The notes below the pieces were generated by a model. The model saw nothing but the letters and a program-made list of their open reading frames with translations, was not told the DNA's origin and ran no database searches. Below are positions 1 to 64,000 of a stretch of 64,000 nucleotides of DNA, in pieces. This stretch comes from Acholoe squamosa (taxonomy: Eukaryota > Annelida > Polychaeta > Phyllodocida > Polynoidae), in NCBI GenBank assembly GCA_949317995.1, contig OX439036.1, positions 89,627,920 through 89,691,919 of the forward strand, read 5' to 3'. Both the position numbers and the translations under genes were made by a program. Each line of letters opens with the position of its first letter. Position 1 is the first letter of the stretch.

Positions 1-117
1 AAGGGTTATATTAGATGTAGCATACTGTTGGAGGGGAATGGGAATAAACAGAGTACAGATAGCTTATGACTGTAGTAAAGAGGCCACACACTAAGGGATG
101 ACTGTCAAGGGGAGTAA

Positions 118-434
118 GGGAGTGATCATTTTTTAACAACAGGGGGGGCGGTGGGTTTGAGGGGGGGTCAGAATTTTTTCAACCCCTTGACCGGGGGGTC
201 AGAATTTTTTCAATACCTCTGATGGGGGGGTCAAAATAATTTCACCTGTTTTCAGTGGAAAACCCCGCGCGTTACTATAGGCTAAAAGGGGATGTTCGCG
301 CGCGATTTTTGTCCCTTATGGGGGGGGGTCGAAAAGATTTTACCCCCTCGAGAGGGGGTGGGGTTGAAATTTTTTCGTGCGTCCGCGCGCAAACCCACCA
401 GCCCCCCCCCTATTGTTAAAAAATGATCACTCCC
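118..434. mobile_element. Harbinger-like MITE, copy 1
   Basis: A non-autonomous element with terminal inverted repeats GGGAGTGATCATTTTTTAAC at both ends, flanked on each side by TAA (115-117 and 435-437). A 3-bp TAA target duplication and GGG-type ends are typical of PIF/Harbinger elements; that assignment is inference. The interior is G-rich then C-rich, with repeated GGGGGTCAGAATTTTTTC, and carries no coding potential. Related copies lie at 23,485-23,679 and 53,776-54,233, and a more distant one at about 59,876-60,090. Confidence 0.75.
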
Positions 435-479
435 TAAGGTCATAGGGAGTAGATGGGCACTGCCCTGGTTAAGACATCA

Positions 480-830
480 CAGTGACACTTGTGATGGTGA
501 ACTGCCTAACTGGACACTAGAGTAAGCCTTTGGGCTACCTTTAATGTGGAGGGAAACCTGAGCAGCATGTGCTGGTCAGAGATACTCTGCACAGTCTTAC
601 TACCTGGTGCCTCCAGGGCACAACCGGAATGCGTACAGAGGAGTAGGATGTAGTGCAAGGAAGTACTGCATCTGAGGCTGTTTTACATGGAGGTGGTTGT
701 TACATCGCCATGCTTGTACAAACAGAACTATTTGTTTGAGGCTGGATCTCAAACTGTAGATGGCATCCTATTCTCCTAACATATTGCCGGGCAGTGACAA
801 TTGGCTTCCCATTGTGAAATAGCAATGTAC
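480..830 (+). repeat. Old direct duplication, copy A (partner 7,680-8,000)
   Basis: Aligns by eye with 7,680-8,000 in the same orientation. Shared blocks include GGCTACCTTTAAT and GGTGCCTCCAGGGCACAACC, in the same order and at similar spacing. The matching continues upstream across the MITE at 118-434, which is absent from the partner and so was inserted after the duplication. No coding potential is seen. Confidence 0.6.
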
Positions 831-1849
831 CTTATGGTTACATATGATGAGAACCCATAAGGTTATTTCATTTCATTTATGAGAAATTTTGAGTAATTTG
901 TTGTGTTTATTGATAGTAATGGGACATGCGTGTAGTGTTTCCAGCATTCCCCTTGGTTGAAAAAAAACAACAACAGTCGCCTCCCACTAGGGACAAATAT
1001 GTATTTTTCCCCGAGTTACCAATTGGTAGATATGATGTCCACAAACTAGGAGACATGAGCAACGAAGAAAAAGGGCCAGAACTATATGCCATAAATTGCT
1101 TGCTGACATGGGCTTTTCACAAATCACACTATGGTACCAGCGAAGGTGCGATAGCAGGATGGGACATGGTGAATGCCTTGGGGTGATTACATACAAAAAG
1201 GCAAATGCCAACAAAAACAAAGACCATTGGTTAGATAACATCTGTGGCAATTACATCATGTCACACCATGAATATCACATTTGGACACCTCCTAAATATG
1301 CAATTTAAAGTGAAGAGGTTGCCGTGGCATGTACATATTTAGTGTCATTACTTAATGCTTTCAGTTTGACAGCAAAATAAATGGTTACTTTATGCTGTCA
1401 ATTGTTAACAAAATCGATAGTTATTTGACGGTCTAGCTTGTAAGAGGCCATCAAATTTCCCATCTCTACTAATTGCAGTGCTCCCTCTGCGAACTAAATT
1501 GATTCTCGAATTGCATGCAAATACTTAGACCACTGGTCTAACCAAATTGAAATCTGTGCTTTTCCCATGGAGTGACTTGCTCCAAGTGATAGAGTCACGT
1601 TGTTTCAATGTACTACATGTATTTGTACCTTTAAAAAAAACTCCTGCCATATCCTCGTAACATTCTGCCATCTTTCCTTCCATCTGCCTCTCGGTTTTCT
1701 CTTTTTCAATTCATCGGCTTGGAGGGCCCATAGTCCCATCTGCCAATCCTGCATTCATAGCTACCTTTCACTGCACTTTATACCATTGTCCCTTCGTTCA
1801 TCATATAAAATATAGATATGGTACCTGTCTATGGACTCTCTGAATTGTA
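831..1849. other. Gene-less stretch
   Basis: Only short overlapping open frames on both strands, with no recognisable protein and no convincing splice-site pairs. I see no repeat structure here. Confidence 0.5.
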
Positions 1850-1935
1850 CTGTCCAATCAGAGCGCTTTTACCAGATGCACTAGTGTAGTCGTTTCCGCG
1901 CGTATAAAAGAAGGCAGATCCAAGTTGAGGTTCCC
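1850..1935 (+). promoter_or_regulatory. Candidate CCAAT/TATA promoter
   Basis: A CCAATCA box (about 1,853) is followed some 45 bp later by TATAAAAG (about 1,903) in a locally GC-richer stretch, which is core-promoter-like spacing. No gene is recognised downstream, so this could be a remnant promoter, an element-derived promoter or chance. Confidence 0.25.
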
Positions 1936-2394
1936 TATTATTTCAGATGATGTGAGTGTTACAGAAAAAGGGGTTTAGATCCGGGAACGTAGATTGAACC
2001 ATTGGTCTAAGCTGAATCAAATGTGCAAGAAGTATACATGGATGTCACTTTGGCGCAGTATCAGTCTTGCAGCACGTATACAGTCTTAAAGGGTGGGGCA
2101 GGTGATGCTAATGCTCTCACTCCAGTTACCACCAAGAATACTCAGCACACATCTACGTACTCAGGGCTACATACTGCATTGACGCATTAAGTTGCCTCCT
2201 ATTTGAGTCGACAACCACAGCCCTCAGCAAACGGAACCGTAGTTTGTATCAGATCCTTGACTGAGTACCCCCCCCTCTCGAAACCTAAAGCGCTTAGTGC
2301 ATGATTAAATTCCTGTGGCTATTGTAAAATTTAGGATCCCATTGTACTACACATGAAGAAGTAGGTCACATTATCTTACACCCATTGCCCCAGA
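1936..2394. other. Gene-less stretch
   Basis: Nothing recognisable on either strand beyond short open frames. Confidence 0.5.
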
Positions 2395-2640
2395 GCTGCT
2401 CACAATTGATGGTGTCTAGACACCTCACGATATCACTATTAGCTGACCCAGAAACCCACTTCTACCAAGAGTAGCTCCCTGCAGGTCAAAGGTTGAGCAG
2501 CAGATGGCCAGCGGCTGGAGGAGAACTTAATCCCCTTGTATGGGTAGATATCAGTGATCCACATAGCCCCTGGATACCTGGCTCCCACCTCATTTCCCCA
2601 GGGGCTGGACAGGGGAACAGATGTGACCTTGCTTGGAGCT
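2395..2640 (+). repeat. Old direct duplication, second block of copy A (partner 8,205-8,400)
   Basis: Shares the ordered motifs TATTAGCTGACCCAGAAACC, GAGCAGCAGATG and a GATACCTGG block with 8,205-8,400, in the same orientation. Together with 480-830 versus 7,680-8,000 this makes a collinear pair. Copy A is longer between the blocks, implying an insertion in A or a deletion in B. Confidence 0.5.
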
Positions 2641-5062
2641 ATTATGAGGGACAACATCCTTAAGGCTATCTGTATTGGGTTGTAGTCCTATGATCACTCT
2701 GGTGTGAACATTACAATACGTTGGGTCAGCTATGCTGCCAGATGAAATTATATTAGAAACCCCATCAGTTATCTCATCCTTGTTTCAGGGATGGTGTTAG
2801 ATGATGCTAAATTTCCCTTTATGTATATACCCATTATGTGATCTTATAAATATATTCCATAAAAGGCGTCACATCCAATATGCAGTTTATTTAGTCTAAT
2901 CGCCTGAGAATAAGAGGTTCCTCTTCTAAAGGTGGTCGAGATATAGAGTGTTATTGGAACGGGTATGAAAATAATTATGTTAATGATTTAAAAACCAAGG
3001 CAAAGAAACTGGTTGACCCTTTACTACAAGTGACAGGTGCATTTTCCGTGGTTTGATGGGTACAGGCATGGTTGACCTGATTTTAGGATGCACTGACAGA
3101 AATAGAAATAGAAATGTCTAGAAATAACATTCAAACTATAATTCACAAATACAGTGCTCAGCATCAAGGAATCACTATTTTGGGTTTTCGCTCAAGGTAT
3201 CTGCCCGAATCATGGTGTTTCTATCCTGTATTATAATGCTTTTATATTGGGGCTCTATCATTCCAAATAACCATCGTGTCTAAACCACTAGACACAGATT
3301 ATCTGCAGTTTCTCCTTCCCCTGCCACCCACTCTACCTGCTGCACTCCTGCTGTTACCATTACTGCTGCTCCTCCTGCCCCACTAAACTGAGAGACTCAG
3401 GCGATCGAAGTGCAACAGTGTACTGCCGTGAGCTGCTCTGTGAGCTGCTCAGTGGGAGATGAGTGGCAGGAGGGACACGCGACCTGCTCGTGTACTACTC
3501 ACAGGTGGGGGCTCACTATTGGGTGAATTTAGCTCCATGTAGGGGGTCTCTAACAACCAAGCCCTTAACTTCTAACTGCCGTACAGTACACTGTCGTACA
3601 GTTCACTGCATCCATTTGCCAGCATCATACATGAATGCAGCTTGGTGAGTAAATCTTCCAGGATGCATTCATAAAGCATTCCTTTTCTACATGTGAGACT
3701 ATTGATTCACGATGAAAGGGTTTCATGTAGGGGGGGGGTCATAATGCACCCCTACAGTAAGATTTTGGTCGTTTTTTGATGTCTGAAGCAGTCATGGATA
3801 CTATAGTCTGAAAGGGTGGTCTTGGGATCGATATCAAAATACCCTTTTTGTCCCAACATTCCCATCTCCTCTCTAATCTCCTTCTGGGGAAGCCTCATCC
3901 ATAGGCACGACTCTACTAAGCTACCTTTGGACATGCGTCGATTTACTCTGCTATGATAAAGGGTGAGCTCAATAATGTTATAAAATGTCACTTGCACAGG
4001 CAACCACGATTCCCACTGAATTTCCAGAATGGACTCTGCAAGATAGATATCACTTCCTCAGTCTAGACAAGAAGAAAGTCCTACTTTGGCATACTGTTGG
4101 CTTGTCCTTGATTATAGGCCATTGCCTTTCCGAGTGCAACCTAGGACCACTCTGTCCATTGAGGTAGAGTCCTGCGGGTATAGTATGGTGTCTACCATAT
4201 AATTGGCTTGTTAAAGGACAGCCATTGGTAGGCTACCTGCCATGACACCACTGGAGTGCTATCACTCTATTGCTGTGCTGTTGGCAAAAGCTTATATATT
4301 CTGTCTGGCGTACCTGTAATAAACGTCTGTGGGTCTTGCCAAAAAGGAAACGTGAACCAATAAAGAAAACATGCACGTTTTTGTCTTGCTAAATAATTAT
4401 TTGGATAATCGTTTAGAGAAAATGTGCACGTTTTTTACATCTCAAAAGGAGTTTTCCATACATTCTGCCATGATTCTTTTGTCAATACTGTGAAAACAAG
4501 TCAATCCTCGTCATCTTTTGGCAAGACGCTCCAGAGTGTCTTTTGGTGCGCCTCTGATGTTGCACAGGTGAAGAGCCCAAATAAAACACAGCATTGATTG
4601 CCAAAGTGTGAGTAGTCACGTGCTGAATCTAAACCTTTATTATCAAAATTGGATCTGACGGAAAGGCTTTGAACATTTATTGTGTAAAAGTATTCTTAAA
4701 ATTGACATACAATTATTATCTACAACTGTATTCATCTCAAGCTCGATACTCTATCGCTGTTTATGAATAGTGACATGTAAAGGTTGTGTCCCTTTATGAA
4801 ACTCTGATTCCTATGAATTCAATCCAACCTCTATAGATTGCACCCGTGTAAACATGCATGCTTGGCAGGGCATCAGATTAGCTGTATCATCCTGACAATC
4901 ACTTCTGATTTATCAAATAAAGAATGTTGATTAGTGAATTGATCAGCCAGATCCTTCTTAAAAGATGTGGCAAAGCACTTCTGAAGGAATCTTGGTCCAG
5001 ACCTTCGTCTTTGGGCGGAGTTGTGGTTGATCATGCTTGTCGATTTGTCTGGAGGATGATAT
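2641..5062. other. Gene-less stretch
   Basis: No gene or element recognised. Open frames are short and unlike known families. A G-run near 3,730 resembles the Harbinger-like MITE interior, but no terminal repeats are present. Confidence 0.45.
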
Positions 5063-5149
5063 GCACCTTTTAGTTTGGGTGATGGTTTAGAGCACCTTTT
5101 AGTTTGGGTGATGGTTTAGAGCACCTTTTAGTTTGGGTGATGGTTTAGA
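5063..5149. repeat. Three exact tandem copies of a 29-bp unit
   Basis: The unit begins GCACCTTTTAGTTTGGGTGA and starts at 5,063, 5,092 and 5,121. The copies are identical to my reading, so the expansion is recent. Confidence 0.9.
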
Positions 5150-5229
5150 GAAATACCCCGACTCTGAATTTTAAAAGATGGAAAGGGGTCTGCTAAATCA
5201 CATGCACACATCATGGGATGTAAAGCAGC

Positions 5230-5388
5230 AAACCTGAAGGCTATAGTCGCCATGCTCCAGAGGAACGAACTGCCTCTGGTCAGAGGAAGACTGCGAGATG
5301 GGCAAGTTATCTAAGAGGACCTGATAAGCAGCCACATCTTACTTTTTCTGAAGACCACTAAACCAATAACCTATCATCAAATATAGAC
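5230..5388 (+). repeat. Diverged interspersed repeat, copy 1 (partner 15,795-15,985)
   Basis: Matches 15,795-15,985 in the same orientation through the ordered motifs CAGAGGAAGACTGCGAGATG / CACAGGAAGACTCCAAGATG, CTGATAAGC(A/G)GCCACA and TATCATCAA(A/G)TATAGACT. Non-coding. Family unknown. Confidence 0.6.
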
Positions 5389-5494
5389 TACCCAGCTAGC
5401 ACACGCGATGAAATTTACATAATTTTTACGTAAAGCTTTTACGTAGAGATCATGTAAAACTGATGTAAATTGCATGGCGTGTGCTAGTTGGGTA
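5389..5494. mobile_element. Short hairpin MITE with TACCCAGCTAGCACACGC ends
   Basis: Ends TACCCAGCTAGCACACGC and GCGTGTGCTAGTTGGGTA are inverted repeats with one mismatch, and complementarity continues inward through ATTTACAT and TTTTACGTA, so almost the whole element of about 106 bp folds back. A TA dinucleotide borders each end and may be the target duplication. It has no coding capacity. Confidence 0.7.
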
Positions 5495-6834
5495 CTTAAG
5501 TGGTATGTGGAAGAAATCTGTTTTCCTTTTTTTTTTTGCTGGTTTCCTCAATGATACTTTCTACTTGTGGAAACACGGTGAATACCAATGCAGATAAGAT
5601 GTACAGATAAAATACACAAGATGAAAATAGTCTACTGGCCAAACGTCCAATTTCAAAGGAAAACTAGTAAAACTCACTCGTCCGCAGACAATACTCATGA
5701 ACGTAAAATGTCTGCTTATTGATTAGCCGACGCCAATATATATTTAAACTGAATAAGTGTGATCAAAATGACGTTGAAAAGGTACAAGGTATAGGAAAGA
5801 GAGCCCAGTATCGAGAAAATTCTAAATCGATGGAGTTGGAACTTGAAATATTTTGGGAGGAGTGAGCAAAGAATGCTGGCCCCCATCTCTCTGTATTAGC
5901 TCCCAAATGTCACACCCACATATCTCTGATATGTGTCTTTAGTGGCTTTTAGTGTATCAGAATTCCTTTATCTTTTTCATGATGTGTGCCACTTCCTTTA
6001 CTTAGTGAACTCTATATCAATATAATGCACATTTGCACAGAGAGGCCGAACAGGGTACGGTGTACATACTATATCAATGCAAGCTATCTTTATGTAACCA
6101 CCTTTCCCCTATAACTAGACAATGAAATTTTTATCTTAAAGGTGTATTTAATCACCTATAGCAACTCGGGTACTTGGTGATATCAAATAGGAATTTCATA
6201 TCATAGCACTGCTTCCAATACATCGAGGGAATCTGATATTTCTTTCTTTGCTTCATAAAACATGACGAAATGTGGAGAATGATACAATTATCCCCATAAT
6301 TCCCATAACGGTAACTTTTCTCGTGTTCCCGTGTCATCCTTTAGTAATTTTTTGGATTATGTTAACAAGCAAAGGCATCAATTTGTAGCTGAAGACATGG
6401 GGAGATCTAGATAAAAAAAAGGAGTGCTATGAGTTCACGTCTTTTGTCACAAATTTATATACATATTGGTTTCTTAAATGGTGCATGATAATGCTTAGCA
6501 TTAGGGGGGTACTGGACAAAGAAACTATTGACAGGTTATTGGGACAAGATTTATTCTAGACGATTGGGCAGCACACGTAATGGGGTAGGGATGTTCATAT
6601 GTATACACATAGAGCATCCATTGAGGATGGATTTGTCACCTTCAGGAGATTAGGTGAAGAAAGAGTCGTTTGTGTCTCAACGTCAGCATTATATCCTATC
6701 ACCAAGTAGCATATAAACAAGCAGATTTTCAGCCGTATTTAATGCTTTCCCTCCATTGTCAGGGGCATCCTGCAGTCAGAAAAAAGCAAGCATTGATAGT
6801 AGTGTGCTGTGGGAGGTAGCATTTACTAAAACCC
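5495..6834. other. Gene-less stretch
   Basis: A/T-rich and without recognisable genes or repeats. Short open frames only. Confidence 0.45.
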
Positions 6835-7375
6835 ATAGTCCACTTGCCCTCTGTCGTGCGATTGAGCCATACATTTCCTATATAAATTTCTGCGACAGAG
6901 ACCTAGCGAACTATGGGTGTTACATCGATAGTCCACTTGGCCTCTGTCACATGATTGAGCCATACATTTCCTATATCAATTCCTGCGATAGAGGCCTTAG
7001 TGGACTATTGATGTTACATCGATAGACCACTAGGTCTCTGTCACAGAAATTTATATAGGAGATGTATGGCTCAAGCGAGCGACAGAGGCCAAGTGGACTA
7101 TCGACATTACAAATAAAGGTGAGCAGCTATAAAATTGATAACAGGGAAAGGACACATTGAAGTTATAGTTGTGGTAAAAGGAGTTTGTCTATGTCAGTAA
7201 TGTCGATAGTCCACTTGGCCACTGTCGCACGATTGAGCCATACATTTCCTATGTAAAGTCCATCGCCCACTTGGCCTCTGTCACCCGATTGAGCCATACA
7301 TTTCCTATATAAATTTCTGCGACAGAGGCCTAGTGGACTATCGATGTAAGTTTCTGCCACAGAGGCCTAATGGAC
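6835..7375. repeat. Cluster of hairpin repeats of about 90 bp, in both orientations
   Basis: At least four copies of one unit. Each starts with ATAGTCCACTTGGCCTCTGT, continues through GAGCCATACATTTCCTATAT, and ends with the reverse complement of its start (GACAGAGGCCTAGTGGACTA), so each unit folds into a stem-loop. Copies lie near 6,835-6,920, 6,921-7,010, 7,018-7,105 (inverted) and 7,196-7,347, with a further end fragment at 7,348-7,375. The repeated fold suggests hairpin MITEs nested in one another. A pre-miRNA-like transcript is possible but unproven. Confidence 0.75.
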
Positions 7376-7679
7376 TGTGGCTGTTGGGTAGGCTAGTAGA
7401 GAGTAGTTGGCCGCTGCCATATTTTAGGGGAATAGGGATGTCTTTCCACTCTCCTGTGGAACAGACCAAGGAAATTATATGCAGTAAACCCTGAATTATG
7501 GCATTGGCAGAGAGAGCTTATCATGTTATAAAAGGTGTCTTAGAGGGTAGATTGTATACAGCATGCTGGAGCAAAGCAGGAAAAACTGATCACTAGGTAA
7601 AGGGCACCCTGGTGGTAGTTAAAGGCCATGACAGGAAAGGGCAACAGTCAATGGTGCTGGGGACATAGAGGAAAGCTGG
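7376..7679. other. Gene-less stretch
   Basis: Nothing recognised. The right end shows weak similarity to the sequence flanking the MITE at 118-434. Confidence 0.4.
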
Positions 7680-8400
7680 GATACAGCCTGTATTGCGCAG
7701 CCACCATAATGTAGATCTCCCTTACTCGACACCAGGGTAAGCCCTTAGGCTACCTTTAATATGGATGTGAACCCAGGTGCCATATACCGGTCGGACCTGC
7801 TTTGCATAGACCCACCCCTTGGTGCCTCCAGGGCACAACCTGAATGCATATAGACTGCCATCTGTATTTCGGGCTATGTTTGTGCATTGGTATGTCTGAT
7901 ACGTTCCCCTGCTGCTGCTTGTACAAGTGGACCTTGTGTAAGATTGGATTTTAGGTTGTTTTCCTATCTATTCTTGCACAAAGTCATGTTACATATATCT
8001 TATTTGCTGCCATAGAACATTTCATGTCGCTGCTGAAGTATGCAGTTGAATTATTTTATTGCTCAAGAAAATCTGCCATAGGCCTAATTATGTATATATC
8101 TCTAATCATGTACTTCTATTCCGTATCTATAGGTGCTAGGATTACAGGGGGAAAGTTGGCCTCAATGGGACCATCTACTGGACTACATGCCTTGGCCTCC
8201 ATCTGCAAAACTAGTGATAGTATCAAGACGTCTCCTGATGCTACCATTAGCTGAACTGACCTAGAAACCTCTTTCACCATGAGCAGACACTATGGGTCAG
8301 TTAAAGGGGAGTGAGCAGATGACCAGGGGATGAAGGGATGGAAGGGACTCGATACCCTGGTATGATAGAGGCTGGTGAACCAGTTTGCTCCTTGCCCCGG
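7680..8400 (+). repeat. Old direct duplication, copy B (partner 480-2,640)
   Basis: Carries the GGCTACCTTTAAT and GGTGCCTCCAGGGCACAACC blocks (7,680-8,000) and the TTAGCTGAAC...GAGCAGATG block (8,205-8,400), in the same order and orientation as copy A. It lacks the MITE of copy A and much of the A-specific sequence between the blocks. An open frame of 76 codons at 8,024-8,254 has no family resemblance and is probably chance. Confidence 0.55.
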
Positions 8401-10140
8401 GCTCCTTGCTCAACTGGTGCAGAAAAACCTGATTTCCTAGCTAGTTATGACATGAACATATTAGGGACACATCTTCTGAATACCAATGGCATGCATGTAG
8501 CTCATCGCATTTTGAGTACACTTGCTACTATTTGTAGGGTATTTTACTTTTGATTATTTTTTTTTTGCAAATCGGGAATGTCACATGGTAGGGACCTAAA
8601 CCATTAAATCGATTGCCTTTACAAATTGAAATTGTTTCAATTTCATTCAGGAGGCTATAGTATTTATTAGCTTACTGCTCATGAGTTCTATAGTAGTTGT
8701 TGGGCATTGGATACAATCATAGGAGGTGTAAAGGATAGAGCAATCGCAATATTGTTTTATTTCTATTTCATTACTCAGCTAGCAGGAGTTCCCTCCAAGA
8801 TGGTTTGAGTGCTGCCTTAATTATCTTAATCGGTATGGTTTCGTCAGACATGCGAAACCCATAATAACTGCGACACTAGGAGAACATAAGGAGGAGAGAG
8901 GGAGTAGAGAAATATGCATGGGGGGGCGACAGGTGCAGCTGGAGAGACATGATAGGGTTCTAATCTGGCTGTCAGGTTCTCTATGAAATCTCGTATGTAT
9001 GGCAATGTGGGGGGATGAGCAGGTGAAAGATGATACAAAGACACGTGCGGGCAGTGTAGTATGGAGTAAGGGTGCTTTCATAGTGGTTTATTGCTGCCTG
9101 GCACCATGGATATCTATTGATAGCTGATATGGGGAAGGCAAAGTGGGCAGAGTAGAGAGCATATAGATGTGCACTATAGTCAATAGGTAGAGCATATTTT
9201 AACATTGAAATGTCAAATATTATTCCTGGCAACTATTGGAAGCAAATATACTGTACCTCTTGGGACTATTCTGGGGCTTTGTGTAGTGCAACCGTGTGTT
9301 GCTCCGAGCTTCTCTATAAACTTGTGAATTTATTATATATCATTATGTATTAAAGCTACACTTCATGTGGACATTGTTTTGTGTTTAAATTCTATATTTT
9401 TCACCACATCTACTGTACTGATCATGCATGAAAGTCCCAAAACAAACCTCCCTTATCTCAACCTGTAAGCTAGTGTATGCTTATAAAACGTCGACCTCAA
9501 TTTTCAGAGAAGGAATAATGTAAATCCGACCCACCTGTCATCCTAACGGTTTTCTGCAGGGCTGTATTTAAACAAGCGGTTTTTAAATGCCACCTCTTAG
9601 ACTTTTAGTGCAAACTGTATGACCATAAATTTTACAATCAAATCACTGATCCTCAAAGAGCAGTTACCTGGGGGTCATATTGGTTGCTTTATATAACAAT
9701 AAAGCAATGTTTCCATTTAGCTAATAGATTCTGTGATACTGCTCCCATTGGCATATTACTGGCTTTCAAACGAGGTTCTGTGCAGTGGATAGCTATAATA
9801 TTATATGCTGTGTCCAGTATATAAACCGACTGATCAATAAATGGAAACCTTGGCATTGATTCCCAGGCTTAACTTGGAACTTTTCAATGGTCAAAGAATG
9901 TAGGGCAGAATTATCTTACACCTTGGCAACTGTAGAAGGTGCAAGGCCCTCCTTGGCTGTGCCTCCTGTAAGAAGTAGTTTAATGAGACTAATAGTAGCA
10001 CAGACTCTCGGCCGAAATGTGGTCTGTAGATAAACAGGTCAATATCTCAACATTTTCATCTCCTTGTTGGGATGCCCCGTCCATAACCTGGAACACATTC
10101 ACTCCACCTTTACTTTAATCTGGAAGCCATTGCCTCTGGA
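8401..10140. other. Gene-less stretch
   Basis: No gene recognised. The minus-strand open frames around 8,820-9,230 overlap one another in several frames and have low-complexity Ser/Pro content, which argues against coding. Confidence 0.45.
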
Positions 10141-10186
10141 GGTTAATTCAAATCAGTGGCAAATTAGCATTGTTTTGAATTAACCC
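10141..10186. mobile_element. Miniature foldback with GGTTAATTCAAA ends
   Basis: Begins GGTTAATTCAAA and ends TTTGAATTAACC, 46 bp in all. The ends match those of the larger element at 24,056-24,680, so this looks like an internally deleted relative. Confidence 0.5.
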
Positions 10187-11209
10187 CAAAATAGATGGCT
10201 ATTCAATATAATGTTACTCTACTTTCGGACAGAAGCTGTTACACAAAACATTCACCCACAATGTCTGATGCATTCCATAAATCTAAAACACTAGACCTTA
10301 TACTAGTGTTACAAGATGGTTCTAACCTTCAGAGTCTCTTGGTGACAATTACCCTTGTTCATTAGATGTCAGAGTCCAGTACATGAAGGCCTATGCCTTC
10401 TTGTTCATTAGGCACCAGATAGTCCTAGTATATTTTAGAACCTGTGACGGGATCTAAGCACCACAGCGATATAGGCATATTGTACTTTAAACAGAGGAGT
10501 CCAGGACATTGCATTTGACGCTTAATACTTCAGCTCTTCATATTGGTACTCAATGTGGCTGCTACAGCCACCGTCTCCATATCTGTGGGAGTGGTTTCTG
10601 TTTAAACATCAACGGGTAGTTAATTTAAAGATGCGCTACAGAAAAGCCTCCGACCATAATGTGGTGCGAAACAGAATATCCATGCTCTTTGTTTAGATGT
10701 ATCTCTGTAATGTTATTGAAATGACACCTTTGCATTTTGATATTGCTCTCGTAATTGCTTCAGGAGCAGAACATCCTTTTTGGAGGAAATAATCTCTGGA
10801 TGCAGACTTCATTTCTGTAAACTGAAAAGCATGTTTCTCAAGAGTACACAGCATATATCCCTTTCCAGCATTATAACCCAGTACCTGAAAGGTGTGAAAG
10901 TGTGTTGAACAAGGTTTAACAAGAACGGAAAGAAAGCACAGCAGATAAGGATATAATACTAGTAGAACAGTTATTATCAGTGTAATGGGGTGCAGCACAA
11001 TACCGCTCTACAGAGGTCTGTCTTAAGCCCTGGTATGAATTCATGGAAACAGAGGACCAGCAGTATATGGTACATGGTGGTCGTAGTTTGGAATGACCTA
11101 AACCTACCTATCAAAGAGATTGGCTACCTGAAAATAACGACAGGTAAGGGCTGAGAGCTTCAGAATCAACTTGTAACCTGATCCGAGAAAAATCTTCCTC
11201 TAATTGAGA
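10187..11209. other. Gene-less stretch
   Basis: Nothing recognised. The minus-strand open frame of 101 codons at 10,693-10,998 shows no family motif. Confidence 0.4.
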
Positions 11210-13930
11210 CCAAGGTTACCTCCTTCAATACCCTGCTAACTATATTTATGGATGTGTCCCAGACTACTCACATGGCTATAGAATCAAGGATACTATAGGT
11301 TCCCTAGGATGTGTTACCTCATAGAGTCCTATAGTGCAGACCATCCCCTCTACCCCCTTAAAAGTAGGCTCCCTTTTATGTTCAGTATTGAGTCCTATGT
11401 AAGCTAAGGGGGTTTATGGAGATGCAAGGAATCTTTATCAGACTGATATTAAATGCAAACAAGGTACCACCTTAACCAAAAAGTCCTGCCGAATCCAAAT
11501 TTGTGATCTTGATTCTCAGAAATTGACTGAAAGTACCTAAAAATGAGGTTTGATGATAAAAATATTTTAAAAATATACAAAAGTAATATTAAAAATCATT
11601 GGAACTTTTTATAAATACAACATGCTAATCAAAGTCAGTACCAGTACCTCAATCTACATATCCCGATGTCTTCCTATCTCTCTACCTGACAACTACTGCC
11701 TGTGCATGGTTCTGCTTATCCCACATACTGCCTATCCCTTACTCTACCTATCACTCATAATACCTCTCTCTTGAAATCTGGAGTTTAATCAGGTTTTCCC
11801 TCAAAAGGATTAAAGGATCAAAGTTTACCTTTGACCCTTGTACCTAACTTTCTCTGTCCATTCCATTAGTCTACCTATCCTCAATCTGCATATCATTCAT
11901 TTTACCTATCCCTCATGGTGACTATCCCCCAACTCTGGACATCCCTCATGTTTGACTTCTGTCATATTACCTAGCATCCATGTTTCCTATAAATAATGCT
12001 CACCTTACAAGGTGCTCTCTGTGCCTATCTCTTAAACTGTTAATTAAACATGCTACCTATCCCCCTTGTTGCCCATCCTTTTGAATACAGGTCCTATCCC
12101 TCATGCTCACTTCATAGTTTTCCTGGCCATCACAACCAATCTTCTTTATGATGACCAAATCTAAGTCAACCTATCCCCTAAGGTATCAATCCAACAGTCT
12201 ACCTCAGCCATACATCTACCTATCATCCATACTACATATCCTTCAGTTTACCTATTCTTCAGGTTGCCTATCCTTCAGTTTGTCTATCCTTCATGGTATT
12301 TATCCCACTTGGCAAAAAATGTTTTTTTTTAATATTTGCAAACATTTTCTTTGGGTTTGGGTAAAACTGTTGGTAGATAAAATGTTGAAAAAACATTAAA
12401 AACATGTTTTGAAACCAGTTTTCAATGTTATTGTTTTCAACGTTAAAAAACGTTTTCTGTTAACATTTTTATGTTACATTTATTTCATTAAAGAATTTTA
12501 TAATATCTGAAAAAAATGTTTTTTGAGTACATGTTTTGACATTATTTCAACATTGAAAAAGCATTTGGGAACTAAATAAAAACGTTATTTTAACGTTAAA
12601 AACCGTTGTTTGCCAAGTGGGATCCCTTATTCTACCTAACAAAATAAAGGTGTACAAAACATTTTTGGAGTATTATGGTTTATGTATGTTTAAAACAAAC
12701 TTAAGATGCTGTTCAAACTGTTTTACATGAAAAATGTTTTTTGTCTAAGTGGGATAGATCCCAAATGGCAAAAAAAACCCATTTTTTTAACGTTTACTTA
12801 ATATAAAAACTTTTGATATAACATTAAAAAGGATTTTAGTGCATGTTTTAAAAAACATTTGAACAATTTAGGAACCTAGAGAGAACTTTTTTAACGTTTA
12901 AAACAAGTTTTATAGCATGAGTGATATGCAGCATGGGTGATAGGAAGAGAGAAATAGACATCAAGAGGGATGTGAAGCAAGTTGGATAGAAAGCTAGCAT
13001 AATGACAGATAAGCATGATAATTGAAGAGGCTGAGGGATATAAAGTAAGTATGAGTGATATGCAGGCTGGGGGATGAAGGGTAGGCAGGCTTTATGATAG
13101 ACATTATTAAATTAGACCTGTAGACTTAAAATAGTAGACATGATAAGGAAGGCACTGTGAACCATTAGGGCTCAAATGAACAATATATAGACTAGACATG
13201 AGGGCCTGAGGGATAGTCACCATTAGGGATAGGTAGACTAAGGGAAGTGGGCACAGAGAGGATTATGTAAGGTCAGGAGTCAGCTTTAGCCTTTTATGCC
13301 TTTTGGGGATAGCCTTACTTAACTCAAGGTGCTTTGAGTTCAAGAGATAGGCAGTATGAATGATAGGTAGATTAAGGGATAGGCAGTATGTTGGATAGGC
13401 AGAGCGATGCACAGTCCTTGCCAGATTAAGAAATGGGCAAACATTTGGATATGTAGATTGTGTATGAACTTTGGTTTATGTGTTGTATCTATAAAGAGTT
13501 CCAATATTTTTCAATATAACTTTTGTACATTTTCAAAATATTTTGATCATCAGACTTCATTTTTTCTTTGGTAATTTTGATCAATTTCTGAGAATCAAGA
13601 CAAAGAATTTTGGATTCAGCAGAATTTTTTGGTTTAGTTGGTCCCTTCTTGCCATCTGGTATCAACCTGATGAAGGCGTACCACATTTCCATAAACCACC
13701 TAATCCTCTGTAGGAATTAACACTGAACACACAATGCAGACTACTTTTGAACAGGGGGAGGTAGAAGGGGATGGCCTGTTACACTCTTCCTATAGACTAT
13801 GCTCTCAGTAACACATCATAGGTAACCTATAGTATCCTTGATAGAATGGTCGACAGACAGCCATGCTCGACCAATAAATAGCATGTCTTTATAAATACAA
13901 TGGCAGAAGTTGACTGACGGCATGGGTGGT
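11210..13930. repeat. Large inverted repeat of about 2.7 kb
   Basis: The left arm (about 11,210-12,300) reads as the diverged reverse complement of the right arm (about 12,910-13,930). Matching blocks in order from the outside inwards are ATCAAGGATACTATAGGTT, GGTTTATGGAGATG, CTTGATTCTCAGAAATTGA, TACAAAAGTAATATT, TACTGCCTATCCCTTA and CTACCTATC. The inner parts of both arms consist of a degenerate CCTATCCYTCA-type minisatellite, pyrimidine-rich on the left and purine-rich on the right. The spacer holds AACGTT-rich MITEs. The right arm has a minus-strand open frame of 67 codons (13,489-13,692, Lys-rich); its counterpart in the left arm is not open, so coding is doubtful. This is either a foldback-type transposon or an inverted duplication. 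Confidence 0.75.
12302..12623. mobile_element. MITE with ATCCCACTTGGCA ends
   Basis: Ends ATCCCACTTGGCA and TGCCAAGTGGGAT are perfect inverted repeats. The interior is AT-rich with repeated AACGTT and AAAACATT. It sits in the spacer of the large inverted repeat. Partial ends of the same family follow (AAGTGGGAT at about 12,747-12,755; ATCCCAAATGGCAAA from about 12,761, running to about 12,910), so two or three copies lie side by side. Confidence 0.7.
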
Positions 13931-14280
13931 GGATAGAGCTCACAGTCATATTGGGTGGTGGAAAATGTGAGTAACCTCCAAGAACCAGTTTCTGCAGTAG
14001 AAGGATTACAACCTAGTATAAGTAGACAAGAAGGCATAACACTAAGTAACATATTGCTGTAGTGTCCATGGTCAGGGCAGTGCCTTACACAGTCCTGCAA
14101 TGAACCTCCATAAAAAGAGTCCTGATCCTAGTGCTGCTGCAATGGAAGAGAACAGCACCCAGCAGACATGACAAGATTGCCTAATCCCAATTTCATAACT
14201 ATATGAGACTTACCTCTCTCCTAAGGTGAAGTATAATTGTAATTATTGAACAAGTAATCAATGGATAACTCATGACGCAT

Positions 14281-14346
14281 GTGTGTTAGTGAAGGATAAT
14301 GACACGAGGCCGTAGGCCGAGTGTTATTAGCCTTTGCTAACACACA
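14281..14346. repeat. Hairpin with GAGGCCGTAGGCCGAG loop
   Basis: GTGTTAG...ATAATGACAC pairs with TGTTATTAGCCTTTGCTAAC around a GAGGCCGTAGGCCGAG centre. Hairpins with a GAGGCCG-AGGCCGAG core recur in many animal genomes as MITE remnants; that parallel is from memory. Confidence 0.55.
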
Positions 14347-14430
14347 CATGTAAGGCGTGCTGTTATCCTGGATAACAGCACGCCTTACATGGATAACAGC
14401 ACCCCATACATGGATAACAGCACGCCTTAC
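14347..14430. repeat. Near-perfect 45-bp palindrome with extra half-arms
   Basis: GTAAGGCGTGCTGTTATCC and its exact reverse complement GGATAACAGCACGCCTTAC are separated by one base (14,369). Pairing extends over 22 bp on each side. Two further half-arms (GGATAACAGCACCCCATAC and GGATAACAGCACGCCTTAC) follow directly, so one arm has been copied three times. Confidence 0.8.
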
Positions 14431-15794
14431 AAAATTGATGTTACAGCCTACAGGGTGTGCCATATCGACAGATATGTGGATGGGAATAGCCACCAAAAAG
14501 CACTGTGTAACCCAGAAATCGTGGTATAATCTGGGATAACATAAATGCATGATGTTACAGACTGTCTGAGTGACATCAGTCCCTGCAAAATGCCTGCCCT
14601 TCTACTATACTCTCCATTGTTCTATTAGCCTGTTTTAGTTTTCCTAGTGGTTGAATGATCAACTTGTACACTATACCTTGTAAGTTGTACCTGTACTCTG
14701 CACTTTCTAGGTATCAGTTGTCGGTCATTATGTCCTTAATTAGGCTAGGTATTGGTATAAATACTGAGCAGCTAAGCAACATAATCTAGCTTGTTTAATC
14801 CTTAATGCTAGCAGGTTATTTGAGAGATAGGAAAAAGACATCATGACAATTGTGATGAATCAAAACATATATTGCTAATGGACATTATAAATGTGGGCTC
14901 TAAATGACCCAATGAGATACCTATTACTACGAATAACTTCGTGTATGTATAGTAGTTTTCAAACAGCTTCTGATATCATTTGCTAACTCTGCTGATTATG
15001 TGTACCGTTTATTAGCAAAGTATGAAGCAGATACCACACAAATGTAAAATCATGTATCATATTACCTCTGTACCTCCTACATCCCCTACTAGGTGCTACC
15101 ATTTGTGTGTAGCTTCTGGTTGAGCATTTGTTGTAGATGAATAGGTCTACTCAGTGAGTAGCTCTCCTCATCACTCAACAAGTCGAGCTGCTCGCATGCC
15201 TAGTACCATTAGACAGGGCAGGAGGACCCTAGTTGCCATGCATAACATTTGGAGGCATCTCAAGGGGACCAGGCCTGAGCCCTAGGTATGAGTGAGGCAA
15301 AAGAGTATTGATCATAGCCTACTGCTCTTTGTGTTGTAATTCGGTAATTTTTGTACTCCTTAGTCTCAAGGCACATTAATCATGTAATGTTAGGTACACT
15401 ATGTACATACCCTCACCTGTGAGCAAAATGGCAGACAAGGAATACAACCAATTATAGATTCTTGATAGAAACTTTAAAAGGAAATGCACTTCTCCACCCC
15501 TCTAACGCAAATGGGGCAACTGCCTTGAGGCACTAACATGATAAATATACACTTCCAATTATGGTAATTTCTCTGAGTGTAGAGTATTCATATATTAAGA
15601 ATTGTGCTAGGGTATATGGGTTGCTCCTTTCTCCTATCAAAGATAAAGTGCATTCAGAAGTAGGACATTGTTACTAACGCGTTTAATTAGGTATAAAACT
15701 ACTGCGCCTCCAAAAGATATAGCAAACTGCTATATTGAATGAGCACAGGTTCAGGACATCTTTAGAACACATCTGAAGCACCCCAGTTATAGTT
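14431..15794. other. Gene-less stretch
   Basis: No gene, RNA or element recognised. Confidence 0.4.
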
Positions 15795-15985
15795 GGCTAT
15801 CTCAAAGAGGTTTCTCTAATGAGGATAGGCTGTCTGTGGTCACAGGAAGACTCCAAGATGGGCACGCTATCATTAGGTCTGATAAGCGGCCACACTTCAG
15901 CCTCTACTGAAGAGCACCCAGCCGAAACCTTATCATCAAGTATAGACTCCTTATTGTATCTACCGCCCTCGTGTGCTTATACTGC
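15795..15985 (+). repeat. Diverged interspersed repeat, copy 2 (partner 5,230-5,388)
   Basis: Same orientation as 5,230-5,388 with the ordered motifs listed there. It underlies an open frame of 78 codons at 15,819-16,055; because the partner copy is not open in the same frame, I do not call a gene. Confidence 0.6.
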
Positions 15986-17625
15986 TGAAATGAATTCCCT
16001 TAGTGCACGCAAATACATAAGATGCATCGGTTTTATATACAATGAAACAAAATAAAAAGAAATCAAAGAAAGTAGATATCATCTCTCTCCACAGCTCCTA
16101 TCATATGTCGTCCCTATCAAAGCTAGGCCCAAGGTTTAGCAACAGTAAAAGAAGTCTTGATGTAAAGAAAACAACACATCAAAGAGATTGGCTTCCTCTA
16201 GATCAAGCTAAGACTTTATCAGGAATCAGCAGGATACTTGGCCATTTAAGGAAGGGTGGACACATCGGTCAAAGGACCAAAACAGAATAATATTATAGCC
16301 TATAGAAGCTTAAACCTATCACTATCAGTGGTCTCTTATTGAAATTGTGTTAAAATCTAGCAGAAGGAGAAATTAGTGAATTATATAGAACGGGAACTTA
16401 CTAGAGGCCGAGGGGAAAAAACTGAAGTTGGAAAACATAAAGAGGGGTACGTGTCATTTTTGACCTAAGATATATACACAGGAATAGTGAGCTACAATTA
16501 GATCTACGATAAAGTAATGTCCCCTTCCTAGCCATCCTTGCGTAAAGGTTTTCAAGCTAGGTCCCACCTATTGCACACAGTATAATGTTATCAAACAATA
16601 AGAAGTAGCATATTCAGTCTTATTAGTTGTGGAGAGTGTTGCTCCAATTGTAAAAGGTAGTACTGGCTAAAAAAAAAAAAGGGCCTTGTTTCCAGTTCTT
16701 TCTTTTCATGTAGTTATAACCTTTCTCTTGTGTTGCTTACAAGTGGTCATTCAAGTATAATGCTAAAAAAGGGGGATTTCAGTAGGTACCTAGTTGGGAG
16801 AAGTCAGTCAGTATAATATGCTATAGAGTGTGTGACATGAGTAGGTACCTGATAGTGCAGCTCTCTCTATTTCAAACAAGACAGGTGACTTTTCAGACTA
16901 ATGTGGTGAGTGCAAGTTGAATGGTGAAGCAGAGAATGACTTGTTTTGGAAATAGGGCACATACTGACAGCTCTATTTACTAAAGGAGCAACACCCTCGT
17001 GACCTAGGGATATCAAAGTATTAAACATATTCAGGGCCAGTGATGAGAAAAGCGCGCCGGCCTCAAGGCTCCACGCGGTGACCGCCATATTGCCCATCAA
17101 CTTTCATGGGGGATTCTGTGTTGACAACCAAGAAGATCTCTAGCTCTCTCTTTATATCCTGGGGGATCAGCCTTGCTACGTCTGTATACATTCTTATCAA
17201 AAGCTAGTGTTCTAAAGTTGTACCCTGTGCCACAAATTTAGCTCCATAACACCTGAGCACCACTATGGTGATATGGTTATTGCAGCAAATAAAACATGGC
17301 CACACAACCGCTTCCAAAATCACTCAAAGCCACACAACGACCTCAAATATCATAATGGGTCTACGTATTACAAAAGCAAATACTTGCATGTTGAATCAGA
17401 CACACGGTGTAATGCAAGCCATCTCCCCACCCCACCCATGCAACCCAGTCAATTCAATAGATTTGTATCTAATCGGCATAGTAAATCATTTATACCAACC
17501 AGAGCCATTGGCTACTGTCTCATGGGATTATCTAGACTTCTTATCTTCATTTCTTATCACTAAGCTTAGAAATTGGTATCGCCTAGAGAGGGGCTAGGTT
17601 ATTAAATTATGAATCAGTTAGATTA
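15986..17625. other. Gene-less stretch
   Basis: Short open frames only, including 82 codons at 16,042-16,290 (Lys/Ser-rich) and overlapping frames at 17,265-17,600. None resembles a known family. Confidence 0.4.
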
Positions 17626-18521
17626 CACTGCAAAAATGGTGTTTAGATTTTAAACATGTTTAGGTCTAAACACATTTAAAACCTAAACATATAGGTCAGT
17701 TAGGTGTCTCATCGACTACACATTTAGGAAATGAACACTTTTATTCTAACTACATAAACATTTATGCTAAACATGTTTAGATGTTTAGATTTTAGACAGT
17801 TGATTAATAGGTGTTTAGATTTAAACATCAATATGTTTAGATACTTGGATGTTGAATCCACACCAGGTAGCAGCACTACCCTTGACTGGACTATCTGCAC
17901 ACAGTTATAATCAATTGTTGTGACAAATGTCCCCAAATCCCATGTTTATCATGGTTTCATTTCATAGAATGTCATGTGAATAGAAAGGGCAATAGAAAAT
18001 TGACTAGATTCACCTCATGCCACCATCATTACCATAAAATAATCAATAAACTCCATGACTGACACCTATTTGATGTTATTCTGGAATAGATAAGGCAATT
18101 TCCTTCCTGCCAAGCTGTTGTACTTTCTCAAGTCTCTCATTCTGATGCAGTGTGTACTATATGTACATGTATATAACTGTGGCTGACATCTTTGGACACT
18201 TTGACAAGTAAATACCTGCTGATGCCCCACCCCAGTAAATGAGAAAAAAAATATATCTCTGTGTTTTAATGCATACATGTCTGCAAACCTTAAATCTCCA
18301 TCAAATCATTTAAACATCTAAACACAAAAATTCATAAACACCTAAACACAAAAATTTATATATCTAAACATAAAAGTTTTAACCTAAACACCTACATTTC
18401 TAAACACTTGAGCTAAGCACATTGTTTGACTAAACATGTTAAGGAAAATAATGTGATTACAAAAACGTTGCAAGAATATGTTTAGAATTGTGTTTAGGAT
18501 CTAAACACCAGTTTTGCAGTG
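17626..18521. mobile_element. CACTG-ended TIR element, 896 bp
   Basis: Begins CACTGCAAAAATGGTGTTTA and ends with TAAACACCAGTTTTGCAGTG, its inverted repeat with one mismatch. Both subterminal regions are packed with short TAAACA / TGTTTA motifs in opposite orientation, as in transposons whose transposase binds clustered subterminal sites. CACTG ends fit a CACTA/EnSpm-like family (inference). There is no coding capacity, so it is non-autonomous. A related small element may lie at 39,667-39,812. Confidence 0.75.
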
Positions 18522-20104
18522 ATATGTGCACCATGACGGAAACCAATGAGTGTGCTGAACTGTTAGGATCTTGTGTGCATGAGGTTGGCGAGCTAACCCA
18601 ATAATGTGGAGCTGAGCTGGATTGCCAATCCATGGGAATGCAGGATTTCTTATAATATAAGTACCTGGATCTGTCATACCATAGAAATGGGATTATCATA
18701 GGAACACAGAAAGTGAAAGTTTTCACTGTCGCAAATATGTTTGACCATCTACTGTTGAATCGAACACAGCGTGAGCAGCTCGTATGCACTCCCGATGTTA
18801 ACCAAACAAAAAAGAGAAAAATTATTGCTCCTTTATAAACATAAAAGGAAGTAAGCCCCTGGTGAATATAACTGGTCTCCCCTTGGGGTGCTATATGTAG
18901 CAGTAAAGATGAAGGCCATTGGGGAGGAGGGATGTGGCAGAAGGCGCTACTAGCCCACCTCCCGGTCGTCAATCAATGAGCTGCGGTCTCTGGTTTCTGC
19001 TGTGGCTAATGTTCGGGTGCTGTCTGTGTGACGATTTGGTTAATATTTTACATTTACCAACGACGCCAAATGCCCTCCTTTACCCTACTGCCTACTCTAC
19101 TCTTCTTCCAATTTCTCAAGACATTAGGCCTACCAGTGGGGGTCACAGTCTCTTCTTGCTGTCTTCAGTTTAGGATGATACATTTTTCGTTCATTACGCC
19201 TACTTTAGGTTCCATATTTTACGTACAGAATGTCAGTTCAGTTGATTAGGTCCTTTATCTTACTAGCTTGTACTTAATAGCCCCCACCTGTATGCTTTCC
19301 AGAGTATAAAAGCCAACTGCACATATTATACTAAAGTTTCCTAAGGGATCTAACTTTTACATTGTTGAAAAACATTCATTGTGCATTGCATTTATGACCT
19401 TGTATTACCTCACATAATTCGTTTCTTGATAGATCTAGAATGAATCACTGCAGCCTTAAAGCCTTGCACGGTAGGCATGAATAGAACCCCACGATTATGC
19501 ATAAATGTACAGCTTGTCAGTGCATATCTTTAATGTTATAGGTTTTGTACACACTCTGACAGTTGTAAGACACATAGAAATCCATGTGGGGACAAACAGG
19601 AGTGGTTCTTGTAGTAGCATTTGTGCAGTCTGTTCAGTGTATAGACAAATATAGACACAGCAACCCCAATATGTGGCACACTTTAACCTTGACAGATTCT
19701 TCTAGCCATGTTGTCCTTTGTACTGGGTACAGAGATAGGGAGAAAGAAATGTTATGGTGTCAGAGCCAATAAATCATGTGAGATTCAGAGGCAGTGAGAG
19801 GCACACACATGCATGTTCAGTAATTACCCATGCACATTATCACTTCATTGGAGCATCATGCCGACCGTCTGGGTGTGTATCGACCCTGTAGGGTCGGTAT
19901 ACATGATGATTGAATGCAGCCCTGGTGAGTAACTTATCACAGCTGCATTGATGCATTATGATATCCATTGGGCATGGCGCATTAATGCACTAAAGGGCTA
20001 GAGGCAATGCATGTACTGAATTCATGCAGTCATAGTAAGTTGAGAAATGTCATGTGGATCTATATTACAGGTATGCTTACATAACTATACGTCAATGACA
20101 ATTA
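18522..20104. other. Gene-less stretch
   Basis: The longest open frame (171 codons, minus, 18,457-18,972) starts inside the adjoining region and has no family motif. TATAAAAG at about 19,304 and a short palindrome CGACCCTGTAGGGTCG at about 19,888 are noted without assigned function. Confidence 0.35.
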
Positions 20105-20700
20105 CCTTCACCAGTAGTATTGGGTGTATTGGCCATAACCATATCTCTACTCCATGACATTTTGAAACTCAATTCTGATGAGCTACCACAGGGGCCATGT
20201 GTACTCACATCTGATTGGCTCATGGCCAACACCAAATGTCAATTGTTGCACTGGTGCGTACACGCGCCAACAGATACGGTGCTTTACATTATAGCTGGTT
20301 TATCAGTTGATATGTTATTTTCGTGATGAGCAGTCATCTAAGTTCTTCTACTAGCATGCTATTATTCCCCTCTGGAATAACAGTACTCGCAAAGAGGATA
20401 TTTGTACTAATAAACAACAACACTTAAAAAAGGATTTCACGTGGGAACAATGCCAGAGATATAAAGATTACAATTTGAATGTACTCAATTATGTTGGGTC
20501 CAAAATTCGTAAAAGATACTTATCATGAGGTCCTGCTTTCAGATGGAGGGGTCGTGAATTGATTCATATAGGAACTAGCATAATCTCCATTGTGGTCCTA
20601 CAGATATTAAAAAGAATATGGTTAGAAGAAGGCATTAGGAAAGTAAAGCCTTACAAGGTCTTTATAAAAAGTTACATCTGACGCATAACAATGCACGTAC

Positions 20701-21187
20701 TATGGAGCCCCTAATAGGACGTACAAAAAAAAAAGATTTTTTCATGCAAAAAATATTCCTGCGGGTACTGTGGGATTCCTGCGGGTACTGGGGGATTCCT
20801 GCGGGTACAGGAGGATTCCTGCAAGTACAGGAAACGATTCTTGCGGGTACAGAAACATTCATGTTGGGGCTTGAGGAGTTTATCATCATTCAGTTTCCAG
20901 AAGAACAGTTTAGTATCCGCAAGAATTGTTCAGTATCCGCAAGAATGTTCCTGTTTCCGCAAGAATGTTCCTGTTTCCGCAGGAATGTCCCTGTTTCTGC
21001 AGGAATGTTCATGTAACCGCAGGAATATATTTTGCATGAAAAAAATCTTTTTATTATGTTCCTGTTTCCGCAGGAATGTTCCTGTTTCCGCATGAAATGT
21101 CCCTGTTTCCGCAGGAATGTTCCTGTACCCGCAGGAATATATTTTGCATGAAAAAAATCTTTTTAGTATGTCCTATTAGGGGCTACG
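20701..21187. mobile_element. Foldback element with minisatellite arms
   Basis: Ends GAGCCCCTAATAGGAC / GTCCTATTAGGGGCT are inverted repeats, followed inward by AAAAAGATTTTTTTCATGCA in both arms. The arms are tandem arrays of a unit of about 19 bp: ATTCCTGCGGGTAC on the left and, in the opposite orientation, TTTCCGCAGGAATGTTCCTG on the right, switching at about 20,860-20,900. ACGTAC borders both ends and may be the target duplication. The tail motif is present twice in the right arm, so that arm has an internal duplication. Open frames here (104 and 84 codons) are repeat artefacts. Confidence 0.8.
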
Positions 21188-22125
21188 TACATACCCGCTC
21201 TGTTCTTTAGCTGTGTAATCTCTAGTAGGCAAGCTCCAATTACTTTCTGCCCCCAGAGACATGCAATGCTTACCAGATGCCACTTATACTCCCTATGATA
21301 AATGGGAGTTTGGCCCTGGCCCCCTCAGAGCAACCCCCAGTTTTCTATTGCCTCTTATACTGGACAGTCATTACCCGACTTCTCCAGCGTCTAATGTCTT
21401 TAATCATCCTGTCTAATACCCCTTGATCATCTGTCACGCCTCTAAACTAGCCCCAGTACTTGTAGGATCCCAGTCCTCACCCTAATGGAGTCAATTGACT
21501 GGCCCCTCTGAGATCAAAATATTTGGTTGCTGAGTTCCCCACTTTCACTTTCACTTCACTTTGGTCCTCCCATCAACTGATCAAGATGTCATTTTAAGGA
21601 CGTCGTTGAAAGGACGTGGCATTGTATCTGAGAAATGTATACCTTTAAGGCATAATCATGTTTTCACACTGCTGTTAGAGGGCATGTTAACTTCACTTTC
21701 TTGTTTCACACTACTCACATAATGCCGTTTACAATGACATTGTAGTCAACATGAGGATAAGAAAAATGAAAAAGAAATGCTTTAATCCTTCCCATGGTCA
21801 TGTTCATGGATTCATACGAACCGGTGACATTTGAGAGAGATAACTGAAAAAGGAATTGCACTTTCAGAGATTTCAAACACATATATAAAGGAGGAAAACA
21901 CCATGAAAAAAGATAATCATCCTGGGAATCTTTTGATACAAAGTAATTTCATGACCAAACACAATGGAGCTACGAGCAGCGTGCTTCAAAGAGCATATTT
22001 TCTGTTCTGAATGCATTACAGTTCCATTTATCTCCATCTGACACAGCAGAGTATCATTTACCGCCCATTTACAATTATTGCTACAATTCATAATTTGAAA
22101 TTCAGTTTTGTCACGCATACATTTA

Positions 22126-22141
22126 GAGAGAGAGAGAGAGA
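22126..22141. repeat. (GA)n microsatellite
   Basis: About eight GA dinucleotides in a row. Confidence 0.7.
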
Positions 22142-23484
22142 AATCCAAACATGGTGATCAATTATTTAAGACAGCCAAAGTGCAATTTTATTTGTATGAA
22201 CTTGGTGTATAGAATTGCAAGGCCAGGAAACTGTGTAGGCGGAGTATAGAAATTGAATATCGGTTTATTGACATCCAACCAACATCCAGAATCCCACCGC
22301 TAAATATGTTGGCCCTGGGTTCTGTTCAGAGTAACATGGTGCTTTTCCTTCAGATAGTGCCTTAGGTCTGTGGAGTGTTAAGGGCTGATGGCTTGCTATT
22401 GATTTCCAATCTTCTTTGAGCAGGGTGCCATAGCAGAGAAGGACCTTTGATACTGCAAGGGGCCTGAATACGACTCCTGTGCAGCCACTAGGAATAGGTC
22501 CGAGGCAAAATAGATGTCAGCAATAAAGGAGAACACTCACCACAGAAGTCATCAGGCCCTTGTCTGAAAGGGTAATGGGAGGTAATTAAAGAAGATAGAC
22601 AGAATGTATAAATTGCTCTCTGTGGGGCTAGGTTCATCAAGTCCTGCCCTCGCCTCCCCGCCCAGATAGAACAAGACATTATTAAGTAGAGTTCTATTTG
22701 GTATAGGAATTACGTACTGCAGTTCTTTCCAGCTTCACACATTCTATCATGCAAAGCCTTAACTAATATCGTTCCTTCTTTGATCTAAAATGAATAGTCC
22801 TGTGTTAGCTACTTAGTAAGAAACTCCATGTATAATTGTATAGTTTGAATTTGATGATTGCAAACTAACTAGTGAGGACAAATATTTGTGTGTTTAGGGG
22901 CATTTCATTCTAAAACATTTAAGGATTTAGGGAACAAGTCCTTCTTTGTTGCCATGGCAACCAATTTTCGGACTTAGGGAAACTCTACTCTCTAGAGTTG
23001 CTAAGGAAACTGGTTGCTAAGTGGGTAGATATGTACCTTAGGCAAGTTCACCTTGTAACACCTTTTTTTTTAATCATTTCTGCTTCATTCCTGTGTGTGC
23101 CATAACTTCAATTCTTGGGAATTCGAATGCGCGAAGTTTTATATGAGGTTGAGGCCAAATACAGGGATACGTTAAATAGCACTGACGCCTCTGGTAAAGT
23201 ACATAAGGTGTTCTTCTCTTTAGAACAGTTCCAGATCGTTGCTGCTAATGAAAACAAAAGTTTGATTGGAATGAATATAAGGATCGCCCAGTGGCACAGG
23301 ACTGGCAATGCATCATTCAATTTCCGACCATGGCTCATCCATCCTTATGTACTTTACAATGTATTGTCTATAAACTACATCAATCCACTCTCACTATGAG
23401 TATCAGATTTGTAAGGCCATCACCGTATATCAATTTTATGGCATTTTGAAATTCAATTTTGATCAGGAGGTTACTGAAAGCTCA

Positions 23485-23679
23485 GGGAGTGATCATTTTT
23501 TAACAAGGGGGGAGGGGGGTTGGTGCATGGGTTCGGCTGCGACACGTGAAATTCTTTTTACCCCCTGTAATGGATGAAAATCGCGTGCCACTAAACCCCC
23601 CAGTCAAGGGGTTGAACAAATTCTGATCCCCCCCCTCAAACCAACCAGCCCCCCCTTGTCATTAAAAATGATCACTCCC
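23485..23679. mobile_element. Harbinger-like MITE, copy 2
   Basis: GGGAGTGATCATTTTTTAAC at the left end and AAAAATGATCACTCCC at the right, followed by TAA. It is shorter than copy 1 (195 bp) and shares the G-rich then C-rich interior and the GAAATTCTTTTTACCCC block. The corresponding position in unit 1 (about 20,190) lacks it, which shows the insertion directly. Confidence 0.8.
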
Positions 23680-24055
23680 TAACACATGATTGGCTTGTAG
23701 CCAACATCAAATGTAAGTTATAACACTTGTGCGTGCATACATCACCCGATACCATACTTCACATTAGGGCTGTTCTCTTTTTTGTCAGTTGATATGTTAT
23801 TCTCGTGAGTAATGGCTATTGCTAGTAAGAGGGCACTGTTATTTTACAGCCTAACAGGTTATGTGTTTCCTGTATAAGGATATTATCATCCTCAATAAAC
23901 CTCCTTAGATCTAATTTAGATGGTTTCTTCTCCCTAAGTGCCATTCTCATTCTTATCCAACAGCATGCAATGGATTTCTAATGCCATTTTACCACACATG
24001 GTGTATAAACATGCAAGTCATGTCCTTACAAACTGCTCTCTATGCCCGAACAGCA

Positions 24056-24680
24056 GGTTAATTCAAAAGGTCCTGGGATCGCTACCTCAGCGATCTTAGG
24101 AATTATTCTGTCTTATCCAATTAAGCGATCTTAAGATTAGACTGTCTTGCCTTTTCACAGCCAGCACTAAGATCACAGTGATCTTAGCCTCAGCCCTCCT
24201 ACACCATACCAAGTAGAACACACTGTACACAGGGCAAGAGGCCCATAGTGAAAGAATAGTAGTGGAAACACTCCTTCTCACAAGGGTGATTACGGAAGCA
24301 TCCCCCCCTATATGAGCCATAGAGTATAGGATGCAGTTAATCTCGTACAGTATTCAAGTGCACTTCATGCCTGAGTAGCCTGAAGAGCCCTCAAGGACTC
24401 TCAGCAAACGTCCTGCCTACCCTCTATGATAATGTATACAGCAGGGACATTCACTCTTGGGAGCAGGAGTGTTCCCTGTGAGTGCTCTTGTACTCAGTTG
24501 AAACCACTATGCAATTATTTCATTAAGACTGCAGTGATCTTACAGCTGGAAAAGGAATAGTGAAAGGATCTCAGGACTTGCTGTGCCTGACTGGCCTGCA
24601 ACCACTGCATTAGATAGGGTATGATATGTGCCTATGCTAAGATCGCAGGGGTAGAAATCCTAGGACCTTTTGAATTAACC
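24056..24680. mobile_element. TIR element with GGTTAATTCAAAAGGTCCT ends
   Basis: GGTTAATTCAAAAGGTCCTG at the left end and CTAGGACCTTTTGAATTAAC at the right are inverted repeats of about 24 bp. The interior (about 575 bp) holds several GATCTTA / TAAGATC motifs in both orientations and no long open frame. A 46-bp miniature with the same ends is at 10,141-10,186. Confidence 0.7.
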
Positions 24681-24721
24681 TCCTGGCCTACCTTCATTCT
24701 ATTCATTCTCTATATACATTA

Positions 24722-25265
24722 GGTTCCTAGCTAGAGAAAAGGAGAGACCGTACTATTGCTGTTGCCTTTTCTTTCTTTTTGGTAATCTGTAGGACCCAGT
24801 GCTCACCCTACCCCATTGCATTAGGCTTTGAAGTTCTGTATTGAAGGTCCAGGTTTCACTAATCATTGAAGCATCCTAATTGGTCAATGTAATATCTATT
24901 ACTCGATTTGATTTATTAAGCCACAATTCAGCTTGGATGTCCAAGATGTAAACTTAAACAATATTACAATTAATATGATTCCGATGCAAAGGGTTCCTAG
25001 CTAGAGAGAAGGAGAGACCGTACTATTGCTGTTGCCTTTTCTTTCTTTTTGGTAATCTGTAGGACCCAGTGCTCACCCTACCCCATTGCATTAGGCTTTG
25101 AAGTTCTGTATTGAAGGTCCAGGTTTCACTAATCATTGAAGCATCCTAATTGGTCAATGTAATATCTATTACTCGATTTGATTTATTAAGCCACAATTCA
25201 GCTTGGATGTCCAAGATGTAAACTTAAACAATATTACAATTAATATGATTCCGATGCAAAGGGTT
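24722..25265 (+). repeat. Recent exact tandem duplication, 270-bp period
   Basis: 24,722-24,991 is repeated at 24,992-25,261 with one mismatch visible to me (GAGAAAAGG versus GAGAGAAGG). The shared junction motif is GGTTCCTAGCTAGAGA. Near-identity in an otherwise diverged region makes this young, or an assembly artefact. Confidence 0.9.
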
Positions 25266-26029
25266 ACAAGGAGAGACAGTAGTGAAGTAAATAAATCAAA
25301 TATGAGTTTATTGATCACAACGGTCTAAAATCCCAATATGTCGACGTCATTATTGAAGCACAACAGCAAGCCCATGCAGCCTAATGTAGTTTACACCATT
25401 TGTACACTATGGAAAGCTCTGACGTTAAGCTTTGACTTCAGATCCCTTCAAGGGAGTAGACTAGCTATACAAGTATCATACATAGTAGAAGTCTCGTCGA
25501 ACCTCCCCAGTTCTAGGTTGGTAAACACTTACTCCGATCTCTGTGCCAACTCTTTACTAATATGGCAAGCCACAATGGCTGTCATGTATAGGATATACAA
25601 CGTGTATTGATATTTAACCTACATGGTCATCAGCATATTCCTGTTCATTTCCCCTTGATCAATTGAGAAAATACTGTAACCTAGCAAGTGGCTTTAAATT
25701 TGACAGGCTAGCTACTATCCCTGCAGCAAAGATCAACTACATTTAAAGAATATCCTATTTAGGCAGGTTTCAAGTGCAGGCATAAAATGCCATTGTTAAC
25801 ACCACATCCTAAAACCTTTGTGGCATTACAAATTTTTGTACACATGTTTAGACACATCGTAGTCACGTAGAAAATCATGTATGAAAAAGAGTATTCAGCT
25901 GACGAAATCACTTTTATTTGAATAAGCTGGGCAACTGTACAAGCGAAGTATTAAAATTGAATATTGTTTTATTGGCTTTCACCCAAAACTCGGTATCTCA
26001 TTCCTAATATTCCATTCTGGGCTTTATTA

Positions 26030-26720
26030 AGGGAAATTTTTTAAAACAAATTTAAACTTTATTTAGCCAAAGGATTTATACCATTACATCAGATATACAT
26101 AACACGTAGTTTCCTTAATACATAGATCAGCATTTTTATATGAGTAGACTCAACCGTCAAATATATAATAGATAATTGTACATGAGGAAACAGAAAATTA
26201 ATGGCTAACAAGTTAATGACTGACCATCACCCAAAGGATGTTGTCTTGGCCAAGCCATAAAAATTACGTATACCATTCATTGAATTTGATGATAATCGAT
26301 TATAAATTATTATGAACAGCAGCATTATTCTTTACTTTAATAATTTGTCTAATAACATACCCCCCTCCCAATACATTACCAGCGACATATAATTATGCCA
26401 ATTATATATGTACAGAGAAACAAAATTCATGTCTTAACAGTAATAGTTAAATAATTTGATTGATTATGTTTGTTGCATTTCTTTTTTACAATTCAGTTTG
26501 AATTTATCCTGGTCTCTAATATTCCTAGCATCTGAATTTAATCTATTCCAAGTTTGAGCGCATTTGACTTCGAGCAATGTCTCATATGATTTACAATTAA
26601 TTTTTTGATATTTTAATACAGGTGCTGCAGGTAGACGAGTTTCTCTCATTTTTAACTCTACAAAGTCGTTGTTACATGATCTCTTATAGGCCATGAGTTT
26701 GATATGATATTCTCTCAAAT
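26030..26720 (-). mobile_element. LINE 3' fragment (end of reverse-transcriptase ORF plus 3' UTR)
   Basis: On the minus strand, 26,464-26,718 encodes 84 residues ending in CAQTWNRLNSDARNIRDQDK and a Lys-rich tail. This resembles the C-terminal end of non-LTR retrotransposon ORF2 proteins of the CR1/jockey/L2 type, which carry a W-N-x-L motif followed by an F-K-x-x-x-K stretch. Downstream lies an AT-rich region (26,030-26,463) fitting a 3' UTR. It is 5'-truncated: no reverse-transcriptase core is found upstream. It interrupts unit 2 of the segmental duplication. Subfamily is not determined. Confidence 0.45.
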
Positions 26721-27000
26721 GTAGGCAACAGTTCTTCAGATGATGGCCCTGGTCTTGTGAGTGCTGAGGGCCGATGAAAATAATATTGATTACTACCCCC
26801 CTGGCAGGGTATGGCAGAAGCTTTGATAGTTTGATGACCCTGTAAAGGGGTTCTGCTGTCCCTGTTAGATATGGTTAAACCTGAGGCAGAACAGACACAC
26901 ATAAAAATGGTAGGGACCGCACAGAAGTCTCCAGGCCCTGTTCAGCCAAAATAATTGAAGATGATCAAGGGGAGTGACGTGGATCTAAAATGTTTCATTT

Positions 27001-28229
27001 GTTTGTGAGGCCCGCACCTAATTAGGCATGGGGGTCTTGGACTTCGGGAAGAAAGAGGACAAAGACCTACTGTTTTTTTTTTGCTTGAATTAGGGTGTGT
27101 TTCCCTATGTTTTGGTTAAAGTGGGCAGGGCATTTCACGAACATTTCTCTTGCCAATAACATTATAAGAATCCCCTCGGGCATGCTTATTTTCAAGACGT
27201 GGGTTTGGCTGATTCCCGGGGCTGATTCTGTAAGACGCCCTATGTGGATAGGTAGTCACCAAGTGTCTACTGAGATGGGTGGACTCCTCCAGCCCTTAGA
27301 TAACATCTGTTATATTGGTAATCTAATTCTGGCAACTTAGGTTGAGGTAAGGTTATACAATTGTCTGTAGAACTATATCAGTACCTACTACCCATACTAC
27401 CCATGGAGGATATGCCATAACCTGACCAGCAAACAGACTTCCCTTTTACTGTGGTAACTGGTCTCATATGACTAATAACTACTTCTAGGTAGTTTAGGGC
27501 TGCATTTATAAATTCATGATCCTTTCATAATTGTAATGTGGAGGCATCCAATTCATTATTCTGTTTCAACAGACAGCACACTGAACGCGTTGGTCTCCAT
27601 CTCTATCCGCATCGAGCAAGGACATGCAGTGCGTTCATCTTAACCCAAAATGTGACCATAAGGTCTAGAATACGTTTTATAGTAGAGCCAGCGCAAATAG
27701 GCTGTCCTTTCCCCTTCTCAGCCAACTTCTGTCCAGAATGTAATACACATCAATAGGGATGTCATCTGGAAATGACATGCCCATCACTGTACCAAGGTAC
27801 AGGGTCAGGCTGAAAGCAAGAGGCTGCTGTTCCATCTGCCTATTCTGCCACCGGCCTGACCCACATGAGCAGCTCCTATGTGAGCAGCTCGCTCCATTCT
27901 TTGTAACCTGTAACATCCACTACTAGCAGCACCTTGGCACTAACCTTGAGCTGCCCCCACTTAGTGTAGCACCCACCAGGGACTCAGTATGGGTAGGTAT
28001 GAGCTCTATTACTGTGTGCATGGCCATAGCCCATGAAGTCCAACAGAACACACGGTATAAGCTGTATTACACTTCTGTAATATCTCTATATAAAAATCAG
28101 AATCTATTTTTAAAGAAGCCGGAGTTTGCTTTGATTTATGTTCCAATGTTCCTTGTCCTCTATGTTACTGGTGGTTCCACCTAGTAAGAGAAACGAAGAT
28201 AATCTACTTTTTTATCTTAGCTCCACTCT
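27001..28229. other. Gene-less stretch
   Basis: No family-like open frame and no clear repeat. Confidence 0.4.
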
Positions 28230-29450
28230 CTCAGTTTCAAGAGTGCTACAAAATCTGCTTGAACAGTGGTTCCCTCAGGCAAAATGAGATCAATTCTCCT
28301 ATAAGGTATGTGTATCACATTTACTTTTGCCTGAGGCAAACCACCTAGTGAAGGTAGGGGGTGAAATACCGCCTGAGTTTGACTATGGCTCATATGACGT
28401 TGAGGAGTTTGCACAATAAATTGTAAGGTTCTCCTAGATATGCAACTAATGTTGTACACAAAGAGAATTCCATTTGACGTCTCCATTCTCTGTCTGTTTC
28501 TCTTTCTATCTTTTAATTTCTTTCCTTTCATCGTTTTCCTCTCCCTTGACTCTTTCTCTGTGCCTCTCTGTAAAGCGGCCTGTCTTTGCATGACCTCCTC
28601 TCAATCTGTGTTCTTCATTATCATATTACCAACCATGTGCTGGTGACTGTGTACATCTGAGACTGGTGGCACTAGGGTATTCGATGTCACCCATCTGTGG
28701 GCTAGACATTGTGTACATTGGACTATCTTGCACATCTCAAATACTATTAGAAGGTTGGAAACATGGCATTACATAACACAGGCTAGTACATCTCTACACT
28801 GTAAAAATGTCATCAAAATAACGAAGGAGTCCTTGTCCCAAAGGTGCCAGAGATTCGTCATTATTTTCACAGAGATGTCTTTATTTTTACAGAGATTCCA
28901 TGTACCACCACATTGCCACCTGGGGCTACTTGTAAAAACTACACTGGCTCCCTTTTATATAATTATGGTGGCCAAGTTTCTCTTGAGACCAATCTAAGTA
29001 TCCGAATAGAGCAACCTTCATGTCACACCACAGACCCTATACAATCTTAGTGCGGAAGGGGTTACTGAAGTGTGCTCCTCAGAATTACCTCCCTGACAAA
29101 TTATCTGGGTCCCTCTAGTGAGTTAACTCAAGAGGAAAGTTCCCAACATGCTTGTCCGATCTAAAGGTCTATTGGGCATAGCATAGAAAAATCATGAAAT
29201 ATAAGAAAAAAAGGTGGACTAGACTAAAAGGGATGATTGGCAAACTAGCAAAGCTAATATCTGCAATGGACAGGGTTGATGGATTGTGATTCCCGTGATA
29301 GTCCTTCCTCTCCGGTAGCTTCCTGGAAATAACACAGGATGATTCACTTCATAAAATACATCATCGCCTTCATATGGATGCCCTATCATGTTTCATTTCT
29401 GGTTTGATGTAGACCAAAGCAAGATGTCATCAATGAAGCAGGTCTGTCTG
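28230..29450 (+). repeat. Segmental duplication of about 1.2 kb, copy A (partner 34,260-35,450)
   Basis: Collinear with 34,260-35,450 in the same orientation. Ordered shared motifs: GAACAGTGGTTCCCTCA, a pyrimidine-rich TTTCTCTTTC tract, GTCACCCATCTGTGGGCTA, GGTTGGAAACATGG and GCAAAGCTAATATCTG. The minus-strand open frame of 124 codons at 28,217-28,591 reads through the pyrimidine tract and is not open in the partner, so I do not call it coding. Confidence 0.6.
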
Positions 29451-32400
29451 TGAATTATCACAAATTAAGAAGGTATAAATTGCATCTTATAAGTTATTGG
29501 TTGATACATCCGGTTAACTGAGCTTGATATTCTGATGGTCAGACCCATAAGAAAATAATTACAGGGTGCATAGCAGTATCACCTTGCTATTCTTTTAAAG
29601 TATAGGATTTTGTTCATCAGATCTTTAAGGTACATGGTCTTGAGAGCACCGCACTGTACCTAGTGACACGATGGACGTTTTGGTAAGATTATAGATCTAT
29701 AGTTGTTATATTGGCTATGACATTATAGTTCAGTCATTTACCTATTTACCAGCCTGTGTGAACAAAATAAAACCATAAAGTGCCAATATCTGCTGATTTA
29801 TGTTTGTCTACTTAGAAGTATAGCAACTCAGGTATGGCTTTTGACCTGTGCAATCAGGACTTTCTGTCAGACATAACAGTGGGCATTCACCAGCTTGCTC
29901 CATACCCCTGCTGCACACAACATCCCACAAGGTCCAGCCTAGTCCGCTGACCCCTCATGCCCAACAAATGACCTGGGTGTTTATGGGAAGTGTGGACTGC
30001 TTGTGAACCATGTCCCACCGGATAGTTTATCGTATGGTGAACCGACCACACAATAATATGAATTAGACTGTTGGAATAAATATGTTCATGATAAAATTTA
30101 TAGTTTATAAAAAGAGCTTTTAAAAAGGAAAATGACATCTGAGTGAGTTTGTTGTTGTTGTTGTTGTTGTTGTTCCTCTGATAATAGACACACCATCAGG
30201 AGATGTTCACTAATGTAATGTTATGTATGAAGGGCATTTCTCAATAGTGTCACTAAAAATTGTAAAGATATGTCTTGTAGAGGGATAATTGTCAGGTGGT
30301 CCTCTCTACTTATACTAGCAAGTCCCTGCTACCTTCAGTTCATCCCCCAAAGATTACTAACTGTAATAAAACCTAATATAGCACCAAAGGACCAACAGCC
30401 TTGATGGCATAGGTAAGTGCAGGATGGCTGGAAGGTCAGCTGGTGAATAGGTTGTCATTGAGTAGATTCAGATGGTGACCCGTACAGAGAGGGATGCCCT
30501 AATCAGTCCCTACCTCTAATCCTCCATCATGCGTGTACAGAAAATGAGCACTTCTCTGTCTCTTAATGTATAGCATTACCTGCTCTCAATGAGCTGCTCG
30601 CACGAGTACAGACTCTTTATAGGGAAAGTGGATACTGATGTCGGCATTCGTAACTTTACTGGTTTCTAGAATACTGCATGCGATGGCTGGAAAATAGCAA
30701 GTATACGTACACCATAAATTGATGGTATTAAGGATATACTTGCTTCCAAATGGACCTACAGTTTCCAGCAATTGGACCTTGCTTACTTTGATAGAGGCTA
30801 AGGCGTCTCTGATTAGGATGCCCATAGATCGCAGTGCTAGGTGTGGTGTTCTGCCATTTGGTATCATTGTCGTTTTTCTAAACGACGATATTTTTAGAAG
30901 AAGAAACAAACATACGGACCGTTGACTACCATGAGGAATTATACAGTGTCCTAAACCATTTGCTACAAAATTACAAATTCGGTTAAATGAAAAAGCTGGG
31001 ACATAAAAGAGAGTCGAGAATTGTATATAAATCGTGTTCATATCACATTTGGCCACAATAACGTTTTGTGTATAGGGCTTTATTCAGGAAAGCTATAATG
31101 TATAATGTTTGAGGTCCCCGGTATGAGGTGCCTTTGGTGTCTCTGTGCACTCTATAGGGTGTCCACTTTTGAATGTATCCCATCTACTAGAACTCCAGTG
31201 TCACTTGGTACATATACATATATACGCCATAATGCTGTCTCCTCTCTGATAACAGGGGACGGGGCTGTTGTATTATGTCTAGATATTTACTGTATACTAC
31301 ATTCGTATCAAGACATACATAAATAATTATTTTGAACATTAGTGTCATTTGATAAATGGGTGTGTGTGATTCTTCTGGTACAATCTAATCAGAATGTACC
31401 CAGTACAATGAGTTCCGATCATTTTCCTAGAACTGTGGAGGTTGTTTCTAAAAGATTGGAATTAAGTTCTGTTGGAGGTGCTATTCACAAAACGGAACTG
31501 ACTCACCTTAGGGAATTGATTTTCTGTTGCATTGCCAAAAGGTAATTGGTGAGAGAAGTGGGTCAGGAGTGGTCCAGAATCGGTGTGTTCCTTCCCTCTA
31601 ATTCCCTAGCCTAGGTAATATATAACGTGAACCCTGAAGCATTCATGTGTGACTAATCATAGAACCACATCCCCTACTTTTAGCACCACTGTCTAATTCA
31701 GAGGAAGTCAATTCCAATACAGTATAAGGTGTGAAGTCACTTCTCATGGAGGAGAAGAGCAGGGAACTGAAAGGTGAATTAGCTACAGTGAGAATGCCTT
31801 CCCAATCTTTTCAAAACACCCTCCTAGTTCATTTTCCCCTGGTTCCTGAAATGACTGTTCTCTATTGTATATGTAAAGATGGATAGGAAAGTGTGTTCAC
31901 ATATCGGGAAACCAGGGCTGTACGTCAAAATATGTGTACGCAGATGGCAGCAGTCGTAAATGAAAAATGTATGTAGACGGAGGAAACAGACAGCTATAGG
32001 AATGACACTTTACACATTTGTAACATACAGAATTTCATTTTTTTTTTGGACTCGCTCATTGCATCAATAAACTGTTATGTTCATTTGAGTGAAGCTATAG
32101 AGCAGACCAAGTTTTATTAGATTTTTCAACAACAAAATAAGGAACAGCAACTACAAAACACAAAACATGACAATAGTCAATTTGTACAAGATCAACAACA
32201 TTGGAGAGTTCAGGAGCTGGTCGACTGATCATAGTAACATACGCACATGCATTTTTGTTATAAGATAATATAAGATATAATGTACTGGTATAGTAGCTAA
32301 GGTTTACATAACATTTGACATTCATGTTAGTGTATTAGGCAGTAACATAATGGTAATTAGGATTCAACACAATTATCTGGAAGCGGCGCGGTAACTACAC

Positions 32401-34029
32401 CTGCTTCATATACTAGTTGTAACCAATTTTCAATTTCTGCCTCAAATTATCTATCTTCAGTATTTAAGTTTTAAATTTGACTTCAGTGGTGGCTTTCTGG
32501 AGATGGGAAGGACAAGGACAGTCTGAAGATGTCCCTGGACATACATATATATGTTCGCAACACTGAGAGAGGCACAGAGTAGTATATGGAAATGCCATTT
32601 TGTATCTGGGACCGATGCACCACACTATATCCCTCTGGGACCAGTATTTGTCATCTATCTATTTACAGTTTCTGATACGCATTACCATTTCCAATTGCTG
32701 CCAGCTGCTGACCATATCCACTGATTCTCGTCCTAAGCCAGGATTGAGGAAGGCAAACGAGAACCTGTTTGTCATGACCATGTGGGCGGTACGGGGGTGT
32801 TTAATCTGGAAGGTGGATGGTAGACATTCTGTATCATCCTGTCTTGAACTGTATCTGCATGTCATCATAATAAAGGAAAATCAGGGGTTATTTCAAAATG
32901 GCCTAACATCACAACACCTCCAATGTTAGCAGAAAGGCTGCCTAGAACCACATGCTGTTAGTGAGCAATGTTAGAAGAGAGCAGCAGATCTCCTAACACT
33001 GACATACATGGCAAAAACACGGAGGCAGGCTCTATGCAATATCATCTAATGTTAGCAGGTGTGCAGCGCACTCCTTTTCTAAGAATGGATGAACAAGTAT
33101 TCCTCACTCCCTCTTTATGTTATCTATAGTTTGCATTTGCAGTGCATTTGACCCCTTGTTGCACCCAGCGGTTAATTAGTTCAGGCTAACGAATCCCAAT
33201 TAGCAACGGCCTCTCTGTTCTATTTAAACATGGAATGGCGACATTCCCTTTTCAGTAAATGAGTGTGGCAAATTGCTAAAGGTGCAAACACTTTGTCCTA
33301 GAACAACCCCGTCTTAAGGGATCAATATAACCCCTTGTTTTAATAGCTTGCCGTCATACCACTGACAATTGCATTACAGAGGGCCACCGAAAGAATCAGG
33401 CCTTACGACGACAACTGTCTTGTATGAGACCTTGCAGAGTCTAACTGGCTGACACATTGAATATGATTTTTCCCTGCGAGCACTAGCTGTATAATTATAA
33501 AACCCAGCCGGAAATCTAACTAGAATATTGAATATGAGACTTTCTCTGCATGGATACAGTATCACCGTGTATAGATAAAGGTGTCAGTATGCCACATTTG
33601 CCGGTATATTCATATACAGAAAGCAGAATCATAACAACCGGTAGATATCCCTGATTCTAGGATATAATCCCAAACACAAGTGGACGAGCATCACTTGCCC
33701 GTACCTATGTACAAACTGGCCCACCAACCAATCATAGAAATAGAGGTCAGAAGCTCGATGTTCCGTCATCAGTCATGTACAGAGCAACTCAGTACCATGT
33801 CAGGGTCACTCCAGCTCACCCTACCCCCTCCCTAAATCCCCAATGTGGATGCCATAAGGGAGGTTAATGACGGGGGCGTTTCCTAATTCTCAACACATGC
33901 CATGCAACATGAATTCTAAATATCTAGTCAGCTTGCCCGACCCCCCCCCATCTTCCTCGTTTCAATCTCAGGGACCCTTGTACAATCACTATCTATACAA
34001 ATAGCTACTATCTGTGGAACTACAGTTGA
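29451..34029. other. Gene-less stretch with a (GTT)n microsatellite
   Basis: No convincing gene. The 156-codon minus-strand frame at 30,586-31,056 and its plus-strand counterpart show no family motif. A (GTT)n run of about nine units lies at 30,147-30,174. Confidence 0.4.
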
Positions 34030-34235
34030 AGGTTGGCCACCCAACCGCTATTTGTGTAAAAATAACAATATCTGTATCAAATTCAGTGTGTCAAAAACCT
34101 GTTATTAGTATAAAAGCACATTAGATTCCCCATTATACATTAAGTATACCAATATTGCATATGTGCTTTAAGAAATTGATAAAATGTTTCTATAGCTAGC
34201 GTTAATTTACACAGATAGTGTTTGGATGGTCGGCC
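34030..34235. mobile_element. Diverged TIR element of about 205 bp
   Basis: AGGTTGGCCACCCAACCGCT near the left end matches the reverse complement of the right end (AGGCCGACCATCCAAACACT), continuing through TATTTGTGTAAA / TATCTGTGTAAA. A direct repeat CTATCTGTGGAACTA / CTATCTGTAGTACTA borders the two ends. Confidence 0.5.
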
Positions 34236-34259
34236 TCTATCTGTAGTACTAGCTAGCGG

Positions 34260-35450
34260 TGACTGCTCCTATTGAACAGTGTTTGCCTCACTACTATATC
34301 TGACAATAAATCCTCCCTACAGACTTTGTAAACCAAGAAGTCATGTGGGGCCACAACTGCGACCTCCCACTGCCATACACTTTCATTCCGAAAGTGGTTG
34401 AAGGGATGACTGAAATTTTGAATAGCTCCAAACCCTTTCACCAAGGGCTACTACAAAAAATGATACATTTTCTATCTCTCCCTGTGGATTATTTCTCCTA
34501 CGGTATCTCCTTTCTCTCCCTTTCTCCTCTATACCTAGTGTTCTCGTCTCTGCCTCCTTTCCCTATTCTGTTTATCCCTCGCTCTCTTGCCATCTCTCAC
34601 CCTCTCTCTGCCTCCCTATCCCCATACCGTATTCATCTTACACTACCACAGACAGTAGGGATAGTGCAGTAATGGTGCCTATGCCCATCACATTCAGGTG
34701 GCAGTGGCACGTCTGTTGTCACCCAGCTGTGGGCTAAGTGCGTGTACATCATACTTCCCTGTACTGCTCACACACTCGTACAAGATTGGAAACATGCTCT
34801 TGCATAACAAAGTGTTCTCATGTCCAGACTGCCAAGCCGTGGGTGCACATTGGTTGTATAGGCAGTCAAAGCCAATTGCCACTATCATATGGTACCAGTA
34901 TTGGATGTTGTAAGGGTTAGTGCATGCAGAAAGAAATCGAAAGAAACCAAATAGACTGCAACATTAGTGAGAACAGAAATTGATATCCACAGCTGGTTCG
35001 TTGATGAAACGATGTACTCCAGATGATATATGCAGCTAGTGATCATTTATCATCAACGGGAGTTTTGATGAGCTGAGCTCACCGGAACATGTAAGAGAGA
35101 CAAAATGTTAACTGCTTTGCAGACTTGTACTGAAGTATTACCATTGTATTTCCTGTGATGCTGTTGCCAGAGTATTTCTAAGTAGTTAGTGCATGAACCA
35201 GCGTAACTCATATTTGCCCACAAAGAGCATATAAAGAGTACTGGAGCAAGCCATGAACACCTGATCCAATGAGGACAGAAAACATGGAATGCAAGGGAAG
35301 GGGTTTTATTTCTGTCACGGATATTTGGCTGAGGGGCAAAGCTAACATCTGTGCCTGATTGTGATTACCCATTGATGGCAATCCCTTTTTGTAAGACAGC
35401 TTCCTGTAAAAGTCAATAACAGAGGAGAATGATTTCTCTTCACCGGATGC
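34260..35450 (+). repeat. Segmental duplication of about 1.2 kb, copy B (partner 28,230-29,450)
   Basis: See copy A. Matching stops just before the GGCCCC minisatellite at 35,493, which is also where the composition of the window changes. Confidence 0.6.
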
Positions 35451-35492
35451 AGCGCCAGCAATATGACACGGACTTTATATCGGTTGCCCGTC

Positions 35493-35597
35493 ATAAGGCC
35501 CCCAAGCCTTTGAGCCCCCTGACATAAAGCCCCCTGACACTAGGCCCCCATGACACAAGGCCCCCAAGACACAAAGCCCCCTGGACAGACGGCCCCA
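35493..35597. repeat. GGCCCC minisatellite
   Basis: Six or so degenerate units of 15-19 bp, such as AAGGCCCCCAAGACAC, ending GACAGACGGCCCCAAAAG and a T-run. Similar units occur in inverted orientation at 51,770-51,870 (GGGGCCATCTGTC). Confidence 0.75.
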
Positions 35598-35621
35598 AAA
35601 GTTTTTTTTTTCCTTGTGCAT

Positions 35622-36365
35622 CATGTACACGTTATGTACATGTTATGTACACGTGACGTACACGTTATGTACACGTGACGTACACGTTATGTACACGGTA
35701 TGTACACGTGACGTACACGTTATGTACACGTTATGTACATGTGACATACACGGTATTACAAGTTACGTACACGTTACGTACACGTTATGTACATGTGACG
35801 TACACGGTATTACAGGTTACGTACACGTTATGTACACGTTACGTACACTTTATGTACACGTAATGTACATTTTATGTACACGTTAGGTACACGTGACGTA
35901 CACGTTATGTACACATGACGTACACGTTAGGTACACATTAGGTACACGTTAGGTACACCTTATGTACACCTTCAGTACACGTTATGTACATCTTAAGTAC
36001 ACCTTAGGTACACCTTATGTACACCTTAGTTACACATTATGTACACCTTATGTACACTTTATGTACACCTTATGTACACATTATGTACATGTTAGGTACA
36101 CAATCGGTACACGTCGCAGTACATGTTATGTACAAGTCATGTACATCTTATGTACCGCCACGTACGCGTTATGTACACGTTACGTACATATTATGGAGAG
36201 CCTTATGTACACCTTACGTACAGCGTTATCTAGACGTTATTTATGTTCATGTTATGGAAGTGCACGAAAGGGGTCAGTGTAGATAAGGTGTTACACGTTA
36301 TGTACACGTTATGTACACCTTATGTACACGTGACGTACACTTTACGTACAAGTTATGTACATCCT
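35622..36365 (+). repeat. 11-bp satellite array 1 (GTACACGTTAT)
   Basis: Tandem units of 11 bp with consensus GTACACGTTAT and frequent variants (GTACACGTGAC, GTACACCTTAT, GTACACGTTAG). Slightly interrupted at 36,200-36,295. Because 11 is not a multiple of 3 and the unit has no stop in this orientation, all three plus frames read as an 11-residue peptide repeat (VHVMYTLCTRY). The many open frames here are therefore artefacts. Confidence 0.9.
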
Positions 36366-36904
36366 AAAGGCATACTTGAATGCAATGAACAGCAGCAGAA
36401 ATCCCTATCAGGCTTCTAAGGCGGTTTATAAGGCGTCTTATAAGGCGGTTTTTATGTTATTCACAAGCGGCACACCAAGACCTTTCTTTTCCTATCTTCT
36501 TCCCCCCTTCTTCATCTTATGACATAAGGGGGCCCAGGAGGGTGTTGTATGTCCCAAACTACACAAAGGTTTTTTAATTCTCAAAATTCATTCAGTACAA
36601 CAACCAATTTTTCTTTTCCGTAAGAATATTCCATGACTCTGGGTTCTCCTTATATGCGGGCTCGGCCTTATTCGTGGGAGATTACGGTATTTAACTCTTC
36701 TGTTATAACCAAACTTCTAAATCAGTTCTTTCATGAAACAAACCTGCATAAATTTCTTATATCTTACTTTTCTTTGTGTTATAACAGACTAGTCCGGACT
36801 ATTTTTACTATTTTCAATTTACGTTATCAAACATTTTCTTACCTTCTCTTTCCATACAGAACCCCGGAAAATGATTTAACAGGTCTTTCATGGTCTGTTA
36901 TAAC
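36366..36904. other. Gene-less stretch with a repeat shared with 59,165-59,305
   Basis: 36,690-36,815 (CTTCTGTTATAACCAAACTT ... ACAGACTAGTCCGGACTA) matches 59,175-59,300 in the same orientation, and the flank TCTGGGTTCTCCTTA at about 36,638 matches 56,750-56,765. This is an interspersed repeat of unknown family. Confidence 0.5.
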
Positions 36905-37060
36905 ATTTATGTACCCATAACGTACACCTTATGAAAACGTTACATACATCTTCTCTACACGTCATATGCTGCGACGTACATCTTATGTGGAGCTTCTTAC
37001 ACCTCATGTACACGTTACGTACACGTTATTTACATGTTAAGTACAATTTAGGTTCAACTC
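36905..37060 (+). repeat. 11-bp satellite array 2, degenerate
   Basis: About a dozen diverged GTACAC-type units, same orientation as array 1. Confidence 0.65.
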
Positions 37061-38021
37061 AGGTACTGCGTTCTGACATAATTCATGTCCTATCAAGTTC
37101 GCTGCAAAGGTATCTTTTTCCTTAAGAAATGTATGGAGGTTAATTGGGACAAGCTTTTTTTTTCTTTTCAACGATAATTGGTTCTAACAGGTTTCGTTCC
37201 AGGGGAATTTCACTGTATATATAAGAACAACTTAAAACTCTTCCTTTCTTTTTTTCATACCTTTTTATTCCAGAAAATCTCTAGCAGTAGTAAATCGTAA
37301 AACCAGGTCGTGCAGCCCATCACAGAGTCTTTCATCTCTCTCTGTCACTTATAAAGTCCAATCAAAGTTTACACAATCCTCTTTCACCTCTTTTTTTCTG
37401 AAGTATGTCGCTCCTCTCTACTCTAATTAGAACCCCTACTACCCCTTTTTCTTGACCTACCCTAAATGCTATTAAAACTATCTTTCCACTCCCTCCACTC
37501 TATTTTCTACAATATGGATCACAGGGCGCAGATGTTCAATGTCTTTTTGTTCAGAAATGTCACAGTTCTCAGTCATCCGCATGTACAGTTCAAATGTAGC
37601 ACCGCTTTAGTCCTCCATTACTGTACCTCCTGTCTCCTTTATCAATGGCTTAAAAATAAACTATACTATAAACTGTAAGACCAGCTAGTACACTAAATGT
37701 CTGACCGCCTGGAGATGTAGAATGTTTTTTTCTTGGTTTTATCTTGGTATTGTTCAGAGATAGCAAAGTTTCTTCACCTCTGCATGTACAGCTTGAGCTG
37801 CGGGACTTGTACTTAGGCTCTTTTTTACAACTAAGACTAAATTAAATGCCTCCTAGCACTCATACTTTCATCAACGAAATCTTGTCCTTCCTTTATTGTC
37901 AGTCTGCTGAAAGGACTATCCTGTTCATCCTTTTCTGGCCTTTCGTCATAACTTACATCAGGCTACCTATAATTATCTCTGCATAGCCGGACTTTTTCTC
38001 CCTTGTTCTGGTCCTTTGTCT
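37061..38021. other. Region downstream of the HECT gene
   Basis: Pyrimidine-rich on the plus strand. AATAAA in minus orientation occurs at 38,021-38,026, overlapping the stop codon of the HECT gene, and again at 37,892-37,897, the better-placed polyadenylation signal. TTTCACTGTATA at 37,207 looks like a mariner-type MITE end. No gene recognised. Confidence 0.4.
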
Positions 38022-38293
38022 TTATTCTCGGTCTTCTAAGTAGTCAGGACTGCTCTCCAACAGTGCTACTGTCATTCTCTCGGTGAAGGTTTGGTACGTG
38101 GGGCAGGGCAATCTCAGTCTTATCATCTTCTCACAAGTGCTGAAAGTGGGTAGCCCCAACTGGTCTCTGGTCCTCTTCCTAAGGAACTCCACTCTCAGAT
38201 TTCTTTGGTTGATAGGCCTACTCATTTCTAGAGTGGGCATTCCCGTCATCGCCTCGTAGAACATGTTGACTGTGACAGGACCATTTTCTCCAC
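38022..38293 (-). CDS. HECT gene, last exon: catalytic C-lobe
   Basis: Encodes residues 621-710. The order FYEAMTGMP, NLRVEFL, LPTFSTC, YQTFTERMTVALL follows the C-lobe of HECT ligases, and Cys674 in FSTC sits where the ubiquitin-accepting cysteine is expected. The 3' splice site (TTAAAG/G at 38,294) lies inside one copy of a 101-bp tandem duplication (38,291-38,492), so a second copy of the acceptor exists 101 nt upstream; using it would shift the frame. The stop codon TAA overlaps an AATAAA. Confidence 0.85.
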
Positions 38294-41200
38294 CTTTAAT
38301 AGTCAATAGGAAATGTTGTTTTACCTATGGAACTGTACATTAACATTCTTGTCGAGAAATTCTGCTTTTAAGCAAAGTGTAATTAATAGTCAACCTTTAA
38401 AAGTCAATAGGAAATTTTGTTTTTACCTATGCAACTGTACATTGACATTGTTGTCAAGAACTTCTGCTTTTAGGCAAAGTGTAATTAATAGTCAATTCGG
38501 GACATTTACCTTACTCTTTTAATTTTTTTTCTCCGTATGAAAAGAATATTCTTCCCTATCCTTCCAAATAACTTATATCACAGACTTTTAATCTTTAATT
38601 TTCTCCCCAAAGGCTAATCAAGAAAAGATAAAGTTCCAACTTAACTTTGTAAAACAATAAAACAAGTTAAAGCTTTGCCAGAGTTCAGGGATTAGGTGGA
38701 GAGGGAAACATACACCTTATGTACACCTTAGGTACATCTTATGTGCACGTTAGGTACTGCCACGTACATTTCATCTACTTTGACGTACATGTGACGTACA
38801 TGTGACGTATACATGACGTACACGTTATGTACATGTTATGTACATGTTAGATACATCTTAATTACACGTCATGTACACCTTATTTGCTTTTCAGGTACTG
38901 TCATGTACATATATAAACTCCGAGGTACACGTTACGTACACGTTAAGTACACATTAGGTACAAGTTATGTACAAGTTATGTACACGTAATATACAGCAAA
39001 ATGTATGTCATTTAATTTCACTCACTTCTCAACTTACCTTCGCACTCTCGTATGTATCTCTTTAGCCACTCAACCGATTGGTCACAAGGGTCGCATTGGT
39101 CCACCTCCACTATCTCTCTGGCTGGCATCACCCTTAGTCGCTTGATGACATCTTCTGCTTTGATTTGCTCTGTCCGGGAACAGATGAAGCGGAACCCACT
39201 CTCATTCTTCTTTATGGCCTGGTGCATGTTTTCTAGTCCTGCCTCGAACCTGTAGAGCAAGTACTACTCAAATGTAACTCTTCTTCTATACTTTTTTTTC
39301 GAACCACATTACTTCTTCTCTTCAAATCCCTTTAGCTTAGAAACTAGTTGGCCAATTCTTAATCATAGACTCAACATCTTCCTTTCACTTCTCACTACCT
39401 CCTTCATTTTTTCATGTAAGAGTACCTACCTCTTGTATGCCGCTTCTTCCTTTCCTATCACCAATCTGAACAGTGCCCACTGACTTAACATCTTCTTGTC
39501 TTGGTCGAAGGTTTCTTCTGTTGATGTGCTTTCTTCTGCGGATAGGTCATCCAACATGTCTACCGAGTAGGCTGCTGCTGTTAGATGTGCGCTGTTCTCT
39601 GCGTTCTCCAACTGAAGGCGAAAATTATAAAATAATTCTCACACCCTTTTCCTTTTTTCCCTTACACTGTGAAAAACGTGTTTTAAAGGACTCACCAAAT
39701 TTCTCCACACCCAATTTTAAACACCTAAACACCTTAATTTTTTACATTTTTAGGTTTCAGAAAGTTGTCTACAACAAATGTCTTTAAGTGTTTAACACTT
39801 TTTGGTTAACCACCTTTACAAGTTCTATACACTAGTCTGTAATCGGGAAACCATTTTTTAACTGAAATACACTATGTGCATCAATTTCACTTACCCTTGA
39901 GATTTGCTCTGATTCATACACTGTTATATAGCCTTTGTGAAGGCACTCCCTTCTGTCTAGCAATCCAAGCAGACTGGGCAGGTTCTCGACACCCCTTGCT
40001 ACAACTATGGCCATGAAGTCCCCAATGAATGTCGGAGGCGGTCCGTTGACAGCCATCGAAAGTGCCACCGCAGCACCTAGGTCGTAGTATGTGTTCTTGG
40101 CCTCCTCTGCAAAAATTAAGTAGAAAACAGTTTTTTTTTCGTCACTGCCTTCTCATTTTCCTCTTGTCTTTCTTTTCTCCTTCATCATAATATTTTTACA
40201 ACATTTTTGGCAATTTTATTTCTATGAATTATCTTTGAATTTCTAGCAATTTAAACTTTTCCTTTGAATCAGGTAAATTATAGTAAGTGTTTCCAAAAAA
40301 TTGTGTTACTCATCACAGAAGTTCTTTTTACCTTCTTCCTTGTACACCAGTATTTGGTCACCTTTTCTTCCTTTGAAGACTGGCAGGTCCCCGCCCTCAG
40401 AAAGTACTCGGTAGAGGTATGCCCTCTGGCATCCCCCCTGGTCTATTCCCCCCGTACTTTTCTCTCCGTCTTCCCCCTCCTTTTTTCGTATGTCCACCAT
40501 CAAGTGTGAAGACAGGCTGTAGGGTCTCAACTGGTTTCGATTCTGGAATGACCTCCAAGGATAGTCCATGTTCGCGGCGATCAGGTTCTTGTAACTTCCT
40601 CGTTTTGCCATTTCTTGCCGTGCATCCCGCAACAGGCGGTCGACATCCCCCCTTTCATTTCTCTCCCCACGCACCTGGAAAGTTGAATTGCATTTTTTCA
40701 CTTAATCTCCACAGTCCCATCTCTTACTTAAAAAGACCTGGCCCATTGTGAGAAAGTCTGCATCCTTTGCCCCTTTCTATTCCCTCCTAGGGCCAGCAGG
40801 GGGCAGTCCCTCAGTTAAAGTGTGAAATATGTTTTTTTACCACAAATTTATTGGACATTAAATACGTGCTAATAAATGTGAGGTGCTAAACATCAGAAAA
40901 TCATTCCTTGAATATAAATATCGTTCAAAAATCACACACCAATTTTATGCACCTACTTCATGTTTTTCTTTTTAATATATTTCCATACTCTTTGAATACC
41001 GTGCCATAAATAAATCTAACAGGACATAAAGTCGTCATCTCTCATGGTCCCTTCTTCATCTATGTTTGCGGAATAACTTCTTTTCCACCTGTACACCTAA
41101 TTTCACCATTTTTTATGACTTTTTGGTCCTCGGAGATTTTTAGTCTAGGTTGTCAGCAGACTTCTCATTCAAACTGCACAGGCCTTAGGTTTAAGTTAAA

Positions 41201-44200
41201 CCATCAAGAAGTATTTCCCTTACCCCTAACCAGAGTATCCGCAGCCAGATGTCCCCATTGAACATTGCAGAAATCCTCAGGTGGTCGGGGGTTTCATCAT
41301 CCAGCATCACTATTCCACTTCTGATATCCTCTATTTCAAAGTAGCTGGTTGACCCTTTCAGAGTCTTGACAAAGTCCAGCACAGCCTGTAGAAAAAAAAA
41401 CATGGCATCATTAAGTTCGTGTTTCCCAAAAATAAAGCACCACAGTCATATCTCCTTTTCACCTCCTTCTAGCTTTTTCTCTCCCAATATTTAAATGAGA
41501 CTATTTTCTATAATACATCACGTCATGTACAGTTTATGTACACTTCAGGTACACCTTATGTTCTGCTACGTACACGTTACGTACCCGTTATGTACTGCCA
41601 CGTACACGTTACGTACACCTTACGTACTGCGACGTACACGTTACGTACACGTTACGTACTGCGACGTACACGTTACGTACACCTTATATACTGCGACGTA
41701 CACCTTATGTACCCCTTCATTTCACTTTTTTTAACCCTTGTGTGCACCTTCTGTACTCCCACATATACGTCTAGTGAGACTCTTTTGTACTCATCCCCTA
41801 GTTCCCTCGTATTAATCCAGTTTAAGACCTGATTACTGTACATATACCTTCACTTTCTCCCGTGGGTCAAACAGTCTCTGTGCGCGGATGAACCCCTCTC
41901 CTATCATAGTTATGCTCCATGCTAGGTCATCCTCATCCGATTCTGGGATCACCATCAGCTCCTCCTCCTCATTTATCAGAAGAGGTTGCTGTACTACGTT
42001 GTTAATCTGTTGTATGGGTTGCTGTACTTGGTTGTTATCGAGGCCTACCGGTTCATGTTCTTGGTTGTCATTAGGCGCTACAGGAAACTGTACTTGGTTG
42101 TTATTCTGCACTGCTGGTTGCTGTATTTGGTTCTGAACTGGCAAAACTTGCTGGGGCAACAGGTTCTCGACCATGAGTAAAGGTTGATGTACCTGGTTGT
42201 TAACCTGCTCCCTAGGCAACGGCACCTCCAGTTGTCCTTGTACATCTCCTGTCTGTGGTATAGGAAAACGTACTTTACCTACCTTTTTTAAACTCAAATA
42301 ACCTTGTACACACATAAACTTTAGTTTTTCCCCCCACTCATCTTATGTTAGGTATTTTATCCTCCTGGCAAAGTACAAGTACAAATACCTTCTTCATAAA
42401 TTACTTATCTCTTTACTCTCAATGCATTCAAGGCCAACTTCGACTATATAGCTCACCCCATCGTAGTTCTTACCAGTTGTGTCGGTAGTACGAAGATTAG
42501 GTCTCCTCTTTCTATCCAGTCAAGGTTCACATCTCTCAGCCTGTTTCCTCTTCCCCTCTGTTTCAGTCGGAATCCCTCTACCCTCGGCCACTGCCTACGT
42601 ACGTACATTTTCCAGTCTTCATGGGTCCATCTGTTGTTTATCATTGCTCCTCCATTCGATCCCCTTCGGAAGTCATCTCTTGCCTTTCCTTCAAAATCAA
42701 AGTGACTATATTAACTAAGAGGAATTATCTTAACAAATCAAATGGGCCCGAAATGTTACACCTACAGATTCATATCGGTTCTATCGATTCTATATATGTG
42801 ACCCATCCTTACAAAATGGTTCGGAAGTCGCACATGCAAAATGTTCAGTTATTGGCATATTCTTTTGCAGCTCATCAAGAGCATTCATTTGGTACATAAC
42901 ACTTGCATATTTGAACCAGGTGGTCCTCTCTAGATCTTCTTTAGGAACATTTAGTCGGATCGATTAAAAAATGATTTAACTGAGATAATTCACATATTAA
43001 ACATTTAATAATCTATGAATCCTATATGATTCCTATGTTATTCTATATAACCATTAAAATTAGATCTATGTCTTTTGGGCATTTGGGACGTTAATTCAAT
43101 CTAGTAAGCAAGGATTCTGAAAGATATGTACCCATATGTAAGAAAATGCTAAAATATCAATTTTGAAAAATCTGATATTTTTGACACTGTACCACTTGAA
43201 AGGGCCATATCTTGGCTTCTATATGTGCGACTTCAGTACCACTTTGTTAGGATGGGTCACATATGCTTACCCAATCCCTCTGCATCCAGTTGCGGCAGCA
43301 TCAGGTTGAGGTTAGTCAACCTCGTCGTTTCCGGCCTTAAGCATATCACTTCTACTTCGATAGCTCCCCTGTTTGCGTTTCCTTGAAGAAAAGCAATTAA
43401 AAAATTAATTCCCTTCTGTTGACCAGCTTCCTTTTTTTTTTCATTCAGCTCAGTAAATTTCCTTTTTCCGAAGCCTTGAATTAATAACTTAAAACAGCTT
43501 TTAGAGTTAAATTTCCCTTTTATCCCGACAAATTTTAAAAATCTGTTCTAACATTCTTTCTTGTGCCAAAAGAAGGTTCGAACAAACACACATATCTTAA
43601 GTCCTCTTACATTCAGCATTACGTCTGGGTTACCTTCTCATAAAATGGAAACGTACGGGAAACACAAAGAATGCACCTAATAACATGAGCATCCAAAACA
43701 TCCTCTGCAGTCAAATTAGTTATAACATTTTGAGCCAACTTTTTCACTCCCACACATCATTGGTTTAAACATTCAGAGTGGCACTCAGCAGCAAGTGTGC
43801 ATAAGGGGTCATTGTACCTAAGGTGTGACTGTTCTGAAGCGTCAGTTTAAGTAAGGGGTGAGTGGTACTAAGGGTACAGTGGCTATCTGGGGTGAAAGTA
43901 CACTACCTGTCAGAGTACATAAGCAGTGACCTATTGCTTCCTGCTCTGAGAAGTATATCCTTTGTACAACGTTACACACAGCTTATCTTCAGCTTTCCTT
44001 ACCTTTTGTTCAGTGCCGTGCATCTTATGTTCCCCTAGGAACACGTCTTTTTTAACCTTTTGTACACGTGATGTACATCTTACGTACACGTTATATACAC
44101 ATTATGTAAACGTTATGTACAAGTTAGGTACACGTTATGTACACGTTAGGTACACGTTAGGTACACGTTAGGTACACGTTAGGTACACGTTAGGTACACG

Positions 44201-47200
44201 TTATGTACACGTTAGGTACACGTTAGGTACACGTGACGTACACGTTAGGTACACCTTATGTACACCTTAAGTACACCTTAGCTACACGTTACGTACACGT
44301 TATGTACATGTTACGTACACGTTATGTACACGTTATGTACACGTTATGTACACGTTATGTACACTTTATGTACACGTTAGGTACAAGTTAGGTACTGCGT
44401 CGTACGCGTTATGTACATGTTATGTACTGCGAGGTACACGTCATGTACATGTTACGTACACGTTATGTACACGTTATGTACACGTTACGTACACGTTATG
44501 TACACGTTATGTACACGTTATGTACACGTGACGTACACGTTATGTACACGTTAGGTACATGTTATTCAACGTTATGTACACGTTAGGTACACTTTATGGT
44601 ACACGTTATGTCCTGCTCGAACGCGTTATGTACATCTTATGTACTGTGAGGTACACGTTATGTATGTCTTATGTACACCTTATGTACACGTTAGGTACAC
44701 GTGACGTACACGTTAGGTACACCTTATGTACACGTTATGTACACGTTATGTACACGTTATGTACACGTTATGTACACGTGACGTACACGTTATGTACACG
44801 TTAGGTACATGTTATTCAACGTTATGTACACGTTATGTACACGTTAGGTACACGTTAGGTACACGTCATGTGCTGCTCGAACGCGTTATGACATCTTATG
44901 TACTGTGAGGTACATGTTATGTAAGTCTTATGTACACCTTATGTACACGTTAGGTACACGTGACGTACACGTTAGGTACAACTTATGTACACGTTATGTA
45001 CACGTTATGTACACGTTAGGTACACGTGATGTACACGTTAGGTACACCTTATGTACACCTTAAGTACACCTTAGCTACACATTATGTACACGTTATGTAC
45101 ATGTTATGTACACGTTATGTACATGTTACGTACACGTTATGTACACGTTATGTACACGTTATGTACACTTTATGTACACGTTAGGTACAAGTTAGGTACT
45201 GCGTCGTACGCGTTATGTACATGTTATGTACTGCGAGGTACACGTCATGTACATGTTACGTACACGTTATGTACACGTTATGTACACGTTATGTACACGT
45301 TAGGTACATGTTACATACACGTTATGTACACGTTATGTACACGTTATGTACACGTTATGTACACGTTATGTACACGTTAGGTACACGTTATGTACACGTT
45401 AGGTACACGTTAGGTACACGTTAGGTACACGTTAGGTACACGTTAGGTACACGTTATGTGCTGCTCGTACGCGTTATGTACATCTTATGTACTGTGAGGT
45501 ACACGTTATGTATGTCTTATGTACACCTTATGTACACGTTAGGTACACGTGACGTACACGTTAGGTACACCTTATGTACACGTTATGTAAACGTTATGTA
45601 CACGTTAGGTACACGTGACGTACACGTTATGTACACTTTATGTACACCTTAGGTACACGTTATGTGCACGTTATGTACACGTTATGTAAACGTTATGTAC
45701 ACGTTATGTGCTGCGTCGTACGCGTTATGTACATCTTATGTACTGCGAGGTACACGTTATGTATATCTTATGTACACCTTATGTACACGTTAGGTACACG
45801 TGACGTACACATTAGGTACACCTTATGTACACGTTATGTACACGTTATGTACACGTTAGGTACACGTGAGGTACACCTTATGTACACGTTATGTACACCT
45901 TAGGTACACGTTATGTGCACGTTATGTACACGTTATGTACAGGTTATGTACACCTTATGTACACCTTATGTACACTTTAGGTACATGTTATGTACACGTT
46001 AGGTACTGCTTCGTACGGGTTATGTACATGTTATGTACTGCGAGGTACACATTATGTACACGTTATGTACACGTTAGGTACACGTTATGTACACGTTAGG
46101 TACACGTGACGTACACGTTATGTACACGTTATGTACACCTTAGGTACACGTTATGTGCACGTTATGTACACGTTATGTACAGGTTATGTACACCTTATGT
46201 ACACCTTATGTACACTTTAGGTACATGTTATGTACACGTTAGGTACTGCTTCGTACGGGTTATGTACATGTTATGTACTGCGAGGTACACGTTATGTACA
46301 CATTATGTACACGTTAGGTACACGTTATGTACACGTTCTGTCTTACACCTAATGTACACGGTATGTACTATTGGTTAACCATGTACTATTATGTACACGT
46401 TCTCTCTTACACCTTAAGTACACGTTATGTACACGTTATGTACAAGTTATGTACACATTATGTACACGTTATGTACACGTTAGGTACACGTTATGTACAC
46501 GTTATGTGCACGTTAGGTACAAGTCACTGACCTACTTGAGGTTTCCCATAATACACTAGGTTCATGGAGGTTTCCTGCTAATTACCATAAGTAGGTCAGT
46601 GGTCTGACCAATCCCATTGGCCAGACCAGGTCATATGGTGACCACCTTATGGTAATTAGCATAAACCCTCCACCAAAAAAAGTCTATTATGGGAAACCTC
46701 AATAGACAGAATCTACATGAGAGGAAGACCGACGTACATGTTATGTACAAGTTTTGTGCTCTTTATGCACACATTATGTACAAGTCCTCTAAACCTTATG
46801 TACTGGGAGGTACACATTATCTACTATTTTTGTACTGCCATGTACCTGTTATGTACACGTTACGTACACATTATGTACATGCTATGTACACATTAGGTAC
46901 GTCTTATGTACATCTTAAGTACACATTAGGTACATGTTATGTACACCTTATGTACACGTTAGGTACATGTTATGTACATGTCAGGTACACCCACGTACAT
47001 TTCAGGTACACTCACGTACACCTGCCATGTACCCGTTATGTACACCTCACCTACACGTTATGTACACGTTACGTACACTTTAGGTAGACGTTATGTACAC
47101 ATGACGTACACTTTAGTTACATCGTATGTACGTCTCACGAAAAGAGCCATAAACCTTATGTAACAGTTTTGTACTCTTTATACACAACTTATGTACAAGT

Positions 47201-49462
47201 CAACTACTCCTTATCTTCTTTTCAACGTAGGCACTTGCCTAATTTTTAACTCTTCGTTCTATGCACTCTAGCTAGTCATCTATGGATAGATGTTGCGTAA
47301 CTCATTCACTTCCCTTTTTTAATCAAGTCTTTAGTTCGATTTAAAGCAAAGTTCTGGCCCTTCAAAGACCTGAAATTCAGCCTGTCCTTGTAACTGACTT
47401 GTTTTAACCCTTTCCCCGGTTCTTACTGCTGTTATCTAATGTTCAGTCAAATCTTGTTTTGAAACATGATTATTCAGCCTTTCACACTCGCACCTCTTTA
47501 GAGAACGTGCACGATCTGGCTCTTTCATATATTGTTTCTTACGAGGACTTAATTTGCACATAAAACAAAATACCCCACTTTCTATGACAGAAGTAGATAC
47601 TCTTCTAGGCTAAATGTACCGTAAGTGTAGGTTCATATCTCTTACGCCCAGTAAATCCTACCCTTCCTCCCTCTTCTTATCCCAGTTCAGATAAGGGGTG
47701 CATGGCTCCTACATAGTGGCTCGTTCTGCTTTTAACTTAAATTTATATACGGTCCTCTCAGATTAACACGGTCTCCAGACAGGGGCTACGTAAAGGGGAA
47801 AGAACCCCCCCCCCCCCCCCCACCTATAGATGCACCCAGGTGCTAGTACAGTGGTGGCCCTGGCTCGGGTTCCCCCAACCCGGGCAGCACTCCTACAGTG
47901 AAACTTGGTTATAACAAACTCCCTTATAACGAAATTTGGACATAACAAACAAAAATGCTTAGTCACAAACCTCTCTCATACTTTTCTATAGTAGAAAAAC
48001 TTGGTTATAACAAAGTACTTTAGCCATAAACCTGTTTATAACGAATTAATTTTGACCCCCAAATTGGGAAAATATGCACTAAATGATTTATTTATATCAA
48101 TATAACTTGTGTTCATGTCCCCAGATTAGGTATAGATGTCCTTAAACAGGCCTAAACACCTCTTAGATCTCAGCCACTGGTACAGGTGACAGGGTGAAGG
48201 GGGGGGATAGATGTCCTTAAACAGGCCTTAACACCTCTTAGATCTCGGCCACTGCTACAGGTGACAGGGTGAAGGGGGGGTAGATGTCCTTAAACAGGCC
48301 TTAACACCTCTTAGATCTCGGCCACTGCTACAGGTGATGGGGGGGGGGGGGGTAGATGTCCTTAAACAGGCCTAAACACCTCTTAGATCTCAGCCACTGG
48401 TACAGGTGATGGGGGGGGGGGGTAGATGTCCTTAAACCTTTCCAAAGGGCTGAACTTGCTTACAACGAAATTTGGTTATAACGAATTTTTTGAGCCTGTA
48501 ACAACTAGTTCGTTGTAACCAAGTTTTACTGTATCATACCTACTACCTAACACGTTCTGCCCTGCCTTATCTCTGTCAACTCTACGTGTGCACACACACG
48601 CCCAACCTATAAACCGATTTCAGTGTTACAGGTACACTTTAAAAAAATGTCATGTAAGGTTTCTGCCCTCCCCACAGAACCCTTTCCCTCCCTTCTTTTT
48701 CTTATCTTACCCATGTCATTCACAGCCTATATATTTTTTCAGAACTTTAATACCCTTCTGTTCTTTTCCTCCTATCATTTTCACGTTCCTTCTCCCGTAC
48801 ATACTTTCATCCTAACGCCGGTCTTGATCCTATACTCGGCCGTAAGGTGGGCCTCCAGGTGGACAATAAAGTTTTTAATAGGCCCCGGGGGGGGGGGCGG
48901 GGACTCCATATATATTCTATAGTGACCATGTGTCTACCTCACTGTTACCTGGGTATATGTGGAATATTTGATATATCTATACCCCTCTTGGCGGGATACC
49001 TCCCTTGTTTTCTCTATTTTTAAAAATTGCTCCCCTTTGATGGGAAACCCTATGAAAAAATGGCAAGAAAAAATTATCCCAACTCACACCTCCCTCTATT
49101 AATTGCCAGATTTCCATGAGTGGCCCCCCACCCCAGGATTCGGATTTTTCGTGTTTTCCCCAGGGTTTTTTGTCCATCGTGCATCACTTCATCGAATTTA
49201 TAGGAAATTGGGTCATTTACAGAAAAATAGGAACCACTCTACACCCCTAAAACCGAAATGGGGAGATAGGACTTTTTTGCCTTGGTTACTTCTTACAATA
49301 GACATGGGGACACCCCCTCAAGCCCCCCTTTCAGCCATATCTCTCAGTCGTCCGGTTATCTCGGCCTCTAAGGGGGTGGACTTATGAAATTGATTGGAAG
49401 GGAGGACAAGACTCTTCAGCTCTTTAGATAAAAAAAAACTCACCTTCAACCTCCACTTCCAT
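38022..49462 (-). CDS. HECT-domain E3 ubiquitin ligase, 10 exons, about 710 aa
   Basis: Transfers ubiquitin from an E2 to substrates through a catalytic cysteine. Exons on the minus strand, in order: 49,462-49,444 (tentative start), 43,381-43,271, 42,688-42,474, 42,252-41,848, 41,385-41,224, 40,674-40,332, 40,106-39,895, 39,611-39,430, 39,249-39,038, 38,293-38,022. All junctions are GT/AG, phases agree and the sum is 2,133 nt with one stop. Residues 44-115 resemble the N-terminal region of animal G2/M-phase-specific-like ligases (WPRVEGFRLKQRGRGNRLRD). Residues 116-225 are a Gln/Asn-rich linker. About 340-710 is the HECT domain: DQGGCQRAYLY, LPVFKGRKGD, a F-E-A-G-L segment and a C-lobe with LPTFSTCEK, Cys674. 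The C-terminus runs past the usual end as LESSPDYLEDRE. The 5' exon is the weak point. It is head-to-head with the FLYWCH-MULE gene. Confidence 0.85.
38291..38492. repeat. 101-bp tandem duplication across a splice acceptor
   Basis: AGTCAATAGGAAATGTTGTT at 38,301 recurs at 38,402 with few changes, and CAAAGTGTAATTAATAGTCAA ends both copies. It lies in the last intron of the HECT gene, touching the final exon. Confidence 0.8.
38705..38995 (+). repeat. 11-bp satellite array 3, in HECT intron 9
   Basis: Diverged GTACAC-type units, same orientation on the plus strand as arrays 1 and 2, hence antisense to the gene. Confidence 0.75.
39667..39812. mobile_element. Small TIR element in HECT intron 7
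   Basis: CACTGTGAAAAACGTGTTTT at the left, with AAAACGTGTTTTAAAG echoed in reverse by CTTTAAGTGTTTAACACTTT at the right. Its interior TAAACACCTAAACACC recalls the CACTG element at 17,626-18,521. Confidence 0.35.
41521..41790 (+). repeat. 11-bp satellite array 4, in HECT intron 4
   Basis: GTACAC-type units with interspersed CTGCGACGTACACG variants. Lies between exons at 41,385 and 41,848. Confidence 0.8.
42797..43261. mobile_element. TIR element with TGTGACCCATCC ends, in HECT intron 2
   Basis: TGTGACCCATCCTTACAAAA at the left end is matched in reverse at the right end (TTTGTTAGGATGGGTCACA), continuing inward through GAAGTCGCACAT. TATA borders the left end and TAT the right. Its right end lies 8 nt from the splice donor of HECT exon 2 (GT at 43,269-43,270). 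No coding capacity. Confidence 0.8.
44050..46525 (+). repeat. 11-bp satellite array 5, the main array, with higher-order repeats
   Basis: About 2.5 kb of GTACACGTTAT-type units in HECT intron 1. Non-satellite punctuation such as CTGCGTCGTACGCGTT and TACTGCGAGGTACACG recurs at intervals and marks higher-order repeats: 45,899-46,100 recurs almost exactly 240 bp later, and the AAGTACACCTTAGCTACAC landmark at 44,268 recurs 793 bp later at 45,061. Open frames of 60-98 codons are artefacts of the repeat. Confidence 0.95.
46535..46704. mobile_element. Hairpin MITE splitting the satellite array
   Basis: TTGAGGTTTCCCATAATA at the left and TATTATGGGAAACCTCAA at the right are perfect inverted repeats, and pairing continues through TAATTACCATAAG / CTTATGGTAATTA. 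It lies between array 5 and array 6, so it was inserted into a pre-existing satellite array. Confidence 0.8.
46725..47175 (+). repeat. 11-bp satellite array 6
   Basis: More diverged GTACAC-type units, same orientation, continuing array 5 beyond the hairpin MITE. Confidence 0.8.
47176..47893. other. Part of HECT intron 1 without recognised features
   Basis: Pyrimidine-rich sequence ending in a C-run at 47,805-47,821. No gene. Confidence 0.4.
47896..48531. mobile_element. Mariner/Tc1-type MITE
   Basis: CAGTGAAACTTGGTTATAAC at the left and TTGTAACCAAGTTTTACTG at the right, each bordered by TA (47,894-47,895 and 48,532-48,533). CAGTRAAACYTGGTTATAAC ends with TA duplications are characteristic of mariner-type MITEs in many animals. 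The interior holds a 70-75 bp minisatellite and no transposase. Confidence 0.8.
48133..48430. repeat. Minisatellite, four units of 70-75 bp, inside the MITE
   Basis: Units start TAGATGTCCTTAAACAGGCC at 48,133, 48,208, 48,281, 48,353 and, partly, 48,423. They shrink in length with the G-run at each junction. Confidence 0.9.
48882..49130. mobile_element. CCCGGGG-ended MITE, copy A
   Basis: The left end CCCCGGGGGGGGGGG...TCTATAGTGACCATGTG and the right end ATGAGTGGCCCCCCACCCC match the ends of the better-preserved copy at 52,130-52,576. Short and diverged. Confidence 0.5.
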
Positions 49463-49733
49463 TCTTTTTCAATCTTTCTCCTGTCTCACGGTCAAGTTGA
49501 GAATATGTTTCCAAAAAACAAAGACGCTCCTCTTGTCTCTCACATGTGTTGTCTCCAGGCGCTGCTCCAGTGGTCCTATAAGCTGCACACGTGCCCCTCC
49601 CGCTCTTGTGACCTGGTTTGGCCTGCTCAGCGCCCTCAGCCAATCGAAATCTATGGTTACGTAACTGTGGTGGCTAGTCAACATCGGTGGCCCCTCCCCA
49701 TCTCTACTGGGCCCCTCTCTCCACAACACGCGT
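49444..49733 (-). CDS. HECT gene, tentative first exon
   Basis: ATG at 49,462 opens six codons (MEVEVE) and ends GAAG/GTGAGT at 49,443, a strong donor in phase 1, exactly the phase that exon 2 requires. The upstream sequence to about 49,733 is the only GC-rich, non-repeat island near the gene and contains CACGTG, so it could be the 5' UTR. It lies between two MITE copies (48,882-49,130 and 49,734-50,217). No protein similarity supports so short an exon, so another start is possible. Confidence 0.35.
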
Positions 49734-50217
49734 CCCGGGTGGGGGGGGGGCACTCAAGATATGGTGGATACCTTGTGCATACAAAAATCATGGGGAAAGG
49801 GTTTTCATTTGGGACTTTTAGGAGCGTTTCCTACAGGATAATCTCTAAGGGGTCTTATATTTCTTTATTATCTACAAAAGGGTCACATGCTTCAGGGTTA
49901 AAGTTTGACTGGAATTTTCTTAATAATCTGGGGAAAGCGGTACCATATTCTCGTGCTTTCTTCCTCTGTAAGGGTCCCAAACCTCATCTTAAAGTTATTG
50001 CCTTTTTCTTTGTCAAATTTTCTTTTCTACCCTTTACATAGGGCTACCAAACATAGCCTCATGCTATCAGTGGTAACCAAAAGTGAACAAGATAAGGGCT
50101 GTACCGCCGAAATGGGTACATTGTTTGAAATATTTGCCCTGCCATAAGGGGTACCACAGGAATGGTGGTGTACACACATGGTTACTATAGAAAACATAGA
50201 GAGTGCCCCCCCCCGGG
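49734..50217. mobile_element. CCCGGGG-ended MITE, copy B
   Basis: Left end CCCGGGTGGGGGGGGGGGCA, right end GTGCCCCCCCCCGGG. Inward it shares TACAAAAATCATGGGGAAAG with copy C and the TGGTTACTATAG motif near the right end. The 215-codon plus-strand frame at 49,394-50,041 runs through this element and is not a gene. No clear target duplication. Confidence 0.65.
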
Positions 50218-52121
50218 CTTCAGGGTCCGTAGGCTTCCCTACCTGTTCTAGGCCTCTTCTTGGTTGATCCCATATCTAGGGGGTGACAGGTCAGGTGGCT
50301 TTTTTTGTTAAGTTCCGATCTGGTCTTTTCAAAAAGGAAGAAATTGCCTCTTTTTCTTCCTGATAGGTTAACGGGGGCAACATGTTAATGAAGGTACCCA
50401 TTCTGTCCTAGTCTTTTCTTTTTTTTCTGGCCACTCTGCTAGGAAAGCTGCTCCCCCTACGTCCCCAGACGGGTAACATCGAAAAGTGTACAAGTCCATT
50501 TCTTAAAATCTACAAGGGTGATAGAGCATGGTCAGTACGAACGAGACCACTGCTTAATATCTACAAGGGGACAAGACCACTTCTTAAAATAGACAAAGGT
50601 ACAATACCACTTCTTCAAATCTATATTGGGAGAAGAGCCATTTCTTAAAATCGACAAGTCACTTAACACCCCCCTCTCTGGCCGCCCCCCCCCTTCAGTT
50701 CGTTCACTTTAAAAACTTTACCTTTGTTAAGGAATACGAGGAGTGATTTCTTTTTTTTTTTCATTTTCTTTACATTACTGATGTAAGATTTAGGTGGAAG
50801 GAGATATTTCCCCTACTCTTCTTTTGTTTTATCCTCGTGCTTCTTCCCTTTGAATCATTCTTAAAGTAGATATAGTAATAGAACTTCTAACAGCACCAAC
50901 ACACGGCGTTGTCTACGGGTACATGATTTTTGACTGTTCGGCTTACCATACCTAGTTTATCTTCAGTGGGCGGGCGGGAACTTCCTAGTTTTAGCTCACC
51001 ATCACTTGACCTAGTTTGGGGGAGCCCTCAAAAGTGTCTTCATGTGTATGGCAAGCTCTATCTCCACTCTCCTCCCTGAACACACAATTGCCCTACTGTG
51101 TCGACCCTTTTTTTTTGTTCTTTCCCCTTTCATCCTTCACTCATTATTTTTGTCTATAAATATAGGCCATTAGATTATTAGGCTCGGAGGCCCCCCTCTT
51201 CTTGTGGCCCCAAATCCATAGCAGGGCATTTCAGGTTAATTTCTTATCATATCACAGAACAAAAGGCAGTGATAATATGGCCATTTTAAAACACGGCTTT
51301 CTTTGTTAATGAGATAGCAATCACATAAAATAACAATAATGAGATAGCTTTTACATACCATAAGATAAGTACAAAAAGAACATTCTTTCATATTACAATA
51401 ACAATGTAATACCATATCACATTTAAACACAATTAAATCACATGTCTTACATAGGTTTTACCCATATATTATATCATTTATTTGCAGTATTGATAAAAAA
51501 AATAATAATTTCTTTTAGTCACTATGTAGTCACGACACTGTGTCCCCAGTGACTGCTGAAAGCTGAAAGGTGTCATAGCTAATCCCCAGGCAACAAGCCC
51601 ACAGGGCTACACACACTGCCTCAGTGGGTAGTGCTTGGTTGTTGTTGATCTAACACCTCCAAAGTTGTGCTAAAATACACCAAACATGCTTCATAAGTAG
51701 TCTACTTCATGTAAACATTCATTCTATAACAAATATATGTGAATTATTTCATCATATACACAGGGGCATCTAATTTGAAAGTGGGGCCATCAGCCCCAAA
51801 ACTGGGGCCATCTGTCTCATTTTCTGGGGCCATCTGTCCCGGCCCAACTGTCCCTAGGGCCATCGGTCCTTCCTTCTTTACTCCCACTTGCAGGCACAGG
51901 CTGGTCCCAGCATTCATATGAGTTCTTGTCAATAACTCTGCTTATAACCTGCTCCATACCAGCTAACGGGAATTTGCGGTCCAGTCACAGCGGTAGGCAA
52001 ACGGCTTGCCACACCGACGTCTTCCTAGTTATGACCTAGTTCTCTTTGTTGTTATCAGGACACGTGCTCTGTTCCACTCTAGTGCACGCACACTCTCTCC
52101 TCACCCATTACATGCAGGTAG
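50218..52121. other. Intergenic, with a tandem repeat at 50,500-50,665
   Basis: The four repeat units at 50,500-50,665 share CCACTTCTTAAAAT(C/A)(T/G)ACAA with a period of about 37-40 bp. Related TTCTTAAAATCGACA motifs recur at 53,010-53,225 and 54,238-54,455. The rest is T-rich with no gene. Confidence 0.5.
51770..51870. repeat. GGGGCCAT minisatellite, inverted relative to 35,493-35,597
   Basis: Degenerate units GGGGCCATCTGTC of about 18-26 bp. Its reverse complement (GACAGATGGCCCCA) matches GACAGACGGCCCCA at the inner edge of the minisatellite at 35,493-35,597. Confidence 0.6.
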
Positions 52122-52129
52122 AGCCTGGG

Positions 52130-52576
52130 CCCGGGGGGGCCACTCCCTATGTGATCTATAGTAACCATGTGCGTACAAAAAATAGAGGGAAAGGGGTAAC
52201 TTTTTGAGCAGGGGGGCGGGTCCTGCCGGATCCTTTAAAGGGGGTGCTTTTCGGACCATTATTGGCCTAAAGGGGTAGCTTTTTGGACTCAAACGGTCAA
52301 TCAAATTTTTGGTTAATTTGGGTGAAAATTGGTGGAATTTCAGGGCATATATTTGCGTTATTGGAGATGTCACTCTAAAAGGGGTACCATTTTTATCACC
52401 TGCGGATAATATCCCTATAAAAACCAGGAAAGGGGTATTTTTTTTTTGGCAAAATCTTGGGGGGTTTGCACGCCAAAAGGGGTATATTTTCAACAATCTT
52501 CACCCGCTAAAAGGGAATGGAATTCAGAGTGGTGTACACACATGGTATCCATAAAATCGAGAGTGGCCCCCCCGGG
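52130..52576. mobile_element. CCCGGGG-ended MITE, copy C, with 8-bp target duplication
   Basis: CCCGGGGGGGCCACTC and GAGTGGCCCCCCCGGG are perfect inverted ends, flanked by direct repeats AGCCTGGG at 52,122-52,129 and 52,577-52,584. An 8-bp duplication fits the hAT superfamily (inference). Inside are repeated AAAGGGGTA motifs. The minus-strand frame of 131 codons at 52,101-52,496 lies in this element and is not called as a gene. Confidence 0.85.
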
Positions 52577-53009
52577 AGCCTGGGACATGTTTCATATGAG
52601 CTTTTAACTCCAGCACCGTGCTCTTTCGTGCTGTTTCTTTTTCCGCCTGGGAACACTACCTCACGGCCATTTCATCACCCTTTCTTGAACCCTTAGGTTC
52701 AGGGTACGAAAACAATAACAAGAGGGGATTTGGAACGTGACTAGAGACAGAAGGAGCCGGCTAGTTGGTAGGCTCAGGCGAACGGCTTGTTCAACCCTTT
52801 CCTGGACTCTTTGCCCCTCTCTTGCAGGCAGGGTACTTCGTAGAGGTAGGTACTTTTCTTCCCTTTATAACCTATTGTTTTAACAAAAATTGGGCAGATG
52901 TCGTACTGACATGCAGTAGGTTCCCTCACTTCTTAGTCAGGGGCTAGCCATATAAGACGGTAGGCCAAATTCTACTGTACTGCATGGGTCTAGACCCCTA
53001 AATTCGACA

Positions 53010-53225
53010 GGGTGACATGGGCTTTTCTTAAAATCGACATGTGACATGGAGCTTAGTGACAAGGACATGGAGAATGAAAAAGTTAGTGACATGAGACATG
53101 ACCTTTCCTTAAATTCGAACTGTGCATGGAGCTTAGTGACAGGGACATGGGGAAATAGAAATTTAGTGACATGTGACATGTCCTTTTCTTAAAATCGACA
53201 TGTGACATGGGGACCCCCCATCTAG
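53010..53225 (+). repeat. GACATG repeat block, copy 1
   Basis: Contains TTCTTAAAATCGACATGTGA, GACAAGGACATGGAGAATGA and GGGACATGGGGAAATAGAA, the unit being repeated imperfectly three times. The whole block recurs at 54,238-54,455 in the same order and orientation. Confidence 0.8.
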
Positions 53226-53469
53226 AACCCCTACTCCCCTCCCCTCTTTCCCCCCCCCCCCCACCCATCTTTCTAAGCCAATTTTCCTCAAGAACAGGCT
53301 GAACTTGTCATGCCTGGGATAGCTTTTGCAGGTCTGTTTGCAGGTAGCGTGACTCGAATAAGAAAAGCAGTAAGAAGTGACTCTCATTCCTCATCTTATA
53401 CATGTCCATCCGCTAGGTGGTCTTCTTCCTATAAACATAAGTCATAATGGCGAGGACATGTCCATCGCG

Positions 53470-53545
53470 AGCACATGTACGTCGCTGTACATAACGCTGT
53501 ACGTAACAGTGTACGTTACGGGTACTTTGCTGTACGTAACACTTA
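53470..53545 (-). repeat. Short GTAC satellite patch in reverse orientation
   Basis: GTACGTAACA / GTACATAACG units about 15 bp apart. Read on the minus strand they give GTTACGTAC and GTTATGTAC, so this is the one patch opposite to the main arrays. Confidence 0.5.
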
Positions 53546-53775
53546 ATTCGCTCTTCCTTACTATAGGTCTCGGGCTTCCTTAGCCCACTTGAAAGTCTAT
53601 TTCTCCTCTTTCCTATCCCCTCGGTATGTGTGTGGTTCACATATCCGCGGCCACTCACATATTCCTCTGTGAAATTGTGTTATGTAATTCTCGCCATGAA
53701 TATGAGCTTAGCTGTCGAAATGGCGTTAAAGATCTATTACTCACTCACTCACTTACTCTTGGTCTAGGCCCCTAA

Positions 53776-54233
53776 GGGAGTCAACTTTTTTTAACTTCAG
53801 GGGGGTTTCACGGGGGGTCAGAATTTTTTCATGTTATGTACATGTTAAGTACACGTCAGGTACATCTTATGTACACCTTATGTACACTTCAGGTACATCT
53901 TATGTACATGTGAGGTACACGTACGTACATTTCAGGTACACTGACGTACACCTTTCCATGTACCCGTTATGTACACGTCACGTACACTTTATGTACACCT
54001 TATGTACACATCAGATACATGTTATCTCCAATTTAGGTAAAATAATTTCACCTGTTTTCAGTGGAAAACCACGCGTGTTACTATAGGCTAAAAGGGGACC
54101 ATCAGGCGCCATTATTGTCCCTTATGGGGGGGTCGAACAATTTTATCCCCTCCAGAGAGGGGGGTTGAAATTTTTTTCGCCCGTCCGCCTGCAAACCCAC
54201 CAGCCCCCCCCTTGTTAAAAAATGATCACTCCC
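53776..54233. mobile_element. Harbinger-like MITE, copy 3, containing an 11-bp satellite array
   Basis: GGGAGTCAAC at the left and TTGTTAAAAAATGATCACTC at the right, flanked by TAA at 53,773-53,775 and 54,234-54,236. The sequence up to GGGTCAGAATTTTTTCA and from AAAATAATTTCACCTGTTTT onwards matches copy 1 (118-434). Between them, where copy 1 has a second GGGGTCAGAATTTTTTC segment, copy 3 has about 210 bp of 11-bp satellite (53,831-54,044). Confidence 0.85.
53831..54044 (+). repeat. 11-bp satellite array 7, inside a MITE
   Basis: About 19 diverged units such as GTACATCTTAT and GTACACCTTAT, in the same orientation as arrays 1-6. Confidence 0.85.
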
Positions 54234-54237
54234 TAAA

Positions 54238-54455
54238 GACAATGGGGTAACATGGCCATTTCTTAAAATCGACATGTGACATGGAACTTAGTGACAAGGA
54301 CATGGAGAATGAAAAAGTTAGTTACATGAGACATGACCTTACCTTAAAATCGACATGTGACATGGAGCTTTGTTACAGGGACATGGGGAAATAGAAGTTT
54401 AGTGAAATGTGACATGGCCTTTTCGTAAAATCAACATGTGACATGCGGACCCCCC
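54238..54455 (+). repeat. GACATG repeat block, copy 2
   Basis: Direct copy of 53,010-53,225, starting immediately after the right end of MITE copy 3. Confidence 0.8.
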
Positions 54456-54877
54456 ATATAGACCCCCCTTCCTTGTATACAGCAAAGGCTGCGAGAAACC
54501 ATAAATAACCCTTTGACTTACACTCACACTTTGCAGGCGGGGTATAGAAAATGTTATAACGCAAGCCTATAGTAACACATTTACACTGCCTACTTCCTTA
54601 GGCCTAAGTGGTTCTCTTAAATGTTATAACAATAACTAGTCCGACAAAGTTATGTCTTCACTGGGTTTTGGGGGTCGAAGGGTCATGGTTTCTCCCTTCT
54701 TCAAACATTAAATCCTTGTCTTTCCTAAACGCTTTTTTTCACAGGCAATATAAGATGTCCTGTAATAACATGGTTAGGCAAGATAGTTGATTTCCCCCCC
54801 CCCCTTGTTTTTTTTTTTTTTTTATTGGATGTGTCGGTCACTGATTTATTCCCTTTTGTCGTACTTTTTTCCTTCAG
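54456..54877. other. Region upstream of the FLYWCH-MULE coding sequence
   Basis: Contains a C-run and T-run (54,795-54,823) followed by CCTTCAG at 54,877, a good splice acceptor. A non-coding first exon may therefore lie further upstream, but I cannot place it. Confidence 0.4.
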
Positions 54878-54899
54878 ACGTGCGTGATGGAAAGGAAAG

Positions 54900-57800
54900 A
54901 TGAACTTTGCTCTAATCGATTTTCCAGACATCTCGGACAACAGGGAAAGTGATATTGAAAGCGAAGACTCTCGTCTTCAGAGCAGTGGGAACGATGGTGG
55001 AGAGAACAGTCACAGCAACAATGAAGATCCTGATTCTGATCAAGTAGATCAATATGAAAATGATGATTTCGATTATTATGATAATGCCCACGATGAATCC
55101 GATCATGGAGATGAAAATGAATATGATCAACTTGATTATGATGCTTATTCTGGTGATGATGAATTAGAGGTAGGAGTAGATGATGAAAATGACGACAACC
55201 GAGGGGAAGATGATGATGACAATGCAAACTCTGACTATTATCAGTTTGATGAGGAAGATGAGGAGTCTTATTCTGGTTCTTCTCAAGGAGATGAAGGTGA
55301 AGGAGAAGGAGAAGAGTCAGAGGGGTATGAAGAGGGCAATGGTGAGGAAGGCCACAATAACAGTCTTGATGAAGAACAAGACGATGAATTAGAGGCAGGA
55401 GTAGAGGATGAAAATGACAACAACAGAGGGGAAGATTATGATGAGAATGCCAACTCTGACTATTATGATTTTGATGAGGAAGATGAGGAGTCTTATTCTG
55501 GTTCTTCTCAAGGAGATGAAGGTGAAGGAGAAGGAGAAGAGTCAGAGGGGTATGAAGAGGGCAATGGTGAGGAAGGCCACAATGACAGTATTGATGAAGA
55601 ACAAGATGATGACGGGACTGATGAGGAGGACAACCATCTATTTCACGATTATGAAATGTATGCCCGTGCAAATGGAGAAGACGATAACGGTGAAGGTATA
55701 AGACATCAACGAGGTGAAGCTGACGGCGGTCATGCAAACGATGAAGGTTATCCTCTTAATCCTGTCCGTGGTGAAGCTGACCAAAATCCTCAGCCACACT
55801 TTGATGATGGCGATGACAATGGCGTTGAATTTGGGGAAATAGAGAAAATTCGTACCCACCGTGGTCAAAGACACTACTACATCGCACTCGATGGGTACTT
55901 GTATACTCACAAGAAAAATTACTACCCTACTGATGGGGGCCCAAGGACTGAGACATGGGAATGTAAGAAAAGGACACACAATTCAACGGCTAATGGAGAC
56001 CAAGCCGAGTGCCTCGTGCGACTTTTGCTGAAAGGTGATACCATTCGCTTTTCAAAGAAAAGGACTGTAAGTAAATTCTTAGTTCATGAAATTGCAAAAA
56101 AAATTGTCTCTAAGATTGCACATGAATTTATTAGCTTGTCTCCCCAAAGAAATTACCTTGTTTGGTGAAGTGGATACATTCAAGGGGGAGGCTGCCTCCG
56201 AGAAATGTTGGTGTCGGGTCAGTTCCCTTTCAAGGGGTACACTGCTGTTGCGGAGGTAATTTTCTTTAAAAGGTGAACTCTTGCCCTCTTATGTTTGAAC
56301 CATCAAAACAAACTGACGTCACAGCTTTCCTATGCCTTTTTAAATACTTTAGCTCTTCAAAATCCCATAAAATTGCATCCAATTTGCCTAATCAGGTCAA
56401 AACCTCAGGTATAACCCCTGATATGTATTCTTATCTGAGGTTGTGGTTTTAAATAGACTTTATCCTAACCTTTTGTTGTGTATTTTTAAGAACCCATAAG
56501 AAAGGTCAACTTTTGCCTTATTATTGCAGATTTCTACTTAGGTGTGTCGTCTACGGCATGTATAGGGGTCAGGTCCCCACAAACCAGTATATTTAGTTTC
56601 TTAGGGTTATTTAGACTCTTTTGGCTTCAGAGAAAGAAATTGTTCAACGATTTTGTCTTCCATAGCACATAGCTTTTTGAATTTTGAAAATCCATTCGTT
56701 AGAAGAAAAGTTATTTATTCTTTTTATTTTTTGGACCATTTTCTGAAACTCTGGGTGCTCCTTACACGCGGGACATTACCGTACCTAATTCTAAATCAAT
56801 TATAACACATGACAATAATGGAGCTTCAAAATCATTCTTACTACTGACATGAAGTGCCCTATTACCCCTTCCTGTGGTGAAAAAAATCGTGTGTTCATCT
56901 TCATCTGTCTCCATTTGAGAGCCGCTTAGGTGAAATAATTCTGTAGAGGTACATAACATATAACCATAGCGTTGGGTACCGTCTGACGTGGCGGGTGAGT
57001 CGAGTCGTCGGACGTTCCTCAGGTTCCGGATAGGTGGCAGCACCAATCCGGGTCTGTGGGGACATCTGACGACGAACACCTGGGTCCTTATATAAAGTCC
57101 AGGGCTCAGCCGCTACGTCAGAGGCCCTTCTGGCCTCCGAAGCATGTACAACAACATTGATAATTACTAGCTGCCCCTTCCATACTATCGGGTAGCCGTG
57201 AGTGTGCATTTGTAATAAAATCTATCCATCGGCATACACTTGAAACACCGAATTGTAAGACCCGAACCCCCCAGGTCCGTAAGGCCACAACCCCTTACAA
57301 TTCGAATAAAAGTACTGGACCTAAGTAAGGTAGGGTACTTTTATGATCATGGTAGAGCTAGTGTACTGTGCATGCTTAAGTTAAATTTGGTTCCATTTTG
57401 TTATAGAAGTCAATCATAGACATTTATGTAATTTTATTCCCAGTCTTTCTTAAGCAAAGGTGGGATTCTTATATTAATGAGATGAATGTAATAACCTAGA
57501 TTTTTCATCATTTTGGTAACGGACCTTACATGACACAAAATAAGCAATAAAAATGGAAATGGACATCCTAATTTCTTTTATTGGGGTTTTGGGAGTTGAG
57601 GGGATGTCCCTTTAAAAATTTGTTAAGGTTATATAAAGTAATAAGAAAAATAATTTTTCAGGCCCTTGAAGGGCAGAATATAAGACTTTCTGGCGACCTG
57701 ACCCGAACTATGCAGGGAAGTTCATTATCTTATTTCGTTTCGTTTATTTTTCTTCTTTTCCTCTCGCCTCTCTCCCTACCCAGGTTCACACTCACCCCCC

Positions 57801-60800
57801 TGATAATGCTGACATTGAAGTAGCAAGGACAAAGGCCCGACTCCTTGATCAAGCAGAAAACTCTGACGCTCGCCCCAGTGTAGTGGTTTCCCGTGCCCTG
57901 TTTGGAATATCCAATGTAGCAGATGGGAGGCTACCTGATGAGTCTGTGAGTACACTATAATCCTGACTTCTCCTTTCTTTACTTCCCTTATTTCCCGCAT
58001 ATAAGACGCAGTGCGCCTATAAGACGCTCCCCAAAATGACGGTAGGCTTGTTGGCGTAGAGGATGCACCTCTTAGGTTTAATTTTTGTTTTAAATTCAGT
58101 CCTATTCTATATTAAAAATGGGGCGCGTATAAAACGCACCCCAAAATCAAGGCAATTAACCTCCCACATGTAACCCCCAGAAGCATTTTTTGGGGCGTAT
58201 AAGACGGGAGATAACAGTACGTGTAATTCTCCTTTTCGCATAGAATAACTGCTTGAATGAATGGATGCTGTTAATCCAGGGGTTAATTCATTTTCCCTCA
58301 CAGCCCCCGACAGGCCTTTATTACTTTTGGAATAACATAAAAACTGTATGTCTTTCTACCTCCAACTTTACTTAATTTGTTCTATGTGTTTTACAGTCGC
58401 TTTACCGGACAGTTAGGCGAAAAAGGGCAGGCCAAGCTGACCGTCCTGTCGACCCTGGAAATGTACAAGAAATTCCGATTCCGCTTCCACATCGATATAC
58501 GATTGGCCCGCGAGGAGAACCCTGGTTACAGTGGGATTCGCAGGATGCAACTCGCACCTTGATCTTTGGTGAGCATCTAATGTCATGGGATTCTCACTCT
58601 GAAATAAAATAATGAAGCCCTGCAGGTTACACGTAGAGTCTTGTTCTATTCTTGCTCTAAAATCTAATAAGTTTTTCATTTTAATTAAGCCAAATGTCCT
58701 TAGACCATAGCCTTTTCCTAAAGAGGGTATGGGATGGTATCCGAAAATCACCAGATGGCCTCTTCAAGGAAACCCTAGCTCCGAGTTTAATAGGGGGGTA
58801 GCTAATTTCCAGTGTTAAGAGTCTATAGTCTAGAGTTAATTAACCCATAGTATTTTCCATTTTCATATATGCCTTTAGTGCATATGGCATGGAACATACA
58901 TGGCCATTTCATGGGAATATGATATGGGCGTTAATAAGATCCAGTCACCAGATGACCCATACATATGATACACAGTCCGTAGTGGCTCTTCTTGTATGTT
59001 TATAGGACTAAAACAATATACACTTATAACGACCCTCACCCTTCTGGACTACCTAGATCATGTATATACGTAATAAATACTCCAACAGTCACCTGCACGC
59101 ACCCCTAACCTATACCCTCTTATAATTTTGCTAGTTACACGTTACAATCCAGTATACAACTGCCTTATAGCCCCTTCCCCTTCTGTTATAACCAAAGTCT
59201 TAAATCAGTTCTTTTATAACACAAACCTACTTAAATTTGTTATAGCTTCCGTTCCTTTCTCTTATGACAGACTAGTCAGGACTAGTTTCAGTCTTCTTAG
59301 AAAAGATTATCATGTACAGACATAATCAACACATCCCCAGTCACCTGGAAGCAGCCCTAACCTTCACCAACACATGACAATCCTGGCTCAGGAACTGAAT
59401 AAAGTAGAGACCATTGGCCTTACTACTCCGTTGTATTACCCTGTGGCATTTCCCCATCGTATCAGTTAGGCTTTAAGTTTGTGTATCGAGTTAATAGCAC
59501 CTTAATGACCCAACTTTTCTACAATTCATTCTCGCCTTCACCTTTTTCCTGTAGCCTCTGAAAGGTGCCTGGACGTCTTGGCCAATTGTGCCCACTGGTT
59601 CATGGATGGCACTTTTGCTGTCTCCCCTCGTGCCTACCATCAATTGTACACAGTTCATGGACTGGTGGGCCTAGTGAATGTGCCTTGCGTTTACATACTT
59701 ATGCGAAGAAGAACGCAGCATCAGTATGAGAGAGTTTTCGCTATTCTGAAGAGGCTAAGACGCATGAGGCCCTCAAGTGTTCTAGTTGACTTTGAACATC
59801 CAAGTATAGTAAGTCCTTTTTTCACATCCTAATAGTTCATCACTTTATCTGGGTACCCCCACATGTAGACTTTCAGGTAAGGGAGAGGTAATTTTTCATC
59901 CACAGGGTGGGGGCTATAAAAATGTTGACCCCTCTTGAGGGGGGGGCTAAAAAAATTTACCCTCTTTTGAGCAAGAAAAACTCTGCGCGCTACCATAGCT
60001 CACAGAGTAGCAGCATGAAAATTCTCACCGCCTCCGTTTGGGGGGGCCCCTAAAATTTTGGCTCCAGGGGGGGGATATCTTGTTATCTTCGAGGTTGCAC
60101 GGTGGACTATTGATATATGTACGCAATATTTCAGCGTTTGTGCATTGCGATTGAAATGTTGGTGTTGAAATCTATATAATTCAGAATGCGCTGCGCCACG
60201 AGTTCCCTCGGGCTGCTGTGAAGGGCTGCTACTTTCATCTGACACAGTCTGTGTGGAAATACATACAGAGGACACCCGGTGCAAAGTGGGCCTACCAACA
60301 CATTCCAGAGTTTTCAATGACATGCCGCATGATACCAGCAATCGCCTTTCTCCCACCAGGTAAACTACTCCAGGATATATGCATGTCTGTCCAACATATA
60401 TTACATAAATATTAAAGAGCAGATCACTTTATGTCTACAGTACCTCCTTGGAAATGGTACTACACTTTTCACAGCTTTCGTCTTATGTGTGTTAAGGAAT
60501 GCCTTGATTTCTTGGACAATATTTTTTATGTCACTGCTCCAGGTTGATTAGGCCACTTCTTTGACAGGAGTATCTCTGGCTGGTTTGTCAGGTGTACTTG
60601 TTTTTTGGTGTTCAATGCATTTTTAACCTGTCGGACAAATTGCTGTCTCTTTTTTATCTTGTTCTTTTTTTTCTGTGTGTCATCCGTTTTAATAACCATT
60701 TTTATTTGTGATTGATTTTAACCCTCCCTGCCATGTTTATTCCGTTTCGTTCCTCTTGGTAGGGAATGATAAGTCCTAATTATCTTAGTATAAATGGGTA

Positions 60801-61824
60801 CGGAATTACAGCTATGCTCTGTCTTTCTGTGATTACAAAAATTTGGTATGAACGATAACATATCCTGAAACTACCGTATAAATTTTGGAATCATTACAAT
60901 GTACGGCAACATAAAAATATCTGGTATTAAGACCGTGGCCATGTGAAAAAAAGTAAAATCTTATCCTAATTCGCTGATCCTAGATATGGAACCTAAGATT
61001 TCAGCCTAATCTATATTCGGATGCTAATATCCTATCTGTTGCCCCCTGGGATGTCATGATGTTCCCAGAACCTATTCATGGGTGTGAACATGGTACTCTT
61101 ATCTAAATGCGTGTGCAAAGAATATAAACGACCCCATTCTTCCTTTACACTTGACAGCTAGAATGAAGAGAGCCCTGCGTTTTCTTACCATGTATGCTGT
61201 GCACTACAACCACCACCTACTCCTGCAGGATACAATTGAGTACTTTGCGATGTACTATACTGGTAGGTTCATTCACATGGATTCACATGGATTTCTCAAG
61301 CTCTACAAGTCATTGTTTTTTAAAAATTCCATTCATATACCAATATTTTAAGTGCATGTGAAGAAAATGGATGTTTCCCATATGAGGTGCAGGACTTTTA
61401 ATTCACCTTTCATAAGTATCATTTATCTCCCTTTTTTCCAACAGGTACGAGCCACACAGAGCCTATGTTTCCGAGGGAACTTTGGTCCGTTGCTGACCGT
61501 GTTTCTGATGCCCTTCCAAAAACAAACAACGCCCTCGAGGGTTGGCATCATGGCTTTTCTACACACCTAGGGTGTGACCATCCTTCTCTCTGGGCTTTCC
61601 TTGATGCTCTGCGTGAACAGAATGCCAAGCAACATTTGAAACAGGTTCACGCTGAACAAGTTCGGCGTCTTACTACGAAACGTGGGTCCATGTGGTCGCG
61701 TGTACAACTGGCTAATATATGGGCACGCTACCGTGATCATTTAGAGGATCTGAACACTCCGCTTCATGGACCAACAGTCATCATGTTCCTCAGGGCTGTG
61801 GCATATAACTTTCGCATGGTTTAA
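54900..61824 (+). CDS. FLYWCH zinc finger-MULE transposase protein, 7 exons, 804 aa
   Basis: A Mutator-like DDE transposase: it would bind element ends and cut and join DNA in the nucleus. Exons: 54,900-56,066, 57,784-57,945, 58,397-58,568, 59,555-59,808, 60,185-60,359, 61,158-61,262, 61,445-61,824. Every junction is GT/AG, phases agree and the sum is 2,415 nt ending in TAA. Residues 1-310 are Asp/Glu-rich. About 320-393 is the FLYWCH finger (GYLYTHKK, W-E-C355, C371, H391-T-H393), split by intron 1. MULE core: CAHWFMDGTF (Asp518), VLVDFEHPSI (Asp579), the C600-x2-H603 motif GCYFHLTQ, and TNNALEGWHHGF (Glu710). The start was chosen as the first ATG in this frame, with A at -3. No frame break is seen, so it is a live or domesticated copy. 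Terminal repeats of a parent element were not found. Confidence 0.92.
55158..55607 (+). repeat. 225-bp in-frame tandem duplication in the acidic N-terminus
   Basis: 55,158-55,382 is repeated at 55,383-55,607. Each encodes 75 residues beginning DDELE and containing DEEDEESYSGSSQGDEGEGE. The two copies differ by a handful of substitutions, concentrated in the first third; the rest is nearly identical at the DNA level, which implies recent duplication or gene conversion. Confidence 0.9.
57250..57306. repeat. Palindrome in intron 1 of the FLYWCH-MULE gene
   Basis: CGAATTGTAAG and CTTACAATTCG enclose a C-rich segment of about 35 bp. It follows a GC-rich stretch (56,930-57,245) with TATATAAA at about 57,091 and AATAAA at about 57,212. 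Confidence 0.6.
57985..58222. mobile_element. MITE with CGTATAAGACGC ends, in intron 2 of the FLYWCH-MULE gene
   Basis: CCCGCATATAAGACGC at the left and GGGGCGTATAAGACGGGAG at the right are inverted, with internal repeats GCGTATAAAACGCACCCCAAA. Elements with GCGTATAAGACGCACCCC ends are common in animal genomes (from memory). Confidence 0.6.
59165..59305 (+). repeat. Interspersed repeat shared with 36,690-36,815
   Basis: CTTCTGTTATAACCAAA...CAGTTCTTTTATAACACAAA...GACAGACTAGTCAGGACTA, in the same order and orientation as at 36,690. It lies in intron 3 of the FLYWCH-MULE gene. Confidence 0.6.
59876..60090. mobile_element. Distant relative of the Harbinger-like MITE, in intron 4
   Basis: TAAGGGAGAGGTAATTTTTC at the left recalls TAAGGGAGTGATCATTTTTT. 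Inside are G-rich GGGGGGGCTAAAAAAATTTA blocks and CTGCGCGCTACCATAGCT, similar to CCGCGCGTTACTATAGGCT of copy 1. The right end is not clear. Confidence 0.45.
60450..60690 (-). pseudogene. Possible coding remnant, antisense in intron 5
   Basis: The minus strand reads a basic stretch (KKRQQFVRQVKNALNTKKQV) followed in another frame by a similar stretch (IVQEIKAFLNTHKTKAVK), as if two copies of one short motif were decaying out of frame. No family is recognised and chance is a serious alternative. Confidence 0.2.
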
Positions 61825-63301
61825 GGTACACTGCAGGGATACCCTCCAATTAACTTCACTGCGTTCAACCTGGTCTCCTGCTAAGGGGATATATATGAGC
61901 ATCTCGCGATTTTACAGTCGACTATAAGAATTTAATCTTTTGTGAAACAAACAGTTGGACACAAAATCATCATACACGTCTTGTTCTCTACTGTATGAAC
62001 CAGATTCTACTGTATTCTACCCACTCACCTGGTTATCTGTCAACCTCAAAAGACAATACTTATAATGGTTTCAACTTCAAGTATGAGAAGTTTCCCCGGT
62101 CTAACTAGACATGTCAAACGGAAGTGCAAACACAGACATTTCATCTGTGTCTTGCCTTTTCAATTGCAGGTCAAACCAATAGCAAAAAAGCCAGTACTTT
62201 CAGTTAACTTTCAATTGACTTTATTTTTTACTTAACACAAAACATGGATAGAAGTGAACAGCTTTTACACTGCTTTTCTTTGTCCTGTGTTCTCAAGTAA
62301 GGGTAAAATCAATAGAAAAGTTTACATTTAAACAGGGTTTCCATAACTTTGTAATGTAAATATTCTTTGGGGCCGAAAGATCACGGTACATGTCACAGTT
62401 CAATCTAATGCACAAATATTAACTGATATAGCTCCTCCAGTTCAGAAGCTGGCCTTTTCGTACATAGGGTTATTGAAGAGTTACTCTTTCACATGTCTAA
62501 TAGGAACATTCTCTCTATAACTCTCTGATGTACATATGTTAAGGCCGATAGGCAAGAGTGCAGTCTATACTTTCAAGGCAGGAGTCTACACTCTGTAAGG
62601 AGTTCGCTTTTATCCCTTTTGCATACGGCCTTAACTTACATGATTCTACTTCCCACTGCCGATACTATAAATATGGTGGCCAGTCATATGCATGTACAAA
62701 TTGAATCACAAAATCAACCCAAATATCTCTCGCATACGGTGTCCACATGGGACTTATCGTTCTTCTGGGTTCTCCTGCTTTTTTTTATGTTAAGAATAAA
62801 GGACGTACAGATCATATAACTAGTGTCTGTGAAAAATTTCTCTTCTCCACTGATTCCGTCTGATAGAAATGTGATAATTTTTTTGTACTCAAGCCAGAAG
62901 TGTCCTTGATAAAGTACAGCGATGAAGTCACTGAAATGGTCTAATTTTCGCCAAAAAAAAAATGGGTTTCTCTTTCAAAGTATAAAATCCCTGAAGTAAG
63001 TCTACCATATTTTATCTGATAGTTTTCCAGGTTTTCTAAAGAGAAATATACACATCAGTCCTTTCTTCACCCGTACATATGTTCCATACTTGAACTAACT
63101 ACCAAAGATGCTCCTTCTTCTCCTAAATAAAAATCCCCAGTAACGTTTTCACATGGAACTGTCCGTGTACCTAGTGCGCAAGACAGCAGAGTATTTACTC
63201 AAGTAACTGCTCAAGGTGTCCATTTTTTTTCTTCTACTTGCTCGAGGTGACCTTTAGTTTTCAATTTATAAAACCGGGAGGGACAGACGGGAAGGGAGGT
63301 C
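61825..63301. other. Convergent 3' region between two genes
   Basis: Holds the 3' flank of the FLYWCH-MULE gene (AATAAA at 62,795-62,800 is a candidate signal) and the 3' flank of the terminal exon at 63,302 on the other strand (TTTATT, i.e. minus AATAAA, at about 62,219). No other gene recognised. Confidence 0.4.
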
Positions 63302-63436
63302 TCATTCGCTGTCAAGTATCTTGGCTTCCTCCTCTGTGGGTCCATCAGCCAGAACTTTCTGCATGTGGTCGTAGTGTCTCTGGAGTCGATTCTGCCAGTA
63401 GTTGCTAGAAACCTCCCGCTCGTCACGTTCCTTTGT
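63302..63436 (-). CDS. Terminal exon of an unrecognised minus-strand gene
   Basis: TTTCAG at 63,437-63,442 is a good acceptor. It is followed by 44 codons in one frame (TKERDEREVSSNYWQNRLQR ... EEEAKILDSE) and TGA at 63,302-63,304. The residue make-up (charged, helical, no low complexity) and codon use look like a real protein C-terminus. The upstream exons lie beyond the window or in unrecognised sequence. I do not recognise the family. It is convergent with the FLYWCH-MULE gene. Confidence 0.6.
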   Translation of the reverse strand, partial: TKERDEREVSSNYWQNRLQRHYDHMQKVLADGPTEEEAKILDSE

Positions 63437-63879
63437 CTGAAATAAACCATGACCAACCAAAATAAACCTATAGGACACTCTTAATCGTAGGGGACGGTTT
63501 CAGATTAATAATTATCCGGATTTCTTCAAGACTTTTTGTTAACTTTCTTTAAGACTTTTTCCAAATTTTTCAATTATCCTTACTGGATTTATTGGTTCGC
63601 ATAAATCACCAATCTTTCCCATCTTTTTGTCAAATTTCCTGCTCCAAACAAATGTTTATAAAAATTATCAGTCAATAACCAGCAAGTTATCCCGAAATAG
63701 GCTAATACTCTATTATGGTTCATGGGTGCTACAATGCAAAAAGTTCTTGGAAATGTAAGTCAAAGTAGAATGGAGTATAAGGCAAATCTTAATCATTCCA
63801 TTAACTTCCCTGCTTCGGGCTCAGGCCAAATCAACACTTAAACGCCTTATAGAGAAACAAGGGGTCAATGGTTAGGAGA

Positions 63880-64000
63880 TTATGTTAAGGATTCAATTGG
63901 AAATTTAGGACCTAAGATCTATGATCAAGAGGCCCGTGTTAATGATGCAATTGAGAGGGTTCAATTTAGCACCTATGATCAAGATATTAGGATTTCATTT
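63880..64000. repeat. Tandem repeat of about 54 bp running to the window edge
   Basis: ATGTTAAGGATTCAATTG...GACCTAAGATCTATGATCAAGA recurs 54 bp later as GTGTTAATGATGCAATTG...AGCACCTATGATCAAGA. The array probably continues beyond the window. Confidence 0.6.

Follow-up and report, generated by a model that had tools for sequence, protein, structure and literature searches.

The window, a stretch of 64,000 nucleotides (C2:89627920-89691919) of a genome of 1.48 Gb in 63 contigs, contains the left part of a very long transposon, and nested in it is a Harbinger-type MITE with an internal array of an 11-bp satellite. The features are given below by their positions in the window.

35473-35481, + strand: left 9-bp target-site duplication CTTTATATC, its partner lying directly after C2:89731939
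35482-64000, + strand: left 28.5 kb of a 68,539-bp MULE transposon (whole element C2:89663401-89731939, the remainder past the window), recognised by its termini, target-site duplication and a near-identical copy
35482-35506, + strand: left terminus GGTTGCCCGTCATAAGGCCCCCAAG, present at 55 genome sites with at most 2 mismatches
35492-35596, + strand: G/C-rich subterminal tandem repeats (AAGGCCCCC-type units)
35623-36361, + strand: first array of the 11-bp unit GTACACNTTAT, its first unit 144 bp inside the terminus
36998-37045, + strand: short remnant of an array of 11-bp units
38022-43547, - strand: possible cargo gene, one ORF being weakly HECT-like, below cut-off
38711-38995, + strand: diverged 11-bp array
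41519-41717, + strand: diverged 11-bp array
44061-46521, + strand: main array of the left arm, 2.4 kb
46734-47131, + strand: array with the presumed template of the MITE array in its middle (46904-47094)
53572-53755, + strand: module adjoining the MITE, found between arrays in two short elements of the family
53773-53775, + strand: TAA directly left of the MITE
53776-54233, + strand: MITE (copy 3) within the giant element, holding an internal array; recognised by TAA flanks, inverted ends and homology to copy 1
53834-54025, + strand: 192-bp array within the MITE, in place of a G-rich middle segment
54234-54236, + strand: TAA directly right of the MITE
54888-61824, + strand: probable transposase gene of several exons, with the MULE domain in two of them (exon borders placed by eye)

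The nested MITE displays the 3-base TTA/TAA target duplication and the terminal inverted repeats of a Harbinger-type element. Its right 20 bp are an exact match to the terminal repeat of the family and its left 20 bp have three mismatches; none of 100 dinucleotide shuffles of the window gave a match to the terminal repeat. TAA or TTA also stands beside most ends of the MITE loci examined, as read from the printed ends without a count. The internal array is composed of GTACACNTTAT-like units and obtained scores of 117 and 147 in Tandem Repeats Finder. To its left, copy 3 is 76.6% identical to copy 1 (117-435 of the window) over 64 bp, and to its right 87.4% over 206 bp; copy 1 has a G-rich tandem segment at the place of the array. 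The first-pass annotation had described just this arrangement, the satellite inside copy 3 where copy 1 is G-rich, with matching MITE sequence on both sides and TAA at both ends, and it is confirmed in these points, except that the array given there as about 210 bp measures 192 bp. It had also called copies 1 and 2 free of the satellite. This holds for copy 1 (locus L009), in which no 11-bp unit was found; a shorter copy with both ends present, at 23484-23680, is presumably the one meant by copy 2. Two regions with tandem units of ~80 bp (GACATG...ATCGACATGTGACATGG), at 52996-53231 and 54231-54467, are 89% identical over 237 bp and flank the module and the MITE on either side, and similar ~80-bp units are also present in another locus (L089, near 4040-4240).

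Since MITE sequence lies on both sides of the array with TAA at both ends, and satellite-bearing MITEs are known in other organisms (PMC9659126), the MITE family itself could have carried and spread the satellite, as had been proposed from the window alone. Two first looks at the genome gave 3,921 and 3,059 candidate MITE loci, of which 40 were scored in each. The sample used here comprised 58 loci (56 genome places, copy 1 included) with the best scores, a choice biased to well-preserved copies, and only extents and unit counts were taken from it. Neither GTACA nor TGTAC was found inside the MITE in any of these 58 loci. The whole genome was then searched with exact-word patterns for the two MITE/array junctions (MITE words together with two GTACA 11 bp apart, within ~35 bp). 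Each junction occurs at two genome places only, one in C2 and one in C5, and the reversed-pattern controls gave 0 matches; full-length matches of the MITE together with its array were likewise confined to these two places. The two loci are identical over 3,464 bp, including 1.5 kb of flank on each side. Because the flanks are identical too, the MITE with its array did not move by itself, and the C2 and C5 copies are one MITE which was copied within a far larger unit. An array in several independently inserted MITE copies was thus not observed, and the arrays elsewhere are bounded by MULE ends. As far as tested, copy 3 is unique and the other arrays lack a MITE flank, an outcome which the annotation itself had named as pointing to a one-off insertion. 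A MITE-borne satellite was therefore rejected, and it is scarcely credible that the MITE family spreads it.

The larger unit is a transposon. When probes along C5 were compared with the window, identity was found to begin sharply at 35482 with GGTTGCCCGTCATAAGGCCCCCAAG, and the left flank of the C5 copy has no match in the window. The C5 element occupies C5:57500819-57570691 (69,873 bp) on another chromosome. Both giants are bordered by perfect 9-bp target-site duplications which differ in sequence, CTTTATATC in C2 and GTAGTATAG in C5. The right terminus was deduced from two short elements and is present at 65 genome sites with at most 3 mismatches; it was not found inside the loci L089 and L115. 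Reversed-pattern controls gave no genome match for either terminus. The terminal sequences are asymmetric, the left one being GGTYGCCCGTCATAAGGCCCCCAAG and the right one, read inwards, GGTTCCATGGTGTAAGGCCCCCAAG.

When the nearest left and right ends on the same strand within 120 kb were paired, 45 elements were obtained from the 55 left ends, with 10 left and 20 right ends remaining without a partner. The shortest element measures 846 bp and the median is 3,021 bp; the two longest are the giants of 68,539 and 69,873 bp. Target-site duplications were inspected in 19 pairs. In 11 of these, both giants included, the duplication is perfect at 9 bp; among the other eight, three have one mismatch, three have two, one has three and one has five. 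A duplication of 9 bp lies within the 8-11 bp of MULEs. Terminal inverted repeats are also present in the form of imperfect outer termini and inverted array arms, the outermost bases differing between the ends. The long inverted arms of tandem repeats are those of a Foldback element, and in the element at C1:45355445-45359014 the left arm matches the inverted right arm over ~1.1-1.2 kb at 74%. Helitron-like one-ended movement had also been considered and was dropped after both 9-bp duplications were seen.

Tens of kilobases of nearly identical sequence shared by two chromosomes would also fit a recent segmental duplication, or an assembly artefact. A segmental duplication had been entertained when identity seemed to end at C2:89702896 / C5:57540302 without a target duplication, the sequence of this edge occurring at two genome places only. 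This edge is internal, because the right terminus was found beyond it and 1,554 bp of C2 are missing from C5. Moreover, the boundaries of both copies coincide exactly with the termini that delimit 43 other paired elements. The flanks of the two are unrelated and carry a separate perfect 9-bp duplication at each place, and real indels distinguish the copies. Duplication or misassembly is thus very improbable. The 9-bp duplications at both giants are the mark of MULE insertion, and the giant has recently spread to a second chromosome.

The 11-bp satellite belongs to the ends of this family. The arrays of one orientation which had been noticed between 35.6 and 54 kb are real by Tandem Repeats Finder and run forward throughout the left arm. 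In bins of 1 kb along the C2 giant the units are forward in bins 0-18 and reverse in bins 46-67; bin 68 has 14 reverse and 3 forward units, and there is one more forward patch in bin 40. The arrays in the window share one orientation because the left arm of the giant is forward and the right arm reverse. Outside the element no 1-kb bin of the window has three or more units. A 270-bp unit is present there in two tandem copies, 99% alike, at 24722-25265.

Twenty left ends were sampled, and all of them have a different flank followed by the terminus, the G/C-rich repeats and GTACAC units. The first unit lies 94-155 bp inside the terminus in all 20 (median 142.5), and in four the orientation of the units changes in the course of the 310 bp read. 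Perfect runs of units gave the same picture genome-wide: all 100 four-unit runs considered, out of 179, are in elements or next to them, 90 falling in paired elements and 10 at most 6 kb inward of an unpaired end. The same is true of all 37 six-unit runs (36 in paired elements, 1 by an unpaired end). Together with their margins, the elements account for 0.03% of the genome. Of 1,769 dimer places, the first 100 fall in the C1:45.36-Mb element (48), in the C2:39.09-Mb element (39) and at C1:103358415-103359340 (13). Near this last array neither a left nor a right terminus was found in the genome-wide terminus searches; it may be the remains of an element or an array that truly stands alone. Such a locus is what would be expected if the satellite were an ordinary genomic one into or beside which transposons merely insert. 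Against this stand the 20 sampled ends, which have unrelated sequence on the outer side and the array at nearly the same distance on the inner side, and the 137 listed four- and six-unit runs, all in or beside elements, so that an ordinary satellite can hardly be upheld. The 11-bp satellite is a built-in terminal repeat of the MULE family. Hence the earlier suggestion that a transposon carries the satellite and accounts for the scattered arrays stands as to a transposon, and fails as to its identity, the carrier being the MULE family and not the MITE.

The coding content agrees with this assignment. Each half of the Pfam MULE domain has a match in one ORF, at 59509-59832 (E 0.0024) and at 60155-60415 (E 0.0073), both below the cut-off as single ORFs. 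When the ORF pieces were joined, with splice sites judged by eye, the domain was recovered with an E value of 1.9e-10 and 41.5 bits against a cut-off of 27.6. Outside the two giants the two exons carrying the domain have no genomic counterpart at 98-99% identity, and the next relatives reach 70% at most. A third stretch of the joined query matches the giants at only 83% with a stop, because the joined query skips sequence. Judged from these matches, no member of the family but the giants seems to bear a transposase, and the ~50 shorter elements with the same ends would presumably be derivatives moved in trans. Two longer elements with these ends, C8:49261473-49271917 (10.4 kb) and C12:33667166-33683587 (16.4 kb), gave no match to the transposase query; the latter has a perfect 9-bp duplication, GTAGGGGAG. 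Transposases of the Phantom group often, though not always, have a FLYWCH domain. A FLYWCH-like motif was seen by eye, and no FLYWCH domain was obtained in the 426-aa ORF or the joined protein at E values up to 1.

In the region of the possible cargo gene on the minus strand, the 4.6 kb at 39300-43900 is present in full only in the two giants. HECT and SEFIR matches were set aside as weak and below the curated cut-offs, and the HECT match disappeared when the ORFs of the minus-strand candidate were joined. A scan of 18 ORFs and 2 joined sets, 20 sequences in all, named no gene besides the MULE at a curated cut-off. Some 470 bp within the cargo region (42793-43265) have at least 38 further full-length matches at 95-96% across the genome; with its short inverted-end matches this is another abundant MITE-like repeat nested in the giant.

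Our data thus indicate that the satellite-bearing MITE very probably lies in a Mutator-superfamily giant of 68.5 kb with satellite ends, and that the patched MITE travelled inside it and is not a spreader of the satellite. The array within the MITE probably came from a sibling array of the same element. It is 88% identical over its whole length to 46904-47094, 7 kb upstream, and the two share irregular units, namely 10-bp units and a CCATGTACCCG unit; its next best match in the window and the other sequences compared is 81.4%. In a comparison of 19 array chunks, from which the MITE array was omitted as a query and was compared separately, the 46.9-kb chunk matched the MITE array better than anything else beyond its own array. 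An identity of 88% alone proves little, because values of 86-93% are also reached between 192-bp chunks of the main array and other arrays. The reading as a template rests on the reciprocity and on the shared irregular units, within the sequences compared. The direction of copying would be from the 46.7-47.1 kb array into the MITE, because the array there is longer than the patch.

The patch is best read, from such comparisons, as a one-off templated copy made inside the giant. A MITE with TAA flanks lies within the giant MULE. Its G-rich middle was probably broken and then mended with ~190 bp copied from the sibling array 7 kb upstream, as the reciprocal best match suggests, and gap repair or gene conversion could have been the route. 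The patched MITE was then carried along within the giant and does not spread the satellite itself. The transposase encoded by the giant produces the 9-bp target duplications, and its ends consist of the termini, the G/C-rich repeats and the long 11-bp arrays. Alternatively, two MITE fragments could surround an old piece of array, or the MITE could have landed in an array, its middle being removed later by recombination. The unequal divergence of its ends, 77% on the left and 87% on the right to copy 1, is in keeping with this, and so is the module adjoining the MITE (53572-53755), which is found at 87-89% identity in short elements at C2:80.96 Mb and C4:62.56 Mb, each time between arrays. However, both MITE parts are collinear with copy 1, of which only the middle is missing, and the degraded array remnants just upstream (53460-53545, by eye) are opposite in orientation, whereas the patch matches 46.9 kb in forward orientation. 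Such an origin is rather unlikely, and a templated copy remains the preferred reading.

Comparison of the two giants points to a fast turnover of the satellite. No difference between C2 and C5 was seen in 8,370 bp covered by eight probes and two other pieces. A further 7,378 aligned bases have 2 mismatches and 1 gap, identity is 99.8% over another 2,000 bases, and for a piece of 4.6 kb it is given as 100%, the lengths differing by one base. Identity in the compared single-copy stretches is thus 99.8% or more. The right arm nevertheless seems to be ~2.9 kb longer in C5. The spacing of perfect four-unit runs in the right arms is in step over the first five and then diverges, and between that point and the terminus C5 has 2,896 bp more, by arithmetic on the listed positions and not by alignment. 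C2/C5 offsets of 3-14 bp fall within array regions. The 1,554 bp at C2:89702897-89704450 absent from C5 contain six forward units and have CTCAA at both edges.

The founding paper on Phantom reportedly described foldback-like termini. Muta1 and other MULEs of Aedes aegypti have been placed in the Phantom group (PMC5225508, PMC6446971), and Aedes MULEs are described with subterminal tandem repeats of 9-15 bp, target duplications of 8-9 bp and many derivatives (PMC5225508). The present family resembles them in the MULE transposase, a target duplication of that length, long terminal repeats that include subterminal tandem repeats, numerous non-autonomous derivatives whose middles are foreign, and identical copies as a sign of recent activity (PMC5225508, PMC6446971). 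It differs from Muta1, which has 3,198 bp and 9 copies of a 12-bp repeat, in having kilobase arrays and a transposase-bearing element of ~69 kb (PMC5225508, PMC6446971). Minisatellites are reported in Rehavkus and aphid Phantom elements (PMC6446971). Tm1, a Mutator/Foldback element of root-knot nematodes, is likewise similar in its 9-bp duplication, its composite termini of tandem motifs in unequal numbers at the two ends with asymmetric outermost motifs, and its Phantom-like transposase, but it measures 0.17 to 2.5 kb in the genome search of its own authors and has 1-9 units of a mostly 14-bp motif (PMC3169594). Tetris of Drosophila virilis is of Foldback type with terminal tandem repeats which form satellite-like arrays and feed satellites; its units are of ~220 bp, and it is apparently non-autonomous with an inferred autonomous partner, whereas here the partner is seen (PMC4079207).

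As to size, complete MULEs of 1.4 to 10.0 kb are given in a screen of 4,268 arthropod genomes (PMC13359780). In the accessible part of a review of giant transposons the efficiency of DNA transposition is said to fall above ~6 kb, no size above 7 kb is given for Pack-MULEs, and no giant MULE is named (PMC6431247). Polinton/Maverick and Teratorn resemble the giant in that tens of kilobases move as one unit, but they use other transposition machinery (PMC6431247). A giant MULE was not found in the literature by title or the start of the abstract, in a search outside which most subscription journals lay. Subterminal repeats in MULEs are thus already known, and a mobile MULE of ~69 kb greatly exceeds the sizes found in the searched literature.

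A one-off patch in a MITE is ordinary; a recently mobile MULE of ~69 kb with satellite ends is of real interest. The 68.5-kb member and its near-identical sister, each with a perfect 9-bp duplication, demonstrate that such an element can move, and they are a natural pair for studying how. They also offer a clean case of a satellite which is part of the working ends of a transposon and from there seeds other sequences. It is conceivable, if doubtful, that the MULE acts as a giant gene-carrying vehicle. Ends ~69 kb apart were still joined and moved; the arrays could perhaps be landing platforms for the transposase as well as a template for patching breaks anywhere in the element, and the cargo might be of use to it.

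MULE transposases with the same exon spacing were also seen at C2:22533870-22536125, C3:40254589-40256844, C7:35012016-35014272 and C8:4228896-4231151. These are the same or nearly the same among themselves and share 55-70% identity with that of the window, which looks like another transposase-bearing MULE family, and a young one.
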